Origin: Spirosoma aureum
GTDB lineage: Bacteria > Bacteroidota > Bacteroidia > Cytophagales > Spirosomataceae
Direction of reading: 5' to 3'
NCBI RefSeq assembly: GCF_011604685.1
Contig: NZ_CP050063.1
Coordinates: 6,055,001 to 6,119,000 of the forward strand
DNA: 64,000 bases
Position 1 is the stretch's first letter. Every line of letters starts with the position of its first letter. Below, in pieces: positions 1 to 64,000 of this stretch. A program made the position numbers and the translations under genes. Below the pieces are notes generated by a model that saw only the letters and a program-made list of their open reading frames with translations, was not told the origin of the DNA and did not search any database.

Positions 1-1200
1 CGTTTTATTGATACTGACTGCATTTTGTGTGATCGCCCGCCGTGCTTCACCTTTTGATGCATATACTTCTCCTCTACTGGCAACTGATAGTAAATCGGTA
101 ATGTCTTTACTATTGGCTAATTCATCAGCAGTTATTTCTGTCTGAGGAACACCTTCAAAAATAACATCGAACTCGTCGGCCTGGATGGATCGAAGCATTT
201 CGAGTGTTGCCTTGCCATACAACACTTCGGAGGCCTTCACGGCCAAATCATATCCAGCCTGCGAATGAATACGGATGGTTACGTCCTTTGCAATCGCTTT
301 TTGCAGGATTCGTAAATGTGGTGCTTCTGCATGCTGAATTTCCAGCTCTTCGATTTCTTCGCGCGTGAGAAGCGTAAAGACGCGAATCAGACGCGGACAA
401 TCGGCATCCGTTGTATTCAGCCAAAACTGGTAGAACTGGTAAGGTGAAGTTAAGGCTGGGTCAAGCCAGACATTACCGCTCTCTGACTTCCCGAATTTAG
501 TACCATCAGCTTTGGTTACCAAGGGTGTGGTCAATGCATACGCCAGATGCTCCTCCGAATGACTTGTTGTGCCACCTTCTTTTCTACGAATTAGTTCTGT
601 GCCCGTGGTTATGTTTCCCCATTGGTCAGAACCTCCCATTTGTAGACGAACATTCTTATTCTTATATAACCAGTAAAAATCGTACCCCTGTAATAGCTGG
701 TAAGAAAATTCAGTAAAAGAGATCCCTGTTTCGAGCCGCTTCTTAACCGAGTCCTTTGCCATCATGTAATTGACGGTAATATGTTTTCCTGCTTCGCGGA
801 GGAATCCTAAAAACGAAATTTCCTTGAACCAGTCGTAATTGTTAACCATTTCAGCAGAATTGGTTCCGCTTTCGAAATCAAGAAACTTGCTCAATTGCAC
901 CCGTATTCCTTCCTGATTTCGGCGTAACGTCTCTTCAGATAAAAACTCGCGTTCGGCAGCTTTACCCGATGGATCGCCAATCATACCGGTGGCTCCACCA
1001 ACCAGCGCAAAGGGTTTGTGACCTGCCCGCTGAAGATGCACAAGGAGCATTACGGTAGCAAGATTCCCGATATGGAGCGACGTGGCTGTTGGATCAAAAC
1101 CGATATAGCCTGCCGTCATTTCTTTCTGGAGTTGTTCTTCAGTGCCGGGGGTCATGTCGTTCAACATACCCCGCCAGCGGAGTTCTTCGATAAAGTTCAT
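1..1200 (-). CDS. tyrS: Tyrosyl-tRNA synthetase, 3' end missing
   Basis: Attaches tyrosine to tRNA-Tyr in the cytoplasm (class I aminoacyl-tRNA synthetase). The reading frame is open from an ATG at 1198-1200 to the window edge, giving 400 codons, so roughly the last 25-30 residues are outside if the length is near the usual 420-430. The protein starts [11 protein letters not shown]. It has the HIGH-type motif as HIGN in '[15 protein letters not shown]', the tyrosine/ATP pocket segments '[13 protein letters not shown]' and '[13 protein letters not shown]', and the KMSKS loop as KFGKS. The visible C-terminal part corresponds to the start of the S4-like tRNA-binding domain. queA lies 113 bases upstream on the same strand, and a Bacteroidota promoter at the end of queA suggests tyrS has its own transcript. 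Confidence 0.96.
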
Positions 1201-1300
1201 AAGAGTGAAATCGGGCCGCCGAAGCGGAATATAAGAGCGAAAGCGCGGTTTGAGAGGGCGTCATTTTTCGCACTTTCACACTTTCGTTCTTTAAAGGTTG

Positions 1301-1328
1301 CAAAATTAGTGTTTTACGGCAAAAGCAA
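1301..1328 (-). promoter_or_regulatory. Bacteroidota-type promoter for tyrS
   Basis: Read on the minus strand, TTG (1328-1326), a 17-base spacer and TAATTTTG (1308-1301) match the Bacteroidota sigma-factor pattern TTG-N17-23-TAnnTTTG. It overlaps the last codons of queA and lies about 100 bases before the tyrS ATG. The match is seen in the sequence; its activity is inferred. Confidence 0.5.
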
Positions 1329-2549
1329 CGACGAGTCGCCATAACTCAGGAATCGATAGTCGTTGACAAGTGCTTCCTTATATACCTGTTTCCAGTCATC
1401 CCCAATCAGTGCGGCTATAAGCAGAATCAGTGTCGAGCCCGGCTGATGGAAATTCGTGACGATTCCTTTGCACAGTTTGAACCTGTAGCCAGGGGTGATG
1501 TAGATACCGGTATGGGCAACAATCGTTTCCTGGCCTGTATTAGTCAGGTAGTTTAGCACCTCCTGAAGTGCCTGCTCAGTGGATGGCTGCTGACCTGGCG
1601 TAAGCTGATAAGCATAATGCTGGTTTAGGGAAAACGGTTCGGGATCGTTGGCCAACAATTTTGCGCCCATCCAGTATAAACTCTCCAGAGCTCTCATTGA
1701 GGTCGTACCGACAGCAATCACCGAATCGAGATGCCCTAACAGGTTTCGTAGATTCGTCTGGGAATATACAACCTGCTCCGTGTGCATGTGATGCTGAAGA
1801 ACATCATCTGTTTTGATTGGCTGGAAGGTGCCCGCTCCCACGTGCAATGTCAGGTAGTCATGCTCAATACGGCGTTTGGTCAGTTGGTCGAATACACCAG
1901 TCGTGAAATGCAATCCGGCGGTTGGCGCAGCGACAGCCCCCTCCTGCTTTGAGTATACGGTTTGGTATGTATCCCGATCAGCGTCGGTCACATCGCGTTT
2001 CAGATAGGGTGGTAACGGAATTTCACCCGCATACTGAATAATTTGGGCAAATGTAAACTCGACAGGTTGCCAACGCAGTTGAACAGCCGACTGCTCGTAA
2101 TCATACCAACTGGCAGAAAGTACTACACTTTCTCCTGGCGTTTCAAGCGTCATTTCGAGTACTTCGCCAGGTCGCCAGCGTTTCCGGTTGCCGACCATTC
2201 CCTGCCAGATAGCCTCACCAGTCGCTTCCATTGCCAGACTAATGGGTAGTGTCCCTTCTTTGGAATTTCTCGCGAATGGGTTCAGCAAAAAAAGCTCGAT
2301 GAGCGCACCGGTGGGTTTCGTAAAATGCAGCCGCGCCGGAATGACCTTTGTATTATTGAACACAAGAAAGCTATCCGCAGGTAGTAAATCAGGCAGGCTG
2401 GCAAACCGTTCGTGTCTGATCTGCCCTTTACGATAAACGAGAAGTTTCGATGCATCGCGCTGAGGTAACGGAAAACGCGCTATACGATCGTCGGGAAGAT
2501 CGTACTGAAACTGGCTCAGCAGTAGTTCTTTGTGTTCAGTCATCGTCAC
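1314..2549 (-). CDS. queA: tRNA preQ1(34) S-adenosylmethionine ribosyltransferase-isomerase
   Basis: Transfers and isomerises the ribosyl part of S-adenosylmethionine onto preQ1 at the wobble base of tRNA, making epoxyqueuosine; cytoplasmic. The 411-residue frame is somewhat longer than the usual 340-360. Family hallmarks are the N-terminal 'YDLPDDRIARFPLPQRDAS', 'FNNTKVIPARL', 'GAVAAPTAGLHFT', 'LHVGAGTFQPIKTDD', 'VGTTSMRALES' and the C-terminal 'NFHQPGSTLILL'. The extra length comes from an insertion of about 40 residues around residues 100-150. The start is ambiguous: ATG at 2549 or two codons later at 2543. Both overlap the end of the upstream membrane-protein gene, which suggests translational coupling. 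Confidence 0.96.
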   Translation of the reverse strand: MTMTEHKELLLSQFQYDLPDDRIARFPLPQRDASKLLVYRKGQIRHERFASLPDLLPADSFLVFNNTKVIPARLHFTKPTGALIELFLLNPFARNSKEGTLPISLAMEATGEAIWQGMVGNRKRWRPGEVLEMTLETPGESVVLSASWYDYEQSAVQLRWQPVEFTFAQIIQYAGEIPLPPYLKRDVTDADRDTYQTVYSKQEGAVAAPTAGLHFTTGVFDQLTKRRIEHDYLTLHVGAGTFQPIKTDDVLQHHMHTEQVVYSQTNLRNLLGHLDSVIAVGTTSMRALESLYWMGAKLLANDPEPFSLNQHYAYQLTPGQQPSTEQALQEVLNYLTNTGQETIVAHTGIYITPGYRFKLCKGIVTNFHQPGSTLILLIAALIGDDWKQVYKEALVNDYRFLSYGDSSLLLP

Positions 2550-3045
2550 CCGGTTTCATGAACAAACGAATCGGTAAAGCGACCAATACAATAACCAGAA
2601 TAGCCGTACTGAGTGGCAACAGCCAGGCATAATCAACGGCTTTAATGGCGCGATCTGAGCGATTAACCAGCGACAGAACAATCAGCTCTAAGGCCAGAAC
2701 CGTATTGATAGCCGCCATGAGTGCATAGAACCAATTGCTGAAAACTTCGTTTAATTGCGAACGATGTGTGGCCCAAACCGCTTGATTGGGAACAGGGATA
2801 CTAGCTGTTGGAAGACGAAGAAACAATCGGGAAATTGCTCTAATCATTGTGTTGTTGATCAGAAAGATGGCAACGGCAATGTAAAAGATCGTCTCGCGGT
2901 CAATGGTTTGAAGCGGCTGGTTTGAATCATCGAAACGAACGACAACTTCGCCGGGATACGAGATATAGCTGTTAAAAAGTGCGAACAATAATCCGAGAAT
3001 GGACATAATACGCCAGGTCCGGACAAAAAAGATACTTGCTTTCAT
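2536..3045 (-). CDS. Four-helix membrane protein of unknown function
   Basis: I do not recognise a characterised family. The 169-residue protein has four hydrophobic stretches, near residues 12-30, 50-68, 100-122 and 140-162, with a short acidic tail (GDDD), so it is probably an inner-membrane protein. There is no signal peptide or catalytic motif. Its stop codon overlaps the queA start by 14 bases, so the two are probably translated from one message. The ATG at 3045 gives a typical short positive N-terminus (MKASIFFVRTWR) before the first helix. The gap to the next gene upstream is divergent, so its promoter should lie within 3046-3271. Confidence 0.75.
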   Translation of the reverse strand: MKASIFFVRTWRIMSILGLLFALFNSYISYPGEVVVRFDDSNQPLQTIDRETIFYIAVAIFLINNTMIRAISRLFLRLPTASIPVPNQAVWATHRSQLNEVFSNWFYALMAAINTVLALELIVLSLVNRSDRAIKAVDYAWLLPLSTAILVIVLVALPIRLFMKPGDDD

Positions 3046-3271
3046 CTAAAAAGAGTAATAGAGCGAACAAATGAACAAGCCATAACTCATTCCTTGCAAT
3101 CAGCTCGTTAAAATCAGGGCGCAAAGGTACGGCCCGAACGGGAAAATCTCTTAGTTTAGCTACCTCACTCAGTATATTATATGAATTACACGATGCGCTC
3201 ATTGAACACGATTCCTGCTCCACTGGCAGCGTTGCTCGTTCAACGTTCGTTGTGGCATTCATTCTGTCAAG

Positions 3272-3823
3272 ATGAAGATTTACACAAAAACGGGCGATAA
3301 AGGTCAGACCGGCCTGATTGGAGGGCGTCGGGTGAGCAAGGCCGATTTACGCATTGATGCGTACGGCACAGTCGATGAACTGAACTCCTGGATTGGCCTG
3401 GTACGCGATCAGCCGGTCAATATCAGCCAAAAAGATTTATTGAAAGAAATTCAGGACCGGCTTTTTACGGTTGGAGCCGAACTGGCTACAGATCCGGAAA
3501 AAGCAGTAAAGCGAGCCATGCCTGCCATTATTGCTGACGATGTTGCTGTGCTTGAGCAGGCAATGGATTTGATGGATGCTGAATTGCCGGAACTACGGGC
3601 GTTCGTTTTACCGGGCGGGCATGAATCGGTGTCGTTCTGCCACCTGGCCCGAACCGTTTGCCGTCGGGCCGAACGATTGGTTATTGCGTTAAATGACGAA
3701 TCGCCAGTAGATGATTTGGTATTGCAATACCTTAACCGACTGTCTGACTATCTGTTTGTGCTCAGCCGCAAAATGGCACAGGAATTGGAGGCTGAAGAGG
3801 TTGTCTGGAAACCCAGAACATGA
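3272..3823 (+). CDS. PduO-type cob(I)alamin adenosyltransferase
   Basis: Transfers the adenosyl group of ATP to cob(I)alamin to make coenzyme B12. At 183 residues it has the normal length of the PduO/CobA2-type trimeric enzyme. It starts with the ATP-binding N-terminus 'MKIYTKTGDKGQTGLIGG' and continues with 'IDAYGTVDELNSWIG' and the helix 'TVCRRAERLV', whose paired arginines contact ATP in this family. The C-terminal 'YLNRLSDYLFVLSRKM' is also typical. It is probably monocistronic: the gene before it is divergent, and ilvE downstream has its own promoter-like element. Confidence 0.95.
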   Translation: MKIYTKTGDKGQTGLIGGRRVSKADLRIDAYGTVDELNSWIGLVRDQPVNISQKDLLKEIQDRLFTVGAELATDPEKAVKRAMPAIIADDVAVLEQAMDLMDAELPELRAFVLPGGHESVSFCHLARTVCRRAERLVIALNDESPVDDLVLQYLNRLSDYLFVLSRKMAQELEAEEVVWKPRT

Positions 3824-3883
3824 TTGTTAAGGACCTCTAAAAAAAAGTTGTCTTGACAACTAAATTAACTCAATCTATTTTTT

Positions 3884-3891
3884 TAGCTTTG
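3884..3891 (+). promoter_or_regulatory. Promoter -7 element upstream of ilvE
   Basis: TAGCTTTG matches the Bacteroidota -7 consensus TAnnTTTG, 48 bases before the ilvE ATG at 3940. The nearest upstream TTG (3853-3855) is 28 bases away, longer than usual, so only the -7 part is a good match. It lies inside the N-terminal extension that would result from a TTG start at 3853, which argues against that longer start. Confidence 0.4.
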
Positions 3892-3939
3892 CCTCAGGTG
3901 GTGCTTATCCCGCCTAACTCATTAACCAATACCCTGATT

Positions 3940-5010
3940 ATGACGACGGACGTCTTGCAAATTGAATTGCGGAAAGCGGAACGCTCCCGGATTCAGGAGG
4001 TAGATTTTAATCATCTGCCTTTCGGAAAACATTTCTCGGACCACATGTTTGTGGCCGATTTTATTGATGGTCAATGGCTGAATCAAATGATTGTACCATT
4101 CGACAATTTCACGCTAAGTCCGGCTCTATCGTCGCTCCATTACGGTCAGTCTATTTTTGAAGGCATGAAAGCGTTCAAAAATGAATCAGGTGAGGTAATG
4201 ATGTTTCGGCCTTACATGAACTTTGAGCGCATGAACGAGTCAGCCAAGCGTATGTGCATGGCCACGTTGCCCGAAGAAGTATTTATGGGTGGTCTGGAGG
4301 CTTTGCTACGCGTCGATGCGGACTGGGTTCCTACTACGCCCGACAGCTCGCTGTATGTTCGCCCGTATATGTTCGCAACGGACACCTACCTGGGCGTTGC
4401 TCCGTCGAAGACCTATCGTTTCTGCATTTTCACCTGTCCGGTTGGTGCTTATTATTCGAATCCGCCGAAACTGAAAGTAGAAACGGAGTACATTCGCTCG
4501 GCTCCAGGTGGTGTAGGTTATGCGAAATGCGCGGGTAACTACGCCGGATCGATGTACCCAACTTTGCTGGCTCAGCAACAGGGTTATGATCAGTTGATCT
4601 GGACCGACGCCCGTGAGCACAAATACATTGAAGAATCAGGCACGATGAACATCATGTTCATGCTCGACGGTAAATTAGTGACCCCAGCCACATCTGATTC
4701 CATTCTGAAAGGTGTTACCCGCGATTCGATTTTGCAGATTGCCCGCAGTTGGGGTATTGACGTGGAAGAGCGGTTGGTATCGATCGAAGAGGTAATCAGC
4801 GGTATTGAAACCGGTCGGTTAACCGAAGCCTTCGGTGCCGGAACAGCGGTGGGTTCGTCGCCCTATTCTCTGATTGGCTATAATGGCAAGGATTACATGC
4901 TACCAGAATTTGCCCCGGAAGAGTCGTTTGCCGTTCGCGTCAGAAACTATCTGGCCGACCTTCGTACTGGCAAAGTTGAAGATACCTTTAACTGGATGCA
5001 CACAGTATAA
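3940..5010 (+). CDS. ilvE: Branched-chain amino acid aminotransferase
   Basis: A PLP-dependent class IV (fold type IV) aminotransferase that interconverts leucine, isoleucine and valine with their 2-keto acids. From the ATG at 3940 it is 356 residues, the normal size of the longer IlvE subfamily. The motif 'YAKCAGNYAGS' contains the PLP-binding lysine, K196 with this start. Other hallmarks are 'SSLHYGQSIFEGMKA', 'LYVRPYMFATD', 'YIEESGTMNIMF', 'SILKGVTRDSIL' and 'TEAFGAGTAV'. The frame is open upstream to a TTG at 3853, but those 29 residues are not family-like and overlap a promoter element, so I use the ATG. A strong hairpin follows 12 bases after the stop. Confidence 0.95.
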   Translation: MTTDVLQIELRKAERSRIQEVDFNHLPFGKHFSDHMFVADFIDGQWLNQMIVPFDNFTLSPALSSLHYGQSIFEGMKAFKNESGEVMMFRPYMNFERMNESAKRMCMATLPEEVFMGGLEALLRVDADWVPTTPDSSLYVRPYMFATDTYLGVAPSKTYRFCIFTCPVGAYYSNPPKLKVETEYIRSAPGGVGYAKCAGNYAGSMYPTLLAQQQGYDQLIWTDAREHKYIEESGTMNIMFMLDGKLVTPATSDSILKGVTRDSILQIARSWGIDVEERLVSIEEVISGIETGRLTEAFGAGTAVGSSPYSLIGYNGKDYMLPEFAPEESFAVRVRNYLADLRTGKVEDTFNWMHTV

Positions 5011-5022
5011 TTCCTGATTTCA

Positions 5023-5070
5023 CTACAATGCAGAAGCCCCGGCCAGTTGGTCGGGGCTTCTGCATTGTAG
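5023..5070 (+). terminator. Long hairpin terminator after ilvE
   Basis: Perfect 19-base arms at 5023-5041 and 5052-5070 (core AGAAGCCCCG/CGGGGCTTCT) enclose a 10-base loop that can pair further. There is no long U-run on the plus strand. It is a strong stem directly after ilvE and is probably a terminator. Confidence 0.65.
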
Positions 5071-5074
5071 GCAG

Positions 5075-5149
5075 GACTTTCACTTCGAGCCGTGCCACGG
5101 TTACTCGTGATGATATAGAATAACCGTGGCACGGCTCGAAGCGAAAGTC
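5075..5149. repeat. 29-base inverted repeat
   Basis: Arms at 5075-5103 and 5121-5149 are complementary over 29 bases with one G-T wobble, around a 17-base AT-rich loop. The core is CGAGCCGTGCCACGGTTA. It sits 4 bases after the ilvE hairpin and is too long and too perfect for a simple terminator. It could be a dispersed palindromic (REP- or MITE-like) element. No other copy is apparent in this window. Confidence 0.7.
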
Positions 5150-5261
5150 ATGGGATCAATACCATACACTATAATTTTCTTACTATATTTTATATTTTTA
5201 TCACAAAACTCCTATTTAGCGCGCCTATATCTATTCACATAATTGCATTTGCTCAATTTGT

Positions 5262-6410
5262 ATGATCCGGCTTACCTTTCTTTTCTGCCTCTTATCAGTC
5301 TTTTCTCTTAAAACGTATGGTCAATATACTGTCTATCAGGATGAAAAAGGCCAGGTAATGACGACGATGGATGTATATGGTTCCGCAAGGATAAATTCAA
5401 CGGCTTATAATAAAGTAACGGTTCTGGGAAGTCCCTTCCTGACTTATCCCGTTTGGCAGGAAGGTAAAGTCCTACTGGACAGGTCGGGGAAAGAAATTAA
5501 TTGCCGGTTAGCTTATAACCTGGTAACCAGTGAAATTTTGTGTCAGTTTGCCGGGGACTCTGCTGTCAAGATTATTACACCGGAACTATTCACAATCAAT
5601 GGAATTGAGTTTGTTCGCCAGCAGAGTAGTCTGGTTGGGATCAATTATTACCAGTATGCATCGATCGTTCACAACGGGCCGACTAAATTCCTTAAAAGCT
5701 TAACCAAGCGGCTTGAGCCAATGAATAGTTCTGAAATTATAAACAATAAACACAATAAGGATATTCTTAACTCCAGCATTTACCGAACCCAAACTAATTA
5801 TTACATTCAGAAAGCAGGCGCCCGGCCCGACCTGATAAGCTTATCTAAAAATTCGCTTCTGGATATATTCTATGAGCAATCGGAAAAAATAGCGGCAAAA
5901 ATTCCTGATAAGAACCTGACTTTGTTCGAGGTAGTCGATATCATCAACTATTACGATTCCCTGATGGCCGTAGCACGGACAGCAACGTATCCGTTGAGTC
6001 AGAATCCATTATTTAATCAACTACTCCATTCCAAGATCATTTATCCAAACTGGGTTGGTAATCAGGGAATTTATGGGCGCGTTTATGCGGGATTCGACAT
6101 AGACTCACTGGGCAAAGTTAGCCGGGTTACAATCCTTAGTCCAGACAATGTCGGATTTGGATTTGCCCAACTCGTGCAAAATGCGCTTGAAAAACTGCCC
6201 AATCTGGATCCAACCTATATCGGGAACTATGTGCTCCCAGTTACATTCACCTTCACCAATTCCTACGAACAGGCTGGCCCTCATATTCCAATTAATCGAT
6301 TGTCTACCGACCGGGTTGGCAACCGCATTGTTTTAGATGAATTTGTGGTGCCTTATGCTATTTCAAAGAAAGGCATTACCAGCAAAGAGGTATGGGGCTA
6401 TTACCGGTAA
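5262..6410 (+). CDS. Secreted protein with a TonB C-terminal-like domain
   Basis: The 382-residue protein begins with a signal peptide (MIRLTFLFCLLSVFSLKTYGQ) and so is exported. The middle region is not recognised. Residues about 245-330 resemble the TonB C-terminal fold as found in Bacteroidota 'energy transducer TonB' proteins: 'LHSKIIYPNWVGNQGIYGRV', then 'FDIDSLGKVSRVTIL' and 'GFGFAQLVQNALEKLP', ending in a 'VTFTF' strand. There is no N-terminal membrane anchor or proline-rich linker, so it is not a normal TonB. In such stand-alone versions the domain is presumed to mediate periplasmic protein contacts. The partner is unknown, and it stands alone between a hairpin region and a convergent gene. 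Confidence 0.7.
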   Translation: MIRLTFLFCLLSVFSLKTYGQYTVYQDEKGQVMTTMDVYGSARINSTAYNKVTVLGSPFLTYPVWQEGKVLLDRSGKEINCRLAYNLVTSEILCQFAGDSAVKIITPELFTINGIEFVRQQSSLVGINYYQYASIVHNGPTKFLKSLTKRLEPMNSSEIINNKHNKDILNSSIYRTQTNYYIQKAGARPDLISLSKNSLLDIFYEQSEKIAAKIPDKNLTLFEVVDIINYYDSLMAVARTATYPLSQNPLFNQLLHSKIIYPNWVGNQGIYGRVYAGFDIDSLGKVSRVTILSPDNVGFGFAQLVQNALEKLPNLDPTYIGNYVLPVTFTFTNSYEQAGPHIPINRLSTDRVGNRIVLDEFVVPYAISKKGITSKEVWGYYR

Positions 6411-6429
6411 AATCAGCGCGTGACAACCA

Positions 6430-7014
6430 TTATTTCGCCGAAGCCGTTACGGCCCCACCCGCAGGAAGTATCTTTATCTTCAAGCCAAAATCTTTGCCTT
6501 TTGAGACATCTTTCAGGATAATTGTTTCTCCTTTTGGACCAGTCCAGACAGTACCGCCGTTGCCCGGTTTCGAGGCACCATACCTGGCCGTAAAATAAGG
6601 AGCTAAATCCTTCTGATAATCAGTGACCGACTGACGACTATTTAGAAACAGATCAACATTGATCGCCGACACTTTCTGATTTGCCTGATAATAGAGCATA
6701 TCGGCAGATTCCAGGTTTTTAAATTCAACCGTGTAGCCACTGTGTGTTGCATCACTCTCAAATGCTTCCCCTTTTTCAGTGGCTTTAACCTTACCAAAAT
6801 CATCACCGAGGTTAATACCACGCCAATCGCTACTGGTTGTGAGGCCAAGATCGGCCAGGCGACCTGTTGTTACGATATCTGTTGCCGTTTCGGTAACGGA
6901 GGAAGTAACAGTAGTAGAATCACCTTTCTGACTGTCAGCTTTTTGCTGGTTTTGGCAGCTATCGAAAGAAAATAGTAGAACGAACGAGACAACGACAGTA
7001 AAATATCTATTCAT
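6430..7014 (-). CDS. Putative lipoprotein of unknown function
   Basis: No recognised family. The 194-residue protein has an N-terminal hydrophobic segment ending in 'LLFSFDSC', a weak lipobox whose Cys20 may be lipidated. A Ser/Thr/Gln/Lys-rich low-complexity linker follows (about 21-48). The globular part contains 'DWRGINLGDDFGKVKATE', 'YTVEFKNLESADMLYYQ' and a C-terminal 'GTVWTGPKGETIILKDVSKG'. The linker plus small beta-rich domain suggests an exported, membrane-tethered binding domain. The gene converges on the preceding plus-strand gene with a 19-base gap and is preceded by a 215-base intergenic region. Confidence 0.65.
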   Translation of the reverse strand: MNRYFTVVVSFVLLFSFDSCQNQQKADSQKGDSTTVTSSVTETATDIVTTGRLADLGLTTSSDWRGINLGDDFGKVKATEKGEAFESDATHSGYTVEFKNLESADMLYYQANQKVSAINVDLFLNSRQSVTDYQKDLAPYFTARYGASKPGNGGTVWTGPKGETIILKDVSKGKDFGLKIKILPAGGAVTASAK

Positions 7015-7152
7015 GCTATTGAGATTGATTTCGCAAAGTTAGCGCATTGGCTCAACATGTTGAAGGTTGTCCTTTCAAAGGTGATATTGTCCTGTTGGAC
7101 CAAGTCGGCCTGAAACAGTATTATATCAATTTTATATTTTACTAATCCGGGC

Positions 7153-7176
7153 AATCGAACTCAAAATCGAACTCAA
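7153..7176. repeat. Tandem 12-base duplication
   Basis: AATCGAACTCAA occurs twice head-to-tail in the gap between the divergent genes at 7014 and 7231. It is probably replication slippage, though a regulatory role cannot be excluded. Confidence 0.6.
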
Positions 7177-7230
7177 AAACTTAATATGGGTTCTTATCAG
7201 TATCCCTGATTTTAATAAATACTTATCGTT

Positions 7231-8163
7231 ATGCCTTTTTCTTTGTTTGGTGCAGATAAAATCCCATTTGACAGCATACATAATCTAGAAAAAAATATAC
7301 CGAATATAATCGTATGGGCAGTGCCGGTCATGTTGCTCTTTACGGCTATTGAAATGGCGGTTACCTATTACCAGGAACGAGATTTTTACGAAAAGAAAGA
7401 AACCATTGGCTCCATTCTGGTGGGTCTTGGCAATTTAGTTGTTAGTGCAGCCCTCAAGTTGGGGCTGTTGTATTTGTGTATCTGGGTTTACAACCTGTTA
7501 CCCTGGCGCATGGAGTTGCAATGGTGGACACTTGTTCCCTGCTACATCATCTATGATTTTTTCAGTTACTGGGCTCACCGCGTTTCGCATGAGCAACGAT
7601 TCTGGTGGGCTACCCATGTGGTTCATCATTCCAGTGAGCATTACAACCTGACGGTTTCCTACCGACTGAGCTGGATTCAGCACCTGAAAATTATCTTCTT
7701 TTTACCGGTCGCGTTCATGGGATTTCATCCTGTTATTTTCTTTGTGACGAACCAGCTTGCTGTCTTGTTTCAGTTTTGGGTGCATACTGAATACATCCGG
7801 CGTATGCCTGCCTGGGTCGAGTACATTTTCGCGACGCCATCGAACCATCGGGTCCATCATGGCTCGCAGGAGAAATACATTGACAAAAACTTCGGCGCTA
7901 CCTTTATTTTCTGGGATCGAATATTCGGCACTTTTCAACCCGAAGAAGAACCCGTTATTTACGGCATTACAACGAATATTCCGAACAAGGCCAATCCATT
8001 CTTTATCAATTTTCACGAGCTTACCGATATGGTTAACGACGTTCGGAACGCCCGAGGATTTCGTAAGAAACTATTCTATATTTTTGGTAGCCCCGTAAAA
8101 ATTGCAGAAGAGAAAAAACGGTTGACTGAACAGGAGTTAGCTGAAGAACGCATGGCAGCCTAA
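7231..8163 (+). CDS. Sterol desaturase / fatty acid hydroxylase family membrane protein
   Basis: An integral-membrane di-iron oxygenase that would hydroxylate or desaturate a lipid; the substrate is unknown. The 310-residue protein has hydrophobic segments near 28-45, 65-90, 92-115 and 150-185. The histidine clusters that bind the two irons are all present: 'HRVSH', 'HVVHHSSEHYN', an isolated His in 'HTEYIRRMP', and 'PSNHRVHHG'. The C-terminal tail is charged and cytoplasmic. This family in Bacteroidota includes proteins annotated as beta-carotene or sphingolipid-type hydroxylases, and the sequence alone does not separate these. It is convergent with the ABC exporter genes, so it is probably transcribed alone. 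Confidence 0.88.
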   Translation: MPFSLFGADKIPFDSIHNLEKNIPNIIVWAVPVMLLFTAIEMAVTYYQERDFYEKKETIGSILVGLGNLVVSAALKLGLLYLCIWVYNLLPWRMELQWWTLVPCYIIYDFFSYWAHRVSHEQRFWWATHVVHHSSEHYNLTVSYRLSWIQHLKIIFFLPVAFMGFHPVIFFVTNQLAVLFQFWVHTEYIRRMPAWVEYIFATPSNHRVHHGSQEKYIDKNFGATFIFWDRIFGTFQPEEEPVIYGITTNIPNKANPFFINFHELTDMVNDVRNARGFRKKLFYIFGSPVKIAEEKKRLTEQELAEERMAA

Positions 8164-8185
8164 TAAGCAGGTTATGATTTGTTTC

Positions 8186-9949
8186 CTAGCTCACTCGCTT
8201 TCCATGCAGTAACATATCGACCGCGTCGTTGAGTGATCCCGCCTTTGTGACCTGGCCTGCATTGATGAAAAATATTTCATCGGCACTTTCAATGGTATTC
8301 AGGCGATGGGCGATAATGATGCGGGTTGTTTTTTCGGGCAATTTCTGCAGGATTTCATCTAAAAGCTTTTCGGTAATCGTGTCGATATTCGCCGTAGCTT
8401 CATCCAGAATCAGCAGATCAGGGTTACGTAATACGGCCCGCATGAACGCAATGAGCTGTTTCTGCCCCAGACTAATGGCATCACCACTCGTCTGGACTTT
8501 TGTCTCAAGTCCTTCCTCAAAGCGTTCCAGCAGTTCTTCCAGATTAGCATTATGGATAGCCTCAGTCAGTTGCGTATTTGAATATTGCTGATACTGCTCA
8601 TTGCCATACAGAATATTGTCACGAACCGTACCCGTAAACAAAAAGGGCTCCTGCAAAATAAAGCCGATCTTCTGAGTACGCTCTTTGGCACTATAGGCCC
8701 GAATGTCCTTTCCGTCAAGCAGTACGGTTCCGGTAGTTGGGTCATAGAGCCGGGCAATCAACGAGGCAGTCGTGGTTTTACCACCACCAGTCGGGCCAAC
8801 CAGGGCGTAGGTTTTCCCACGTTCCAGATCAAAACTGATGTTATGAAGAACTTCCTGACCATTTGGATAACTGAATGAAACGCCCTGAAATGATAATAAC
8901 GAAGACGTCGGTACGGTTAATGGATTCTCAATCGTTGTTAGATTCGTTTGTAGCGACAGAAGGTGGGCAATACGGTCCCATCCGGCCAATGCAACCTGAA
9001 AGCTTGCCCATAAGGTAGCCAGTTGCCGAAGCGGATTATAGAAATTAGTGATGTAACCCAGAAAGCTGATCAGCAAACCGATTGTAAAATAGCCGGTTGC
9101 AATCAGGTAGATTCCGAATGTAAGCACAACGAGTTGGCCGAGGTTTGCCGAAATCCCATAAATCGGCATGTAAACGTTGTTGGCTAAACCAGCGCCAACC
9201 GCCGTTTTGTAATTAGTCTGATTGGCCTCATCAAACCGTTTCCGGAAGTAGTCGCGTCGATTAAAAGCAATGATCACTTTGAAGTTATTCAGGCTTTCCT
9301 GAATCTCGGCGCTCATATCGCCAACGCTTTTCAAATTGAGTGCATTCTTCCGCTTCACCCAAGCTGAGGTTGCCTTCGTAAATACCCATAGGAGCAATGC
9401 AGGCGATAAGGCTGCGGCTCCGAGTGGTAAATTGATAAACAACAAAAACAATCCGGCCCCCGTCATCAGGAAAATACTACTGACAAACTGCATGAGTGCC
9501 TGCGAAAAAAACAGATTTAGTTTATCGGTGTCGTTGTTGACGCGTGAAATCAGATCGCCCGCTTTATTTTGGTTAAAAAATGCGACGGGAAGTTCCTGCA
9601 ATTTTGTAAACACGGCATTGCGAAGCTTAAATAACGTTCGCTGTCCTACTCCGCCCATTAACCGGGTTTGCATGTACCCTGTCCCGAATGCGACTATATA
9701 GATCCCAAGCAGAATGGCCGCATTGGTCAGAACCCCGGCATATTGTTTGGTGACAACATACTGGTCAATGGTTCGTCCAATGATTACAGGCCCAAGCAGG
9801 ATCAGGCTCGAATTGATCAGGATCGCACCAAACGCCAGTATCAACGTCCGCTGTTCATCGTCAATGAGCGCCAGTAATTTCCGAAGGGCTTTGTAAGTGG
9901 CGTTTTTTTCTTCTTTCTGTCCGACAAACTGATTAAGATCGTAGTTCAT
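8186..9949 (-). CDS. ABC exporter half-transporter, catalytic-site subunit
   Basis: One subunit of a heterodimeric type IV ABC exporter, with an N-terminal six-helix transmembrane domain (about 35-325) fused to an ATPase domain (about 350-585). Walker A is 'VGPTGGGKTT', Walker B 'LLILDEATANID' has the catalytic glutamate, and the switch histidine is in 'IIAHRL'. The signature motif is degenerate, 'ISLGQ' instead of LSGGQ. Its start overlaps the end of the partner gene by 17 bases, so the two are co-translated. Such pairs export lipids, drugs or peptides; the substrate cannot be read from the sequence. Confidence 0.93.
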   Translation of the reverse strand: MNYDLNQFVGQKEEKNATYKALRKLLALIDDEQRTLILAFGAILINSSLILLGPVIIGRTIDQYVVTKQYAGVLTNAAILLGIYIVAFGTGYMQTRLMGGVGQRTLFKLRNAVFTKLQELPVAFFNQNKAGDLISRVNNDTDKLNLFFSQALMQFVSSIFLMTGAGLFLLFINLPLGAAALSPALLLWVFTKATSAWVKRKNALNLKSVGDMSAEIQESLNNFKVIIAFNRRDYFRKRFDEANQTNYKTAVGAGLANNVYMPIYGISANLGQLVVLTFGIYLIATGYFTIGLLISFLGYITNFYNPLRQLATLWASFQVALAGWDRIAHLLSLQTNLTTIENPLTVPTSSLLSFQGVSFSYPNGQEVLHNISFDLERGKTYALVGPTGGGKTTTASLIARLYDPTTGTVLLDGKDIRAYSAKERTQKIGFILQEPFLFTGTVRDNILYGNEQYQQYSNTQLTEAIHNANLEELLERFEEGLETKVQTSGDAISLGQKQLIAFMRAVLRNPDLLILDEATANIDTITEKLLDEILQKLPEKTTRIIIAHRLNTIESADEIFFINAGQVTKAGSLNDAVDMLLHGKRVS

Positions 9950-11687
9950 ACTGACTTGTACTGCGTTGCGACTGGTAAATCTGAACGTATTCGGGACTAC
10001 TGCTCATCAATTCAGGATGAGTGCCTTTGGCGATGATTTCACCTTCCATCAGTAAAATAATCTGCTCATAATCTTCAATGGAAGCAATCTTTTGCGTTAC
10101 TGAAATCAGCGTTAATCCGGGGTAGTTCTTCTGAATATTCTGCACAATTTTCTGTTCCGTATTCGTATCGACACGAGCGGTAAAATCGTCGAGCAGCAAT
10201 ACTTTAGGATTAAGTGCCAAAGCACGTGCCAGCATTATCCGTTGTTTCTGACCACCCGAAAGGCTGGCTCCGCGCTCAGAAACAACAGTTTGTAATTTCT
10301 GTGGCAACGAGTCGATAAACCCGCGTAGTTCGGCCGTATCAATTGCTTTATCGAGCGACTCATCCGTGACTGTATCGCTAAACGCAATGTTTTCGCGAAG
10401 GCTCATATTGAAGATAATACTGTCCTGAAAGACGAAGCCGACTTGCTGGTGAAATGTATCCTCATTATACTGGTCGATCGGCTGACCGTCGTATTCAACG
10501 CTACCCTCCGACGTGTTAATAAGGCCTGTTAAGAGATATAGTAGTTGGCTCTTGCCAGCTGCCGTTGGGCCAACAATAGCCGTTTGGGTACCTGCTTTCA
10601 CTGAAAACGAAACGTCTTTAAGAGCAGGCTTCCCGTCATAGTTAACCGAAACGTCTCGTACATCAATATCACCGGCAAGTGCACGGTCAATTGTCCCAGT
10701 TTTCATCGTTTCAGGTGCTTGTAAAACCTGATTGACCCGTTCATACGAAGCCGACGCCTGTGCAATGACGTTACTCATAAAGCCAAGCATAATAATCGGA
10801 AAAATCAGCAGTGACAGATAACTACTGAAAGCAGCAAAATCGCCCAGCGACATACTGCCTGTAATGACAAAATGACCACCCATCACCAGAATGCTCAATG
10901 CTGCCATGTTAGCGGTGAAACTAATAACTGGAATCAGGGCCGCAAACAGACGTAAAATGGCTAATCCCAGATCTTTGGCATCTGTATTAGCCGCCAGGAA
11001 TTTATCGTATTCAAGCTGTTGCGAATTGATAACCCGGATCAGGGCTGAACCCAGAACGCTTTCGTTAATGACTTTATTCAGCCAGTCGACAACCTCGCGG
11101 CTCCGTTTAAACAGTGTTCGCACTTTACGCATCAACACGTAAAATGTAATACCCACAATGGGCACGATAGCCAGCACGGTTAACCCGAGTTTCCAATTGA
11201 TGCTCAGGAGCAGAATACTTGCTCCGATGATGATGCATAACGAGGAAACGATCGAGACAACGGCTTGTGAAACAAACGTCTTGACCGAGTCAATGTCGGA
11301 GGTCAGGTTTGTCAGTAAACGAGATGGATTAGCCTGCTGGATATACGCAAAGCTCTGGCGCGAAATTTTATCGGCCAGTTGGGTTCGTAAATCCTTCGCC
11401 ACCCGCTCAGAAGCATAGGTTTGAATGATACTTTGCAGGTAGGTAAAAACAAAAATGAATAGAGCAGCCGCCAGAAACTCAATAACTATGGTTTTAAGCA
11501 CAAATTTCCCGGCGGTGTAATCATCAATTCCATGCGAGATGATCATTGGTAATAACAAGTTCACCCCGTTGCTGATCAGTGCAAACAGGATCAACAAAAT
11601 GATCATTCTGGAATACGGCTTTAGCAGGCTCAGTAAAGGAGAAGGAGCCTTTTTAGGCGCTTCCGGTTTTATTGTAGCTTTGTCCAT
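9933..11687 (-). CDS. ABC exporter half-transporter, degenerate-site subunit
   Basis: The partner subunit of the heterodimeric ABC exporter and the first gene of the pair. The ATG at 11687 gives MDKATIKPEAPKKAP followed by the six-helix membrane domain. The frame extends 15 codons further up, but that part is not family-like. Walker A 'VGPTAAGKSQ' and the signature 'LSGGQKQ' are intact. The Walker B catalytic Glu is Asp ('LLLDDFTARVD') and the switch His is Gln ('SVTQKIAS'). Together with the degenerate signature of its partner this gives one active and one inactive ATP site, as in TM287/288-type exporters. A -7 promoter element lies 54 bases before the ATG. Confidence 0.92.
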   Translation of the reverse strand: MDKATIKPEAPKKAPSPLLSLLKPYSRMIILLILFALISNGVNLLLPMIISHGIDDYTAGKFVLKTIVIEFLAAALFIFVFTYLQSIIQTYASERVAKDLRTQLADKISRQSFAYIQQANPSRLLTNLTSDIDSVKTFVSQAVVSIVSSLCIIIGASILLLSINWKLGLTVLAIVPIVGITFYVLMRKVRTLFKRSREVVDWLNKVINESVLGSALIRVINSQQLEYDKFLAANTDAKDLGLAILRLFAALIPVISFTANMAALSILVMGGHFVITGSMSLGDFAAFSSYLSLLIFPIIMLGFMSNVIAQASASYERVNQVLQAPETMKTGTIDRALAGDIDVRDVSVNYDGKPALKDVSFSVKAGTQTAIVGPTAAGKSQLLYLLTGLINTSEGSVEYDGQPIDQYNEDTFHQQVGFVFQDSIIFNMSLRENIAFSDTVTDESLDKAIDTAELRGFIDSLPQKLQTVVSERGASLSGGQKQRIMLARALALNPKVLLLDDFTARVDTNTEQKIVQNIQKNYPGLTLISVTQKIASIEDYEQIILLMEGEIIAKGTHPELMSSSPEYVQIYQSQRSTSQYELRS

Positions 11688-11740
11688 GATGGTTGTATTC
11701 TCCGAAAATAGGAGTCGTTGGCTGCGAATCAACGGCTGCC

Positions 11741-11748
11741 CAAAGGTA
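11741..11748 (-). promoter_or_regulatory. Promoter -7 element for the ABC exporter operon
   Basis: On the minus strand TACCTTTG fits TAnnTTTG. No well-spaced -33 TTTG is visible. The position is suitable for the operon reading from 11687. Confidence 0.35.
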
Positions 11749-12215
11749 GTCAGATAAACTAGTTTGTGGATTAAAGCAATTTGTTTTTAGTTAGCCAAAT
11801 ACATGTAGGAGCAAATCGGTACTTTAAGGCAAACCGGCAATCAGCTCCGCTTTTTTGATACCCTTACCGATTACATATCTATTTTATTTAAGCGAACCAA
11901 ATCAAATACAAATTATTGATAATCAAGAAGATGGAAAATAATTCAACAATTCCTGGGGAATTAACCCGTCAATTCCACCATCTTGAACTCCTTATTTGTG
12001 CTTAACAATTGATTAGAATTAACTGAAACTAAAGTAGGTTTCGGGTAAGAATAGCTTTTCTTAAAACCAGCATAGGAATGCTGAAGGGTCAGGCTGGCCA
12101 GATAACCTAAGCTAATCAGCAAAAATACCTTTTGAGGATAGAGCGTTTGACCGTAATTATTTTCCGATTTGACTAACGTAATCGCCTTCATCACCCCACT
12201 TACAGAATACAACTG
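11749..12215. other. Intergenic region between divergent transport genes
   Basis: An AT-rich gap of about 470 bases between the ABC exporter pair and the MFS gene. The only open frame of any length is an 83-codon minus-strand one, listed separately. I see no tRNA, strong hairpin or complete promoter. Confidence 0.5.
11961..12191 (-). CDS. Possible small membrane-anchored protein (doubtful)
   Basis: A 76-codon frame from the ATG at 12191 (MKAITLVKSENNYG), or 83 codons from an upstream ATG. It contains one hydrophobic stretch, 'KVFLLISLGYLASLTLQH', and then a Ser/Tyr/Pro-rich tail. No family is recognised. Its start would lie only 25 bases from the divergent MFS start, leaving almost no room for two promoters. 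It may be chance coding in an AT-rich gap. Confidence 0.25.
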   Translation of the reverse strand: MKAITLVKSENNYGQTLYPQKVFLLISLGYLASLTLQHSYAGFKKSYSYPKPTLVSVNSNQLLSTNKEFKMVELTG

Positions 12216-13535
12216 ATGGAAAACAAGCCCGGAAACTTTCGCTGGACGGTAGTTACTCTACTGTTTTTTGCCACCACCATTAATTACCTCGACCGGCAGG
12301 TAATTGGTCTGCTTAAGCCTTCTCTTGAAAGCGAATTTAGTTGGACCGAAACCGATTATAGCCGGATCGTAATGGCCTTTGCAACGGCTTATGCCATTGG
12401 CTTACTGCTCTTTGGCCGAGTTATTGACCGCATCGGCACTAAATTAGGGTACACCATTTCGTTAATTGCCTGGAGTTTTGCCGCCATTGCTCACGCCTTT
12501 GCCACTAGCACATTCGGGTTTGGTGTTGCACGGGCTGCCCTCGGCCTGGGCGAATCGGGTAACTTCCCGGCAGCGATCAAGGCCGTGGCCGAATGGTTTC
12601 CCAAAAAAGAGCGAGCCTTCGCAACGGGTATTTTTAACTCCGGAGCCAACATCGGCGCTGTAGTCGCCCCCGTTATGGTCCCCTGGATTCTGGGCGCTTA
12701 TGGCTGGGAAGAAGCCTTTATCATTACGGGTGCCATCGGTTTTATCTGGTTAATTTTCTGGATCATTTATTACGAAGTGCCTGCTCGCCAAAAACGTGTA
12801 ACACAGGCTGAACTGGCTTATATCCATAGTGATAATGAGGTAGAATCCGTAAATGCCAAGCCCGTTCAGTGGGGCAAGCTATTTGGTATCCGGCAAACCT
12901 GGGCATTTGTCTTTGGCAAAATGCTGACCGACCCGATCTGGTGGTTTTTCTTATTCTGGCTTCCCTCCTATTTCTCGACAACCTTCAATCTGGATCTCAA
13001 AAAACCAAGCCTGCCTCTTGTGATCGTCTACACAGCCACAACCATTGGTAGTATTGGCGGGGGTTATCTATCATCCTATTTAATTCGGCGGGGCTGGGGT
13101 GTATTCAGAGCCCGGAAGACGGCTATGTTGTTGTTTGCCGTGGCTGTTGTACCGATTATGGCGGCCCGGTATGCTACTGATATCTGGCAGGCCGTAGCGC
13201 TGATTAGTCTGGCAGCAGCCGCGCACCAAGCATGGAGCGCCAATATTTATACAACGGCCTCCGATGTTTTTCCAAAGAAAGCATTGAGCTCTGTAATTGG
13301 TATCGGGGGTATGGCTGGCTCAGTAGGCGGTATCTTGTTCCCATTGCTTGTTGGCTGGTTATTAGACACGTACAAAGCAGCTGGTAATTTGAATGGCGGT
13401 TATAACCTGATCTTCATTATTTGTGGCAGTGCGTATCTGATCGCGTGGGCAATCATGCACTTCTTTACGCCACGCATGGAGATGGTAAATCTTGATGAGC
13501 CAACAGAATCCCCAAAACCCGAAGTGGTATCGTAA
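12216..13535 (+). CDS. MFS transporter, hexuronate/galactonate (ExuT/DgoT) type
   Basis: Anion:cation symporter family carrier of the major facilitator superfamily, 439 residues with about 12 membrane helices. The N-terminal 'TTINYLDRQVIGLLKP', 'GLGESGNFPAAIKAVAEWFP' and 'RAFATGIFNSGANIGA' are typical of carriers for glucuronate, galacturonate and aldonates driven by protons. It is closely similar to the carrier at 44071 in the galactonate cluster ('YLDRQIIGLLKP', 'GIGEAGNYPAAVKTVAEWFP'), so it is a paralogue with a related sugar-acid substrate. It stands alone and ends in a perfect bidirectional terminator. The ATG at 12216 is the natural start, a few residues before the first helix. Confidence 0.88.
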   Translation: MENKPGNFRWTVVTLLFFATTINYLDRQVIGLLKPSLESEFSWTETDYSRIVMAFATAYAIGLLLFGRVIDRIGTKLGYTISLIAWSFAAIAHAFATSTFGFGVARAALGLGESGNFPAAIKAVAEWFPKKERAFATGIFNSGANIGAVVAPVMVPWILGAYGWEEAFIITGAIGFIWLIFWIIYYEVPARQKRVTQAELAYIHSDNEVESVNAKPVQWGKLFGIRQTWAFVFGKMLTDPIWWFFLFWLPSYFSTTFNLDLKKPSLPLVIVYTATTIGSIGGGYLSSYLIRRGWGVFRARKTAMLLFAVAVVPIMAARYATDIWQAVALISLAAAAHQAWSANIYTTASDVFPKKALSSVIGIGGMAGSVGGILFPLLVGWLLDTYKAAGNLNGGYNLIFIICGSAYLIAWAIMHFFTPRMEMVNLDEPTESPKPEVVS

Positions 13536-13554
13536 TAGCATTTTTTAAAATGCG

Positions 13555-13608
13555 TAAGATCAAACAAGAAGCCCGACGTTTGCGCGTCGGGCTTCTTGTT
13601 TGATCTTA
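13555..13608. terminator. Bidirectional hairpin terminator
   Basis: Perfect 24-base arms at 13555-13578 and 13585-13608 with a 6-base loop; core AAGAAGCCCGACG/CGTCGGGCTTCTT. It sits between two convergent genes and serves both directions. Confidence 0.85.
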
Positions 13609-13611
13609 TCA

Positions 13612-15561
13612 CTATTTACCCTCCATCGGCAAGGTCACATCTACAATTTTGGTAGCCTGACCGCTTTTTCGTTCTTCGATCTGCTCCAGAAGTTTTAAAC
13701 CCATTAACCCGTTCAGCGAACCTTCAGATCCATTGCCGGTGCCATTTATGACAATGTCGGGGATGACGCGAATATGGCCTTTACCAATTTCTTCCGTAAT
13801 CTTGAAGCGCGTAAAGTTCTCATCGCCCATCGCCTTTACCTGTAGTTCATAGGCTTCGGCCGTCGAGCGACCAATGGCCAGTATCTTCTCGGCTTCAGCA
13901 GCGCCTGTTTTGGCAATCCGCTCGGCTTCAGCATCGGCCGTCAGCTTGGTGGCTTCGGCATCAGCAGCCGCCTGCCGACGACGGGCTTCGGCGTTGGCCT
14001 CGGCACGAACTTTGGTTGCTTCTGATTCAGCCCCAACCTGAAGTTTCAGGCTACGAGCCTCCCCTTCCGATTTTTTCACGGCGGCATCGGCAGTTCGCTG
14101 AGCGATTTCAACACTTTGCTGTGCTTTTACAACCTCCCGCTGAATATCGGCCAAAGCCGTTTCGCGTTCCATACCCTGCCGTTTTTCCTGCGCCATTCGC
14201 TGGGTTTCGTAGGTCTTCTCTTCTTCCTGGGCTATTTTCCGATCGGTCAACGTTTTCATCAGACTGTCTGGCGGTACGATATCACCGATGAGGGTATCGA
14301 CGGCATTCACATTATAGACCTCCAAAACTGCCCTGATGTGTTCCCGAGCGGCTTCCTGCCGTTCTTTACGGGTACTCAGGAAGGCTATCACATCAGAATC
14401 CTGCGCTGAGTTCCGGAAATAGTTACCAATGGTCGGTTCGAGCACCTGCGAAACCAGGTTAGTCATACTCCCAAAACGCGCAATGACTTTTGGCGCTTCT
14501 GCCGATGGAATGTGAATAATCTGCGCTACGTCCAGATTGAACGGGAAACCGTCTTTTGAACGCACCGTAATGGTCGAGAGATTACGGTCGAGTGCGTGGG
14601 CTTCAGTGCGGGCGTTGGCCCAGTTCAGCACTAGGTTCGTTGTCGGCACTCCTTCAACTTTCATCGTAAAGGTGTTAATCGGGTATTTACCTGGCCCAAG
14701 TGGTTCCATCCATACACCCCTGAAACCCCGTCGAACAATGTTGCCGTGTTTGAAGGCCTCGCCCGTTAGATCCTCACCGTCTTCGCCAATGTAGGAGATG
14801 ACGACACCAACGTGACCGATTGGTACTTCAGTCATCGGAATCTCTTCGATCTGCACTGCCCAGGGATTTATGTAGTAGGAACCCGCCAGAACAACCTGTG
14901 GCTGGAGACCCCGATTACCGCCATTTTTCAGGAAAGAATCAGCGTCCTGGAAGTTATTATGGCCCTCTATATTTTTACCGGCAATCTGACCAGGCTGCAA
15001 GGGTGCACCATCCAGAGTAGTAATAATGCCAACCATATTCTCCTTGATAACGGTCATATCGGCAATGGTGATCGTAAAGGCGAACGTATTGATACGGTAA
15101 GTACCTGGCGTAAGCATAGCAGTCTGGCGCCCTTTTTGCCCTCCGCTCGATAAGAAGCGTTCAGTATCCTGAAAATTATCGGAATCTACCCGACGGGCCA
15201 GAATATTACCGGTTGGCAGCTCAGTTCCATCGTTAGAAAGTACAAGGCCAATTTTTCCTTCTGGCACAACCGTAAAGGGTTGCATGGTAATACCATACTG
15301 CCAGGGCCATAACCACCAGTAAAGACCCGGTGCAAGCGTCTGAGCCTGATAACCGGCCTCTCCTTTTGTAGCAATAATCCGTCCATCAGGCAGGCCACGA
15401 TCATTGCCAACAAGCACGTATTTTTTGGTCACCAGACCAATCCGGTCTTCGGGTACAATGACCATCCCGAACAAAAAACGAAGTACCCATTTATAGAGCA
15501 CAACGGCAAGAAAGAGCAGGATTGCCCAGCTCCAGGTCGAAATAAGTGGAAGTAGTTCCAT
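13612..15561 (-). CDS. Large SPFH (flotillin/band-7) protein with repeated N-terminal modules
   Basis: A membrane scaffold-type protein of 649 residues. One N-terminal helix (about 8-34) anchors it. Residues 37-309 consist of four similar modules of 63-74 residues (about 37-99, 100-172, 173-246 and 247-309), each with an 'h-G-hh' strand near its start and 'L.PG.Y.IN'-like ending; modules 2 and 3 share 'NFQD' and 'GG..G'. An SPFH core follows (about 310-455), then a long coiled coil rich in Glu, Ala, Lys and Arg (about 460-600), typical of flotillins, and a C-terminal 'IPDIVINGTGNGSEG' tail. Flotillin-like proteins organise membrane microdomains; no partner gene is next to it. Confidence 0.88.
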   Translation of the reverse strand: MELLPLISTWSWAILLFLAVVLYKWVLRFLFGMVIVPEDRIGLVTKKYVLVGNDRGLPDGRIIATKGEAGYQAQTLAPGLYWWLWPWQYGITMQPFTVVPEGKIGLVLSNDGTELPTGNILARRVDSDNFQDTERFLSSGGQKGRQTAMLTPGTYRINTFAFTITIADMTVIKENMVGIITTLDGAPLQPGQIAGKNIEGHNNFQDADSFLKNGGNRGLQPQVVLAGSYYINPWAVQIEEIPMTEVPIGHVGVVISYIGEDGEDLTGEAFKHGNIVRRGFRGVWMEPLGPGKYPINTFTMKVEGVPTTNLVLNWANARTEAHALDRNLSTITVRSKDGFPFNLDVAQIIHIPSAEAPKVIARFGSMTNLVSQVLEPTIGNYFRNSAQDSDVIAFLSTRKERQEAAREHIRAVLEVYNVNAVDTLIGDIVPPDSLMKTLTDRKIAQEEEKTYETQRMAQEKRQGMERETALADIQREVVKAQQSVEIAQRTADAAVKKSEGEARSLKLQVGAESEATKVRAEANAEARRRQAAADAEATKLTADAEAERIAKTGAAEAEKILAIGRSTAEAYELQVKAMGDENFTRFKITEEIGKGHIRVIPDIVINGTGNGSEGSLNGLMGLKLLEQIEERKSGQATKIVDVTLPMEGK

Positions 15562-15729
15562 GAATAAACAAGGTTTAACTGGTTAAGAGACAATAAATTG
15601 ATATGCGAACAAATGAAAGGGAATGCACATTCTTACTCATCACACGAGCTATTGAAGTCGGAGAAAGAGGTAGCGAAGGAAACAGGGTGCCTACATTGGG
15701 GTAGATACTAGTTGGTCAGATTGACGCGT

Positions 15730-15737
15730 CAAATGTA
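15730..15737 (-). promoter_or_regulatory. Possible -7 element for the SPFH gene
   Basis: On the minus strand TACATTTG fits TAnnTTTG; a TTTG 24 bases upstream is slightly too far. It would give a leader of about 160 bases before the ATG at 15561. The rest of the 15562-15823 gap shows nothing clear. Confidence 0.3.
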
Positions 15738-15823
15738 GGGCACGAGCAAATTACAGGGTCCCAAATTTGGATGATTGGTTACCCAAAGGTCAAAATGTGC
15801 AGGGGTGTTGATGAGTGGCCTAC

Positions 15824-17260
15824 TTAAAATTCCTGAGCAAGATTAAAGAAGAAGCCGCCCTTGCCTTCCCGATTGATGGAACCACTCAATCGCACCACAA
15901 AATTATAGAACGTTACCACGTCCAGGCTCATACCCGTTCCCAGGAGTAAGCGGTTCGCCAGTTGGCTTTGGTATTGCTCGGCCACGGTACTTCTCACATA
16001 ACCCGCATCGCCATATACCGTAATATAGGCAGAAATCGGTACTGTATTAAACTGCCTGACATGAAGCCAGTTCAGCTGTTTTCGGGTGTTAAAGAGTTGA
16101 TAACGAAAACTATTTCGCCAGATACCCGATCGTTGCCCGTCGATGACATAAAGCTCATATCCCCGCACCATTTCGCTGGAGCTGCCCAGCCCACGCAGGT
16201 TGAAATAAGGCTGGCGCGTCGGCCAGCTGGAACGACCACGCACACTGCTGGCAGCATAAAAACGACCACCTAACGACCAGTAGCGGGTCATAGAGGCCGA
16301 CAATTCCAGATAATGAAAATCATCTTTCGGTAACAGGCCCGAGACGCCAACGAATCCGGTCAATACGGTTCCACGAAGTGGATAGGACACATTATCCCGT
16401 CGATCGTATCGGTAGCTGTAGTTCATGGCCACGTATTGTTGACGGGTCCGGCCGTCAAGAAAATAATCCGGATTTAGCCGGGCAATGGTATCGGCAATGG
16501 TATTGCGGGTGTAACGCGTTTCGAGAACATGGTAGTGATAAAGTCCACGCCGATGCGTCAGTATCAGGCCAGCATAAGCGCGCTCCCGCAATACCTGCTC
16601 GTCTTTAACATAAACCCACTTGTCAGCCTGGGTTCGATACGGAATTTCTTTGTTTGTGATATAGGCCAGATCCAGCCGAAGCCCGAACCGTTGCGCCTTA
16701 TCAATATACGGCATCGCATACGATACAACGGTTCGCTGCGAAAAACCCCGCTCAAAAATGACCTGAAGCTGGTCGTTATTGCCCGTCACATTCTTATAAC
16801 TGAGTCGGCCGCCATAAATTACCCGTCGAAAATCACGGCCCCGATCATACCACCATTCGTTGAAATTCCGGTCGGCCAGATCGAACACCGGGTAAGCGAT
16901 CAGATACCACCGCTCTTTCATCGTAACGGTCAGGTCAAACAAGCCAAGTTCTGTAGAATCATTGGGAGTTACCTGTGCTGTGGAGACATCAACCGTCACA
17001 AACAGGTTGGTATTATTGATATTCCGCTGGTCCCAGGCAACCCGCCCGGCCAAATCGCCCAGCCGAACCGTATCACCGACATGCAGCGTCATTTCGCGCA
17101 GAATGATCCGGTCGCGGGTACGATAATTTCCTTTGAGCGTAACCGACCGCACAATAACCGACCGCGATGAGTCTACAGGCGTATTCGCCCATGCGGTTTG
17201 AAGAGTTACTAGAAAAGCCGTGAGCAGTAGAGCGACGGACAGCCGACAGTTCGGAATCAT
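15824..17260 (-). CDS. Omp85/BamA-like outer membrane protein with one POTRA domain
   Basis: Signal peptide (residues 1-25, ending in 'TAWA'), one POTRA domain (about 35-110: 'VIVRSVTLKGNYRTRDRIIL', 'RVAWDQRNINNTNLF') and a C-terminal beta-barrel of the surface-antigen D15 type (about 150-478) ending in Phe, as outer membrane barrels do. The barrel has 'YRYDRRDNVSYPLRGT' and 'GLGSSSEMVRGY', the latter close to the VRGY/F motif of loop 6. At 478 residues with a single POTRA it is not BamA itself (five POTRAs, over 750 residues). It more likely handles one client protein or lipid. No client gene is adjacent: the SPFH gene is 260 bases downstream and the MFS gene is divergent. Confidence 0.85.
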   Translation of the reverse strand: MIPNCRLSVALLLTAFLVTLQTAWANTPVDSSRSVIVRSVTLKGNYRTRDRIILREMTLHVGDTVRLGDLAGRVAWDQRNINNTNLFVTVDVSTAQVTPNDSTELGLFDLTVTMKERWYLIAYPVFDLADRNFNEWWYDRGRDFRRVIYGGRLSYKNVTGNNDQLQVIFERGFSQRTVVSYAMPYIDKAQRFGLRLDLAYITNKEIPYRTQADKWVYVKDEQVLRERAYAGLILTHRRGLYHYHVLETRYTRNTIADTIARLNPDYFLDGRTRQQYVAMNYSYRYDRRDNVSYPLRGTVLTGFVGVSGLLPKDDFHYLELSASMTRYWSLGGRFYAASSVRGRSSWPTRQPYFNLRGLGSSSEMVRGYELYVIDGQRSGIWRNSFRYQLFNTRKQLNWLHVRQFNTVPISAYITVYGDAGYVRSTVAEQYQSQLANRLLLGTGMSLDVVTFYNFVVRLSGSINREGKGGFFFNLAQEF

Positions 17261-17379
17261 GCTTAAAAATACGGCTTTTCAGAAAAATAAGACAACTTTT
17301 TCTCTGTATCCTGCAAACGTCTGTGTATTATTGTTCTGCATTCTATAAAGCTACGGCTACTCTTTAAAATATACAGTAC

Positions 17380-18756
17380 ATGCAGACCGAAAAAATTCAG
17401 AAACCAACAACCTTACCAAAACCTCAGTTGAGTTTCTGGCAGATCTGGAATATGAGTTTCGGATTTCTGGGCATCCAGTACGGATTTGGTCTGCAACAGG
17501 CCAACATGAGTCCCATTTTTCGGTATCTGCATGCCGATGAATCAGCTATTCCGGCGTTGTGGCTGGCCGGGCCGATGACAGGTCTGCTGGTGCAACCCAT
17601 TATTGGAGCCATGAGCGATCGTACATGGTCAGAGCGGTGGGGGCGTCGGAAACCCTTTTTCCTGATCGGCGCCCTGATCACCAGCATTGCACTGGTACTG
17701 ATGCCTAATTCTACGTCGCTCTGGATGGCCGCCAGTCTCATGTGGATGCTGGATGCGGGTCTTAATGTATCGATGGAGCCATTTCGCGCGTTCATTGGCG
17801 ATAAATTAAATGATAAACAACGCGACTTAGGGTTTGCCGTACAAAGCTTCTTCGTGGGTTTCGGACAAACACTGGCGAATCTGATGCCCCGCATATTGCC
17901 GCTGTTTGGTATAACGATGGTGGCGGCCGGAGCCAACGGTATTCCTGACTTTGTAAAGTATGCTTTTTATGTTGGTGCGGTGGCCGTACTGGGTGCCGTA
18001 TTATGGACCGTTTATACAACTAAAGAATACCCGCCCGAAGACATGGTCGCGTTTGAGCGTGAAAAACGCGAGAGTGGTGGCCTGTTGCGTATTTTCACCG
18101 AAGTAGGTGTGGCACTACGAGAAATGCCAACGACCATGCGTCAACTTTGGTGGGTCAAATTTTTTACCTGGTACGGCTTGCCCCTCATGTGGCAGTACCT
18201 TTCCTTAGCCATTGCGCGACATGCCTTTAATGCCCCATCACCCGAATCGCCGGGATTCGAAAAAGGAATTGAAGTAGGGAATGACTGCTTTGCGCTCTTT
18301 AATGTGGGTTGCTTTGGTATTTCGTTTTTCTTGCCCGCCATTGCCGCCCGCATCGGTCGCCGGGCTACTCATGCTACCTTCCTGACGATCGGCGGGCTGG
18401 GTTTTCTGTCGATGCTGATTTCGAGCGATAAAAGTGCTTTTCTGATCGGTATGACGATGGTCGGGCTGGCCTGGGGGTCAATTTTGTCGATGCCTTATGT
18501 ACTGCTGTCGTCATCGGTTCCTAAAGAACGAATGGGTGTGTACATGGGTATTTTCAACGGTTTTATCGTAGTGCCCCAGATCATTAACATGATCACGATC
18601 CCCTTCCTCTACAAAAACTTACTGGGTAGCGATCCGCTCAACGCTCTGATTCTTTGTGGTATTTGCCTGATCCTTGCGGCAGTTGCCTGTTTTCTGGTCA
18701 AAGAAAATAAACTGAGTGAGGAAGCGGCTCTTCCAATTCATCCAGGGGGAAATTAA
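17380..18756 (+). CDS. MFS sugar transporter, SLC45/GPH-like
   Basis: A 458-residue carrier with about 12 membrane helices. 'FGFLGIQYGFGLQQANMSP', 'MTGLLVQPIIGAMSD' and 'WGRRKPFFLIGAL' are characteristic of the SLC45-like branch that includes sucrose and maltose/maltodextrin proton symporters, common in Bacteroidota. The next gene (106 bases on, same strand) is a PfkB-type sugar kinase, so the pair probably imports a sugar or disaccharide and phosphorylates a product such as fructose. The start at 17380 (MQTEKIQKPTTLPKP) leaves a short hydrophilic N-terminus before the first helix. A stable hairpin between the two genes may reduce read-through. Confidence 0.88.
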   Translation: MQTEKIQKPTTLPKPQLSFWQIWNMSFGFLGIQYGFGLQQANMSPIFRYLHADESAIPALWLAGPMTGLLVQPIIGAMSDRTWSERWGRRKPFFLIGALITSIALVLMPNSTSLWMAASLMWMLDAGLNVSMEPFRAFIGDKLNDKQRDLGFAVQSFFVGFGQTLANLMPRILPLFGITMVAAGANGIPDFVKYAFYVGAVAVLGAVLWTVYTTKEYPPEDMVAFEREKRESGGLLRIFTEVGVALREMPTTMRQLWWVKFFTWYGLPLMWQYLSLAIARHAFNAPSPESPGFEKGIEVGNDCFALFNVGCFGISFFLPAIAARIGRRATHATFLTIGGLGFLSMLISSDKSAFLIGMTMVGLAWGSILSMPYVLLSSSVPKERMGVYMGIFNGFIVVPQIINMITIPFLYKNLLGSDPLNALILCGICLILAAVACFLVKENKLSEEAALPIHPGGN

Positions 18757-18759
18757 CTT

Positions 18760-18840
18760 GGCAGTAGGTAGTCTTCAGTTGGCAGACAGTACAGAATGTC
18801 GTAACACAAGTTAACTGCTAACTGAAGACTGTCTACTGCC
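18760..18840. terminator. Long hairpin between sugar carrier and sugar kinase genes
   Basis: Arms at 18760-18785 and 18815-18840 pair over 26 bases (three G-T wobbles) around a 29-base loop. The sequence is built of ACTG/CAGT words, like the hairpin at 40017-40069. It may act as a terminator or attenuator, or be a dispersed intergenic repeat. Confidence 0.55.
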
Positions 18841-18862
18841 TACTGCCTATTAAGAACACGTT

Positions 18863-19798
18863 ATGACGACTCCCCGCCCCTATACGCTCCTCGCCGTTGG
18901 CGAATTGTTAGCCGATTTTATCGGCCATCATGTTTCATCCAGCCTTCTCGACTCCCTGGACTTTAGGCGGTATCAGGGTGGAAGTCCGGCAAACATGGCC
19001 GCCAACATGGCCCGTCTTGGGAATAAAACGGCCATGGTCGCCTGTGTTGGGAACGATAATATAGGACGATTTCTCACCCGCGAGGTTGCCGAAGCTGGAG
19101 TTGACGTTCAATTCATTACTCGTGACCCACTGGAACCAACAACCATCGTATTGGTTTCACGAACGGCCGGCACACCCGATTTTGTTGCCTATCGTCATGC
19201 AGATTGCCAGATCACACCTGAACAGATACCCGACTCCCTGCTGGCACAGGCACAACTATTTCATACAACCTGCTTCGCTTTAAGCCGGCAACCAGCTCAG
19301 GATGCCATTGTAGATGCGGCCAAACGCGCTCAGGCTGCTGGCTGTCAGGTTACTATCGACGCGAACTATGCCCCCAGCATCTGGCCAGATCGTGAACAGG
19401 CATGGCGGGTTCTAACAGATTACTGCTCGGCTGGTGCTTTAGTTAAACTCAGTGAAGATGATGCAGTCCGGCTGTATGGTGAAACACAGCCAACGGAACG
19501 CATACTGAGTGATTTCCATAAAATGGGTGCATCAACCATCTGTTTCACAATGGGGCCAAATGGTAGTCTGGTATCTTATGATAACGGTTCTCAACAGGCC
19601 AGAGTACCGGGCAAAAAAGTCGATGTTGTTGATGTTACGGGGGCTGGAGATGCCTACTGGGCGGGCTTTCTGACCGCGTTTATCGATGGTCTCGATCCTG
19701 AACAGTGCGCCCGGTCGGGAGCTGCGTTGGCCCAGATGAAACTAACTCGCCAGGGGCCACTCCCCGGTCAGATTGACCGAAAGCTGCTTTACCGATAG
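18863..19798 (+). CDS. PfkB-family carbohydrate kinase (fructokinase-like)
   Basis: An ATP-dependent sugar kinase of the ribokinase/PfkB fold, 311 residues, the standard length. The first signature is 'YQGGSPANMAANMARLG' and the second is 'DVVDVTGAGDAYWAGFL', whose Asp in GAGD is the catalytic base. Substrate contacts of fructokinases include the N-terminal 'GELLADFI' segment seen here. Fructose is the best guess, but 2-keto-3-deoxygluconate kinases share the fold and this island handles such acids. The preceding MFS sugar carrier is on the same strand. A weak hairpin follows the gene. Confidence 0.88.
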   Translation: MTTPRPYTLLAVGELLADFIGHHVSSSLLDSLDFRRYQGGSPANMAANMARLGNKTAMVACVGNDNIGRFLTREVAEAGVDVQFITRDPLEPTTIVLVSRTAGTPDFVAYRHADCQITPEQIPDSLLAQAQLFHTTCFALSRQPAQDAIVDAAKRAQAAGCQVTIDANYAPSIWPDREQAWRVLTDYCSAGALVKLSEDDAVRLYGETQPTERILSDFHKMGASTICFTMGPNGSLVSYDNGSQQARVPGKKVDVVDVTGAGDAYWAGFLTAFIDGLDPEQCARSGAALAQMKLTRQGPLPGQIDRKLLYR

Positions 19799-19827
19799 GC
19801 AGTTTATAGTGTCCGATTTGCCGTTGA

Positions 19828-19854
19828 GTAGTTGAGGTTTTCCGTTTCAACTAC
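19828..19854. terminator. Weak hairpin between convergent genes
   Basis: 8-base arms GTAGTTGA (19828-19835) and TCAACTAC (19847-19854) with an 11-base loop lie between the converging kinase and mtgA genes. There is no clear U-run. Confidence 0.3.
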
Positions 19855-19890
19855 CCTTCATATGTTAGCGAACCGACTAGGATAAACCCA

Positions 19891-20724
19891 CTACAAATTT
19901 CGGATATATTTCTGACCGCCCAGGTAGCGCATCTGCCGGGCAATCTGCTTCGTTCGACGCTGGACGTAATTCGATGGATTTTTTATGGAGAACAGGCGCG
20001 GATTCGGTAATACCGCAGCAATTCGGGCGGCTTCATTGCGCGAGAGCGTTGCGGCTGAGTGCCCATAAAATCGTTCTGAGGCAGCTTCTACGCCAAAGGT
20101 CATCGGGCCTGTTTCTGCCACGTTCAGATAAACTTCCAGTATGCGTTTTTTGCCCCATATCAACTCAATAAGCGCCGTAAAATACACTTCCAATCCTTTC
20201 CGAATGTAGCTGCGACCATTCCATAGAAAAACATTTTTGGCAACCTGCTGTGAAATAGTACTGGCTCCGCGCGGACGTTTACGAGTCTGATTTTCTTTGA
20301 TCGCATCCTGGATCTCATCGAAGTCGAATCCCCAATGTGTGGGAAAAGCCTGGTCTTCGGACGAAACGACAGCGAGCGCAACCTCTTTGTTGATCTCATC
20401 GTAAGACCGCCATTTTTTATAAACATGGCTACTTTCATCCGTTCCGATCGTATCCATCCAGCGCGAAATCACCAAAGGCGTGATCAAAACAGGCACGTAT
20501 TTCAGTGCGATCACGTAACCAAGCGAACCGAAAAATAACCAGAGTAAAACTCTGATACAGAACAGGTAAGCGCGTTCCAGCAAGGGTCGATCACGAATAA
20601 AACGACGCGCCTGCTGCCAGCGTCCACCTTTCTGGAGACGTTGTGCCGATGAATGGCCCAATTTTGGCCGGGGTTGCTGAGTAGCCGTCCTGAATGTATT
20701 AGCAGGGCGCTGAGGAGGATTCAT
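19891..20724 (-). CDS. mtgA: Monofunctional peptidoglycan glycosyltransferase
   Basis: A GT51 enzyme that polymerises lipid II into glycan strands on the outer face of the inner membrane. At 277 residues it is slightly longer than the usual 230-250 because of a basic, Pro/Gln-rich cytoplasmic N-terminus (about 1-50). One membrane helix follows (about 53-75). The GT51 motifs are in order: 'SSEDQAFPTHWGFD' with the catalytic Glu, 'RGASTISQQVAKN', 'KKRILEVYLNVAE' and 'RNEAARIAAVLPNP'. There is no transpeptidase domain. It is convergent with the sugar kinase gene and is preceded by a long gap. Confidence 0.94.
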   Translation of the reverse strand: MNPPQRPANTFRTATQQPRPKLGHSSAQRLQKGGRWQQARRFIRDRPLLERAYLFCIRVLLWLFFGSLGYVIALKYVPVLITPLVISRWMDTIGTDESSHVYKKWRSYDEINKEVALAVVSSEDQAFPTHWGFDFDEIQDAIKENQTRKRPRGASTISQQVAKNVFLWNGRSYIRKGLEVYFTALIELIWGKKRILEVYLNVAETGPMTFGVEAASERFYGHSAATLSRNEAARIAAVLPNPRLFSIKNPSNYVQRRTKQIARQMRYLGGQKYIRNL

Positions 20725-21187
20725 AAAAGCGAGTCTGTTACGCGAAAATGAAGATTTTTCCAGTAGCGTGGATGAATTATTGTGCTTTTATTCATCAAGC
20801 CCCCTAATTCATCAAGTCTTGTTTAGACTCCGCTGCCCTGCTCCGGTTTAACGTGAAATAGGCCTTTGACATTTTATTAATTGACACTCAGTTTACTAAT
20901 TGTTTTAGTACGGTAACTGACTCGGTCATCAAACCAACTTTTGGCAGGCATCACCGGAGTTCATGCCCGTTTAAATGGTTGATCGTCGTTTTGGGAACCG
21001 GCTTCCAATTAGCCAGTGTAACTCGTCTTTTCAATCGATCAAAGCTTCTAGCAAACGGCCAACTATAAGCGGAATGATTAATAGGCCAACTTAAATCCGG
21101 TCAATCCTGTTACTCCTCTCAACTATAATGCAGGATGACCCAAGCAGTCGCTGTAACTTGCAACCAACTTACGTTAGCCACATTTTC
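20725..21187. other. Intergenic region of about 460 bases
   Basis: Lies between divergent mtgA and the gene starting at 21188, so it should hold promoters for both. I see scattered TTGAC/TTTG motifs (around 20870-20910) but no complete Bacteroidota promoter, RNA gene or strong hairpin. Confidence 0.4.
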
Positions 21188-22888
21188 ATGGATCTAATTC
21201 CTTCTCCCCCACTTACCCGCGCTCAGGAGTCGCGCGTTGCCATTGAGCGGTTGTACATTACCATGCGTCATTTGTTTAACCGGGGGTTTTATAAGCCATC
21301 GGGTGTATCCGGCGAGGAAATTCGTCGGGCTTTATTGATCCTTCAACCCGAAATTTATGGATTGGTTGGCGACCCGCAACGGGTTGAATTAGACGGTCTT
21401 GTTTATGTCATGGATCGGCTCCCTAAAGGCATCGAATCCTGCCGGGTTATTTCACTAGCCTCCAGAGAGGGATTTGAACATTCTCATTTCCCGGTGCTGG
21501 TTCCCGCCAAGCGTCGTCGCAATTGTTACCGGATCGACAGTGAGCAGATGGTCATTGAAGTTACCAATGGTCGCAGCGAAATCTATGACATTCTGACGCA
21601 CCTGACATTCATGTTCATGGAAGCCGATAAAATCAGGCGGAATGCTTTTCAGGAACGGGGAAGCCGAACACGGGAATGGGAGAAACTGGAAGCCATTATA
21701 CAGTCGGGCGGAACGGTTAATGACGATGAGCGCGAGCTGGCCTTAATGTACCTCAGCTCCATTCTTGGCAGAACGTTTGAGGAAACACAGCATGCCTATC
21801 AGCGGTTTGCCGAAAACAGCGGTACCAACAACGGTCTGTTCCAGATCGTCTATGGCTTAGGCAGCGTGTCGGTACGGGAAATTCGCGAGTCGAATACAGC
21901 CCGTGAGATCAACTTTACGCCTATGCTCCGCGAGCGGATTGGCCAGCACCTCTATGGCGAACGCTGGGCAACGCGCATTAAACAATACATCTGGGAACAT
22001 AACCTCCAGGAGCGCCCCATTCATATCATAAGTGCCAATCCACACAGTGTCATGAATTGCCTGTATGCACCCGGCGCATTGGCTGATGTTACCACCTGGG
22101 ATAATCTATACGATCTGGCGCTGAAATTAAGTCAGCCAACCCAGCGGGAACTGCGAAAACAGGTCGTTAGCTATGCCGCTGAACATGGGATGCACTTGCT
22201 GGAAGATATTGCCGGAACCAGCCTGCTGGTACAGATCATTGACACAGCACAGCTGAATACCTCAACGCTTTCATCGGAGCTTACCCATGATCCGGAGCAT
22301 ATCCGGAAGACACAGCCACTATTGCTGGTTATGGATTATGCCTTCGGCGAGCAGGCGTTTGAAACAATGGACGAATTACTAAAACCCTTTGAGCGAGGAG
22401 ATGAAACGTTTCCGTTGAATGTGGCCTCGATTTCCATTATTGGGAAGGCCGGAATTCTGACTGGCGAAAAAGGAGATCTGATGATTCCAACCGCACACAT
22501 TTTTGAAGGTACCGCCGACAACTATCCGTTAAAAAATGATTTTTGCAAAGAGGATTTTGAAGGTCACGGTTTGGGTGTGTATGAAGGAGCAATGATTACC
22601 GTACTGGGCACATCCTTGCAGAATAAAGACGTGCTTAGTTACTTTAAAAACTCCTCCTGGAAAGCGATCGGCCTTGAAATGGAAGGCGCTCATTATCAGA
22701 AAGCCATTCAGGCACAGTCACAGATACGAGATAGTGTTCCGACGAATGTTAAAGTTCGCTACGCTTACTATGCATCTGATAATCCGTTGCTTACAGGGGC
22801 GACGCTGGCATCTGGCAGTCTGGGCACCTTAGGCGTAAAGCCAACCTACCTCATCACGGTGAAGTGTCTAGAAAAAGTGCTGACATAG
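21188..22888 (+). CDS. Uncharacterised protein with a nucleoside-phosphorylase-like C-terminal half
   Basis: I do not recognise a named enzyme. From the ATG at 21188 (MDLIPSPPLTRAQE) it has 566-567 residues; the frame also allows a start 20 codons earlier at 21128. The N-terminal half is alpha-helical and charged, with no signal or membrane segment, so it is cytosolic. The C-terminal third resembles the purine nucleoside phosphorylase/AMP nucleosidase fold: 'SIIGKAGILTGEKGDLMIPT' recalls the GxxGDxVIP segment, 'GLGVYEGAMITVLGTSLQN' the central strand, and 'KAIGLEMEGAHY' the 'xxMExA' substrate motif. A role in cleaving or sensing a nucleotide-like ligand is inference. It stands alone, with a hairpin after it. 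Confidence 0.6.
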   Translation: MDLIPSPPLTRAQESRVAIERLYITMRHLFNRGFYKPSGVSGEEIRRALLILQPEIYGLVGDPQRVELDGLVYVMDRLPKGIESCRVISLASREGFEHSHFPVLVPAKRRRNCYRIDSEQMVIEVTNGRSEIYDILTHLTFMFMEADKIRRNAFQERGSRTREWEKLEAIIQSGGTVNDDERELALMYLSSILGRTFEETQHAYQRFAENSGTNNGLFQIVYGLGSVSVREIRESNTAREINFTPMLRERIGQHLYGERWATRIKQYIWEHNLQERPIHIISANPHSVMNCLYAPGALADVTTWDNLYDLALKLSQPTQRELRKQVVSYAAEHGMHLLEDIAGTSLLVQIIDTAQLNTSTLSSELTHDPEHIRKTQPLLLVMDYAFGEQAFETMDELLKPFERGDETFPLNVASISIIGKAGILTGEKGDLMIPTAHIFEGTADNYPLKNDFCKEDFEGHGLGVYEGAMITVLGTSLQNKDVLSYFKNSSWKAIGLEMEGAHYQKAIQAQSQIRDSVPTNVKVRYAYYASDNPLLTGATLASGSLGTLGVKPTYLITVKCLEKVLT

Positions 22889-22959
22889 CCTAGGCGATCT
22901 TTTGTACAGATCGCTACTCCACTATGGCATTACCTTGATCTACTTAAAAAAATAAAGTA

Positions 22960-23012
22960 CTCCGGTCAGTGAGACAAGTTGAAAACAATACAACTTACCT
23001 CACTGACCGGAG
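22960..23012. terminator. Hairpin between convergent genes
   Basis: Arms at 22960-22981 and 22991-23012 pair over 14 bases (CTCCGGTCAGTGAG), then two mismatches and six more pairs, with a 9-base loop. A poly-A run lies just before it, which gives a U-run for the minus-strand transcript, so it terminates at least the leftward gene. Confidence 0.7.
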
Positions 23013-23030
23013 ATGCGATATTCCTGACTG

Positions 23031-23906
23031 TCAGGCAACAACCGGTTGTGCGAACACACTGGCGTGTTCGGCAATAAAATCTTCGTAACTACGCGGTGAT
23101 CTACCTAAAACACGGGTAATCAATGCAATATCTTCAGCAGAAGCGGCCAGGCCTTCATCCTGAAAGAACTGATACATTTTTTTCCAGTCCTCAACTATCC
23201 AGGCAGGCAAAGACTTTCTGGCTTCCGCTGCCCAGCTATCAAGATTATTACCGGCATAGCGAATTTCATAACCAAGCTGCTCGCTCAGGATATTGACGGT
23301 TTCGGCACTCGTCAACACCGTTGGCCCTACCAGCGGAATGGTTTGTCCGTCATACGCATCAGTCAGTAAAACGTTTGCCGCAGCTTCGGCGATGTCACGT
23401 ACATCGACCCGGCTCAACCCCCGATCACCGATGGGTTGTGGGTAGATTCCGTAGTCGGAAATGGCCTTGCTAAACCAAAAATCGTTCTGATAAAAATTAT
23501 TGGGACTAACGAACACGTACTGTAGTCCCGATTGCTTCAGTACATTTTCGATGGTTATTTTAGGCTGAAAATGCGGTACGTGCGGTGCTCTACGAACATC
23601 GTGGATACTCTGATAAACGACCTTGCGCACCCCTGCCCGCTTGGCCGAGGCTATAGCATATTGGCCCTGAGCGGCTTCTGTATTGCTCTGACGGTTCAAT
23701 AAAAATACGGTTTCAATGTCGGCAAACGCTTTGGGCAACGTACCGGGCTCATCCATGTTCCCAACCACAAATTCGACCCCTTCCGGCAATAAAGCTGCTT
23801 TTTCGGGTGAAGTAATTAATACCCGCACAGATACCTGTTTACGTACAAGTTCTGCTACTACCTGGCTCCCTACGGTTCCTGTTCCTCCAATTACTAAAGT
23901 TTTCAT
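23031..23906 (-). CDS. NmrA-like NAD(P)-binding oxidoreductase (atypical SDR)
   Basis: A 291-residue protein with an N-terminal Rossmann fold: 'MKTLVIGGTGTVGSQVV' contains the GGTGTVG dinucleotide-binding loop. 'VEFVVGNMDEPGTL' and 'RKVVYQSIHDV' follow the NmrA/quinone-oxidoreductase-2 pattern, with no YxxxK catalytic pair of classical SDRs. Members reduce quinones or act as redox sensors; the substrate is unknown. It stands alone, converging on the preceding gene through a hairpin. The 295-base gap on its upstream side leads to the divergent lacI-type gene. Confidence 0.85.
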   Translation of the reverse strand: MKTLVIGGTGTVGSQVVAELVRKQVSVRVLITSPEKAALLPEGVEFVVGNMDEPGTLPKAFADIETVFLLNRQSNTEAAQGQYAIASAKRAGVRKVVYQSIHDVRRAPHVPHFQPKITIENVLKQSGLQYVFVSPNNFYQNDFWFSKAISDYGIYPQPIGDRGLSRVDVRDIAEAAANVLLTDAYDGQTIPLVGPTVLTSAETVNILSEQLGYEIRYAGNNLDSWAAEARKSLPAWIVEDWKKMYQFFQDEGLAASAEDIALITRVLGRSPRSYEDFIAEHASVFAQPVVA

Positions 23907-24157
23907 ACAGACTGTTCCTGATTAAAAAAGATTTTTGGTTCAACAGGCCAAAATTGGGGTGCTACAACCCCTGATCGAAAGGGCAGAAATCGTGAGGCTG
24001 CTAAAAACAATCGGGAAGCGTCAGGAACAGCTCGTGAAACGTTACGCACCAAAAGTCAGGAGCAACTGACTTTCTCTAGTCGTCAGGTTCATCGTCAGAC
24101 GAATACTAATAGTGCTATTAATTAAATATATATTAAAAAATTCCACTCATTTCTTTT

Positions 24158-24184
24158 TTGTTTAAAGGATTAAGCATAGATTTG
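24158..24184 (+). promoter_or_regulatory. Promoter with embedded LacI-type operator (autoregulation)
   Basis: TTTG ending at 24160 and TAGATTTG at 24177-24184 form a promoter with a 16-base spacer, 17 bases before the regulator ATG. The spacer holds TTTAAAGGATTAAGC, a variant of the palindrome found at 25255-25270 and 33109-33124. A repressor bound here would block its own promoter. Confidence 0.6.
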
Positions 24185-24201
24185 AAAGCCGTAAAAACTA
24201 A

Positions 24202-25242
24202 ATGAGTACTAAAAAAACTTCGTTAAAGGATATAGCACAAAAAGCAGGGGTTTCTACCGCTCTAGTGTCCTATGTTCTGAATGGAAAGGAGAAAGAGAGC
24301 CGGGTTGGTCATGAAATTGCCCAAAAGATCAAGAAGATCGCGGCCGAATTGAATTACCAGCCTAATCACCTTGCCAAAAGTTTACGAAGCGGGAAAACGC
24401 ATACCATCGGCCTCATTATCGCCGATATATCGAACCCCTTCTTCGCCAACATAGCCAGGGTGGTTGAAGATGAAGCAAAGCACAATGGCTATACGGTCAT
24501 TATTGGTAGTTCCGACGAAAACGCAGGTAAATCGCGGGATTTATTGAATGTGTTGATCAATAGACAGGTTGATGGCTTTATTATAGTTTCCGCCGAAAAT
24601 TCTGAGGAACAGATTCATTACCTCAAAGACAAGAATATACCATTTGTTCTTTTAGATCGATATTTCCCGGAGATACCCACTGATTTTGTATCTACGGATC
24701 ATTATAAAGCGTCGTATGAAGCGTGTTCCCATTTGATTCGGAATGGCTATCAACGCATCGGAATGATTGCCTACGACTCGCAGATGTTCCACATGCAGGA
24801 ACGGATACGGGGCTATAAGGATTCGCTGAGAGATAATAACCGACACTTTCAAAAGTCCTGGTTAAAGGAAGTTCGAATCAATACAATTGAAAATGGAGTA
24901 AAAGCAGCCATTGATGAAATGCTGGCAACAGATCGCCCGGTTGATGCGATCCTATTTGCCACTTATAGCCTGGCAATCAATGGATTAAAATATATTAACG
25001 AATTGCGTTTGAACGTACCAGCCGATTTGGCTATTGTCAGTTTTGGGCAGGCAGAAGTATTTGAATTATACTATTGCCCGATCACTTACCTCAAACAGCC
25101 AATTGTCTTGCTGGGCCAGACAGCCGTTGAACTATTGGTCAAAAAATTGAAAAACAACCTAAACGAACCCGCACAAATACTAATGAAAGCCGAATTAGTA
25201 GAACGCGCGTCTTCAACGGCTAAACCTGTTGTCTCGACTTAA
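24202..25242 (+). CDS. LacI-family transcriptional regulator
   Basis: A DNA-binding sugar-responsive regulator, 346 residues, typical of the family. The N-terminal helix-turn-helix is 'SLKDIAQKAGVSTALVSYVL' (about 7-26), followed by the hinge helix 'YQPNHLAKSLRSGKTHTIG'. The rest is a periplasmic-binding-protein-like effector domain ('ADISNPFFANIARVVEDEA', 'NRQVDGFIIV', 'FVLLDRYFP'). Three matching operators lie before this gene, before the dehydratase at 25299 and before dgoD at 33150, so it probably controls itself and the sugar-acid island. The inducer is plausibly an aldonate or 2-keto-3-deoxy acid (inference). The ATG at 24202 gives the expected N-terminus just before the helix-turn-helix. 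Confidence 0.93.
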   Translation: MSTKKTSLKDIAQKAGVSTALVSYVLNGKEKESRVGHEIAQKIKKIAAELNYQPNHLAKSLRSGKTHTIGLIIADISNPFFANIARVVEDEAKHNGYTVIIGSSDENAGKSRDLLNVLINRQVDGFIIVSAENSEEQIHYLKDKNIPFVLLDRYFPEIPTDFVSTDHYKASYEACSHLIRNGYQRIGMIAYDSQMFHMQERIRGYKDSLRDNNRHFQKSWLKEVRINTIENGVKAAIDEMLATDRPVDAILFATYSLAINGLKYINELRLNVPADLAIVSFGQAEVFELYYCPITYLKQPIVLLGQTAVELLVKKLKNNLNEPAQILMKAELVERASSTAKPVVST

Positions 25243-25251
25243 ATTTACCCA

Positions 25252-25270
25252 TTTGCTTAAACGATTAAGC
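25252..25270 (+). promoter_or_regulatory. LacI-type operator upstream of the first dehydratase
   Basis: TTTG directly followed by CTTAAACGATTAAGC. GCTTAAACGATTAAGC (25255-25270) is a 16-base palindrome with one mismatched pair and the central CG typical of LacI-family sites. It overlaps a possible -33 TTTG, 29 bases before the ATG at 25299. Confidence 0.65.
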
Positions 25271-25298
25271 CATTGACAATAAATTCCTAATCCCTCCT

Positions 25299-26540
25299 AT
25301 GCAACGAAGATCTTTTCTTAAATCTGCTTTAGTAGGCTCAACTGCCGTGTGGGCTGGTCTGCCAGCAAGTTTGGCTCAGAGTGCACCCAAATTAAAAATT
25401 ACCAAGATTCGGTACTACAGTGCACCGGGTTATAACAAACCGCTTTTCAATCAGGCACGTGGCATTGTTGAGATTCAAACCGATGGCGGCATCATCGGTA
25501 TTGGCGAAGGTGGCTCAAAAGATATGATCGAGCAATGCGCTCAAATGATCATTGGCGAAGATCCATTCCGCATCGAGCATATCTGGCAGAGTGTCTATCG
25601 GGGTATGTTTTACCCACCGGGCCGTGAGAAATTACATGCACTCGGTGCGCTGGAAATGGCTTTGTGGGACATTAAAGGTAAAGCCTTAGGAGTTCCGGTC
25701 TATGAACTACTGGGAGGAGCCACACGAGACTATGTCGAATGCTACGCGACTGGTTTTCGGGCATCGAAAGCAAAAACGGAAGAAGAACGGGCAAGAGATT
25801 GTATAGAAGCAGGGTTGCGAGCCTACCGGATCGGACCAACGGGCGGAAACGGCGAAACCCCGTTCGATTTCTACGATAATGCTAAAAAGACCATTGAGCT
25901 ATGCAAACGAATCGATGCGGCTGTTGGGGGAGGTGGTAAATGGGCTATTGATCTGCACACCCGGTTTGACACCACCGAAGGCATAAAAATCTGCAAAGCC
26001 CTCGAGAATCTGGAGCCTTATTTCGTCGAAGACATTGTACGCTCCGAAAATCCGGACGTTTACAAAACCGTCCGGCAGATGACCACAGTACCCATTGCCG
26101 TTGGTGAACAATTCGGCGATCGATGGGACAGTAATACCTTCATTGAGCAACGCTTAATCGATTATACTCGCTTCACGATTCCCAATACGGGCGGTATATC
26201 TGAATTTAAGAAACTGGCGTCTATGTGCGAAACGCACTACGTTGGCATGATTCCGCACTTTACCGGCCCGCTCTCAACGGCCACGCTGGTGCATGTACTT
26301 GGTTCCAGCAGCCCAACCCGCTGTCTGATGGAACTGGGTGGCGGAGAACCAGAACGTCCTGCCTACTTCAACGAGGATTTCGTCAACTTCAAAAACGGTA
26401 AATTATACCTGAATCCAGAACCAGGACTGGGTGTCAAGTTCGACCCCAAGAAAGCAACGTTTGTTATGGAGGTTACTGCCAAAACTCAGTTCCCCCATCC
26501 TGTTCTAAAAAGCCCCGACGGAGCCATCCACAATTGGTAA
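25299..26540 (+). CDS. Secreted GalD-like acid-sugar dehydratase (enolase superfamily)
   Basis: An enolase-superfamily enzyme of the mandelate racemase subgroup, which removes water from an aldonate or uronate derivative to give a 2-keto-3-deoxy acid. A twin-arginine leader 'QRRSFLKSALVG' with a cleavage-like 'SLAQ' (about residue 27) marks it for export in folded form. Metal ligands and catalytic residues are D218, H220, E244, E270 and H320. Their spacings (26, 26, 50) equal those of GalD (D183, E209, E235, H285, from memory). The motifs differ from true DgoD ('VEDIV' for 'VEEPC', 'GEQFGDRW' for 'GERIF'), so the substrate may differ. It lies directly downstream of the regulator with an operator in between. 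Confidence 0.88.
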   Translation: MQRRSFLKSALVGSTAVWAGLPASLAQSAPKLKITKIRYYSAPGYNKPLFNQARGIVEIQTDGGIIGIGEGGSKDMIEQCAQMIIGEDPFRIEHIWQSVYRGMFYPPGREKLHALGALEMALWDIKGKALGVPVYELLGGATRDYVECYATGFRASKAKTEEERARDCIEAGLRAYRIGPTGGNGETPFDFYDNAKKTIELCKRIDAAVGGGGKWAIDLHTRFDTTEGIKICKALENLEPYFVEDIVRSENPDVYKTVRQMTTVPIAVGEQFGDRWDSNTFIEQRLIDYTRFTIPNTGGISEFKKLASMCETHYVGMIPHFTGPLSTATLVHVLGSSSPTRCLMELGGGEPERPAYFNEDFVNFKNGKLYLNPEPGLGVKFDPKKATFVMEVTAKTQFPHPVLKSPDGAIHNW

Positions 26541-26583
26541 CCGTATAGTACGCTTAACGACAACCTGAAAAAGAAAAGTAAAT

Positions 26584-26627
26584 AGCTACTGAAACCCAAC
26601 GCCTTAGTTGGGCCAGGTAGCTGTTTT
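26584..26627 (+). terminator. Hairpin terminator after the first dehydratase
   Basis: Outer arms AGCTAC (26584-26589) and GTAGCT (26617-26622) and inner arms CCCAA (26595-26599) and TTGGG (26608-26612), followed by GTTTTTAG. It separates the dehydratase from the susC unit. Confidence 0.6.
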
Positions 26628-26649
26628 TAGAGCCTTTAAAATTTTGAAC

Positions 26650-26674
26650 TATATCAATATTTATCATTGATATA
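26650..26674. promoter_or_regulatory. Palindromic site upstream of susC
   Basis: TATATCAAT (26650-26658) and ATTGATATA (26666-26674) are perfect inverted 9-base arms around 7 bases, 48 bases before the susC ATG. It is a candidate operator for a dimeric regulator and differs from the LacI-type site. Confidence 0.4.
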
Positions 26675-26721
26675 AGTGGATGATTTTTACCCTTTTCCTT
26701 TAACCTCAATCTCTACTACAC

Positions 26722-29700
26722 ATGAACAAAGCTCTAGTATTTCTTTTTTTTCTGCTTCTGAGCAGTGGCATTGCCCTGGCTCAGACAAACAGAATAACCG
26801 GCAAAGTGACTGGTCCCGACAGTCAGGGGCTACCAGGTGTTAACGTCCTGGTGGAAGGTACGGCTGTAGGTACGGCAACAGATGCAACAGGAAGTTATTC
26901 AATTAATGCCCCTGGCACTGGCTCATTGGTTTTTTCGTACATCAGCTATGTAACACAGACCATTCCGATCAATAATCGATCGATAGTTAATGTGCAACTG
27001 GCCGAGGATTCAAAAGCCATTGATGAAGTAGTCGTTACGGCATTAGGTATCAAGAGAGAGGCCAAAACACTGGGTTATGCAACAGCCACTGTCAATGCCG
27101 AACAGATTTCCGTCAACCGAACACCCAATTTCGTGAGCGGTCTACAAGGGAAAATGGCGGGTGTAAACATCACTACCATGGGAACGGGGCCAGCCGGAAC
27201 GGCCAAGATCCGGATTCGCGGTCAGTCGTCCTTTAGCGGCCAGAACAATCCGCTTATCGTTGTGAACGGCGTTCCGATCGACAATTCCAACTCTTCCCTT
27301 GGTGGTGATTTTGGGCCTCGTACCACAACGGGCCTCCCCAACAACAGTTCAGATGGGGGCGACGGCCTTTCCAGCATTAATCCCGATGATATTGAAACCA
27401 TGACCGTGTTGAAAGGAGCCACGGCCGCAGCCCTTTATGGATCACGCGCCAAAGACGGCGTTGTCATGATTACGACCAAAAGCCGGGGGGCTGGTAAAGG
27501 ATTTGGTGTAACATACAACACGAACTTCACCACCGATACGCCATTGGATTTTACTGATTTTCAGTACGAATACGGTCAGGGCGAAGGAGGGAAACGGCCA
27601 ACCACCACCAGGCCAACATCGGGCGTGTGGAGTTTTGGGGAGAAGTTTCAACCGGGCATGACGCAGGTGCTGTTCGATAACAAAACCTATCCCTATGAGC
27701 CGGTATACAATCGGGTGAAGCAGTTCTACCGTGTAGGCACCAACTTCACCAACACCGTAACCGTGGCAAATAACGGCCAAAACGGTGGTTTCAGCCTCTC
27801 GTTTGGTAACACCGACAACCGGGGGATTATGGAGAACAATACCTTCAACCGCAAAGTGATCAATCTGGGCTTCAGCCAGAATATCACGAGTAAGCTGACC
27901 GCTTCTGGAAACATTAATTACTCAAAGGAGAATAACATCAACCCACCCCAGCTGAATACGCAGGACTTTTCAGTATCGACGGTGGTTTTCACACTGGCCA
28001 ACTCCATGCCTTTCCAGGCCCTGCGGGATAATCAGACCGAGGCCAACGGCGATGAGTTTGTGTTTTCGCGCTTTCTGGTACGCAATAACCCGTACTATTC
28101 CATGAGCCGCCACTTTGAGAACATCCGGCGCGACCGTCTGTTCGGCAATGTGGCCCTGAAATACCAGTTTACCGACTGGCTGTATCTACAGGCAAGGGTT
28201 GCCCAGGATTTTTTCATCCGCAATCAGGATTATAATATTCCCAATGGATACGCTCCAATTGCCAAAGCCCCGGTTGGCTTCGTAAATGGCTCATATACAC
28301 AGGATGTACGTCAGAATACCGAACGAAATTTAGACTTTATTCTTGGTGGCAATAAAACGTTCGGAAAGTTTGGCGTGGATATAACCTTAGGGGGTAACGC
28401 ACGCTATGCCCGTAATGACTACAACAGCGTAACGGTGCAGGATTTCGTAAATCCGGGTCTATATACGGTTGCTAATGGCCGGATCAAAAATCCAATCTAT
28501 GCCCTTTCCGAGAAAAAAATCAATTCCCTGTTTGGAGCCGCAACCTTCTCTTACCGGGATTATCTGTTCCTGAACGTAACGGCCCGCAATGACTGGTTTT
28601 CGACGCTGGCCCCCTCTAACCGGAGCATTCTGTACCCATCCGTTACAGGTAGCTTTGTGTTCTCGCAGGCGTTTGAAAAACTACCCGCCTGGCTGTCGTT
28701 TGGTAAGTTACGGGCAGCCTACGCACAGGTGGGTTCCGATAACGTTGATCCTTATTCAAACGCGCTCTACTACGCTGTCGACAACAATTCATTCCCCAAT
28801 CCCGCTGGTCAACTCGTGCCGGTGGGTGGTATAAACGCAACGGTCGTTCCAAATAAAAACCTACGCCCGCTTCGTATTCAGGAAGCCGAAGTTGGCCTGG
28901 AATTGAAGCTGTTTGACAACAGGGTCGGCTTTGATTTCACATATTACCACAAAACGACCGACGATCAGATACTGGCCGCTCAGATTTCAGATGCTTCATC
29001 GTATACCAGCAAACTGATCAACGTGGGCAGGAGTATGAATCAGGGCCTTGAGATGTTGCTGACCTTTTCGCCCGTAAACACACCCGCTTTTCGGTGGGAT
29101 GTGAGCGCCAACGTTTCCTACAATACCTCGAAAGTTCTGCGTTTAGGTCTGTCGCCCAATGATACCGTCATTACGGTAAGCAGTGGTGGTGGCCGGACAC
29201 TGAATCAGGTAGTTGGCAAGCCTATCGGTCAACTCTACACTTTCACTTATCTGCGGGATGCGCAGGGACGGCAGGTGTTTGACCAGAATAGCGGTATGCC
29301 GCTCCGCAACAACAACCTGGTAAACGTAGGGAATGCCCTCCCAACTTACTTCGGCGGTATTACCAATACGTTCACCTATCGTGGGCTATCACTATCGGCC
29401 CTGATTGACTTCAAGCTGGGTCATAAAATGATTGCCGGTCGTAACATAAACTACATGCGTCATGGTTTGTCGAAACGGACGCTGCCCGGCCGGGATGTGG
29501 GTTATGTAATTGGCAACGGGGTCAATCCGAATGGGGAAATTAATCAGACCAAAGCTGCAGTACAGCCTTTCTACGAATCCATTAACCCACTGGGTATCAA
29601 TGAAGATTTTGTGTTCAATGCCGGATTCTGGAAACTGCGGCAGATTTCACTGGGCTATGATTTCAGCAAACTGCTTCCCCAGCGTCTTTTCATCAAAGGG

Positions 29701-29868
29701 CTGAAACTTAATGCGGTGGCCAATAATGTCCTGGTTATCAAGAAATGGACTGAAAATATGGACCCCGAAGAAGCGCTGGTTTCGTCAGACAATGCCGTAG
29801 GACTGGACTTCTGGCCGGGTCTGCCACCTACCCGCAGCATTGGTTTTAACTTAAATGTCAGATTTTAA
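26722..29868 (+). CDS. SusC-type TonB-dependent transporter (first pair)
   Basis: An outer membrane importer of oligosaccharides or sugar acids, powered by TonB, that pairs with a SusD lid. The 1048-residue protein has a signal peptide (ending in 'ALAQ', about 21), a carboxypeptidase-regulatory-like domain ('ITGKVTGPDSQGLPGVNV', about 25-105), then the plug starting near 'EVVVTALGIKREAKTLGYA', with 'GSRAKDGVVMITTKSR', and the 22-strand barrel ending in aromatic 'NLNVRF'. The SusD partner follows 96 bases on. Lying between sugar-acid dehydratase genes, it probably imports their substrate or a glycoside of it. Confidence 0.96.
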   Translation: MNKALVFLFFLLLSSGIALAQTNRITGKVTGPDSQGLPGVNVLVEGTAVGTATDATGSYSINAPGTGSLVFSYISYVTQTIPINNRSIVNVQLAEDSKAIDEVVVTALGIKREAKTLGYATATVNAEQISVNRTPNFVSGLQGKMAGVNITTMGTGPAGTAKIRIRGQSSFSGQNNPLIVVNGVPIDNSNSSLGGDFGPRTTTGLPNNSSDGGDGLSSINPDDIETMTVLKGATAAALYGSRAKDGVVMITTKSRGAGKGFGVTYNTNFTTDTPLDFTDFQYEYGQGEGGKRPTTTRPTSGVWSFGEKFQPGMTQVLFDNKTYPYEPVYNRVKQFYRVGTNFTNTVTVANNGQNGGFSLSFGNTDNRGIMENNTFNRKVINLGFSQNITSKLTASGNINYSKENNINPPQLNTQDFSVSTVVFTLANSMPFQALRDNQTEANGDEFVFSRFLVRNNPYYSMSRHFENIRRDRLFGNVALKYQFTDWLYLQARVAQDFFIRNQDYNIPNGYAPIAKAPVGFVNGSYTQDVRQNTERNLDFILGGNKTFGKFGVDITLGGNARYARNDYNSVTVQDFVNPGLYTVANGRIKNPIYALSEKKINSLFGAATFSYRDYLFLNVTARNDWFSTLAPSNRSILYPSVTGSFVFSQAFEKLPAWLSFGKLRAAYAQVGSDNVDPYSNALYYAVDNNSFPNPAGQLVPVGGINATVVPNKNLRPLRIQEAEVGLELKLFDNRVGFDFTYYHKTTDDQILAAQISDASSYTSKLINVGRSMNQGLEMLLTFSPVNTPAFRWDVSANVSYNTSKVLRLGLSPNDTVITVSSGGGRTLNQVVGKPIGQLYTFTYLRDAQGRQVFDQNSGMPLRNNNLVNVGNALPTYFGGITNTFTYRGLSLSALIDFKLGHKMIAGRNINYMRHGLSKRTLPGRDVGYVIGNGVNPNGEINQTKAAVQPFYESINPLGINEDFVFNAGFWKLRQISLGYDFSKLLPQRLFIKGLKLNAVANNVLVIKKWTENMDPEEALVSSDNAVGLDFWPGLPPTRSIGFNLNVRF

Positions 29869-29964
29869 TTTTTTATCAGGCCGTTCAGGTAGGAATCGTA
29901 AAGCAGGCCAACCCTCAATAGTTATCCTACACCGGAATGACAAAGACAAAAAACGATACAAATC

Positions 29965-31500
29965 ATGAAACCATATCTGAAATATACACTCGCACTGGTC
30001 TTCTCGCTGAGCCTGCTTACAGGCTGCGATAATGGCTTTGATGAGGTAAATACCAATAAGGTAGACCCTACATTTCTGGCCCCGTCTATGGTTCTCAATA
30101 AGGCCATTATCAATACCAACTACCTCGATGGGTTTGGTACGCTGGGTATGCTGACCTACAACTTCGGCATTGTTCAGCAGATCATTACGCCCTATGGCAG
30201 CTCGCTGTCGGGTGCCAATTACGATCAGGTAAACGGTAGCAATACACCTTTAGTCTGGACCAATTTTTACCGCAATGTGCTTAAGCAACTCGTGGCTGTA
30301 CTGGAGCAAACCAAGGGTGAACCGCTCCAGTCGAATACTTACAACGCGGCTCGTATCTGGAAAGCCTATGTGTTCATGATTCTGACCGATACCTATGGCG
30401 ATATCCCCTACTTTCAGGCAGGACAGGGTTACACGACAGAGATTATCACGCCTAAATACGATGCTCAGCAGGATATTTATAAAGACATTCTGAAGGAACT
30501 CGATGAAGCTTCGGCGGCTCTGACCACTACACAAACTCCGGTAGTTACCGATATTCTGTACGGTGGCGACGTAGCAAAGTGGAAAAAACTAGGATATTCT
30601 TTTATGCTACGGGCAGGTATGCGCCTGACGAAAGTTGATCCGGCAACGGCAGAAAGTTATGTCAAAAAAGCCGTGGCAGGTGGCGTATTTCAATCCAACG
30701 CCGACAATTCGACCCTTCGGCATACGGCAATCTATAACAACTACATTGCCAATCACTTAGCCGCCCGCGAAAAAACCAATTTCTACCTCGCAGCTCCCTT
30801 TGTGAATTACCTGAAAGAAAACAACGACCCCCGACTGCCTATTTTCGCCGTGCGCTACGTAGGTGCCAAAGGGGGCCAGGAACAAGTCGACGCACGCGCT
30901 ACCTCCGATCCGAAGCAACAGATCGGGATGCCGATGGGCTATAACGACGTATCGATTACAACGGTACTGGCCCAGAATGGCGTGGCCAGTCTCTGGGATT
31001 TCTCGCAGGTTAACCTCACCACAGTATTGAAGCTCGATGCTCCTGAATTTCATATCACCTACGCACAGGTTCAACTGTTGCTGGCAGAAGCGGCTGTTCG
31101 GGGATGGGTGTCGGGAACCGCTGCCGACTATTTTGCGAAGGGCGTTCGTGCCAATCTTGAGCAAATGGCGTCCTATGGGTCAACCATACCGGAAGCAACT
31201 ATAAAAGCGTATTTAGATGCTCACCCGCTGGATATGGCCAAAGCCCTCGACCTTATTAATACTCAATACTGGGTGGCCAGTTTCTTAGATGGCAATGAAG
31301 CCTTTGCCAATTTCCGGCGCAGTGGCTTTCCCGCGTTGAAGAAAAACCCTTATCCCGGCTCTGAAGTGAAAGGTGATTTCATTCGACGCATGCCTTACCC
31401 CGACAGTGAGATTGTCGTTAACTCGGGCAGCCTGAACGAAGCGATTACACGGCAGGGGCCCAATACACTCGATACGCGCGTATGGTGGGATAAAAAATAA
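29965..31500 (+). CDS. SusD-like lipoprotein (SusD/RagB-like family 2)
   Basis: The surface substrate-binding lid of the SusC before it. The 511-residue protein has a lipobox ('LSLLTGC', Cys22) and the tetratricopeptide-rich SusD fold. The N-terminus 'DNGFDEVNTNKVDPTFL' and 'ARIWKAYVFMILTDTYGDIP' resemble the SusD-like_2 branch rather than classic RagB/SusD, as do 'EFHITYAQVQLLLAEAAVRG' and the C-terminal 'NTLDTRVWWDKK'. It follows its SusC on the same strand, and the two are surely one operon. A structured intergenic element follows before manD. Confidence 0.93.
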   Translation: MKPYLKYTLALVFSLSLLTGCDNGFDEVNTNKVDPTFLAPSMVLNKAIINTNYLDGFGTLGMLTYNFGIVQQIITPYGSSLSGANYDQVNGSNTPLVWTNFYRNVLKQLVAVLEQTKGEPLQSNTYNAARIWKAYVFMILTDTYGDIPYFQAGQGYTTEIITPKYDAQQDIYKDILKELDEASAALTTTQTPVVTDILYGGDVAKWKKLGYSFMLRAGMRLTKVDPATAESYVKKAVAGGVFQSNADNSTLRHTAIYNNYIANHLAAREKTNFYLAAPFVNYLKENNDPRLPIFAVRYVGAKGGQEQVDARATSDPKQQIGMPMGYNDVSITTVLAQNGVASLWDFSQVNLTTVLKLDAPEFHITYAQVQLLLAEAAVRGWVSGTAADYFAKGVRANLEQMASYGSTIPEATIKAYLDAHPLDMAKALDLINTQYWVASFLDGNEAFANFRRSGFPALKKNPYPGSEVKGDFIRRMPYPDSEIVVNSGSLNEAITRQGPNTLDTRVWWDKK

Positions 31501-31504
31501 ACAG

Positions 31505-31640
31505 CTCTTTAACTTCTTGCCGCAGAAGGCTGCCTGGGGGTGCGCTTACACATCGTAGACACCCACCGATAACTAATTCTGTAGAGAACCTTTGTCGTCG
31601 GTGTACCTCCGGGCGGAATTCTACGGCAAGAACACAGTCT
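31505..31640. repeat. Imperfect long inverted element upstream of manD
   Basis: TTCTTGCCG (31514-31522) and CGGCAAGAA (31624-31632) are perfect 9-base ends, and the adjoining bases continue partial complementarity (CAGAA/TTCT). CTTTAAC also flanks the left end and recurs just right of the other end. The roughly 120-base interior has further partial pairs. It could be a terminator/leader structure or the remnant of a small mobile repeat. Confidence 0.4.
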
Positions 31641-31661
31641 TTAACTCTTACTTTTCTCTTT

Positions 31662-33017
31662 ATGAATCAACTTGATCAAAGTCGCCGGGATACGCTGAAA
31701 ATGTTGGGTATGGGCTCCTCCGCCGGACTCCTCAGCCTGTTCGGTGGACTCTCCACGGCCCAGGCTCGCGAACAACTAGCCACCCCACGATACGCCGTGG
31801 GGGCAGCACCCGTCAAAATCAAAGCCGTCAAAGCCATCGCCACCGCCCCACAAGGCTCCAACCTCATCGTCGTTAAGGTCGAAACCACCGAACCCGGTCT
31901 CTATGGGCTCGGTTGCGCCACCTTCACCCAACGAGCCGCTACCGTCATCGTCGCCATCAACACCTACCTCAACGAATTCTGCGTCGGTAAAGACGTCGAT
32001 AACATCGAGGATATGTGGCAGGCGGCCTACGTCAGCTCCTACTGGCGAAACGGACCCGTCCTCAACAATGCCCTCTCCGGACTCGATCAGGCCCTGTGGG
32101 ACATCAAAGGAAAACGAGCCGGTATGCCCGTCTACCAGCTCCTGGGGGGTAAAGTCCGGTTCGCCATCCCCTGTTACACCCATGCCGGAGGCAATACCCC
32201 CGAAGCAGCCGCCGACAGCGTCAAAAAATTCATGGCCGATGGCTTCAAATACATCCGCATCCAGCAGGGTGGCTATGGTGCCGTCGGCGCTACGGCCGAT
32301 AAACCCGATTTCAAAGTGGCCAACTTCGGGGGCGAGACCGACAACTACATGAATGAGCGGCTCTACCTGAAATCGGTGCCCAAGATGTTTGAGGTGGTTC
32401 GTAAGGAGTGTGGCGAGGAGATCGAGCTGTTGCATGACATCCACGAGCGGGTGCAGCCCATCGATGCCATCAATATGATCAAGCGGGTAGAGGAGTTCCG
32501 GCCGTTCTTCATCGAAGATCCCTTCTCGCCCGAGAACATGAAGTGGTTTGCCCAGTTGCGGCAGGCCACCTCGGTGCCCATTGCTATGGGGGAATTGTTC
32601 AACAACATCAACGAGTTCAAGGAGCCGATGGTCAATCAATGGTTTGATTTCATCCGGATCCACGTTTCCCAGATCGGGGGCATCAGCCCGGCCATGAAGG
32701 TAGCCCGGTTGGGGGAATGGTTCAACATCCGCACGGCCTGGCATGGACCGGGGGATGTTTCGCCGGTGGGTCATGCGGCCCATGCGCACATCGATCTGGC
32801 GGTGTGGAATTTTGGGATTCAGGAAGCGGTGCAGTTTTCGGAGAAGACGCAGTCGGTCTTCAGTGGCTGTCCGACGATGAACAAGGGGTACATGTCGGTC
32901 AATGAGGTGCCGGGTTTGGGGGTGGACATCAACGAGAAGGAGGCTGCCAAGTATCCCATCAGCACCAAGTCGAACTGGCAGGTGCGCAAGATGGATGGCA
33001 CTATTATCAGACCGTAA
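31662..33017 (+). CDS. manD: Secreted D-mannonate dehydratase (ManD/RspA type)
   Basis: An enolase-superfamily dehydratase that would convert D-mannonate (some homologues prefer D-gluconate) to 2-keto-3-deoxygluconate. D259, H261, E285, E311 and H361 match NaManD D210, H212, E236, E262 and H312 (from memory) with a constant offset of 49. 'LHDIHERV', 'FFIEDPF', 'MGELFN' and 'AWHGPGDVSPVGHAA' are ManD hallmarks. The extra 49 N-terminal residues are a twin-arginine leader ('SRRDTLKMLG', cleavage-like 'TAQA'). The 451-residue gene is odd in base use: its first half is C-rich and its second half G-rich on the coding strand, switching near 32340. It is framed by an inverted element and a perfect hairpin. 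Confidence 0.92.
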   Translation: MNQLDQSRRDTLKMLGMGSSAGLLSLFGGLSTAQAREQLATPRYAVGAAPVKIKAVKAIATAPQGSNLIVVKVETTEPGLYGLGCATFTQRAATVIVAINTYLNEFCVGKDVDNIEDMWQAAYVSSYWRNGPVLNNALSGLDQALWDIKGKRAGMPVYQLLGGKVRFAIPCYTHAGGNTPEAAADSVKKFMADGFKYIRIQQGGYGAVGATADKPDFKVANFGGETDNYMNERLYLKSVPKMFEVVRKECGEEIELLHDIHERVQPIDAINMIKRVEEFRPFFIEDPFSPENMKWFAQLRQATSVPIAMGELFNNINEFKEPMVNQWFDFIRIHVSQIGGISPAMKVARLGEWFNIRTAWHGPGDVSPVGHAAHAHIDLAVWNFGIQEAVQFSEKTQSVFSGCPTMNKGYMSVNEVPGLGVDINEKEAAKYPISTKSNWQVRKMDGTIIRP

Positions 33018-33027
33018 CTTATTTCCG

Positions 33028-33067
33028 GGATTCACTTTGGGCTGTGATTTCAGCCCAAAGTGAATCC
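33028..33067 (+). terminator. Perfect hairpin terminator after manD
   Basis: 17-base perfect arms at 33028-33044 and 33051-33067 with a 6-base loop (core TTTGGGCTG/CAGCCCAAA). It comes 10 bases after the manD stop and just before the operator of dgoD, so dgoD starts a new transcript. Confidence 0.75.
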
Positions 33068-33105
33068 ACTTCACATTACTCCTATTAGCCCTTCAGTTTT
33101 GACTA

Positions 33106-33124
33106 TTTGCTTAAACGATTAAAT
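33106..33124 (+). promoter_or_regulatory. LacI-type operator upstream of dgoD
   Basis: TTTG followed by CTTAAACGATTAAAT. The first 12 bases of the palindrome are identical to the site at 25255 and the right end is degenerate. It lies 25 bases before the dgoD ATG and overlaps a possible -33 TTTG, as at the other two sites. Confidence 0.6.
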
Positions 33125-33149
33125 GAGCTACACCTTTACCCAATAAACA

Positions 33150-34397
33150 ATGAAATCACCAAACAAGAAATCAGGCATATCCCGCCGTTCGGCCATACAG
33201 TCGGTACTGGGTGTAGCAGGTATGGGGTCGATGGTACTTCCTCAGACGTCATATGCCGCCAGTCCCGGACACTTTGTCGATTACAGCAAAGTAAAGATTA
33301 CAAAACTTGAGACCTTTCTGGTCAAACCCCGTTGGATTTTCCTGAAAATCCATACCGATGTTGGCGTTTATGGGTTAGGCGAACCGCTTCTGGAAGGCCG
33401 GGCACTAACCATCCAGACCGCCATTAAGGAAGTCGAACCTTATTTGATCGGCAAAGACCCCCGGCAGGTTGTTCACCATTGGCAGGCTATCTATCGTCAT
33501 GCATTCTACCGCGGTGGCCCCATCCTGACGAGTGCCCTGAGTGGCATCGACCACGCGCTCTGGGATATTAAAGGCAAACTGTTGAACGTACCTGTTTATG
33601 AACTGCTTGGGGGTCCCACCCGCGACCGAGTTCGGGTTTATGGCCGGGCCAGCAATGCTGAAGACATGAAGAAGCGGAAGGCCGAAGGATACACGGTGAT
33701 TAAGACAGGTGTTGCCAAAAAGAACCCCGCCAACATTGTCGAAAATCCGCAATTCATTAAATACGCTGTCGACAATTTTGCATCATTACGCGAAGCGGGT
33801 GGCCCCGAAATGGACATAGCCATTGACTTTCACGGGTCCATTTCGCCCCAAACGGCAAAAGTGCTCATCAAACAGCTGGAGCCGTTCCAACCTATGTTCG
33901 TTGAGGAACCCTGTCAGGCCCAGAACGTAGACACGATGGTCGACATTGCCAGAGGGACGCATTTGCCAATCGCTACCGGCGAACGCATTTTCACGAAATG
34001 GGGATTCCGCGAAATTCTGGAAAAAGGAGCTGCTAGCATCGTACAGCCTGACCTCTGCCATGCCGGTGGTATTACGGAAGGACGCCTGATCGCGGGTATG
34101 GCCGAAGCATACTACGTTCCCATTGCTCCGCATAACCCGATGGGGCCAATTTCTCTGGCAGTTGGGTTGAATCTGGCAGCCAGTGTACCCAATTTTCTGG
34201 TACAGGAGCAGGTCTCCCTGGGTGAAGGCTATCTCAAGAATCCCTTCAAATTACAAAGCGACGGCACAGTTCTCATTCCGAAAGGACCGGGTCTGGGCGT
34301 CGAACTGGACGAAGCGCTGATGAAAGACAAAATCGGCCACGACTGGAAAAATCCCGAAACATACAATGCCCTCGACGGATCAGTAGTGGATTGGTAA
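33150..34397 (+). CDS. dgoD: Secreted D-galactonate dehydratase
   Basis: Dehydrates D-galactonate to 2-keto-3-deoxy-D-galactonate, the first step of the De Ley-Doudoroff route. D226, H228, E252, E278 and H328 match E. coli GalD D183, H185, E209, E235 and H285 (from memory) with a constant offset of 43. 'IDFHGSI', 'VEEPC', 'TGERIFTKWGFREILE', 'QPDLCHAGGITE' and 'APHNPMGPISLA' are DgoD hallmarks. The 43 extra residues form a twin-arginine leader ('SRRSAIQSVLG', then 'TSYAAS'). E. coli DgoD is cytosolic, so export is unusual. The matching kinase, aldolase and carrier are 8 kb downstream on the same strand. An operator and promoter lie just upstream. Confidence 0.93.
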   Translation: MKSPNKKSGISRRSAIQSVLGVAGMGSMVLPQTSYAASPGHFVDYSKVKITKLETFLVKPRWIFLKIHTDVGVYGLGEPLLEGRALTIQTAIKEVEPYLIGKDPRQVVHHWQAIYRHAFYRGGPILTSALSGIDHALWDIKGKLLNVPVYELLGGPTRDRVRVYGRASNAEDMKKRKAEGYTVIKTGVAKKNPANIVENPQFIKYAVDNFASLREAGGPEMDIAIDFHGSISPQTAKVLIKQLEPFQPMFVEEPCQAQNVDTMVDIARGTHLPIATGERIFTKWGFREILEKGAASIVQPDLCHAGGITEGRLIAGMAEAYYVPIAPHNPMGPISLAVGLNLAASVPNFLVQEQVSLGEGYLKNPFKLQSDGTVLIPKGPGLGVELDEALMKDKIGHDWKNPETYNALDGSVVDW

Positions 34398-34491
34398 TAT
34401 TACCCTGATTACAAGCCTCTTACCATAAAACCTATTCTTTTTTTAAACACAGTTAAACCTTTATTTCCCAGTATTCAATGAATTCCTTACC

Positions 34492-37482
34492 ATGGAAAGA
34501 ACTCTAAAATTTTTCGTTTTTCTGCTGCTTCTGAGCCAGAGCTATGCTTTTGCCCAGAATACCAGAGTGACTGGTAAAGTCACCGGCCCCGACAATCAGG
34601 GGCTACCGGGCGTAAACGTGCAGGTTAGTGGTACCTCACTCGGTACAGCCACCGATGCCTCGGGCAACTTTTCGCTGAATGCAGCGGGAAATGCCTCCCT
34701 GGTCTTTTCAAATATTGGCTATGTGAGCCAAACGGTTCCGGTAAACGGCCGCACTGCAATCAACGTCCAGTTGGCCGAAGATTTAAAAACACTCAACGAA
34801 GTGGTTGTCGTTGGTTATGGTACACAGCGCAAAACCGATGTAACGGGCGCATTGACGGCTATTTCAACCAAAGAATTTGCCCAGCAACCCGTTACCCGTC
34901 TGGATCAGGTGTTGCAGGGGCGGGCTGCGGGTGTGCAGGTCAGTCAGACCAATGGGGCTCCGGGTGGCGATGCCCGAATCAGAATCAGGGGAGCCAATTC
35001 GGTATTGGGTAGTAACAATCCACTCTATGTCGTCGACGGGTTCGTTGGTGCTGATTTTAACTTCGTCAACCCCAATGACATTGAAACCATTCAGATATTG
35101 AAAGATGCCGCATCGACGTCCATTTATGGTAGTCGCGGGGCGAATGGCGTCGTGATCATTACGACCAAAAAAGGATCGAAAGGTCTCAAAGTCAACTATG
35201 AAGGTCAGTTCAGTACGTCGGAGGTCATCAAAAAATACGATGTATTACCGGCCGGTGAATTTGCCGAAATCGTTAATGCCCGGGCTACGGCTACTGGCTC
35301 CAACCTGCCATTCACAAGCGATCAGATCGCCCAGTTCAAACAAAATGGCGGCACCGACTGGCAGAGCCTTGTGTTTCGGAATGGGAGTGGCCAGCAACAC
35401 CAGATTACACTGTCGGGTGGTAGTGATAAAACAACCTTTCTGGTATCGGGAAACTATTTGAATCAAAATGGTATCGTCAATAACAGTGGGTTTAAGCGGT
35501 ATAACCTGCGGACCAACATAAATACGCAGATCAACGATAAGCTTTCGTTTCGCTTGAATCTGTGGGGTACGCGGTCGCAAAATCACAACACGCTCGACGG
35601 TGGCGCCATTGTTCAGGCACTGGCCTGGGCACCGACAACACCGGCCTACGGTGCCGATGGTCAGCCGACGTTTACGGACCCAATTGGCTCCGTTTATCGT
35701 AATCCGCTGGATTACCTCTATGATCAATCAGTCGATGCGAACCGTAGTGGTATCAACATCAATGGTGGGTTAAACTATAAACTTCCCATCAAAGGTCTGA
35801 CGATCGATTTGCAGTACGCCGTCAATTACCTGAATGCGCAAAACCTGAATTTAAACGGTAAGCGGCTCTCGAACAACGTACCGACGGCAAGCCGGTATTC
35901 GGCGGAGCAGGTGACACTCCAAAACACGAACAATTTGAATTACGACGTCAAAATCGGCAATCACTCGATTAACGCCGTTGCCGTTCTGGAGACACAGCAA
36001 TTCACCAATAGAGACTTTACTGCCAGTGCGTCAGGGCTGCGGTTTCCGCAATTAGGTTATGACAACATCGGCGGTAATACAGCTGCAACCGTGGCTTCGA
36101 GTTACCAGAAATGGACATTGCTGTCGTTGCTGGGGCGTGTAAACTACGGATACAAAGACAAATACCTGGTATCAGCGGCTGTCCGGCGCGATGGATCATC
36201 CAAGTTTGGTAAGGATAATAAGTACAGTGTTTTCCCGTCGGTAGCTTTGGGATGGCGGTTATCCGAAGAAGAGTTTATCAAAAAACTTAACGTATTCAAT
36301 AACCTGAAACTACGGGGAAGCTGGGGTATGACGGGTAGCCAGGCCATTAACCCCTACGCTACTATTTCAACGTATAGTACAGCAGTTTCAGCATTCAACA
36401 ACTCGGCGGCTACGGCCGGGGTACTGCTGGGTAACCCCGGTAACCCGGATCTCAAATGGGAAACAACCAAGCAGGTCGATGTTGGTCTGGAAATGGAATT
36501 CCTGAATGGTCGACTACGTATTGAAGCCGATTACTTCAAGAAGAACACAACTGATCTGCTCCTGAACGTAGCGATTCCAAGCTATGCCGGTGGTGGTACG
36601 CAAGCCCGGAACGTAGGTGAAGTTGAGAACCAGGGATTTGAATTTTCGATCGGTGGCACGCCACTGGCAGCTGGTAGCTTCCGTTGGGAGACAAATCTGA
36701 ATTTCTCTACCTTAAAAAATCAGGTGATCAGTTTAGGTGGTCTGCCACGACTAGGTCAGGGTACGGGCGTCGGCGCGGGTATGTCTACGACCAACGAGTT
36801 TATGCTTATACCGGGTGAGCCACTGGGTTCCTATTGGGGCCTGAATTATCTGGGAACCTGGAAGCCAAACGAAGCCGATGCTGCAGCCAAGCAGGGGCGC
36901 GTACCGGGTGATCCGCATTACCAGGATCTCAATGGCGACAACGCAATTACTACGGATGACTTTCAGATTATTGGCCGGGCTTTCCCGAAAGCAACGGGCG
37001 GATGGAACAACACGTTTACGTATAAAGGACTGACCCTGAACGTATTCTTCAACGGCGTATTTGGTGTCGATAAGCTTAACTACACCCGGGCGGCTGCCCT
37101 GTCGGGTTCTGGCGATGCACGGCAGTTCATTCTGTCGGAGATCCGGGATTACTACCGGCCAGGCAATGAAACGTCGAACGTACCAGCGTTTACCAAAACG
37201 TATCAGCCCTTCACGCAGTCGAGCCGGTTCCTGGAAGATGGTAGCTTCGTTCGCCTGAAAAACGTAAGTCTGTCGTACAATTTACCAACGGGTTTCCTTA
37301 AAAACAAAGCCAACATCCGGGTATTTGCCAGCGCCACGAACCTGTTTACGATCACAAAATACAAAGGTCCAGATCCAGAATCGGCTCGGGTAGGTTCGAA
37401 CACCGATACCGCCATCGGTATTGACTATGGCTCTTATCCAAACGCCAAACAATATACTCTCGGTATCAACCTGGGCTTCTAA
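34492..37482 (+). CDS. SusC-type TonB-dependent transporter (second pair)
   Basis: Outer membrane importer, 996 residues. The signal peptide ends at 'YAFAQ' (about 22), the carboxypeptidase-like domain starts 'VTGKVTGPDNQGLPGVNV', and a TonB-box-like segment 'EVVVVGYGTQRK' leads into the plug ('RIRGANSVLGSNNPLYVVDG', 'GSRGANGVVIITTKKG') and the barrel, which ends in 'LGINLGF'. Its first 110 residues are very similar to the SusC at 26722, which points to duplication within the island, but the barrels differ. The SusD gene follows after only 15 bases. It probably imports a galactose-containing saccharide or galactonate. Confidence 0.96.
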   Translation: MERTLKFFVFLLLLSQSYAFAQNTRVTGKVTGPDNQGLPGVNVQVSGTSLGTATDASGNFSLNAAGNASLVFSNIGYVSQTVPVNGRTAINVQLAEDLKTLNEVVVVGYGTQRKTDVTGALTAISTKEFAQQPVTRLDQVLQGRAAGVQVSQTNGAPGGDARIRIRGANSVLGSNNPLYVVDGFVGADFNFVNPNDIETIQILKDAASTSIYGSRGANGVVIITTKKGSKGLKVNYEGQFSTSEVIKKYDVLPAGEFAEIVNARATATGSNLPFTSDQIAQFKQNGGTDWQSLVFRNGSGQQHQITLSGGSDKTTFLVSGNYLNQNGIVNNSGFKRYNLRTNINTQINDKLSFRLNLWGTRSQNHNTLDGGAIVQALAWAPTTPAYGADGQPTFTDPIGSVYRNPLDYLYDQSVDANRSGININGGLNYKLPIKGLTIDLQYAVNYLNAQNLNLNGKRLSNNVPTASRYSAEQVTLQNTNNLNYDVKIGNHSINAVAVLETQQFTNRDFTASASGLRFPQLGYDNIGGNTAATVASSYQKWTLLSLLGRVNYGYKDKYLVSAAVRRDGSSKFGKDNKYSVFPSVALGWRLSEEEFIKKLNVFNNLKLRGSWGMTGSQAINPYATISTYSTAVSAFNNSAATAGVLLGNPGNPDLKWETTKQVDVGLEMEFLNGRLRIEADYFKKNTTDLLLNVAIPSYAGGGTQARNVGEVENQGFEFSIGGTPLAAGSFRWETNLNFSTLKNQVISLGGLPRLGQGTGVGAGMSTTNEFMLIPGEPLGSYWGLNYLGTWKPNEADAAAKQGRVPGDPHYQDLNGDNAITTDDFQIIGRAFPKATGGWNNTFTYKGLTLNVFFNGVFGVDKLNYTRAAALSGSGDARQFILSEIRDYYRPGNETSNVPAFTKTYQPFTQSSRFLEDGSFVRLKNVSLSYNLPTGFLKNKANIRVFASATNLFTITKYKGPDPESARVGSNTDTAIGIDYGSYPNAKQYTLGINLGF

Positions 37483-37497
37483 ACTCTTTGATGAATC

Positions 37498-38970
37498 ATG
37501 AAAAAATTATTAATAATTGGAATGGCGGCCATGCTCACGGCAGGCTGTAAAGGTTACCTCGAAGAAGATACTACGGGGCTATTATACGGTGGAAACGTTC
37601 TTTCGACCCAGGACGGACTGGAATCGGCCCTGACCGGAGCCTACCGGGGCCTGGGTAACCAATGGACCTACGGGTTCCTGCACCCATCGGCCAATGCCGC
37701 TACCATTGGCAGCGACGACGTAACGACGCACCCAGCCAGTAATAAAGCCGACTGGCGCGAATTCGATCAGTTTAACGTATCAACCACGAATCAGCGGTCG
37801 GGTGCGGTCTATAATGGTTGTTATAAAGCGATTCAGGGTGCAAACAACGTAATCAATAACTACGCAAAAACAGTCGGAACCAAAGCAACGATCGACATTA
37901 TTGCAGGTGAAGCTTTTTTCATTCGTGGGTTTTCCTACTACTGGTTAACCCGCTTTTATGGCAACATTCCGCTGGTGCTGGCGGGTGAATATTCGGCGGA
38001 TCTGCTCACCATCAAAAAATCGACACCAGCCGAGGTATACGCTCTGATCGTTGAGGACCTTAAAAAAGCCGAAACGATGCTACCCGACACCCGTCGCGAT
38101 CCAGGTCGGCCCAATGCTGGAGCTGCCAAGGCTTTCCTGGCGGATGTGTATCTGACCATGGCGGGCTGGCCACTGAAACAAGCTGATAAATACGATCTGG
38201 CTGCGGCTAAAGCCAAAGAGGTAATCGACAATCGGACTAAATACGGATTTCAGTTGATGCCGACGTTCGCGGCTGTTTTCGACAATGATCCGGCGGTGGC
38301 CATTATTCCGGAATCGGTGTTTCAGATCAATGGATTTACGGGTGGCAGCGGTACGGCCAACGCAACCTATGGCAACACCACAATGCCGGGCGAAGAAGGT
38401 GGCTGGGACGATATGTTTGCCGAGCTTAATTTCTTCAAAAACTTCCCAGCAGGTCCACGCAAAGATGCTACGTTCCGGACTCAGTTCGGTTTGGGTGCTA
38501 CCACAATTCCCTGGGAGCAAAGCCTGACGAAACATCCGTACTACAAAAAATGGTACATCAAAGGCAATGTCGTTACGTCAAGTATCTCGCTGCCATCTGT
38601 CATGATGCGCTACCCTCATGTGTTAACCATCTATGCAGAAGCCAAAGCGCGTGGTACGGGTGGACCTGACCAGGCTGCCTATGATGCACTGAATCAGGTT
38701 CGTCTACGGGGTTTACCAGCAGGAGCTAAAGCACTTTCACCCGGCGATGGGCTTACTGCCGCTCAATTTGCCGATGCGGTAGTGCAGGAACGAGCCTGGG
38801 AATTTGCCTGCGAGCGTACCCGTTGGTTTGACCTGATCCGGCTTGAAAAAGTGGAGGAAGCCAATGCCGCCAAAAGCCCCGACGATCTGCAACCGATCAA
38901 GCCAATCACCAAGGCAAATTACTGGTTTACGCTGCCTTATACGGATACATCGATCAACCCGAATTTGTAA
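37498..38970 (+). CDS. SusD/RagB-type lipoprotein (second pair)
   Basis: The surface-exposed partner of the SusC at 34492, 490 residues. The lipobox is 'MLTAGC' (Cys17). 'SALTGAYRGLGNQWTYG', 'GEAFFIRGFSYYWLTRFYGN' and 'YALIVEDLKKAETMLP' are the usual RagB/SusD N-terminal features, and 'VVQERAWEFACERTRWFDLI' is the C-terminal signature. It is translated right after SusC in one operon. A compact hairpin follows the stop. Confidence 0.95.
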   Translation: MKKLLIIGMAAMLTAGCKGYLEEDTTGLLYGGNVLSTQDGLESALTGAYRGLGNQWTYGFLHPSANAATIGSDDVTTHPASNKADWREFDQFNVSTTNQRSGAVYNGCYKAIQGANNVINNYAKTVGTKATIDIIAGEAFFIRGFSYYWLTRFYGNIPLVLAGEYSADLLTIKKSTPAEVYALIVEDLKKAETMLPDTRRDPGRPNAGAAKAFLADVYLTMAGWPLKQADKYDLAAAKAKEVIDNRTKYGFQLMPTFAAVFDNDPAVAIIPESVFQINGFTGGSGTANATYGNTTMPGEEGGWDDMFAELNFFKNFPAGPRKDATFRTQFGLGATTIPWEQSLTKHPYYKKWYIKGNVVTSSISLPSVMMRYPHVLTIYAEAKARGTGGPDQAAYDALNQVRLRGLPAGAKALSPGDGLTAAQFADAVVQERAWEFACERTRWFDLIRLEKVEEANAAKSPDDLQPIKPITKANYWFTLPYTDTSINPNL

Positions 38971-38984
38971 TAGTCTGTAATCTA

Positions 38985-39014
38985 GACCTATAAGGCTTCA
39001 AAACCTTATAGGTC
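38985..39014 (+). terminator. Hairpin after the second SusD gene
   Basis: Perfect 11-base arms GACCTATAAGG (38985-38995) and CCTTATAGGTC (39004-39014) with an 8-base loop; no clear U-run follows. It may terminate transcription or stabilise the susCD transcript end. Confidence 0.6.
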
Positions 39015-39040
39015 TTCAGGTCTTCAAAACGCGAACGACG

Positions 39041-40015
39041 TTGAAAAAGGTAGCTATCGCTTCACTTGTATTTTTCAGTTTGTGTGGTAGCACCCTACCA
39101 CAGGCAGAATGGCCACAGGCTGAGCTGTCGAATGGCGTCATTCAAACGACTCTGTACCTACCCGATAAACAACAGGGCTATTATCAGGGTACTCGATTCG
39201 ATTGGTCAGGGGCCTTCAAAACGCTCACTTACAAAGGCCATAGTTTCGTTGATCAGTGGTTTGAAACCTATGACCCCAAACTGCATGATGCTATAAACGG
39301 GCCCGTTGAGGAATTTACTCCCCTGAACTACGCTGAAGCCAAACCCGGTGAAACGTTTGTAAAAATAGGCGTGGGATTACTCCGAAAAGCCGATGAAAAA
39401 CCCTATGCTTTTGCCAGGTATTATGACGTAGCCGATTATGGGAACTGGAAGGTCAACCGACAGAAAGATCGGGTTGAGTTTACACACGAACTGACGGATC
39501 AAGCAGGCTACGGTTATGTCTACCGGAAAACGGTCAGGCTCGTTCAGGGAAAGCCGGAACTGGTGCTGGAGCATAGTCTCAAAAACACGGGTAAAAACCC
39601 GATAAAGACGAGCGTGTATGACCACAACTTTTTTGTAATGGATAAACAACCGACGGGTCCTGAAATCCAGGTTCAGTTTCCATTTGATGTAAAAGCAGAG
39701 GGAAAGGGCTTTGGGAGCGTTATTCTGGCCCAGGGTAAACAACTGAATTACGCCCGCGATCTGGAGAAAAAAGAACAAGTCTACAGTGCTGGTTTACAAG
39801 GCTTTACTTCTACTTCCAGTGCGTATGACATTCGGATCGAGAACCTAAAAACAGGAGCAGGTGTGCACATTACCAGCGATCAGCCCATGGAAAAATTAGT
39901 TTATTGGGCCTGCGCCACCACTTCCTGCCCAGAGCCATACATCCGGCTCGAAGCGGCTCCCGGTCAGGAAATAAAGTGGAAAATTGCGTACGAATTCTAC
40001 GAAAAAACGAAATAG
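39041..40015 (+). CDS. Secreted mutarotase-like protein of unknown function
   Basis: A 324-residue exported protein. The best start is a TTG at 39041, which gives MKKVAIASLVFFSLCGSTLP, a good signal peptide; there is no nearby ATG in frame. The mature part is beta-rich and resembles the galactose mutarotase-like superfamily: 'ELSNGVIQTTLYLPD', 'GYYQGTRFDWSGAF', 'LVLEHSLKNTGKNPIKTSVY' and 'DHNFFVMD', in which the His may correspond to a conserved mutarotase His. It could interconvert sugar anomers before the PQQ dehydrogenase encoded next (inference). It lies between two hairpins, so it may have its own transcript. Confidence 0.7.
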   Translation: MKKVAIASLVFFSLCGSTLPQAEWPQAELSNGVIQTTLYLPDKQQGYYQGTRFDWSGAFKTLTYKGHSFVDQWFETYDPKLHDAINGPVEEFTPLNYAEAKPGETFVKIGVGLLRKADEKPYAFARYYDVADYGNWKVNRQKDRVEFTHELTDQAGYGYVYRKTVRLVQGKPELVLEHSLKNTGKNPIKTSVYDHNFFVMDKQPTGPEIQVQFPFDVKAEGKGFGSVILAQGKQLNYARDLEKKEQVYSAGLQGFTSTSSAYDIRIENLKTGAGVHITSDQPMEKLVYWACATTSCPEPYIRLEAAPGQEIKWKIAYEFYEKTK

Positions 40016-40016
40016 G

Positions 40017-40069
40017 TTTTTAGTCTACAGCAGACTGCCCACTGTAAACTGCCTGCTGTAGACTAAAAA
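40017..40069. terminator. Hairpin with A- and U-runs before the PQQ dehydrogenase gene
   Basis: 17-base perfect arms at 40017-40033 and 40053-40069 (core AGTCTACAGCAG/CTGCTGTAGACT) flanked by T and A runs, with a 19-base loop. It can act in both directions. Its ACTG/CAGT wording resembles the hairpin at 18760-18840. Confidence 0.65.
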
Positions 40070-40099
40070 TAACTACTCTTTAACTGACTCAACCAACCA

Positions 40100-42328
40100 A
40101 TGAATTTAGTGCTTAAATCCTTCTTCGGAATGCTGATTCTGGGAGGTACGTTACCCTTGTGCTGGGAAAAACAGGCAGAGAGCCTACAGCCTTCAAGTAA
40201 CGACTGGCCAACCTACGGCGGAAATAGTGCAGGCAACCGATATTCTCCGTTAACCCAGATCAATAAAGAAAATGTAAAAAATCTGCGACTGGCCTGGTCG
40301 TACGAAACCGGCGATAATACCAATGCCAGTCAGCGCGGCATGGACATCCAGTGTCAGCCGATTGTGGTGGATGGTGTACTGTATGGTACGTCTCCACGGC
40401 TAAAACTGTTTGCGGTTGATGCCGCAACGGGTAAGCAGCTCTGGCAGTTTAATCCCTTTGCCGACCCCGATAAGAAGCCCCGGTTCCATCCGGTTCGGGG
40501 TGTTGTGTACTGGGCTGACGGATCGGATAAACGGATTTTATATTCCGTTGGAGCCTTTCTGTATGCCGTTAATGCAACAACGGGCAAGTTGATTGACAGT
40601 TTCGGCCAGAACGGCGCTGTCGATCTGCACGAAGGGCTTGGCGACAAGGAAACGCTGGGCTATGATGTGGCAAATTTTTCCATCCGATCCACAACACCGG
40701 GTGTCATCTACAAAGACTTACTCATAACCGGATCGGCTGTTTCGGAAGGGGGCGACGCTCCTCCGGGCTACATTCGTGCGTTCAACGTACGTACCGGCAA
40801 ACTGGCCTGGGTGTTCCGCACAATTCCCTTACCCGGCGAATATGGCTATGAAACATGGGGCAAAGATTCATACAAAAGGCTAGGCGGTGCTAACTGCTGG
40901 GCCGGTATGGTCATCGATGAAAAACGAGGAGTCGTGTACGCAGGAACCGGTTCGCCTTCGGTCGATTTTTACGGCGGAGCCCGGCCTGGTCAAAACCTGT
41001 TTGCCAACTGCGTGATTGCCATCAATGCCCAGACAGGAAAACGCATCTGGCATTATCAGACCGTACATCATGATTTGTGGGACCGTGACCTCCCCTGCCA
41101 ACCTAACCTCATAACGGTTAAGCACAACGGCAAAATGATCGACGCCGTAGCGCAGGCCACTAAAGATGGATACGTTTTTGTGTTCGATCGTGATACCGGG
41201 AAACCCCTTTTCCCGGTCAATGAAGTACCCGTTCCAACCTCACCCGCACTACCGGGAGAACAGCCGTGGCCTACGCAACCCATTCCGACAAAACCCGCTC
41301 CGTTTGTGCGGCAGGAATTAACCGAGGATGAGATTACGGTCCGCACTCCCGAAGCACATGCCTTTGTACTGGATCGTTTTAAAAACAGCCGACATGGGAG
41401 CAAATATATGCCACCTAGCGAAGAAGGATCGTTGTTTTTTGGCTTTGGCGGAGGAGCCGAATGGGGCGGCAATGCAGCCGATCCTGATGGAATCCTGTAT
41501 CAGAATGCCAACACAATGCTCTGGTGGCTGAAAATGCGTGACCTCCGTGCACAGGCAAACGGAGCAGCTCTTACGCGGGGAGGCACATTGTTTGCGGCCA
41601 ACTGTGCGGTTTGTCATGCAACAAGCGGCAAAACCACCGATGCGAGTAAAACGGCTCAGGCTTATCCTGATCTCACCGATGTGGGTAAGCGATTGTCAAA
41701 AGAGCAGATCAACAGTATTTTATCGACTGGGCGCGGGCGCATGCCCTCATTCGGCCACCTGGCCAAAGATGATCGCGATGCGCTGGTCAATTATTTGCTA
41801 AAACTGGATGCGAAACCGGCTTCAGCAAGTATGGCAACCAATGATCAGCATAGTTCGGTTGTAACGACGCCCGTTCCCGAAGGGGCTGATTTCCCTTACA
41901 TTCCGCCTTATTTGAATAACGGCAACACACAGTTCCGGGATCAGGATAATTACCCAGCCATCAAACCGCCCTGGGGAACGCTCAACGCTATCGATCTAAA
42001 TACGGGTGACTACCTCTGGCAGGTTCCGCTGGGCGAATTCCCTGAATTAAGCAAGAAAGGTGTTCCGCCCACGGGTACGGAAAATCACGGTGGCCCCATT
42101 GTAACGGCGGGGGGCCTGGTGTTCATAGCTGCGACATACGACGAAAAGTTGCGCGCCTTCGACAAAAAGACGGGCAAGATTGTGTGGGAATATAAGTTGC
42201 CAGCCGGCGGTTTTGCTACGCCGATAACGTATATGGTCAATGGAAAGCAATATATCGCCATTGCCGCAGGTGGCACCCGATATGGCTTAAAACCTGGAGG
42301 ATCGTATGTCGCATTTGCATTGCCGTAA
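40100..42328 (+). CDS. PQQ-dependent sugar dehydrogenase with inserted cytochrome c domain
   Basis: Oxidises an aldose (or other polyol) with pyrroloquinoline quinone, passing electrons to its own haem; exported. The 742-residue protein starts with a hydrophobic leader (1-25). 'DWPTYGGNSAGNRYSPLTQI' opens the eight-blade propeller of the glucose/quinate dehydrogenase group. A cytochrome c domain is inserted at about 490-570, with CAVCH (C502, C505, H506) and axial Met548 in 'GRGRMPSF'. The last blades follow ('PPWGTLNAIDLNTGDYLWQV', 'ENHGGPIVTAGGLVFIAA'). In context it should oxidise galactose or a related aldose to the lactone/acid used by the dehydratases. No PQQ synthesis genes are in the window. 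Confidence 0.92.
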   Translation: MNLVLKSFFGMLILGGTLPLCWEKQAESLQPSSNDWPTYGGNSAGNRYSPLTQINKENVKNLRLAWSYETGDNTNASQRGMDIQCQPIVVDGVLYGTSPRLKLFAVDAATGKQLWQFNPFADPDKKPRFHPVRGVVYWADGSDKRILYSVGAFLYAVNATTGKLIDSFGQNGAVDLHEGLGDKETLGYDVANFSIRSTTPGVIYKDLLITGSAVSEGGDAPPGYIRAFNVRTGKLAWVFRTIPLPGEYGYETWGKDSYKRLGGANCWAGMVIDEKRGVVYAGTGSPSVDFYGGARPGQNLFANCVIAINAQTGKRIWHYQTVHHDLWDRDLPCQPNLITVKHNGKMIDAVAQATKDGYVFVFDRDTGKPLFPVNEVPVPTSPALPGEQPWPTQPIPTKPAPFVRQELTEDEITVRTPEAHAFVLDRFKNSRHGSKYMPPSEEGSLFFGFGGGAEWGGNAADPDGILYQNANTMLWWLKMRDLRAQANGAALTRGGTLFAANCAVCHATSGKTTDASKTAQAYPDLTDVGKRLSKEQINSILSTGRGRMPSFGHLAKDDRDALVNYLLKLDAKPASASMATNDQHSSVVTTPVPEGADFPYIPPYLNNGNTQFRDQDNYPAIKPPWGTLNAIDLNTGDYLWQVPLGEFPELSKKGVPPTGTENHGGPIVTAGGLVFIAATYDEKLRAFDKKTGKIVWEYKLPAGGFATPITYMVNGKQYIAIAAGGTRYGLKPGGSYVAFALP

Positions 42329-42351
42329 GATAATACTAAAACCTAGAATTT

Positions 42352-43359
42352 ATGAGAAACTATCTATTAGGTTGTGACTGGGGAACGTCTTCTTTCCGGC
42401 TACGGCTAATAAATGTACCTGAACTTCAAGTTATTGGCGAGATTACTTCGCAGGAAGGTGTTGCCAGTACATTTACTGCCTGGAAGACCCATATCGAAAC
42501 GAACCGCGTATCCCGGGAGCATTTTTTTCGACAGCAACTCAAACGACAGATTGATATTCTGGCCAAAAAAGTGGCCTTGAATCTGAACACGATTTCGGTT
42601 GTGATTTCAGGAATGGCGTCTTCATCCATTGGCATGGATGAGGTGCCCTATGCCACATTGCCCTTCCCCGTAGATGGCAGTCTGGCCAGTATCAGGCGCA
42701 TCGATGCACAACCCGATTTTCCGCACGATATTATGCTGATTTCCGGTGTTCGGACAACCCATGATGTGATGCGGGGCGAAGAAACGCAGCTAATTGGCCT
42801 TCTGGCTTTACTGGACACGTTACACCAAACCGTCAACGATGCTATTCTTATCTTTCCCGGTACACACTCCAAACATATCTACATCCAGAATCAGCAGGTT
42901 ATTGATTTTCAAACTTTTATGACAGGAGAAGTATTCAATCTCATGTCGCAGTATAGCATTTTAAAAGACTCAGTAGAAGCCATAGAACTAATTACGTTTT
43001 CTGAAATTGAATTGGAGGGATTCAAAGCAGGCATTAAAGCGTCAAATTCTTCATCGACCCTAAATAGCTTATTTCGGGTACGAACGAATCAGCTATTTGA
43101 GCAATTAACAAAACAACAAAATACCCTTTATTTAAGTGGATTGCTGATCGGGGCTGAACTAAAAGCGCTGATTGATCAGAAAAACTGGCAATTGATCCTA
43201 TGCAGTGGCACAAATCTATATGAGTTGTATAAACTCGCTATTGAAGAGCTCCATCTGTCTGAACGGACCATTACGATTTCTGCCGATCTGATCGACAAGG
43301 CTACCATTGCCGGACAAGTAAAAATAGTTCAGAACCAGCTATTACCCTTAAACAAATGA
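42352..43359 (+). CDS. dgoK: 2-dehydro-3-deoxygalactonokinase
   Basis: Phosphorylates 2-keto-3-deoxy-D-galactonate at O6 using ATP; cytosolic. 335 residues, close to the family length of about 300 with some C-terminal extra. Hallmarks are the phosphate-binding 'LLGCDWGTSSFRLRL', 'SGMASSSIGMDEVPYATLPF', 'DIMLISGVRTTHDVMRGEET', 'FPGTHSKHIYI' and 'TFMTGEVFNLM'. Its stop overlaps the start of the aldolase gene by 4 bases (ATGA), so the two are translationally coupled. The quinoprotein gene ends 23 bases upstream, which suggests one operon from 40100 to 45375. Confidence 0.95.
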   Translation: MRNYLLGCDWGTSSFRLRLINVPELQVIGEITSQEGVASTFTAWKTHIETNRVSREHFFRQQLKRQIDILAKKVALNLNTISVVISGMASSSIGMDEVPYATLPFPVDGSLASIRRIDAQPDFPHDIMLISGVRTTHDVMRGEETQLIGLLALLDTLHQTVNDAILIFPGTHSKHIYIQNQQVIDFQTFMTGEVFNLMSQYSILKDSVEAIELITFSEIELEGFKAGIKASNSSSTLNSLFRVRTNQLFEQLTKQQNTLYLSGLLIGAELKALIDQKNWQLILCSGTNLYELYKLAIEELHLSERTITISADLIDKATIAGQVKIVQNQLLPLNK

Positions 43360-44018
43360 ACAGTTCAAGTCAACGTATGTTCTCCTGGGATTTATTCGCA
43401 AAAGCGCCATTAATTGGCATCATTCGAGGCTTATCCTTTGAGGAAATCAGCCAGATACTACCCATTTACCGGGAGGCAGGGCTTACTACTATAGAGATCA
43501 CTATGAATACGCCCGGTGCAGAGGATATGATCCGGTACGCTTTGGAAACATACAGCGATGGCCTCAATATTGGAGCCGGAACCGTATGCACGAAAGACGA
43601 CCTGGACAAAGCGCTGGACGCAGGGGCGCAATTTATTGTAACTCCCATCATCAACAAGAAAGTCATTAAAGCGTGTGTAAAGCATGGGGTTCCCATTTTT
43701 CCCGGTGCATTCACACCATCCGAAATTTATACGGCCTGGTCATTAGGAGCCTCCATGGTTAAAGTCTATCCGGCAACATCATTGGGTCCGGATTATATTA
43801 AAGATGTGAAAGCACCGCTCAATCAACTAAAATTAGTGCCAACCGGCGGCATTAATCTGGAGAATATGGCAGCCTATTTTCAGGCAGGAGCCGATGGCCT
43901 GGGAGTCGGAGGTCATCTTTTCGATAAAACCTTTATCAGGCAAAAAAACTGGGCCGGTTTAAAAAACCATTTCCAGCAATTTGCCGAACAAGTAAATGCC
44001 TCTTCCAGCAGAAAATGA
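43356..44018 (+). CDS. dgoA: 2-dehydro-3-deoxy-6-phosphogalactonate aldolase
   Basis: Cleaves 2-keto-3-deoxy-6-phosphogalactonate to pyruvate and glyceraldehyde 3-phosphate; cytosolic. At 220 residues it is a normal KDPG/KDPGal aldolase TIM barrel. E47 ('TTIEITMNTP') and the Schiff-base lysine K136 ('SMVKVYPATS') are 89 apart, as are E37 and K126 of the E. coli enzyme (from memory). 'LIGIIRG', 'GAGTVCTKDDLD', 'FIVTPIINKKV' and 'PTGGINLENM' are typical. KDPG aldolases are close relatives, so the assignment to galactose stereochemistry rests on the adjacent dgoK and on dgoD. Confidence 0.93.
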   Translation: MNSSSQRMFSWDLFAKAPLIGIIRGLSFEEISQILPIYREAGLTTIEITMNTPGAEDMIRYALETYSDGLNIGAGTVCTKDDLDKALDAGAQFIVTPIINKKVIKACVKHGVPIFPGAFTPSEIYTAWSLGASMVKVYPATSLGPDYIKDVKAPLNQLKLVPTGGINLENMAAYFQAGADGLGVGGHLFDKTFIRQKNWAGLKNHFQQFAEQVNASSSRK

Positions 44019-44070
44019 GCCTGTTTCACCGTTGACCTTACCAAAATCAGCCAGAGTAAACTTCACTTTT

Positions 44071-45375
44071 ATGTCAACCAGTAAACTGAAAAATTACCGA
44101 TGGATCATTGTTATTCTGCTATTCACGGCCACAACAATCAATTACCTTGACCGGCAAATCATTGGTTTATTAAAGCCAATTCTAGAGAAAGAATTTAGCT
44201 GGAGCGAAACTGATTTTGCCCATATTGTGATGGCGTTTACGGCTGCCTATGCCGTCGGTTTGTTACTCTTTGGCTGGATTATCGATAAAATTGGCACCAA
44301 AGTAGGTTACTCCATTACCATCATCATCTGGAGTGTGGCGGGTATGCTTCACGCCATTGCCCGGAGTGTTTTCGGTTTTAGCCTGGCTCGAATTGGACTA
44401 GGCATTGGCGAAGCGGGAAACTATCCGGCGGCCGTTAAAACGGTAGCCGAGTGGTTTCCCCAAAAAGAACGCGGGCTCGCAACGGGGTTGTTCAATGCGG
44501 GAACCAGTATTGGCGTTGTCGTTGCCGTTTTGGTAGTTCCCTGGATATTAAATAACTACGGCTGGCACGAGGTTTTCTGGATTACGGGAGCGCTGGGATT
44601 CGTCTGGCTTATTTTCTGGTTAATTTTCTACGACATCCCGACAAAACAGTCGCGGTTAACCGCCGAAGAATATCAATACATTGCCAGTGGGCAGGAGGCC
44701 GTTACGGATGAAGCCGCCGACAAGAGTTCGATCAAATGGTTCAAGTTGTTCACGTTTCCCCAAACCTGGGCCATGATTACGGGCAAAGGGCTGATCGACC
44801 CTATTTACTGGTTTTTCCTCTTCTGGCTCCCCTCCTACTTTTCGTCCACCTTTAATCTGGATTTGAAGAAACCAAGCCTGGAACTGATGCTGATTTATAC
44901 GGCCACTACGCTTGGTAGCATCGGTGGCGGGTATTTGTCCTCCAGCCTGATTAAACGGGGCTGGGCAACTGTAAAAGCCCGAAAAACTGTGCTGTTTGCA
45001 TTTGCCGTCATTGAAATTTCAATTATGCTGGCCCAATTTGTTACCGATGTCTGGGTAGCGGTTGGCTTGTTAAGCGTGGCCGTGGCGGTGCACCAGGCTT
45101 GGGCTACAAACGTATTTACCCTTGCCTCAGACCTATTTCCCAAACAGGCTGTCAGCTCAGTGGTCGGCATTGCCGGGACAGCGGGCGCGATTGGCGGCAT
45201 ACTTTTCCCAATTCTGGTCGGTAGTTTGCTCGACGAATATAAAGCAGCTGGAAATCTGGCCGGAGGTTATAACGTCCTGTTCACTATTTGCGCATTTACC
45301 TACCTGATTGCCTGGTCAATCATTCATCTTCTCACCAGAAAAGCTCCTAAAATTGAGATCGAGCGTTTGCTATAA
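44071..45375 (+). CDS. MFS sugar-acid transporter (DgoT/ExuT type)
   Basis: Inner-membrane proton symporter of the anion:cation symporter family, 434 residues from the ATG at 44071, 52 bases after dgoA. The frame is open to an ATG at 43996 inside dgoA, but those 25 residues are not family-like. It has 12 predicted helices, with 'TTINYLDRQIIGLLKP', 'GIGEAGNYPAAVKTVAEWFP' and 'GLATGLFNAGTSIG'. As the last gene of the kinase-aldolase operon it should import galactonate or, because the dehydratases carry export signals, 2-keto-3-deoxygalactonate itself. It is a paralogue of the carrier at 12216. Confidence 0.9.
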   Translation: MSTSKLKNYRWIIVILLFTATTINYLDRQIIGLLKPILEKEFSWSETDFAHIVMAFTAAYAVGLLLFGWIIDKIGTKVGYSITIIIWSVAGMLHAIARSVFGFSLARIGLGIGEAGNYPAAVKTVAEWFPQKERGLATGLFNAGTSIGVVVAVLVVPWILNNYGWHEVFWITGALGFVWLIFWLIFYDIPTKQSRLTAEEYQYIASGQEAVTDEAADKSSIKWFKLFTFPQTWAMITGKGLIDPIYWFFLFWLPSYFSSTFNLDLKKPSLELMLIYTATTLGSIGGGYLSSSLIKRGWATVKARKTVLFAFAVIEISIMLAQFVTDVWVAVGLLSVAVAVHQAWATNVFTLASDLFPKQAVSSVVGIAGTAGAIGGILFPILVGSLLDEYKAAGNLAGGYNVLFTICAFTYLIAWSIIHLLTRKAPKIEIERLL

Positions 45376-45432
45376 TGTTGTACAAAAGCAATATTGTATA
45401 CCTCATTTCGCAGAACAATCTAGAATAATTCG

Positions 45433-45474
45433 AGTATTTTCGAGTAAAAAACCAATAATGTAGTATTTTCAAGT
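45433..45474. repeat. Direct repeat upstream of the hybrid sensor gene
   Basis: AGTATTTTCGAGT (45433-45445) and AGTATTTTCAAGT (45462-45474), 12 of 13 identical and 29 bases apart, lie in the 143-base gap before the gene at 45519. Just upstream, TACAA and TTGTA (around 45384-45400) form a small palindrome. Possible regulator sites. Confidence 0.4.
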
Positions 45475-45518
45475 CCCGTATCTGACCAATCCATTAGCGG
45501 GTTTGTTAAGGGGCTAAA

Positions 45519-48500
45519 ATGATTCATAGCAAACAGTGTTATCTTCTATGGCTGTGCATATTCTACTGTATCAGGCTCCTGCCGCTAGCTATTTGTCAGC
45601 CTGATGGGCAAACGTTTAGCCATATAAGCGTTGAGGAGGGTCTATCACAGAGCAGTGTTTATGCCATTACGCAGGATACGAAAGGGTTCATGTGGTTCGG
45701 CACCCGCGACGGTCTGAACCGCTACGATTCCCGCCATATGGTCGTTTACCAGAACCAGAGTGGTAACAAAAATAGCCTCGCATCGAACACCATCAATAGC
45801 CTGCTGATGGACAGGCAGGGACGGCTATGGGTTGGTACGACAAAAGGGCTAGCCCTCCACCAGCCGCAACAGGATGATTTCCTGCGATTTTCATTTGACA
45901 AACCAATGACGGGGAATGCCCCGGATTCGACCATAATCAGCCTGTTTCAGGATAGTCGGCAAGCTATTTGGGTGGGTACGCTGCACGGCTTATATCGACT
46001 AAAAGCGACGAATCCACATCGTTATGAGCGTTTGGCCGATCTGCTTCAACGTCAAACGAAACTTAGCAATGACTACATCAGGGCAATCTATGAAGACCAC
46101 GACCGGAATCTCTGGATCGGTACATCAGGCGGCCTGGCGCGGCTTCGACCAACGCGATCGGGGAAGTTTCAACTGACAAATTATTTTCTGGAGCCGACGG
46201 ATTCGGTCTACCACAATTCGTCTAACGGCATCAATACCATTGCCGAAGATCAGGCAGGGCAGCTCTGGCTCGGTACTGAACGAAACGGAATTGCCCTGTT
46301 CGACAAAGGGCAGGGTAAGGTGGTTTCGTGGAACGCCGTACCTCACCTTGATTTGAGTACGCAGATAATCCGAACGATTCACCCCGACAGCAAAGGTAAT
46401 TTCTGGATTGGCACCATGTCGGGCCTTTATATTGTCGCCCAGGATGGCAGCCGATTCAGAACACTGGTTAATCAGCCAACCGACCCCGGCTCACTGAGTG
46501 ATAACTCGGTACGATCCATCTTTAGCGACCGGGATGGGTCGGTCTGGGTGGGTACGTTCTACGGAGGAGTGGACATGTACAGCCCGTTGGCCCGGCAGTT
46601 TGGCTCCTTCCGGCCGCTCGACCATCGTGGCGGGGTACCGTTTAAAATTGCGGGACCGATGCTACCGGCCAGCGCTTCACACCGGCTCTGGCTGGGCACT
46701 GAAGACCGGGGCTTATTTCTGCTCAATCCAGACAATACCATTGCCCGGCATTTTGCCCATGACTCTAAAAACAGCCAGTCGCTTTCCAACGATAAAGTAA
46801 AATGCCTGCTGGCTGATGGAACCAATGGGCTTTGGGTCGGAACCATCAAGGGGCTGAATTATCTGGATTTGCGTCGGCAAACCATTACCCGTTATCTGCA
46901 CGAGCCAAACAATCCGCATTCATTGCCTAATGATCGCATTTATGATCTCAAACGCGACCGCCAGGGAACACTCTGGATTGTAACAAATCTGGGTGGCCTT
47001 TGTCGGTTTATACCAAAGACGAATTCATTCGAACGGGTGAGTCATGATCCTGATAATGAAACGACTTTAAGCACCAACAATGCCACTTGTTTACTTTTCG
47101 ATTCACAAGGGCAATTATGGGTTGGTACGACGAGCGGCTTAAACCGAAAAATAGCGGATCAGGATACGTTCGACCGCTTTTTTCGCAATGTAAAGGACTC
47201 CGCGTCGATCAGCAGTAATCACATTAACTGCCTTCTGGAAGACCGACAGCATCGGCTCTGGATTGGCACACGCGACGGCGGGGTCAATCTACTACTCCCC
47301 GATCAGCGCTCATTCCGCCATTTTACAACGGCACAGGGCTTACCCAGCAATACGATTTTTGGCATTCAGGAAGACAACCGGGGCCGTTTGTGGATTAGCA
47401 CCGACAAAGGTCTGGCACAGCTTGAACCGGGCCGGCAGACGTTTATTTCCTATAATCGGCACGACGGTCTGGTTTGCAAGGAATTTACACCCAATGCCAC
47501 CTATCAGGATTCACATGGATACCTATACTTTGGCGGCTACAACGGCATTGTTCGGTTTCATCCAGACAGTATCCGCCAAAACAATATACCTCCTCAACTG
47601 GCTTTCAGCCAGTTACGCCTGTTTAATCATCCCGTAACGCGACTTTCGCCCAACGACGATCAGGGCATCGATTACTCAAAAGGGCTTACATTCACACATC
47701 GGCAGAATGTGTTTTCGGTCGATTTTGCAGCTTTCAATTACATCAACTCCGCCAAGAACCGGTATGCCTATAAGTTGCTGGGTTTCGATGATACCTGGAC
47801 ATACGTCGATGAACCCCGAGCGATGTATACAAATCTCGATCCGGGCGATTATGTGCTCCAGGTGAAAGGCACAAACAACGACGATGTCTGGAATCTGAAA
47901 CCGCTTGCGTTGACTATCACAGTGTTGCCTCCTTTCTGGAAAACATACTGGGCATATCTGTTCTATGCGCTAGTTTTTCTTGGTTTGTTACGGCTTTGGT
48001 CTCGGTTCAATCGCAATCGGCTGCAACTCGCTCATGACCTACGGGTTGAACATCTCGAAAAAACCAGGCAACAGGAGCTTCATCAGACAAAACTGAATTT
48101 CTTTACCGAGATTGCCCATGAGATCAGAACTCCGCTTACGTTGGTAATTGGCCCAATCGAAGTCTTAACCAATCATTATGTAGAGGACCCGTTTATCCGC
48201 AAACAGCTATCCATTATGCGGGGCAGTACGGACCGGCTACTGCGGTTGCTTAACCAGCTTTTGGATTTTAGAAAGCACGAAACCGGCAATATTCAGCTTG
48301 AATTACGAGAAACAGACCTGGTGACGTTTTTACATACTGTAACTGACTCGTTTCTGGAACATGCCCGGTCGTGTCAGGTAACGCTGATTAATGAGTCGGA
48401 AATAGATGCGTTGCCAGCCTGGATCGACGCCGGAGAAATCGAGAAAGTGGTCTATAACCTCTTGCTGAATGCATTTAAGTTTACTCCGGCAGGTGGGTCC

Positions 48501-49703
48501 ATTTTTGTCCGCCTACAACGTGATTTCACGACAGATGTCGCTACCGATAATGCCGTTCTTATTGTCGAGGATACGGGCAGCGGTATTCCGGCCAGCGACC
48601 TGGACCATATTTTCGACCGGTTTTATCAGGCGGGTCAATTTAAAACCCGAGATTCTGGATTTGGACTGGGTTTAGCACTCAGTAAAAGCATTATCGATCA
48701 GCACAATGGACAAATCTCCGTCGAAAGTCGGGAAGCGGAGCCTCATCGGGCTGGCTTCACCCGGTTTACAATCACTCTTCCCTTGAACGTTCCCGAATCG
48801 GCAGAACTGATTTCGGACGATCATTCACCTAAACAGGAACTTACATCACTTCGGCTGGAGCCAATCGAATTGACCTATTCGGCTGAAATGTCGATTAGTG
48901 AAGAAGAACTGTCAAATTCAGGAAAACCGCTTATTCTGGTTGTCGAAGATCAGGACGATATTCGGGAATACATTCGGGATTTGTTTGCAGCGACCCATCA
49001 GGTGATTGAAGCGGCTAACGGCTCAGTTGCCTGGGAGAAAGCGGCTCATCTATTACCCGATCTGATCATAACGGATGTGGCGATGCCGGTTATGGATGGG
49101 TTTGCCCTCACGCACCGCGTCAAATCGGATCTGCGAACCAACCATATTCCAGTCATTATGCTCACGGCCAAAGATACAATGGACTATCAGCTGACAGGGC
49201 TACAGACCGGTGCCGACGATTATCTGACCAAGCCTTTTCACCCGCTGCTGCTTCAGGCACGCGTTCGTAATCTGCTCCTCTTACGGGATCAATTGAAAAC
49301 GAAATACCACAGAATTGTTACGCTTCAGCCACAGGCGCAGGAGCTTGATCATCCCGATGCTAAATTTCTCAATCACTTAATGACAGTATTGGATACGCAC
49401 CTTAACGAAGCCGACTTCAACGTAACCAGTCTGGTCAACGAAATAGGTATGAGTCGCCCGGTCTTGTTCCGCAAGGTGAAAATGCTGACGGGTTTATCTG
49501 TTATCGATCTGCTGCGAACCACTCGTCTAAAAAAAGCAGAACTATTGCTCAGGCAGAAAAAGGCAAGCGTATCAGAAGTTGCATTTGCCGTCGGCTTCAG
49601 TGATCCGAAGTATTTCAGCCGGGCCTTCCGTGCCCAGTTTGGTGTAACCCCAACTGAATACAGCAATCAGCCCGCCGAACATGCAGCAGAACTAATGTCA
49701 TGA
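45519..49703 (+). CDS. Hybrid two-component system sensor/regulator (HTCS)
   Basis: A single-chain sensor kinase and transcription factor of polysaccharide-utilisation loci, 1394 residues. A signal peptide (1-28) is followed by two seven-blade propellers of Reg_prop repeats (about 35-690, many 'LWVGT..GL' units), a Y_Y_Y domain (about 705-770) and a membrane helix (about 785-805). Next come a histidine kinase with H867 ('AHEIRTPLTLV'), an ATPase with 'DTGSGIP' and 'GFGLGLALSKSI', a receiver domain with phospho-acceptor D1186 ('IITDVAMPVMDGF') and an AraC-type DNA-binding domain (about 1285-1385). The periplasmic sensor should bind an oligosaccharide from the adjacent uronate-polymer locus and activate its operons. 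Confidence 0.96.
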   Translation: MIHSKQCYLLWLCIFYCIRLLPLAICQPDGQTFSHISVEEGLSQSSVYAITQDTKGFMWFGTRDGLNRYDSRHMVVYQNQSGNKNSLASNTINSLLMDRQGRLWVGTTKGLALHQPQQDDFLRFSFDKPMTGNAPDSTIISLFQDSRQAIWVGTLHGLYRLKATNPHRYERLADLLQRQTKLSNDYIRAIYEDHDRNLWIGTSGGLARLRPTRSGKFQLTNYFLEPTDSVYHNSSNGINTIAEDQAGQLWLGTERNGIALFDKGQGKVVSWNAVPHLDLSTQIIRTIHPDSKGNFWIGTMSGLYIVAQDGSRFRTLVNQPTDPGSLSDNSVRSIFSDRDGSVWVGTFYGGVDMYSPLARQFGSFRPLDHRGGVPFKIAGPMLPASASHRLWLGTEDRGLFLLNPDNTIARHFAHDSKNSQSLSNDKVKCLLADGTNGLWVGTIKGLNYLDLRRQTITRYLHEPNNPHSLPNDRIYDLKRDRQGTLWIVTNLGGLCRFIPKTNSFERVSHDPDNETTLSTNNATCLLFDSQGQLWVGTTSGLNRKIADQDTFDRFFRNVKDSASISSNHINCLLEDRQHRLWIGTRDGGVNLLLPDQRSFRHFTTAQGLPSNTIFGIQEDNRGRLWISTDKGLAQLEPGRQTFISYNRHDGLVCKEFTPNATYQDSHGYLYFGGYNGIVRFHPDSIRQNNIPPQLAFSQLRLFNHPVTRLSPNDDQGIDYSKGLTFTHRQNVFSVDFAAFNYINSAKNRYAYKLLGFDDTWTYVDEPRAMYTNLDPGDYVLQVKGTNNDDVWNLKPLALTITVLPPFWKTYWAYLFYALVFLGLLRLWSRFNRNRLQLAHDLRVEHLEKTRQQELHQTKLNFFTEIAHEIRTPLTLVIGPIEVLTNHYVEDPFIRKQLSIMRGSTDRLLRLLNQLLDFRKHETGNIQLELRETDLVTFLHTVTDSFLEHARSCQVTLINESEIDALPAWIDAGEIEKVVYNLLLNAFKFTPAGGSIFVRLQRDFTTDVATDNAVLIVEDTGSGIPASDLDHIFDRFYQAGQFKTRDSGFGLGLALSKSIIDQHNGQISVESREAEPHRAGFTRFTITLPLNVPESAELISDDHSPKQELTSLRLEPIELTYSAEMSISEEELSNSGKPLILVVEDQDDIREYIRDLFAATHQVIEAANGSVAWEKAAHLLPDLIITDVAMPVMDGFALTHRVKSDLRTNHIPVIMLTAKDTMDYQLTGLQTGADDYLTKPFHPLLLQARVRNLLLLRDQLKTKYHRIVTLQPQAQELDHPDAKFLNHLMTVLDTHLNEADFNVTSLVNEIGMSRPVLFRKVKMLTGLSVIDLLRTTRLKKAELLLRQKKASVSEVAFAVGFSDPKYFSRAFRAQFGVTPTEYSNQPAEHAAELMS

Positions 49704-49734
49704 TTAAAAAAACAATTTCTACCATGACCATCCT

Positions 49735-50940
49735 TTAAAACAACGATTTCTTCTCATTCAGCTTTTTCGATCGTAGCAGGGCTTCCAGATAATAATAGTC
49801 CGCATAAATAAGTGGCATATCGATCTCTGTGGTTTTTGCCCCTGTACTGTGCAGCAGGAGAAATCCATGATTTTTCCCAACTGGCGATGCATACTGTTTA
49901 GCCAGACTAGTAATTATGTGGTCGGCTTTGGCGCGGTATGGCGAATCCGACTTGTAAGTGCTTAGTTCATACAGTGCCGACGCCATGACCGCAGCCGCCG
50001 AAACATCACGGGGTTCATTGGGGATGCCCGGTGCATCGAAATCGTAATACGGCACCAGATCAGCAGGCATGTGTGGATGGTTGAGCATAAAGTGGGCTAT
50101 TGCTTCGGCCTGCTTCAGAAATTGAGGGTCTTTCGTTTCGCGATAGCACAAAGTATAGCCATACAAACCCCACGCCTGTCCGCGCGCCCAGGCCGATTCG
50201 TCACTGAATCCCTGATGCGTGTTTTTCTTCAGCACTTTTCCCGTCAGCGTATCGTAATCAACAACGTGGTACGAGCTGTAATCGGGCCGATAATGGTTTT
50301 TCATCGTCGTGCGGGCGTGTGTAAAGGCAATTCTGTAGAAAGTCGAATCACCCGTCAGCCGGGTAGCGGCAAACAGCAATTCCAGGTTCATCATGTTGTC
50401 GATAATGACCGGACATTGCCAAACCTCCTTATGGTGATCCCACGACCGAATGATTCCCGCAGCGGGTTTAAAGCGTTTCGTTAACGTTCGGGCTGCCTGA
50501 ATGAGTACGTCACGATAGGCCGGATCACGCGTCAGCCGATAGCCGTTCCCGTAGCTACAATAGATCTTAAATCCCATATCGTGCGTTCCGGCATTCATCT
50601 TTTCATTTTCCAGCTTAGCAGTCAACAGTTGTGCCTGTTTCTTCCACTCAGGCTTGTCGGTGTATTCAAAGAGATACCAAAGTTCACCGGGAAAAAAGCC
50701 GCTGGTCCAGTCGCGGGCAGGCACCAGTTGTAAATCGCCACTCTTATCAAGCGTACGTGGCGACACTAATGCGGGTTTATTGCCAGCCGGTTTGGTAGCG
50801 GCAAGCGCCACGTCGCTAAGCATCAGTTGCGCCTGTTGCTCCGCCTGTTTGAACGCCGTTTTGATAAGCGTATCGGGGACAAAGGCTGTCAGAAGTACTG
50901 CGGTTGCCAGCGATGCAGTGAGTAGTTTAGTCGTTTGCAT
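49735..50940 (-). CDS. GH88 unsaturated uronyl hydrolase
   Basis: Hydrolyses the unsaturated uronic acid left at the non-reducing end by polysaccharide lyases. The 401-residue protein has an exported N-terminus (1-25) and the alpha/alpha six-barrel of GH88. 'DWTSGFFPGELWYLFE', 'PVIIDNMMNLELLF' (D181, probably the catalytic Asp), 'WARGQAWGLYGYTLCYRETK' and 'DAPGIPNEPRDVSAAAVMAS' are family hallmarks. It is the last gene of the leftward operon with a PL38-like lyase, GH2 and another lyase, which fits removal of the lyase-made unsaturated end. The sequence alone does not separate it from GH105. Confidence 0.92.
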   Translation of the reverse strand: MQTTKLLTASLATAVLLTAFVPDTLIKTAFKQAEQQAQLMLSDVALAATKPAGNKPALVSPRTLDKSGDLQLVPARDWTSGFFPGELWYLFEYTDKPEWKKQAQLLTAKLENEKMNAGTHDMGFKIYCSYGNGYRLTRDPAYRDVLIQAARTLTKRFKPAAGIIRSWDHHKEVWQCPVIIDNMMNLELLFAATRLTGDSTFYRIAFTHARTTMKNHYRPDYSSYHVVDYDTLTGKVLKKNTHQGFSDESAWARGQAWGLYGYTLCYRETKDPQFLKQAEAIAHFMLNHPHMPADLVPYYDFDAPGIPNEPRDVSAAAVMASALYELSTYKSDSPYRAKADHIITSLAKQYASPVGKNHGFLLLHSTGAKTTEIDMPLIYADYYYLEALLRSKKLNEKKSLF

Positions 50941-51019
50941 TCGTTCGTTTATACAAGGTCAAATTTGTCTGTAGACATATTCATTTATTGTCTTGCTGTT
51001 GGCGCGAAAAGTACCGTCA

Positions 51020-52192
51020 TCAATCCAGCCAGATGACCGGATTACGAATCGGTAAATTGCGCAGCACCTCCTCCACCTGCGGGTCATGATCCAGTTTTTT
51101 CCAGGTAGAGAGCCATTCGTTCTGGTTAAATTGCAGAGCACCAAATACCAGGAAAGGTTGAGCTACGGGCCAGTCGTTCCAGTACATCACGTCGGGCTTC
51201 AAAGGCCAGCTCGATTTGTCGGCAACAAACGGATACAGATACGCAATACCCTTCCGGATGCTGCGACCATCCGCCGTTTGATAGGTCCATAAGTTGTTGG
51301 CAGGCGTGGATAAAATCTGGCAAATGGTCGCCATTGCATCCAGATTGAACAGCGAATAACCGTAAGGTTTGGTTCGACGAAGTTCCAGTGGAAAACTGCC
51401 ATCGGTAGCCATCTGATCGGGCAACAACACCGTTTTGTAGCGGTTCCGACAGGCGTTCATCAGCGAGTCGTTGTTTGTCAGCCGGGCAAAAGCGGCAACC
51501 TGCATCACCCAGCAGGTGCCATGATTATTTTTGGCGTTCATCTCATCGGTGCCGTATGAATGCGTTGTCAGCCAGTTGAGGTAATCCGCAAACCACCGTC
51601 GAATGGATGCTACGGCCTGCTTATCGGCAACTCTCGCCTTTTCCATAACACGCAGCCCCTGAGCAACTTCCATAAAGTGAATGGTATCGATAATGCCGAT
51701 GCCTCGCCCCGTCGCACGTCCTTTGATTGCCTGCGCATACAACAGCGACGGATTCATTCGGGTATCCGAATCCACGAACCACGCGTTCAGATGCCGAAAT
51801 GCCTGCCGAACGTACATCTCATCCTGAGTCAGTACATACGCGGAGGCTAAGGCACCGACAATCCGACTAAATCGAATCATCGCCTGTCGGTGTGCGACAA
51901 AGTTGTCGGGATTGGTCATTCCATCCCGCTGAATATAGGGCCCCTGTGGGTTAGCCGAATCTGGCCACCAGTAATCACCTTCTGAAAAGAAATCGTGTTT
52001 GCTTCCTGCACTTCGGGGTGATGTCTGCGCCGTAACGGTAACCGGCTGCTGTTGCATAGCCCAGCGGGCTTCAGACAGAATGTGTGGCTTTAACGTAGCG
52101 ATAACAGTAGTCCGCTCAGCCGACTGTCCATAGGAAATCCCGGCTAAAAATTGGCCCACTATTGCTACAACGAACACTACTTGTCTTTGCAT
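51020..52192 (-). CDS. PL38-like/alginate_lyase-family polysaccharide lyase
   Basis: An exported lyase predicted to cleave a uronate-containing polymer by beta-elimination. The 390-residue protein has a signal peptide (ending 'SYGQ', about 23) and an alpha/alpha toroid. 'DYWWPDSANPQGPYIQRDG', 'NPDNFVAHRQAM', 'DTRMNPSLLYAQAIKGRATG' and 'AKNNHGTCWVMQ' are shared with the lyase at 62808; the Asn-Asn-His group is probably catalytic. Related enzymes act on alginate or glucuronan, and the sequence does not decide which. It lies 79 bases upstream of the GH88 gene and 70 bases downstream of GH2 in one operon. Confidence 0.85.
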   Translation of the reverse strand: MQRQVVFVVAIVGQFLAGISYGQSAERTTVIATLKPHILSEARWAMQQQPVTVTAQTSPRSAGSKHDFFSEGDYWWPDSANPQGPYIQRDGMTNPDNFVAHRQAMIRFSRIVGALASAYVLTQDEMYVRQAFRHLNAWFVDSDTRMNPSLLYAQAIKGRATGRGIGIIDTIHFMEVAQGLRVMEKARVADKQAVASIRRWFADYLNWLTTHSYGTDEMNAKNNHGTCWVMQVAAFARLTNNDSLMNACRNRYKTVLLPDQMATDGSFPLELRRTKPYGYSLFNLDAMATICQILSTPANNLWTYQTADGRSIRKGIAYLYPFVADKSSWPLKPDVMYWNDWPVAQPFLVFGALQFNQNEWLSTWKKLDHDPQVEEVLRNLPIRNPVIWLD

Positions 52193-52262
52193 ACGTATAA
52201 AAACTGATTTGCCTTTATGGTTTGTGTGAAGATCGGCACCATTAGTCGTGTCACGCCAGAAC

Positions 52263-54737
52263 TCATTGCTTCAGGGGCTGAATGGTCAATAATGCCGTTG
52301 GCAAACCGGGCGACTGCACGCCCACAACGGCTTTGCCAGCTCCCGATTCGACCCGAATGAGTGCCCGGCCATTGTAAGCCTGAACAGTACGCGATCCGGT
52401 CGATGTCCCCAGGTTATCCAGCAGACGACCATCGCCAGCCAGGCTAAAACTGATGTAATTGGCAGCATCGAGGCAGGCAATTCCCCGATCGTCCACCAGT
52501 CGGGCCTGAATCGTAGAGACGCCATTCTCTTCGCCTATTTTTTCCAGAATGAGTTGAGCTGGTTTGTCCCATTTTTCAGTTTGGTACTGCATCGTTACTT
52601 CATCCAAGACCGTCTTGCTTCCTTGCCGGGCCACCACCCGGATCTGATTGCTGCCTGCGTTGAACGGTACCTGCCACCGCAATCCAGCGGCCGGAAAATC
52701 CTGACTATTCCGCTTACGAACGCCCTGGCTTTTGCCATTGACAAACAACTCCGCTTCGGCACAGTTGGAATACACTTTCACAAGTTTCTGTGCTCCCGCA
52801 GTTCCCCACCGAACCGGCCATGAATGCCCATATATATGTACCATTGGCTTTTCGGCCCAATACGACTGAAAAACGTAGTACGATTCTTTGGGCGTCAAAT
52901 CACGCTCAACCACACCTTTCTGATTGACGAAAGGAACTGGGTTTTCTGGGCGAAGGGGCGTAGAGAAATCTTTAAATGGCCAATAAGCCGTTCCCGTGAG
53001 CCACGGCATTGTTTCCTGCTCTTTCAAATGCCAGTCGATTAGATTCACGATATAGGATTCGCTCCAGTCGCCGTCTTTCGACATACGGGTCGAACCACCG
53101 TGGAGCGAAGCGTCCCCGGTTCGCTCATCGACGCCTTTTCCGGTTGTGACATTTGCCACGGCCTGATCAGGCTCCTCAGCATGACGACGGGCGTGGCTGT
53201 CGCCCCCCCACTCTACATGCAGAAAGTGGTTTACTTTGCCAAACTCCTGTTCACTGACGGATTTATATTCGGTATAACGCCCCCGATACCAACCGGCCCA
53301 GATCGACGGCGAATACACATCGACTATATCTTTGCAGAAATCACACCGGCGGATAGCCGTTTTGCGCCGGGGATCAAGCCGGTGCGACAGGTCATTTAAC
53401 TCGCGCATGAACAACCGGATCTTTTCTTTGTCGAATTCCTGAAAATCACCGGGCCAGTCGTTTTCATTACCCAACCCCCAGATAATAACCGCCGGATGAT
53501 TGTAATGCTGTTCGATCATGCTGGTCAGCATTCGGCGGGCCTGTTCTTTGTAAAGATCCCCGCCCAGACCACCCCGACACCAGGGAATTTCTTCCCAGAC
53601 AAGAATACCCAGGCTGTCGCACAGATCCAGTACGATTCGGGATTGCTGGTAATGGCCAAGCCGAATGAAATTGACGCCCATTTCTTTCATCATGATCATC
53701 TCCCTACGAATCATGGATTCGGTCATGGCCGCGCCAACGCCCGCATGATCTTCGTGGCGGTGCGTTCCGTTGAGCAGCAATCGCTTCCCATTAAGCTTAA
53801 ACGGCCCATTTTCAGCAAATTCAAAATTTTGAAAACCTACTTTTTCGGTATAGGATGTTGTGTCGGTGGCAGTCATCACTTTTATGACGACCGTGTATCG
53901 TTCGGGTGAATCAGGCGACCACAACCGGGGCTTTCGAAGATTAGTCTGCCACAAGGATACATCACCTGTCAGATCATTCAGTGGTTTTATCGTCTGATCA
54001 ACCGGTTTACCTTGCGGATCAAGCAGACGAATAGAAACGGTAGCCACCGATTGTTCGGCAGCATGACGAAAACGACCACCGACGGTTAGTTTACCAGCCT
54101 GCCCCGCCGGATCAACGTCGGCATTGACAAAGACTTTATCGAGCGAAACCGTTGGCACGTAAGTCAGATTCACGTATCGGTACAAACCACCGTAAACGTT
54201 GAAATCAGACATACCGGAAGGAATCATTTCCAGATCGCGCGAATTGTCGCACCGAATAACGACTGGCACTTTTCCTTTAAACTGTTTCGTAAAAACATCC
54301 GTCTTTTTAAAGTCCTCAACAGCCGCAGTAATGTCTACTGTCCACTCATCATAGCCGCCTACGTGTGAACCAACCTTCGTCGTATATACATATACGTCAG
54401 TCTTCTGGCCCGCCCCTTCGAAGTGTAGTAATGTTCGTCCCTGACGGTACGGATTCTGGATGGTCAGCTGGGTACGATACCAGCCCGGTCCCCGATAATA
54501 ATTACCTGCCGGATCAACGGCGTCGCGGGCGTTGAAGCAGTGTGGCAGGGTTACATCCTGCCACACCGGAACGCTTTCCGGGCTTCCTTCTCCGACTGGC
54601 CGTACGGCTTCCCAACTGCCCCCCAAATCACTTTGCATATACTGCCAGTTCGCTAACAGTCGGACACTTTTCTGGGCAAACAGTGCGGGGATGGCTAAAA
54701 ATAGAACAATAAAAAAGGAAATGACTAGTCGAAGCAT
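52263..54737 (-). CDS. GH2 glycoside hydrolase (beta-galactosidase or beta-glucuronidase type)
   Basis: A retaining exo-glycosidase, 824 residues, with a signal peptide (1-21). It has the GH2 sugar-binding domain ('VTLPHCFNARDAVDPAGNYY', 'WYRTQL'), an immunoglobulin-like domain, the TIM barrel and C-terminal beta domains ('AKGVVGVQSPGLP' type). The acid/base is E425 in 'WGLGNENDWPG' and the nucleophile is E509 in 'HVEWGGDSHARRH', 84 residues apart. 'GTHRHEDHAGVG' and 'GVNFIRLGHYQQ' are typical of GH2. Sugar specificity (galactose, glucuronate or other) cannot be fixed; in this operon it would trim side chains or oligosaccharides left by the lyases. Confidence 0.92.
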   Translation of the reverse strand: MLRLVISFFIVLFLAIPALFAQKSVRLLANWQYMQSDLGGSWEAVRPVGEGSPESVPVWQDVTLPHCFNARDAVDPAGNYYRGPGWYRTQLTIQNPYRQGRTLLHFEGAGQKTDVYVYTTKVGSHVGGYDEWTVDITAAVEDFKKTDVFTKQFKGKVPVVIRCDNSRDLEMIPSGMSDFNVYGGLYRYVNLTYVPTVSLDKVFVNADVDPAGQAGKLTVGGRFRHAAEQSVATVSIRLLDPQGKPVDQTIKPLNDLTGDVSLWQTNLRKPRLWSPDSPERYTVVIKVMTATDTTSYTEKVGFQNFEFAENGPFKLNGKRLLLNGTHRHEDHAGVGAAMTESMIRREMIMMKEMGVNFIRLGHYQQSRIVLDLCDSLGILVWEEIPWCRGGLGGDLYKEQARRMLTSMIEQHYNHPAVIIWGLGNENDWPGDFQEFDKEKIRLFMRELNDLSHRLDPRRKTAIRRCDFCKDIVDVYSPSIWAGWYRGRYTEYKSVSEQEFGKVNHFLHVEWGGDSHARRHAEEPDQAVANVTTGKGVDERTGDASLHGGSTRMSKDGDWSESYIVNLIDWHLKEQETMPWLTGTAYWPFKDFSTPLRPENPVPFVNQKGVVERDLTPKESYYVFQSYWAEKPMVHIYGHSWPVRWGTAGAQKLVKVYSNCAEAELFVNGKSQGVRKRNSQDFPAAGLRWQVPFNAGSNQIRVVARQGSKTVLDEVTMQYQTEKWDKPAQLILEKIGEENGVSTIQARLVDDRGIACLDAANYISFSLAGDGRLLDNLGTSTGSRTVQAYNGRALIRVESGAGKAVVGVQSPGLPTALLTIQPLKQ

Positions 54738-54782
54738 GAGTCAACAAACGGTAAAAATTGGCAAGTAAAAGCAAGGAGTAGA

Positions 54783-55940
54783 CTACCGCCCGATAGTTCG
54801 GTGCGTGTAGGTTGTAAAGCCCAGAAATGTTTTATCACCAGTGGCTCCATAGGGGTCCTGACGGTTTCGAAGGCTGGTAATTTTGGCAGATGTATTGTAG
54901 TAGTTCGACGCGACTTCGGCCCCTGGAAAAACGGCCTGTCCCGCGCAACTCCGACAGCCAATTGCTCCCTGAAACGAATCTTCCATGTACTCAAAGCCCT
55001 TAGCGATCCGGCTGGAGTAAGCCGGGAATACGGTATTATCGCCCTGAATCCGGGCAATTTCGGCGGCATAGGCGAAGCCCGTCAGGCTGTATTGCGGATG
55101 CCAGCAATCGCGCGAACAATGTTCTTTTACTTCACCAGACGAACTGATAATCACGGGAATGTTCTGCATCAGATAGTCATAACCGCCGTTGTAAACATTG
55201 CTGCTATTCAGAAAAACACCAACGGCCATTTTTGCGTAACCTGCTGACACTTCCCAGTTATTGTCATAATTGACTTCGTTAATCAGCCTGTTGATGTAAT
55301 TATCCTTCAGATTATTCAGAAAATCCTGGAATTTGCTGATGCCTGTGTTGCTCCATCCGGCCGAATTTCCGTTTACGGTGTAATACCGGACGATTTCCGC
55401 GGCAGCTACAAATGTTGGGGTAAACCAGGATGCTTCCAGATACGTCTGTCGGGTATCGGTACCGGCATCGGGCAGCAATCGCTGGAAATTAGTTGCCCAG
55501 CCATTCAAAATGCTGATGGCCTGCGTCGCATAGGTTGCATTCCCCGTTTTGGCCCAGCGCAGCGCCAGCGCATACGAGAGAATAGCGTCCGTTTTGATCT
55601 GATTTTCGGTTGGTGTACTCCCCGATCCTTTCACATAAACTGTTGCCGGAAATGAAGTCGGTACGGAGTTCGCATCGACAAATTCGGTCACTTTCGAATA
55701 CCCATCCAGGCGAGCCGCATCCCCACTATTCGCCTGCGAACGGATCAAATCCAGACTGGCTCTACTGTTCAGCACACCAGGGTGAACGAACTGATTATTA
55801 TCGATTCGGGCACCGCTGGTTTTATCGATCACTTTCCTGTCAGTGCTTATGCCCTGATCATTCATACATCCCGGCAGAAGGAAGGCGGTTATCAGGAAAC
55901 TACCAAGCAATTGTGTTGTACCATTTCCAGTGCGATTCAT
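54783..55940 (-). CDS. Alginate_lyase-family lipoprotein
   Basis: The first gene of the leftward operon. The 385-residue protein has a lipobox ('AFLLPGC', Cys25), so it is tethered to a membrane, likely at the cell surface. The alpha/alpha toroid of the alginate_lyase family shows 'ALRWAKTGNATYATQAISIL', 'NNWEVSAGYAKMAVGVFL' and 'RDCWHPQYSLTGFAYAAEIA', in which the Asn and His pair are probably catalytic. It is a different subgroup from the PL38-like enzymes at 51020 and 62808. A surface position suggests it makes the first cuts in the polymer, which the SusC/SusD pair then imports (inference). Confidence 0.82.
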   Translation of the reverse strand: MNRTGNGTTQLLGSFLITAFLLPGCMNDQGISTDRKVIDKTSGARIDNNQFVHPGVLNSRASLDLIRSQANSGDAARLDGYSKVTEFVDANSVPTSFPATVYVKGSGSTPTENQIKTDAILSYALALRWAKTGNATYATQAISILNGWATNFQRLLPDAGTDTRQTYLEASWFTPTFVAAAEIVRYYTVNGNSAGWSNTGISKFQDFLNNLKDNYINRLINEVNYDNNWEVSAGYAKMAVGVFLNSSNVYNGGYDYLMQNIPVIISSSGEVKEHCSRDCWHPQYSLTGFAYAAEIARIQGDNTVFPAYSSRIAKGFEYMEDSFQGAIGCRSCAGQAVFPGAEVASNYYNTSAKITSLRNRQDPYGATGDKTFLGFTTYTHRTIGR

Positions 55941-56337
55941 ACGTTTCGTGTTTAGGAATTTATTGATTAGGAATAGCCTCGTTTAGACCATGCAAGTTTA
56001 GGGGAGTATGCCTTTTGTCTAGTTATGCGTATAGATCAATAAGGTGGACAAACCGTTCGGTGCGTTCCAAAAGCGTTCAAAGAGGTGGACAAACCGTTCT
56101 TTTTAGATTATTCCATTATTTTTTATTCACATCACTACTAATATTGCCCTATCAACTTACAGTCAGATGGGGCGAAAAAGCAGTCAATGGCTCATTTCCC
56201 CGTTGACCTAACGTAGTGAACAGGAATGTGTGGCAGCGGGCCTTATGCATTAATAAGCGTAGACAGCACAAGAGGTTGTCTGTCAATGATCAATTCAATT
56301 TTCCGGCAAAAACAATTTTATCAAACCCTATATTGAT
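55941..56337. promoter_or_regulatory. Shared control region of divergent lyase and SusC operons
   Basis: About 400 bases without a gene separate the leftward lyase operon from the rightward susC operon. It should hold both promoters and the binding site of the hybrid regulator. A 17-base direct repeat lies at 56042-56099. No complete TAnnTTTG promoter is clear. Confidence 0.5.
56042..56099. repeat. 17-base direct repeat in the shared control region
   Basis: AGGTGGACAAACCGTTC occurs at 56042-56058 and 56083-56099, 41 bases apart (about four helical turns). CGTTC occurs four times within it, at 56054, 56063, 56074 and 56095, roughly one or two turns apart. It is a candidate site for the AraC-type domain of the hybrid regulator. 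Confidence 0.6.
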
Positions 56338-59300
56338 ATGTACAAACCTTTATCTTCCAGACTTCTGGTCCTGGCGATACATGGCGGTTTAGCCTCCCTG
56401 CTGGCCTGTGGCGATCTGATTGGTCAGGCCATCCCGCCAGGGAATAGCCAGTCGGCGGTTCCGGCAAGGCAGGTCGCTACCTATAAGTTCAGCGGTCGGG
56501 TTCTCGACGAAAAAAATACGGGCTTGCCCGGTGCGACTGTCGTGTTAAAGGGCAATGACAAGACCGGAACCACTTCCGACGCTGACGGTAAATTCACAGT
56601 CAATATTCCTACCGGTGGCGGTACACTTGTCGTATCGGCCATTGGTTATTTGACCAAGGAAGCCACCGTTACCAGCGAAACAACCCTCGACGTAACCCTG
56701 GCGCCCGATATCAAAACCCTGAACGAGGTTGTCGTTGTGGGTTATGGCACTCAGAAAAAAGAAAACCTGACCGGATCGGTAGCGGCCATAACGATCGATG
56801 AGAAAATTTCGAGCCGGTCGCTGGCCAACGTTTCGTCGGGGCTATCAGGGCTGGTGCCTGGCTTATCCGTTCAGCAATCGACCGGACAGGCCGGCCGGAG
56901 TGGTGCTGCTCTGATCATTCGCGGCCTCGGAACAGTGAATAATTCGGGACCACTGATTGTGGTCGATGGGATGCCGGACGTCGATATCAACCGCATCGAC
57001 ATGAACGACGTGGCCAGCATTTCGGTCTTGAAAGATGCCGCGTCAGCGTCCATCTACGGGTCACGGGCTGCCAATGGAGTTGTGTTAATAACGACCAAAA
57101 ATGGATCGCAGAACAAAAAAGCCCAGATCAGTTATACCGGCACCTACGGCTTATCGAAACCCACCAACTTCTACAACTATTTCGCAGATTACCCTCGCGC
57201 TCTGACAATGCATATGCGGGCGTCGGGAGCGGGCGCATCGTCAACTACGTTCCGCTATGGAACCGTAGAAGACTGGTTATCCAAAGGGTTGATCGACCCG
57301 ACTAATTATCCGAATACGAACTGGTGGGATGTCATCCTGCGCGATCAGGGCCGTATTCAAACCCATAACCTGTCTGCTTCGGGTGGTACCGATCGTATGA
57401 ATTTCTACCTGTCGGCGGGCCTTTATGACGAATTAGGCGTCCTGATCAATCACGATTATAAACGTTACAATACGCGCTTTAACCTCGATTATAAAGTGCG
57501 GGATGCGATCAAAGTGGGCATTCGGATGGATGGCCAATGGTCAAAACAAAAATACGCCAATCAGGAAGGATTCATCAATTACAGTGGAACCGACGGCTAT
57601 GATATTCGCTACGCCATTGCCGGAATTCTTCCGCAAAGCCCCACAACCGGTCAATACGGGGGTATTATGGCCTATGGCGAAGACGCTCAGGCAGCCAACA
57701 TGCTGGCTCGATATCAGGTTTATCATAACCTGCGCGACCGGCAGGAAATCAACGCGAACCTGTACGGCGAATGGACACCCCTGGAGGGATTAACCGTTCG
57801 GGCTGATTACGGACTTCGCTATTACAACCAGTTTACGAAAAGCTATAATGACCCTACTGATGTCTGGAATTTCCAGACAAACCAGGTTGCCAGAACGATT
57901 ATCAATCCGAGTGCAGGCATCAGCAACAGCACGAACCAGGGCTATAAAACGCTGCTTCAGGGCCGCATCACCTACAATAAAACCTTATTCGGCAATCATC
58001 AACTGACAGTACTGGGTGGCTATACTGAAGAATACTGGTTCAATCGCAACCTGTCGGCCAGTCGGCAAGACCGGATTAATCCGTTGTTGAGCGAGATCGA
58101 TGCGGCCTTAACGACAACTCAGTCGGCGGGCGGCAATTCGGATGCCGAAGGGTTGCGGTCAGTACTGGGACGCCTGAACTATGTTATCAATGACAAATAC
58201 CTGTTTGAGGCCAATGCCCGCTACGATGGATCGAGTAAGTTTCTGCCGGGCTTTCAGTATGGCTTTTTTCCATCGGTTTCGGCTGGCTGGCGTTTTTCGG
58301 AAGAGCCCTTTTTCAAGCGTTTCAGCTCGGTGGTGTCGTCAGCAAAACTCCGGGCCTCAATCGGGAAGCTGGGTAATAACTCCGGTGTCGGCCGATACGA
58401 ACAGCGCGACATCTTCAACCTGACCAATTACATCCTCAACGGAAAGATTACCAAAGGGTTTAGTTCGTCTAAAATCATCAACGAGGATTTCTCGTGGGAG
58501 CAGACCAACATTACAAACATTGGGCTGGATCTGGCCTTTTTCGGTGGTCGTCTGACGAGCGAAATCGATGCCTACAGCAAGCTAACAACGGGGATGATCC
58601 GGCCATCGTCCCTGTCAACATTCCTGTCGGGCTACGATGCGCCCCGTGTTAACATCGGCAAACTCCGTAACCTCGGTCTGGAAGCAAACGTAACGTACCG
58701 GGCTAAAATCCGGGATGCAAACGTCGGCGCTACGCTCAACATGGCCTTTAACCGCAATAAGCTGCTGGAATGGAATGAGTTTTTGAGCAAGGGGTTTACG
58801 TACCTGAATCTACCCTATCACTTCGCCTATAGCCGTGAAGCAACGGGCATTGCGCAGACCTGGGAAGACGTTGCCAACGCACCTTATCAGGGTCAGTATG
58901 TTTCGCCGGGCGATATTCTGTATAAAGATCTGAACGGCGATGGGCAAATTAATGATGAGGACCGGAAAGCCCAACCGCAATATAACCGCGATCAGCCGGT
59001 AGGTACGTTTGGGCTGAATCTGTTCGGTAGCTGGCGTGGTTTCGACCTGAGCATTCTCTGGCAGTCGGCAACCGGTCGCAAGGATTTCTGGCTGGAGCCG
59101 TTCAACAATGTCAACATTCCATCGGCCCGGAACGCGTTTCAGGATTTTCAATGGTCCGATACCTGGAATCTCGACAATCGTGGGGCTTCGCTACCTCGGC
59201 TCGTGACCGGTTCGGGCGGAAACAACCAGGCCGAATCGACGTTCTGGCTCGATGATTTTAGCTACCTGCGGCTGAAAAACATTCAGGCAGGCTACAATGT

Positions 59301-59493
59301 ACCCAGCAAAGTAATGAGTCGCATCGGTGTCAGTCGGTTACGCGTATACGTCACGGCCGAGAACCTGTTGACATTCAGCCGCTATCGGGGTGTTGACCCG
59401 GAGAAAAGCACCAGTGTATCGAACGTTGACAACCAGGACGATCCATTTCCACTGCTGAAATCGTACTCCTTTGGTCTCAATCTCAGCCTTTAA
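56338..59493 (+). CDS. SusC-type TonB-dependent transporter (third pair)
   Basis: Outer membrane importer for oligosaccharides released by the surface lyase, 1051 residues. A long N-terminal leader (about 1-45) precedes the carboxypeptidase-like domain ('FSGRVLDEKNTGLPGATV', about 50-125). A TonB-box-like 'EVVVVGYGTQKKENL' leads to the plug ('GRSGAALIIRGLGTVN', 'GSRAANGVVLITTKNG') and the barrel ends in 'FGLNLSL'. The leader is less typical than those of the other two SusC proteins, and an internal start is possible. It heads the rightward operon and is followed by its SusD after 29 bases. Confidence 0.95.
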   Translation: MYKPLSSRLLVLAIHGGLASLLACGDLIGQAIPPGNSQSAVPARQVATYKFSGRVLDEKNTGLPGATVVLKGNDKTGTTSDADGKFTVNIPTGGGTLVVSAIGYLTKEATVTSETTLDVTLAPDIKTLNEVVVVGYGTQKKENLTGSVAAITIDEKISSRSLANVSSGLSGLVPGLSVQQSTGQAGRSGAALIIRGLGTVNNSGPLIVVDGMPDVDINRIDMNDVASISVLKDAASASIYGSRAANGVVLITTKNGSQNKKAQISYTGTYGLSKPTNFYNYFADYPRALTMHMRASGAGASSTTFRYGTVEDWLSKGLIDPTNYPNTNWWDVILRDQGRIQTHNLSASGGTDRMNFYLSAGLYDELGVLINHDYKRYNTRFNLDYKVRDAIKVGIRMDGQWSKQKYANQEGFINYSGTDGYDIRYAIAGILPQSPTTGQYGGIMAYGEDAQAANMLARYQVYHNLRDRQEINANLYGEWTPLEGLTVRADYGLRYYNQFTKSYNDPTDVWNFQTNQVARTIINPSAGISNSTNQGYKTLLQGRITYNKTLFGNHQLTVLGGYTEEYWFNRNLSASRQDRINPLLSEIDAALTTTQSAGGNSDAEGLRSVLGRLNYVINDKYLFEANARYDGSSKFLPGFQYGFFPSVSAGWRFSEEPFFKRFSSVVSSAKLRASIGKLGNNSGVGRYEQRDIFNLTNYILNGKITKGFSSSKIINEDFSWEQTNITNIGLDLAFFGGRLTSEIDAYSKLTTGMIRPSSLSTFLSGYDAPRVNIGKLRNLGLEANVTYRAKIRDANVGATLNMAFNRNKLLEWNEFLSKGFTYLNLPYHFAYSREATGIAQTWEDVANAPYQGQYVSPGDILYKDLNGDGQINDEDRKAQPQYNRDQPVGTFGLNLFGSWRGFDLSILWQSATGRKDFWLEPFNNVNIPSARNAFQDFQWSDTWNLDNRGASLPRLVTGSGGNNQAESTFWLDDFSYLRLKNIQAGYNVPSKVMSRIGVSRLRVYVTAENLLTFSRYRGVDPEKSTSVSNVDNQDDPFPLLKSYSFGLNLSL

Positions 59494-59522
59494 TCCATTC
59501 CCAGAACGTCGGTTCTTCTCTC

Positions 59523-61250
59523 ATGAAACGTTTTTTTAGCCTCTCTATCATACTGGGTCTGGCGCTGTTCGCAGCGGCTTGCACCGAAGATCTGCTCGAT
59601 CAGGTGCCCACAACCCAACTCTCGTCGGATCTGTTCTGGAAAACCACCGACGATGCCATCTTTGCCGTTAATGGAGTTTACGATGCAAACCGCACCACCT
59701 TCGACCGCGACTATTATTTCGACGGTGGCGGGGAGTTTGTCCATACGCGGGGTACCAGCAACAACCAGGGCGTATTCAATCCCGGTGCAATCGGATCGAA
59801 TACAAACTTCGGTTTTCTGTGGGGTGATTGCTACAGGACCATCAACCGGGCCAATTATGTGCTGGGTAACATTGGCGCTTTACGGTCAAGTCTGAAAACA
59901 CCGTCAGATCTGGCGCTGATGGATAGGCTCGTTGCTGAAACGCGTTTTCTGCGGGCCATCAACTACTTCCGGCTAATCGACCTCTGGGGCGATGTACCTT
60001 ATTTTACCAGCAAGCTCAATGGCAATACGGAAGCATATTCGCTGATCCGAACACCGCGTGCGGTCGTGAAAGATTCGATTCTGGCCGACCTGACCTATGC
60101 TGCTACTGTACTGCCCGAAACCTATACCGGCGACAATCTCGGACGCGCGTCTAAATTGGCGGCCTGGGCATTTAGTGGTAAGGTTCGGCTGTTCTGGGCC
60201 TGCTGGATGAAAAATGAAGGAAAAACGGCCGATGCACAGGCACATTATACGGCGGCTGCGGCTGATTTCAAGAAAATCATCGACAAAAATATACCGCTGT
60301 TCCGGAACGGCGAGCCCGGTCCTGTCGACAATCCGAATTACTATCATCTGTTCCAGTACTTCAACGAATACGATCCTGAGATTATCTTCTCCGTTCAGTT
60401 TGGGGGCCCACTACTAGCTCAGGGCGAGGAAATGCAGCGGGACTTCGGTACGCGCAATACCGGCAATGGGCAGGTATGGGTTGCGCCTACATTCCGGTTA
60501 GCCAATCGCTACCAGCTCCTCTCTACGGGCGATTTTGCCCCTTCGCTTGTGCTCTCGAAAAACACGACGCAGCTTAACAGCGCCACCAACCCAAAATCGT
60601 ATGCGGGCCGTGACTACCGGATGCGGGCAACGATTCTCTGGGATGAGCAGAAGATGCTGCGGCTCTCGACAGACGGATTGACAGTTGGTGATAGTATGCC
60701 TTTCCGATTCGGTAGCCGCGATGGGGTGACGTATATCAATTATGACGGTGCTCCTGCCGGCTACATTTTCCGAAAATGGATACGGCAAACGGGTGGCATC
60801 GGCCGGAGTGATGGTCCTCAGGACATGTATATGATGCGGTTGCCTGATGTATGGCTGATGTATGCCGAAGCGATCAATGAAACCAATGGCGGCCCTACGC
60901 CCGAACTCTTCACGCTACTCAATCGCATTCGTCGCCGGGGAAATCTGCCAGCGCTGAATCAGACGAAATTTGCGACCAAAGCCGACTTTTTCAAAGCCAT
61001 CGAGCAGGAACGCATTGTTGAGCTGGTAGGCGAAGGACATCGTTTCTTCGACATCCGGCGGTGGAAAAAAGCCGAGGAAATCTGGCCATCACCAGGCGGA
61101 CAGGTACTATACGATAGCCAGGGTACCCGCGTTCGTGACGAATTCGTCAATGCCCCCGAGCGTGATTATCAACGGTATTACCTGTTCCAGATACCACCTG
61201 GCGAAATCGAAGTCAATTCTAAAATTATCCAGAATACACCCTGGCTTTAA
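59523..61250 (+). CDS. SusD/RagB-type lipoprotein (third pair)
   Basis: The substrate-binding lid of the SusC before it, 575 residues. Signal and lipobox end in 'LFAAAC' (Cys20). 'LDQVPTTQLSSDLFWKTTDD', 'AETRFLRAINYFRLIDLWGD' and 'VKDSILADLTYAATVLPE' are classic RagB/SusD N-terminal features. 'DVWLMYAEAINETNGG', 'LLNRIRRRGNLPAL' and 'EQERIVELVGEGHRFFDIRR' form the C-terminal signature. The downstream lipoprotein genes start within 60 bases, so they are in the same operon. Confidence 0.95.
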   Translation: MKRFFSLSIILGLALFAAACTEDLLDQVPTTQLSSDLFWKTTDDAIFAVNGVYDANRTTFDRDYYFDGGGEFVHTRGTSNNQGVFNPGAIGSNTNFGFLWGDCYRTINRANYVLGNIGALRSSLKTPSDLALMDRLVAETRFLRAINYFRLIDLWGDVPYFTSKLNGNTEAYSLIRTPRAVVKDSILADLTYAATVLPETYTGDNLGRASKLAAWAFSGKVRLFWACWMKNEGKTADAQAHYTAAAADFKKIIDKNIPLFRNGEPGPVDNPNYYHLFQYFNEYDPEIIFSVQFGGPLLAQGEEMQRDFGTRNTGNGQVWVAPTFRLANRYQLLSTGDFAPSLVLSKNTTQLNSATNPKSYAGRDYRMRATILWDEQKMLRLSTDGLTVGDSMPFRFGSRDGVTYINYDGAPAGYIFRKWIRQTGGIGRSDGPQDMYMMRLPDVWLMYAEAINETNGGPTPELFTLLNRIRRRGNLPALNQTKFATKADFFKAIEQERIVELVGEGHRFFDIRRWKKAEEIWPSPGGQVLYDSQGTRVRDEFVNAPERDYQRYYLFQIPPGEIEVNSKIIQNTPWL

Positions 61251-61309
61251 TTGTGAGCAAGTCTGCATACGATCGAACCGAGACCTGTCTCCTCAAAATT
61301 TATAATCAA

Positions 61310-61705
61310 ATGAAACCTAAACGTTTTCCACTCTTTTTGGGTCTGATGGCCCTGATTGGATTGCTTTCCTGCGGCAAAGAACCTGTTGATGAAGCGGGTC
61401 TCCTCATAACCGGCCGCTCACAGTGCTACATGACCTTTTTTGATTTGCTGGGTTCCGACCACCGAACGGTGCTGGTCAGCGGTCAGACGGTGATTGACAC
61501 TACGGCGCTCACTGTGACTGCCGTAGCCAAATTTGGCACCAATATGGAACGTGTAAAGCCCTATTGCAGCGTGGTGACCGATGCCATTGTTGAACCAACA
61601 ATGGGCATCTGGACCGATTATACGCAGGCACAAAAATACACTGTCGTTTCGGGTAATCGCCAGGTTCGCAAGACATACACCGTAACGGTAACTGTTCAGA
61701 AATAA
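61310..61705 (+). CDS. Small lipoprotein, possible surface glycan-binding accessory
   Basis: From the ATG at 61310 it has 131 residues with lipobox 'LIGLLSC' (Cys21). The frame is open 19 codons further to a GTG, but those residues are not signal-like. The rest is a single beta-rich domain ('TVIDTTALTVTAVAKFGTNM', 'VVSGNRQVRKTYTVTVTVQK') that resembles the DUF5018-type immunoglobulin-like domains seen beside SusD in such loci. The assignment is by appearance only. It probably sits on the outer surface and helps bind the polymer. Confidence 0.65.
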   Translation: MKPKRFPLFLGLMALIGLLSCGKEPVDEAGLLITGRSQCYMTFFDLLGSDHRTVLVSGQTVIDTTALTVTAVAKFGTNMERVKPYCSVVTDAIVEPTMGIWTDYTQAQKYTVVSGNRQVRKTYTVTVTVQK

Positions 61706-61734
61706 CCCAAACCAGCCATAGCCATTGCATTCGT

Positions 61735-62733
61735 ATGAAAAAGATAGTCTATTTCGTTCTGCCGGTTTTGGGTACTTTGTTACTCAACGCGGGTTGCCAG
61801 AACAAAGAGGTTGATCCGGGAGCAACGCTCAAAAATGATCTGCTCAAAAAAACGACAGGTCCGGCTGTTGTAGGCGACCGTATTGAATTTGCTTACGCCA
61901 TCGGTACGCTCGATGGCGACCTGAAAGATGTACGTGCCGAAGCGTCTATTACTGGAGGAAAAGGCACAGGGTTTAGCGGTTTTTCCTGGTATACGGATCG
62001 AAGTACGGGTGTCGATAAACCCGTGCAGACAGCCGCCGATACCGTCACCAACGGAGCCGTATCGACCGCAACGATCATCGATGTCAGTAAAAACAAAGCC
62101 GTTACGCTGCGCTACTACTATTACCCATCTGAAGAGGGTAAGGGCAAAGATGTTTCGTTCCGATTTAGCGGTACTTCGTCTACCGGCAAAGAGGTTGCGA
62201 TTCAATCACCGGCTTATCGGATCAGTCGCATGAGCATGAAACGGTCGCTGGTGCTCACTGATGGAGCGAAAGCTTATGTGTCGCTCGCCGATATGGCGGT
62301 TTATTCGAAAGCCGAAGTGGAGCAGAACAATCTGGCCAGCAAAATCGACTTTGTCTATATTTACCGGCCAACGCTTGGTAGTGGCAACTTTGCGTTTGGT
62401 CACGCCTTGGTTGCGCCCTCTAATGCCGATTACCTCAAAGACGTTTCGCTGCCAGCCGGGCTTCCTAAAACACGCACTGCCATCGACAAACGGGTAGATG
62501 TAAAAGATGCACAGCTTCGGAATACAGCCGGTTTTGATGTGTACATCGACGATGTTGATCTGGAACAAACCACGTTCCCCAGCGCGGCAGATTATGCCTA
62601 TGGTCTAGCTGTGGATCAGGGTGCATTCGTTAAAACCGCCGATGGGACCTATGTGGCATATGTGTACGTAAACGCGGTCAATAATACGACGAAAAGTATG
62701 ACAATCAGTATCAAACAGATCAAGCTAAAGTAA
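61735..62733 (+). CDS. Lipoprotein of unknown function in the SusCD operon
   Basis: A 332-residue protein with a lipobox 'LLLNAGC' (Cys21). The body is beta-rich and Gly/Thr-rich, with 'GDRIEFAYAIGTLDGDLKD', 'AVTLRYYYYPSEEGKGKDV' and 'DFVYIYRPTLGSGNFAFGHA'. It looks like the DUF4466-type proteins found in carbohydrate loci, but I am not certain. Its place right after SusC, SusD and another lipoprotein suggests a surface glycan-binding protein. A clear terminator follows, so the lyase gene after it may be expressed partly on its own. Confidence 0.68.
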   Translation: MKKIVYFVLPVLGTLLLNAGCQNKEVDPGATLKNDLLKKTTGPAVVGDRIEFAYAIGTLDGDLKDVRAEASITGGKGTGFSGFSWYTDRSTGVDKPVQTAADTVTNGAVSTATIIDVSKNKAVTLRYYYYPSEEGKGKDVSFRFSGTSSTGKEVAIQSPAYRISRMSMKRSLVLTDGAKAYVSLADMAVYSKAEVEQNNLASKIDFVYIYRPTLGSGNFAFGHALVAPSNADYLKDVSLPAGLPKTRTAIDKRVDVKDAQLRNTAGFDVYIDDVDLEQTTFPSAADYAYGLAVDQGAFVKTADGTYVAYVYVNAVNNTTKSMTISIKQIKLK

Positions 62734-62745
62734 GCCGTTCCTGTA

Positions 62746-62775
62746 TTTTACCGAATGGTTTGCCATTCGGTAAAA
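62746..62775 (+). terminator. Hairpin terminator with U-run
   Basis: Perfect 13-base arms at 62746-62758 and 62763-62775 (TTTTACCGAATGG/CCATTCGGTAAAA) with a 4-base loop, followed by TCGTTTTTAA. Confidence 0.8.
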
Positions 62776-62807
62776 TCGTTTTTAACCCCCTTTACCTGCG
62801 AAGCCCC

Positions 62808-64000
62808 GTGAATAAATTTATAGTATACGGCTTTATTTTTCTTCTTGTTTCAGCTATTGATTCAGTTGCTCAGTCGCTCTCCAAACCGACTACCTTTCTC
62901 CTGAATGCGGATTTTTTACGGACCAATAAAGAAAAAATTAAAGCGGGCGATCAGACGTTGATGCAGGCAGCCAAAAGGTTGATTGCCGATGCGGATAAAA
63001 CACTGAAACATGATACTTATACCGTAACGGCTAAAAGTAAAACCCCGCCCAGTGGCGATAAACACGACTATATGAGTGTGGGGCCGTATTGGTGGCCCGA
63101 TTCGACCAAGCCCAATGGCTTGCCTTACATTCGGAAAGACGGGCAGGTTAATCCAGATCGGTTTGCCATTAATGACGCCACTTATTTGAAGAACTTATGC
63201 GACGATGTTGAGCTGTTGGCCGTGGCTTATTATTTCTCCGATGACGAGAAATACGCCCGCCGTGCCGCCGAATTATTGCGCGTCTGGTTTCTGAATCCAG
63301 CAACCAGAATGAACCCGAATCTGAATTACGGGCAGGCGATTCCGGGCATCACCGATGGCCGGGGCATTGGTCTCATTGACAGTCGGGCCTTTGCGAAGCT
63401 GGCTGATGCCGTTCAATTGCTGCGCGGATCATCGGTTTGGACATCGGGCGATCACGCAGCTTTACAGAATTGGTTTCGGCAGTTCCTGGACTGGATGCTG
63501 ACGAGCCCGATCGGGAAAGACGAAGAAGATGAGCACAACAATCATGGTACTTACTACGACTTCCAGTCGATTGGCCTGGCTCTTTTTACGGACAACAAAA
63601 CCCTGGCCCGCCAGATTATCGAGCAAAAGACCATGAAACGAATTGAGAGTCAGCTAAAGGCCGATGGCAGCCAACCGCATGAGTTGGCCCGTACTCTTTC
63701 CTGGAATTACTCGGTGATGAATTTACAGGGCTTTTTCGGGATTGCCCTTTTGGCAGAAAACGTGCAGATTGACCTATGGAACTACGAAACAGCAACCGGG
63801 AAAAGCCTAAAAAAGGCGTTTCTATGGCTGCTCCCCTACGCCGAAGGAAAAAAAAACTGGGACCATCAGCAAATCAAAGCCATCCATACGGAGGAATTTC
63901 AGCCGTTGGCGACCGTTGCTTCGGCCAAGTATAAAATTGCAGAACCCGCCTTTTCATCAGGTCATCAACAGAAAGAAAACAGCCTTTTTATCCTAACAAA
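62808..64000 (+). CDS. PL38-like polysaccharide lyase, 3' end missing
   Basis: A GTG at 62808 starts MNKFIVYGFIFLLVSAIDSV, a good signal peptide, and the frame is open to the right edge (397 codons). No ATG fits as well. 'GPYWWPDSTKPNGLPYIRKD', 'ATRMNPNLNYGQAIPGITDG', 'EDEHNNHGTYYDFQSIGLAL' and 'PHELARTLSWNYSVMNL' match the lyase at 51020, with the Asn-Asn-His-Gly group conserved. It is therefore a second exported lyase for a uronate polymer, in the rightward operon. It begins 33 bases after a terminator, so partial read-through or its own promoter is needed. Confidence 0.85.
   Translation, partial: MNKFIVYGFIFLLVSAIDSVAQSLSKPTTFLLNADFLRTNKEKIKAGDQTLMQAAKRLIADADKTLKHDTYTVTAKSKTPPSGDKHDYMSVGPYWWPDSTKPNGLPYIRKDGQVNPDRFAINDATYLKNLCDDVELLAVAYYFSDDEKYARRAAELLRVWFLNPATRMNPNLNYGQAIPGITDGRGIGLIDSRAFAKLADAVQLLRGSSVWTSGDHAALQNWFRQFLDWMLTSPIGKDEEDEHNNHGTYYDFQSIGLALFTDNKTLARQIIEQKTMKRIESQLKADGSQPHELARTLSWNYSVMNLQGFFGIALLAENVQIDLWNYETATGKSLKKAFLWLLPYAEGKKNWDHQQIKAIHTEEFQPLATVASAKYKIAEPAFSSGHQQKENSLFILT

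Follow-up and report, generated by a model that had tools for sequence, protein, structure and literature searches.

To our knowledge, acid-sugar dehydratases are treated as cytosolic enzymes, and the catabolism of galactonate and mannonate is placed accordingly. A gene island of Spirosoma aureum (NZ_CP050063.1) raises the question of whether such acids could instead be dehydrated outside the cytoplasm. A first-pass annotation of the window (the whole 64,000-nucleotide stretch of DNA analysed, within which all island coordinates are given) had pointed to three open reading frames with twin-arginine (RR) motifs near their N-termini and a common catalytic spacing of 26, 26 and 50 residues; the coordinates, motifs and pattern were all confirmed. 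The three proteins, ENO1, ENO2 and ENO3, are listed with their neighbors in Table 1.

Table 1. Features of the island, with positions in the window
Feature	Positions	Strand	Basis
LacI-family regulator (the island's first gene)	24202..25242	+	PF00356 and Peripla_BP above cut-off
ENO1, enolase-superfamily dehydratase-like protein, 413 aa	25299..26540	+	MR_MLE Pfam domains, catalytic set
ENO1 predicted leader, residues 1-31, MQRRSFLK..., RR at 3-4	25299..25391	+	Translation reading
SusC-like TonB-dependent outer-membrane transporter 1	26722..29868	+	Translation reading only
SusD-like lipoprotein 1	29965..31500	+	Translation reading only
ENO2, ManD-subgroup protein, 451 aa	31662..33017	+	NCBIfam scores below cut-off, nearest structures
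ENO2 predicted leader, residues 1-49, RR at 8-9, A-Q-A at 33-35	31662..31808	+	
ENO3, galactonate dehydratase homologue, exported clade, 415 aa	33150..34397	+	NF010624, tree
ENO3 predicted leader, residues 1-47, S-R12-R13-S-A-I-Q, S-Y-A at 34-36	33150..33290	+	
SusC-like transporter 2	34492..37482	+	Translation reading
SusD-like lipoprotein 2	37498..38970	+	Translation reading
ALDE, galactose-mutarotase-fold protein, signal-like start, no Pfam family	39041..40015	+	
PQQ-type aldose dehydrogenase with cytochrome c domain (residues ~490-569)	40100..42328	+	Pfam
DGOK, 2-keto-3-deoxygalactonate kinase, leaderless	42352..43359	+	PF05035, 202 bits
DGOA, KDPG/KDPGal-type aldolase, leaderless	43356..44018	+	TIGR01182, 179.6 against cut-off 156
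MFS transporter, DgoT relative	43996..45375	+	TIGR00893, 238.9 bits, cut-off 395

Family assignment and gene linkage

A pattern search found the arrangement DxH-(26)-E-(26)-E-(50)-H once in each protein, formed by D218/H220/E244/E270/H320 in ENO1, D259/H261/E285/E311/H361 in ENO2 and D226/H228/E252/E278/H328 in ENO3, and both the N and C domains of MR_MLE scored above the Pfam cut-off in all three. Judged by these domains and catalytic residues, ENO1-3 are enolase-superfamily proteins of the MR/MLE-type acid-sugar dehydratase kind. ENO3 reached 441.5 bits against the galactonate dehydratase model NF010624 (cut-off 311), and its closest solved structure was 3rr1; the mean confidence of its structure model was 75, falling below 50 across residues 1-41. 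ENO2 remained under cut-off, with 390 bits against ManD NF043051 (cut-off 550), 382 bits against NF011654 (cut-off 430) and 233 bits against NF010624. Its closest solved structures were 3t6c, 4ihc and 3tw9, with alignments that start at residue 49-53 of ENO2 and run to its C-terminus. Like the ManD/RspA subgroup, ENO2 has the common catalytic set; unlike that subgroup, it carries an RR leader of about 49 residues and lies below both ManD-type cut-offs. The top NCBIfam match of ENO1 was also NF043051, at about 209 bits (208.6) far below the cut-off of 550; it failed NF010624 as well (204 bits), and the solved structures nearest to it were of the ManD kind.

Relative loci were all found via ENO3, so linkage is counted from the ENO3 side only, over 52 full-length loci and from 40% identity (33% for DGOK). 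Counted in this way, an orthologue of the LacI regulator was present in 36/52 loci, SusC 1 in 38/52 and SusD 1 in 37/52, while SusC 2 and SusD 2 were each present in 23/52. DGOK was linked to ENO3 in 34 of the 52 loci, and the PQQ protein in 27, all of which also contained DGOK. The 18 loci with no DGOK within 10 kb include those of Cyclobacterium and Lunatimonas and both full-length loci from outside the Bacteroidota (L084 and L088). This absence would favor the idea that the exported proteins are side-function enzymes, for example in periplasmic clearance or epimerization of oxidized sugars, rather than catabolic dehydratases. We regard that explanation as the least probable of those considered here: kinase, aldolase and MFS transporter are linked in Spirosoma, Larkinella and Dyadobacter loci, and in the Acidobacteriota a leaderless KDPG-type aldolase adjoins ENO3 in two loci (L083 and L089) and lies 3.5 kb away in a third (L088).

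Conservation of the predicted leaders

The order of a twin arginine, a hydrophobic stretch and an A-x-A-like site is conserved in the orthologues of ENO1-3; in ENO1 itself, as read from the translation, the hydrophobic stretch is followed by S-L-A / S-A-P, a possible cleavage region. The first-pass annotation had made its reading depend on leader conservation in close homologues, and this was found: the RR-leader rule was satisfied by 52/52 island orthologues of ENO1, 48/50 of ENO2 and 75/80 of ENO3 (outside loci L001-L009 and among matches covering at least 60% of the query), against a background of 20 of 575 other open reading frames. Five of the misses were frames with no start codon; the other two came from a contig edge (L078) and a misplaced start (L089). 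Across 25 ENO3 relatives from several phyla, R12 and R13 were the only invariant positions in the first 47 columns. No RR leader was present in relatives of DGOK (0/36) or DGOA (0/37). Set against the background of open reading frames, this degree of orthologue conservation indicates that the leaders of ENO1-3 are not due to chance.

Curated Tat models were dropped as proof of export and conservation was used instead, as the scores fell below cut-off: ENO1 and ENO2 scored 18.0 and 12.5 bits against PF10518 (cut-off 22.7) and 13.7 and 14.1 bits against TIGR01409 (cut-off 16.7), and ENO3 matched neither model. The genome-wide scan for Tat signals gave 74 weak matches and 7 above cut-off, with ENO1 and ENO2 among the weak matches and ENO3 absent. 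The ENO3 motif reads A-I-Q in place of the F-L-K of the Tat consensus. The genome contains TatC (215 bits, 1176513-1177217). For Sec leaders, a plain hydropathy criterion was also abandoned, since it flagged 36 of 39 LacI proteins too; its results on the PQQ protein, ALDE and SusC/D were therefore set aside, and the starts of these proteins were judged by eye only. The sub-threshold Tat scores would fit leaders that are genuine but inefficient Tat or Sec signals, such that the relevant enzyme pool is cytosolic and the MFS transporter imports the aldonate as DgoT does. We consider this very unlikely, as a twin arginine that stays invariant across several phyla would be difficult to account for if export were not selected for.

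The first-pass annotation had further equated catalytic-residue offsets of 35, 43 and 49 with the leader lengths. The arithmetic is right relative to the GalD and ManD residue numbers, but the match to leader lengths is only rough: by hand count on the alignment, ENO3 extends 47 residues beyond a leaderless DgoD, and once internal gaps are taken into account the net shift is 43. On annotated plasmid records, nine of nine GalD genes have their start no further than one codon from ENO3 residue 48; leaderless GalDs begin where the ENO3 leader stops.

The putatively exported clade and its possible substrates

In a tree of 33 of the 81 leader rows and all 27 other rows, the leader-bearing GalD homologues lie on one side of a branch with an SH-aLRT of 99. 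The leader-bearing clade is present in Bacteroidota, Acidobacteriota, Planctomycetota and Omnitrophota, and leaders are the rule there. Together with the conservation of the leaders and the split within the island between leader-bearing dehydratases and leaderless kinase and aldolase, this separate clade makes an extracytoplasmic place of the dehydratases well supported at the sequence level. To that extent the earlier claim that aldonates are dehydrated outside the cytoplasm is partly supported; that they are galactonate and mannonate, and that a keto acid crosses the inner membrane, is what we infer. The description of this arrangement as uncommon agrees with the survey, in which the clade occurred in 3 of 296 genomes drawn across the phylum (the window's own genome counted, up to six candidates scored per genome), but fits poorly with leaders being the rule in one clade over four phyla.

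The exported clade differs from leaderless GalDs in two stretches. The WGGD loop after the first barrel strand, a feature proposed from the alignment and outside the curated NF010624 definition, was missing in 82/82 exported-clade rows and kept in 19-20 of 20 leaderless rows (these are 20 of the 27 leaderless rows, without the six distant rows L128-L133 and the contig-edge row L078). A second stretch near residue 361 is also lost in the exported clade and kept at 90-100% in the 20 leaderless GalDs. Because the exported clade lacks the loop, the naming of galactonate as the ENO3 substrate is unsure, and the clade may act on something else. A broader form of this idea is that ENO1-3 are exported but act, in place of free galactonate and mannonate, on different or larger acids of sugars (aldobionates, pentonates or acids derived from uronates) that are set free or formed in the periplasm. 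Besides the two lost stretches, this would account for ENO1 being near no equivalog and ENO2 falling under the ManD cut-off, as well as for certain clusters in which four to six distinct RR-leader enolases occur in close proximity, more than one sugar needs. It is nevertheless the less probable reading, since a hand count gave 97 near-invariant columns common to both clades, catalytic residues included, ENO3 scores above the galactonate dehydratase cut-off, and the linked kinase DGOK belongs to a family that acts on monomeric KDGal.

A proposed split pathway

Conserved RR leaders, intact catalytic sets, leaderless kinase and aldolase and conserved linkage are established by comparison of sequences, and we think it probable that the island genes specify a sugar-oxidation route divided between two compartments, with its upper steps in the periplasm and its kinase and aldolase in the cytosol; actual export, cleavage, substrates, step order and MFS cargo are what we infer from them. 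The two SusC/D pairs would bring sugars or oligosaccharides into the periplasm, where an aldose dehydrogenase bearing its own cytochrome c would convert aldose to aldonate, possibly assisted by the mutarotase-fold protein ALDE. ENO1-3, having left the cytosol folded via Tat, would convert the aldonates to 2-keto-3-deoxy acids, which the DgoT-like MFS transporter would bring across the inner membrane for DGOK and DGOA to complete the route in the cytosol. Since ENO3 is the sole GalD-type match in the genome at E<=1e-60 (among the best 6 of 17 candidates scored) and the remaining alignable enolase-superfamily proteins show about 30% identity or less, KDGal made by ENO3 could reach DGOK only by passing through the inner membrane.

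The PQQ-type dehydrogenase matched PF01011 (638 bits), with PF13442 and PF00034 also above cut-off, and scored 479 bits against TIGR03074, under the cut-off of 832. In the genome PqqC had no match and PqqE none above cut-off, and none passed in the control genomes either; no lactonase was noticed among the island genes. Sequence searches with ALDE gave no usable match, and a fold search returned the galactose-mutarotase fold. In periplasmic glucose oxidation, a membrane PQQ glucose dehydrogenase yields gluconate outside the cytoplasm. The island resembles that system in having a PQQ dehydrogenase of the TIGR03074 kind that would work before the inner membrane; it differs in the enzyme's own cytochrome c domain, its sub-cut-off TIGR03074 score and the export-leader dehydratases alongside. 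The six Larkinella loci lack the PQQ protein, and in five of them a protein with an RR leader, belonging to a gene set of the molybdenum aldehyde-oxidase type, adjoins the island. In L013, the one locus in which Pfam was run, these are 2Fe-2S, FAD and molybdopterin subunit genes, with the RR leader on the 2Fe-2S subunit. PaoABC is a periplasmic, Tat-exported molybdenum aldehyde oxidase, and the L013 genes are PaoABC-like; the set occurs in the five Larkinella loci and is absent from the window.

The solved structure nearest to the MFS transporter is DgoT (6e9n). Comparison of the window protein with 15 of 31 MFS matches (at least 55% identity, more than 380 residues aligned) showed that DgoT's carboxylate and proton residues are retained in 16/16, which would suit the import of aldonate under the inefficient-leader alternative. 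The binding-site passages of the DgoT study name Q164, Q264, S370 and N393 as contacting the galactonate hydroxyls (PMC6532931); these are T/K/T/G in the window protein and are substituted in 16/16. This counts against aldonate import, weakly, as the same four residues are altered in transporters beside dgoD in Rahnella and Pantoea. For that reason the pocket was demoted as proof of a keto-acid substrate, and the comparison with DgoT is ambiguous.

Among known systems, DgoD/GalD of the dgo operon (DeLey-Doudoroff pathway) shares fold family, catalytic set and spacing with ENO3, and enterobacterial dgo clusters have 2-keto-3-deoxygalactonate kinase, aldolase and MFS neighbors as in the island. 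Unlike DgoD/GalD, ENO3 has a 47-residue RR leader, belongs to a separate clade and has lost the WGGD and residue-361 stretches; unlike in the dgo operon, the genes linked to it include SusC/D and a dehydrogenase of the PQQ/cytochrome c type. The 3,6-anhydro-D-galactose pathway of Zobellia (dauA-D), as described in the relevant passages of PMC5698469, likewise leads in a member of the Bacteroidota from an enolase-superfamily enzyme through 2-keto-3-deoxy-D-galactonate to a kinase and an aldolase. In those passages, the monosaccharide is freed by periplasmic glycosidases and taken up, and the acid is formed by an NAD(P)-dependent dehydrogenase; in the island, unlike this account, the acid-making and dehydrating enzymes bear predicted export leaders. 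The DeLey-Doudoroff pathway has been reconstructed (PMC5507952, in part), and the relevant passages of PMC6262041 name D-galactonate dehydratase with no mention of an export leader. Among the open-access papers found by literature searches, no title or beginning of an abstract told of an exported galactonate or mannonate dehydratase. The dehydratase family is known, and the cellular location proposed for it here is new. If this location is correct, part of the sugar metabolism of Bacteroidota, and of some Acidobacteriota, Planctomycetota and Omnitrophota, shifts to the periplasm, other transporter substrates should be sought, and 2-keto-3-deoxy acids would be expected to leak to neighbors.

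Leaders also occur on dehydratases of another kind. UxuA-type mannonate dehydratases carry RR leaders in two Daejeonella-type loci, and a UxuA-type protein with an RR leader is present in this genome (264.7 bits, cut-off 191); by their leader sequences, these proteins show the same export pattern in an unrelated fold. A tentative extension, which we hold to be somewhat doubtful, is that in a widespread lineage the upper half of the pathway was relocated to the periplasm as a whole. Electrons from the oxidation would then pass directly to the respiratory chain, dehydration would come next outside, and the committed 2-keto-3-deoxy acid alone would be imported. Two unrelated folds (enolase superfamily and UxuA) would have gained Tat leaders for this, and since the Daejeonella-type clusters contain even an RraA-like aldolase with a signal-like start, the way to pyruvate may lie entirely outside the cytoplasm there. 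Two further UxuA-type proteins of the Spirosoma genome have no leader, nor does an IlvD/EDD protein that resembles arabinonate dehydratase, and because of these, aldonates may also be dehydrated in the cytosol of this species.

Conservation of the twin-arginine leaders

The enzyme family and the pathway discussed here are known; the proposed cellular place appears to be new, no description of a periplasmic location of GalD- or ManD-type dehydratases having turned up in searches of an open-access library. The open reading frames, RR motifs and catalytic spacing that the first-pass annotation reported for three enolase-superfamily proteins (ENO1, the ManD-like ENO2 and the GalD homologue ENO3) were confirmed in the translations and by pattern search. 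Their island has the gene order LacI, ENO1, SusC/D, ENO2, ENO3, SusC/D, mutarotase-fold protein, PQQ/cytochrome c dehydrogenase, 2-keto-3-deoxygalactonate kinase, KDPG-type aldolase and MFS transporter, where SusC/D was assigned by reading of the translation.

Features of the island (the window covers 6055001-6119000 of one 8.9 Mb contig, with Spirosoma as its nearest named relatives) and of related loci; G000 is the window's own genome
Feature	Reference	Coordinates	Remark
LacI regulator	window	24202	start of same-strand island
ENO1	window	25299-26540	
ENO2	window	31662-33017	
Open frame antisense to ENO2	window	31776-33074, minus strand	432 codons; probably a shadow of codon usage
ENO3	window	33150-34397	
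PQQ-type dehydrogenase	window	40100-42328	cytochrome c inserted between propeller stretches, not terminal
MFS transporter	window	end 45375	end of same-strand island
UxuA-type mannonate dehydratase (L138)	G000:C1	5301902-5302846	RR leader VKNTRRRFIKQSASFAALS..., GTG start
Own-genome cluster (L098)	G000:C1	7322000-7340000	
UxuA/xylose-isomerase-like protein (L139)	G000:C1	8780295-8781152	signal-like start of KR type, MMKRKNFIRVIAAGSVGAAAW; an enolase-superfamily gene without leader follows closely
RR-leader enolase cluster	L044	3833-15054	

Conservation of the leaders across homologues, which the annotation had proposed as a check, was borne out by the RR-leader counts and by two invariant arginines. 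Among the best 120 listed relatives per protein (of 7,990, 8,000 and 7,513 matches), RR occurs within the first 45 residues in 120 (ENO3), 118 (ENO2) and 116 (ENO1); it is followed 12-36 residues on by A-x-A or S-x-A in 111, 116 and 101, and a stricter rule including an uncharged hydrophobic run is satisfied by 119, 114 and 91, respectively. In 80 named loci (the best 80 of 569 found with ENO3, own-genome loci L090-L101 included; orthologues at ≥60% identity), the RR-leader rule is satisfied by 52/52 ENO1, 48/50 ENO2 and 75/80 ENO3 proteins. Both ENO2 misses and three of the five ENO3 misses are frames without a start codon; the remaining two are L078, whose contig starts at this point, and L089, where an RR leader is present from a later start. 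As background, the 80 loci hold 575 other ORFs of at least 250 residues; 20 of these satisfied the same rule when it was tried at any start up to residue 60, and some of the 20 resemble true Tat proteins. R12 and R13 are the sole invariant columns in the first 47 of an alignment of 25 ENO3 relatives spanning Bacteroidota, Acidobacteriota, Planctomycetota and Omnitrophota. The predicted ENO3 model has confidence below 50 over residues 1-41, the whole model being only fair (mean 75.1). ENO1 was found in 20 of 61 genomes of the family to which the window's genome belongs, all 20 aligning from residue 1. The database name of one relative (P0187) begins 'Twin-arginine translocatio'; annotation pipelines have therefore already seen the leader itself.

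Leader-bearing and leaderless galactonate dehydratases

A sample of 296 genomes from across the phylum yielded 18 GalD-type matches at E≤1e-60, spread over 13 genomes, with at most six candidates scored per genome. Three matches, one of them from the window's own genome, show 91-100% identity and begin at residue 1, while the other 15 (35-50% identity) have no leader. Nine plasmid records with annotation (Pseudomonadota, Bacillota and Halobacteria) carry GalD genes that start at most one codon from ENO3 residue 48, the leader end. Of 108 GalD-type rows, the 81 with a leader are at least 72% identical to mature ENO3 and 26 without are at most 48.4% identical; the 27th non-leader row is L078, at a contig edge. 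A tree was built from 60 of these rows by a quick method, unrooted and with long-branch warnings among leaderless rows. A branch with 99 SH-aLRT sets the leader-bearing proteins and L078 apart from the rest, and the leader label can be accounted for by a single change. Segetibacter locus L067 has both kinds, leaderless at 45% and leader-bearing at 80%.

Compared to 20 leaderless GalDs, the exported clade shares the catalytic residues but lacks two stretches, W-G-G-D directly behind the first barrel strand and another around residue 361; 17 substitutions are specific to the clade. The label 'galactonate dehydratase' therefore rests on homology and score, not on an identical pocket.

Proposed route of the keto acid

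ENO3 is the sole GalD-type protein found in its genome at E≤1e-60 (six of 17 candidates scored). It carries a leader and the kinase does not; if ENO3 supplies the kinase, the keto acid must therefore cross the inner membrane. No RR leader was found on kinase (0/36) or aldolase (0/37) relatives. A leaderless arabinonate-dehydratase-like protein of the same genome, which scores 808.7 bits and thus below the cut-off of 882, is a candidate for cytosolic activity on aldonates. Passage of the keto acid across the inner membrane, as the first-pass annotation concluded, is the best conclusion and, judged from sequence, rather likely to be correct. The nearest described Bacteroidota route is that for 3,6-anhydro-D-galactose in Zobellia, where the monosaccharide is taken up first (PMC5698469).

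Relative to DgoT (6e9n), the MFS transporter and its relatives keep Y44, D46, R47, Y79 and E133 (16/16) and have Q164, Q264, S370 and N393 replaced (16/16), residues that bind galactonate hydroxyls according to PMC6532931. Transporters nearer DgoT (L104, L112, L113) retain these four. Two transporters adjoining dgoD in Rahnella and Pantoea lack them, so the pocket is compatible with a keto-acid substrate but also with other substrates.

Linked genes and further leader-bearing proteins

In 52 loci with 10 kb on either side, every one found through ENO3, the linked genes were ENO1 (46), ENO2 (39), kinase (34), aldolase (33), PQQ protein (27) and MFS (27). The kinase is present in all 27 PQQ-bearing loci; seven further loci, six from Larkinella and Adhaeribacter L060, have it without PQQ. 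Five of the six Larkinella loci carry an RR-leader protein adjoining the LacI gene; the first 2.6 kb (L013, L016, L019, L022, L025; Pfam on L013 only) hold a divergent molybdenum aldehyde-oxidase-type gene set whose first protein bears the leader, in islands without the PQQ protein. In L013 this is a 2Fe-2S subunit, followed by FAD and molybdopterin subunits. In Acidobacteriota, a leaderless KDPG-type aldolase adjoins ENO3 in L083 and L089 and lies 3.5 kb away in L088.

The PQQ and mutarotase-fold proteins have signal-like hydrophobic starts, judged by eye; our own Sec rule was discarded as evidence for their export, being unspecific. About nine PQQ-type dehydrogenases with cytochrome c between propeller stretches occur in the genome; no PQQ synthesis gene turned up there, in a search that no control genome passed either.

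By reading, RR lies near the start of eight of the 15 MR_MLE_C proteins of the genome and is absent from the other seven; one of the eight (L096) fails the hydropathy rule. L138 differs in fold from ENO1-3 and has a leader of the same kind; of the other UxuA-type proteins of this genome, two are leaderless and one has a KR-type start. Four to six different RR-leader enolase-superfamily genes cluster in L036, L042, L043, L044 and L074, which are Daejeonella/Sphingobacteriaceae-type contigs; L043 and L044 additionally hold an RR-leader UxuA-type protein together with an RraA-like protein whose start is signal-like (Pfam on L044 only). Own-genome clusters L098 and L097 each contain a mutarotase-fold protein, a PQQ dehydrogenase and an RR-leader ENO2, 99% and 74% identical, respectively, to that of the window; the 99% figure suggests that a duplication took place recently.
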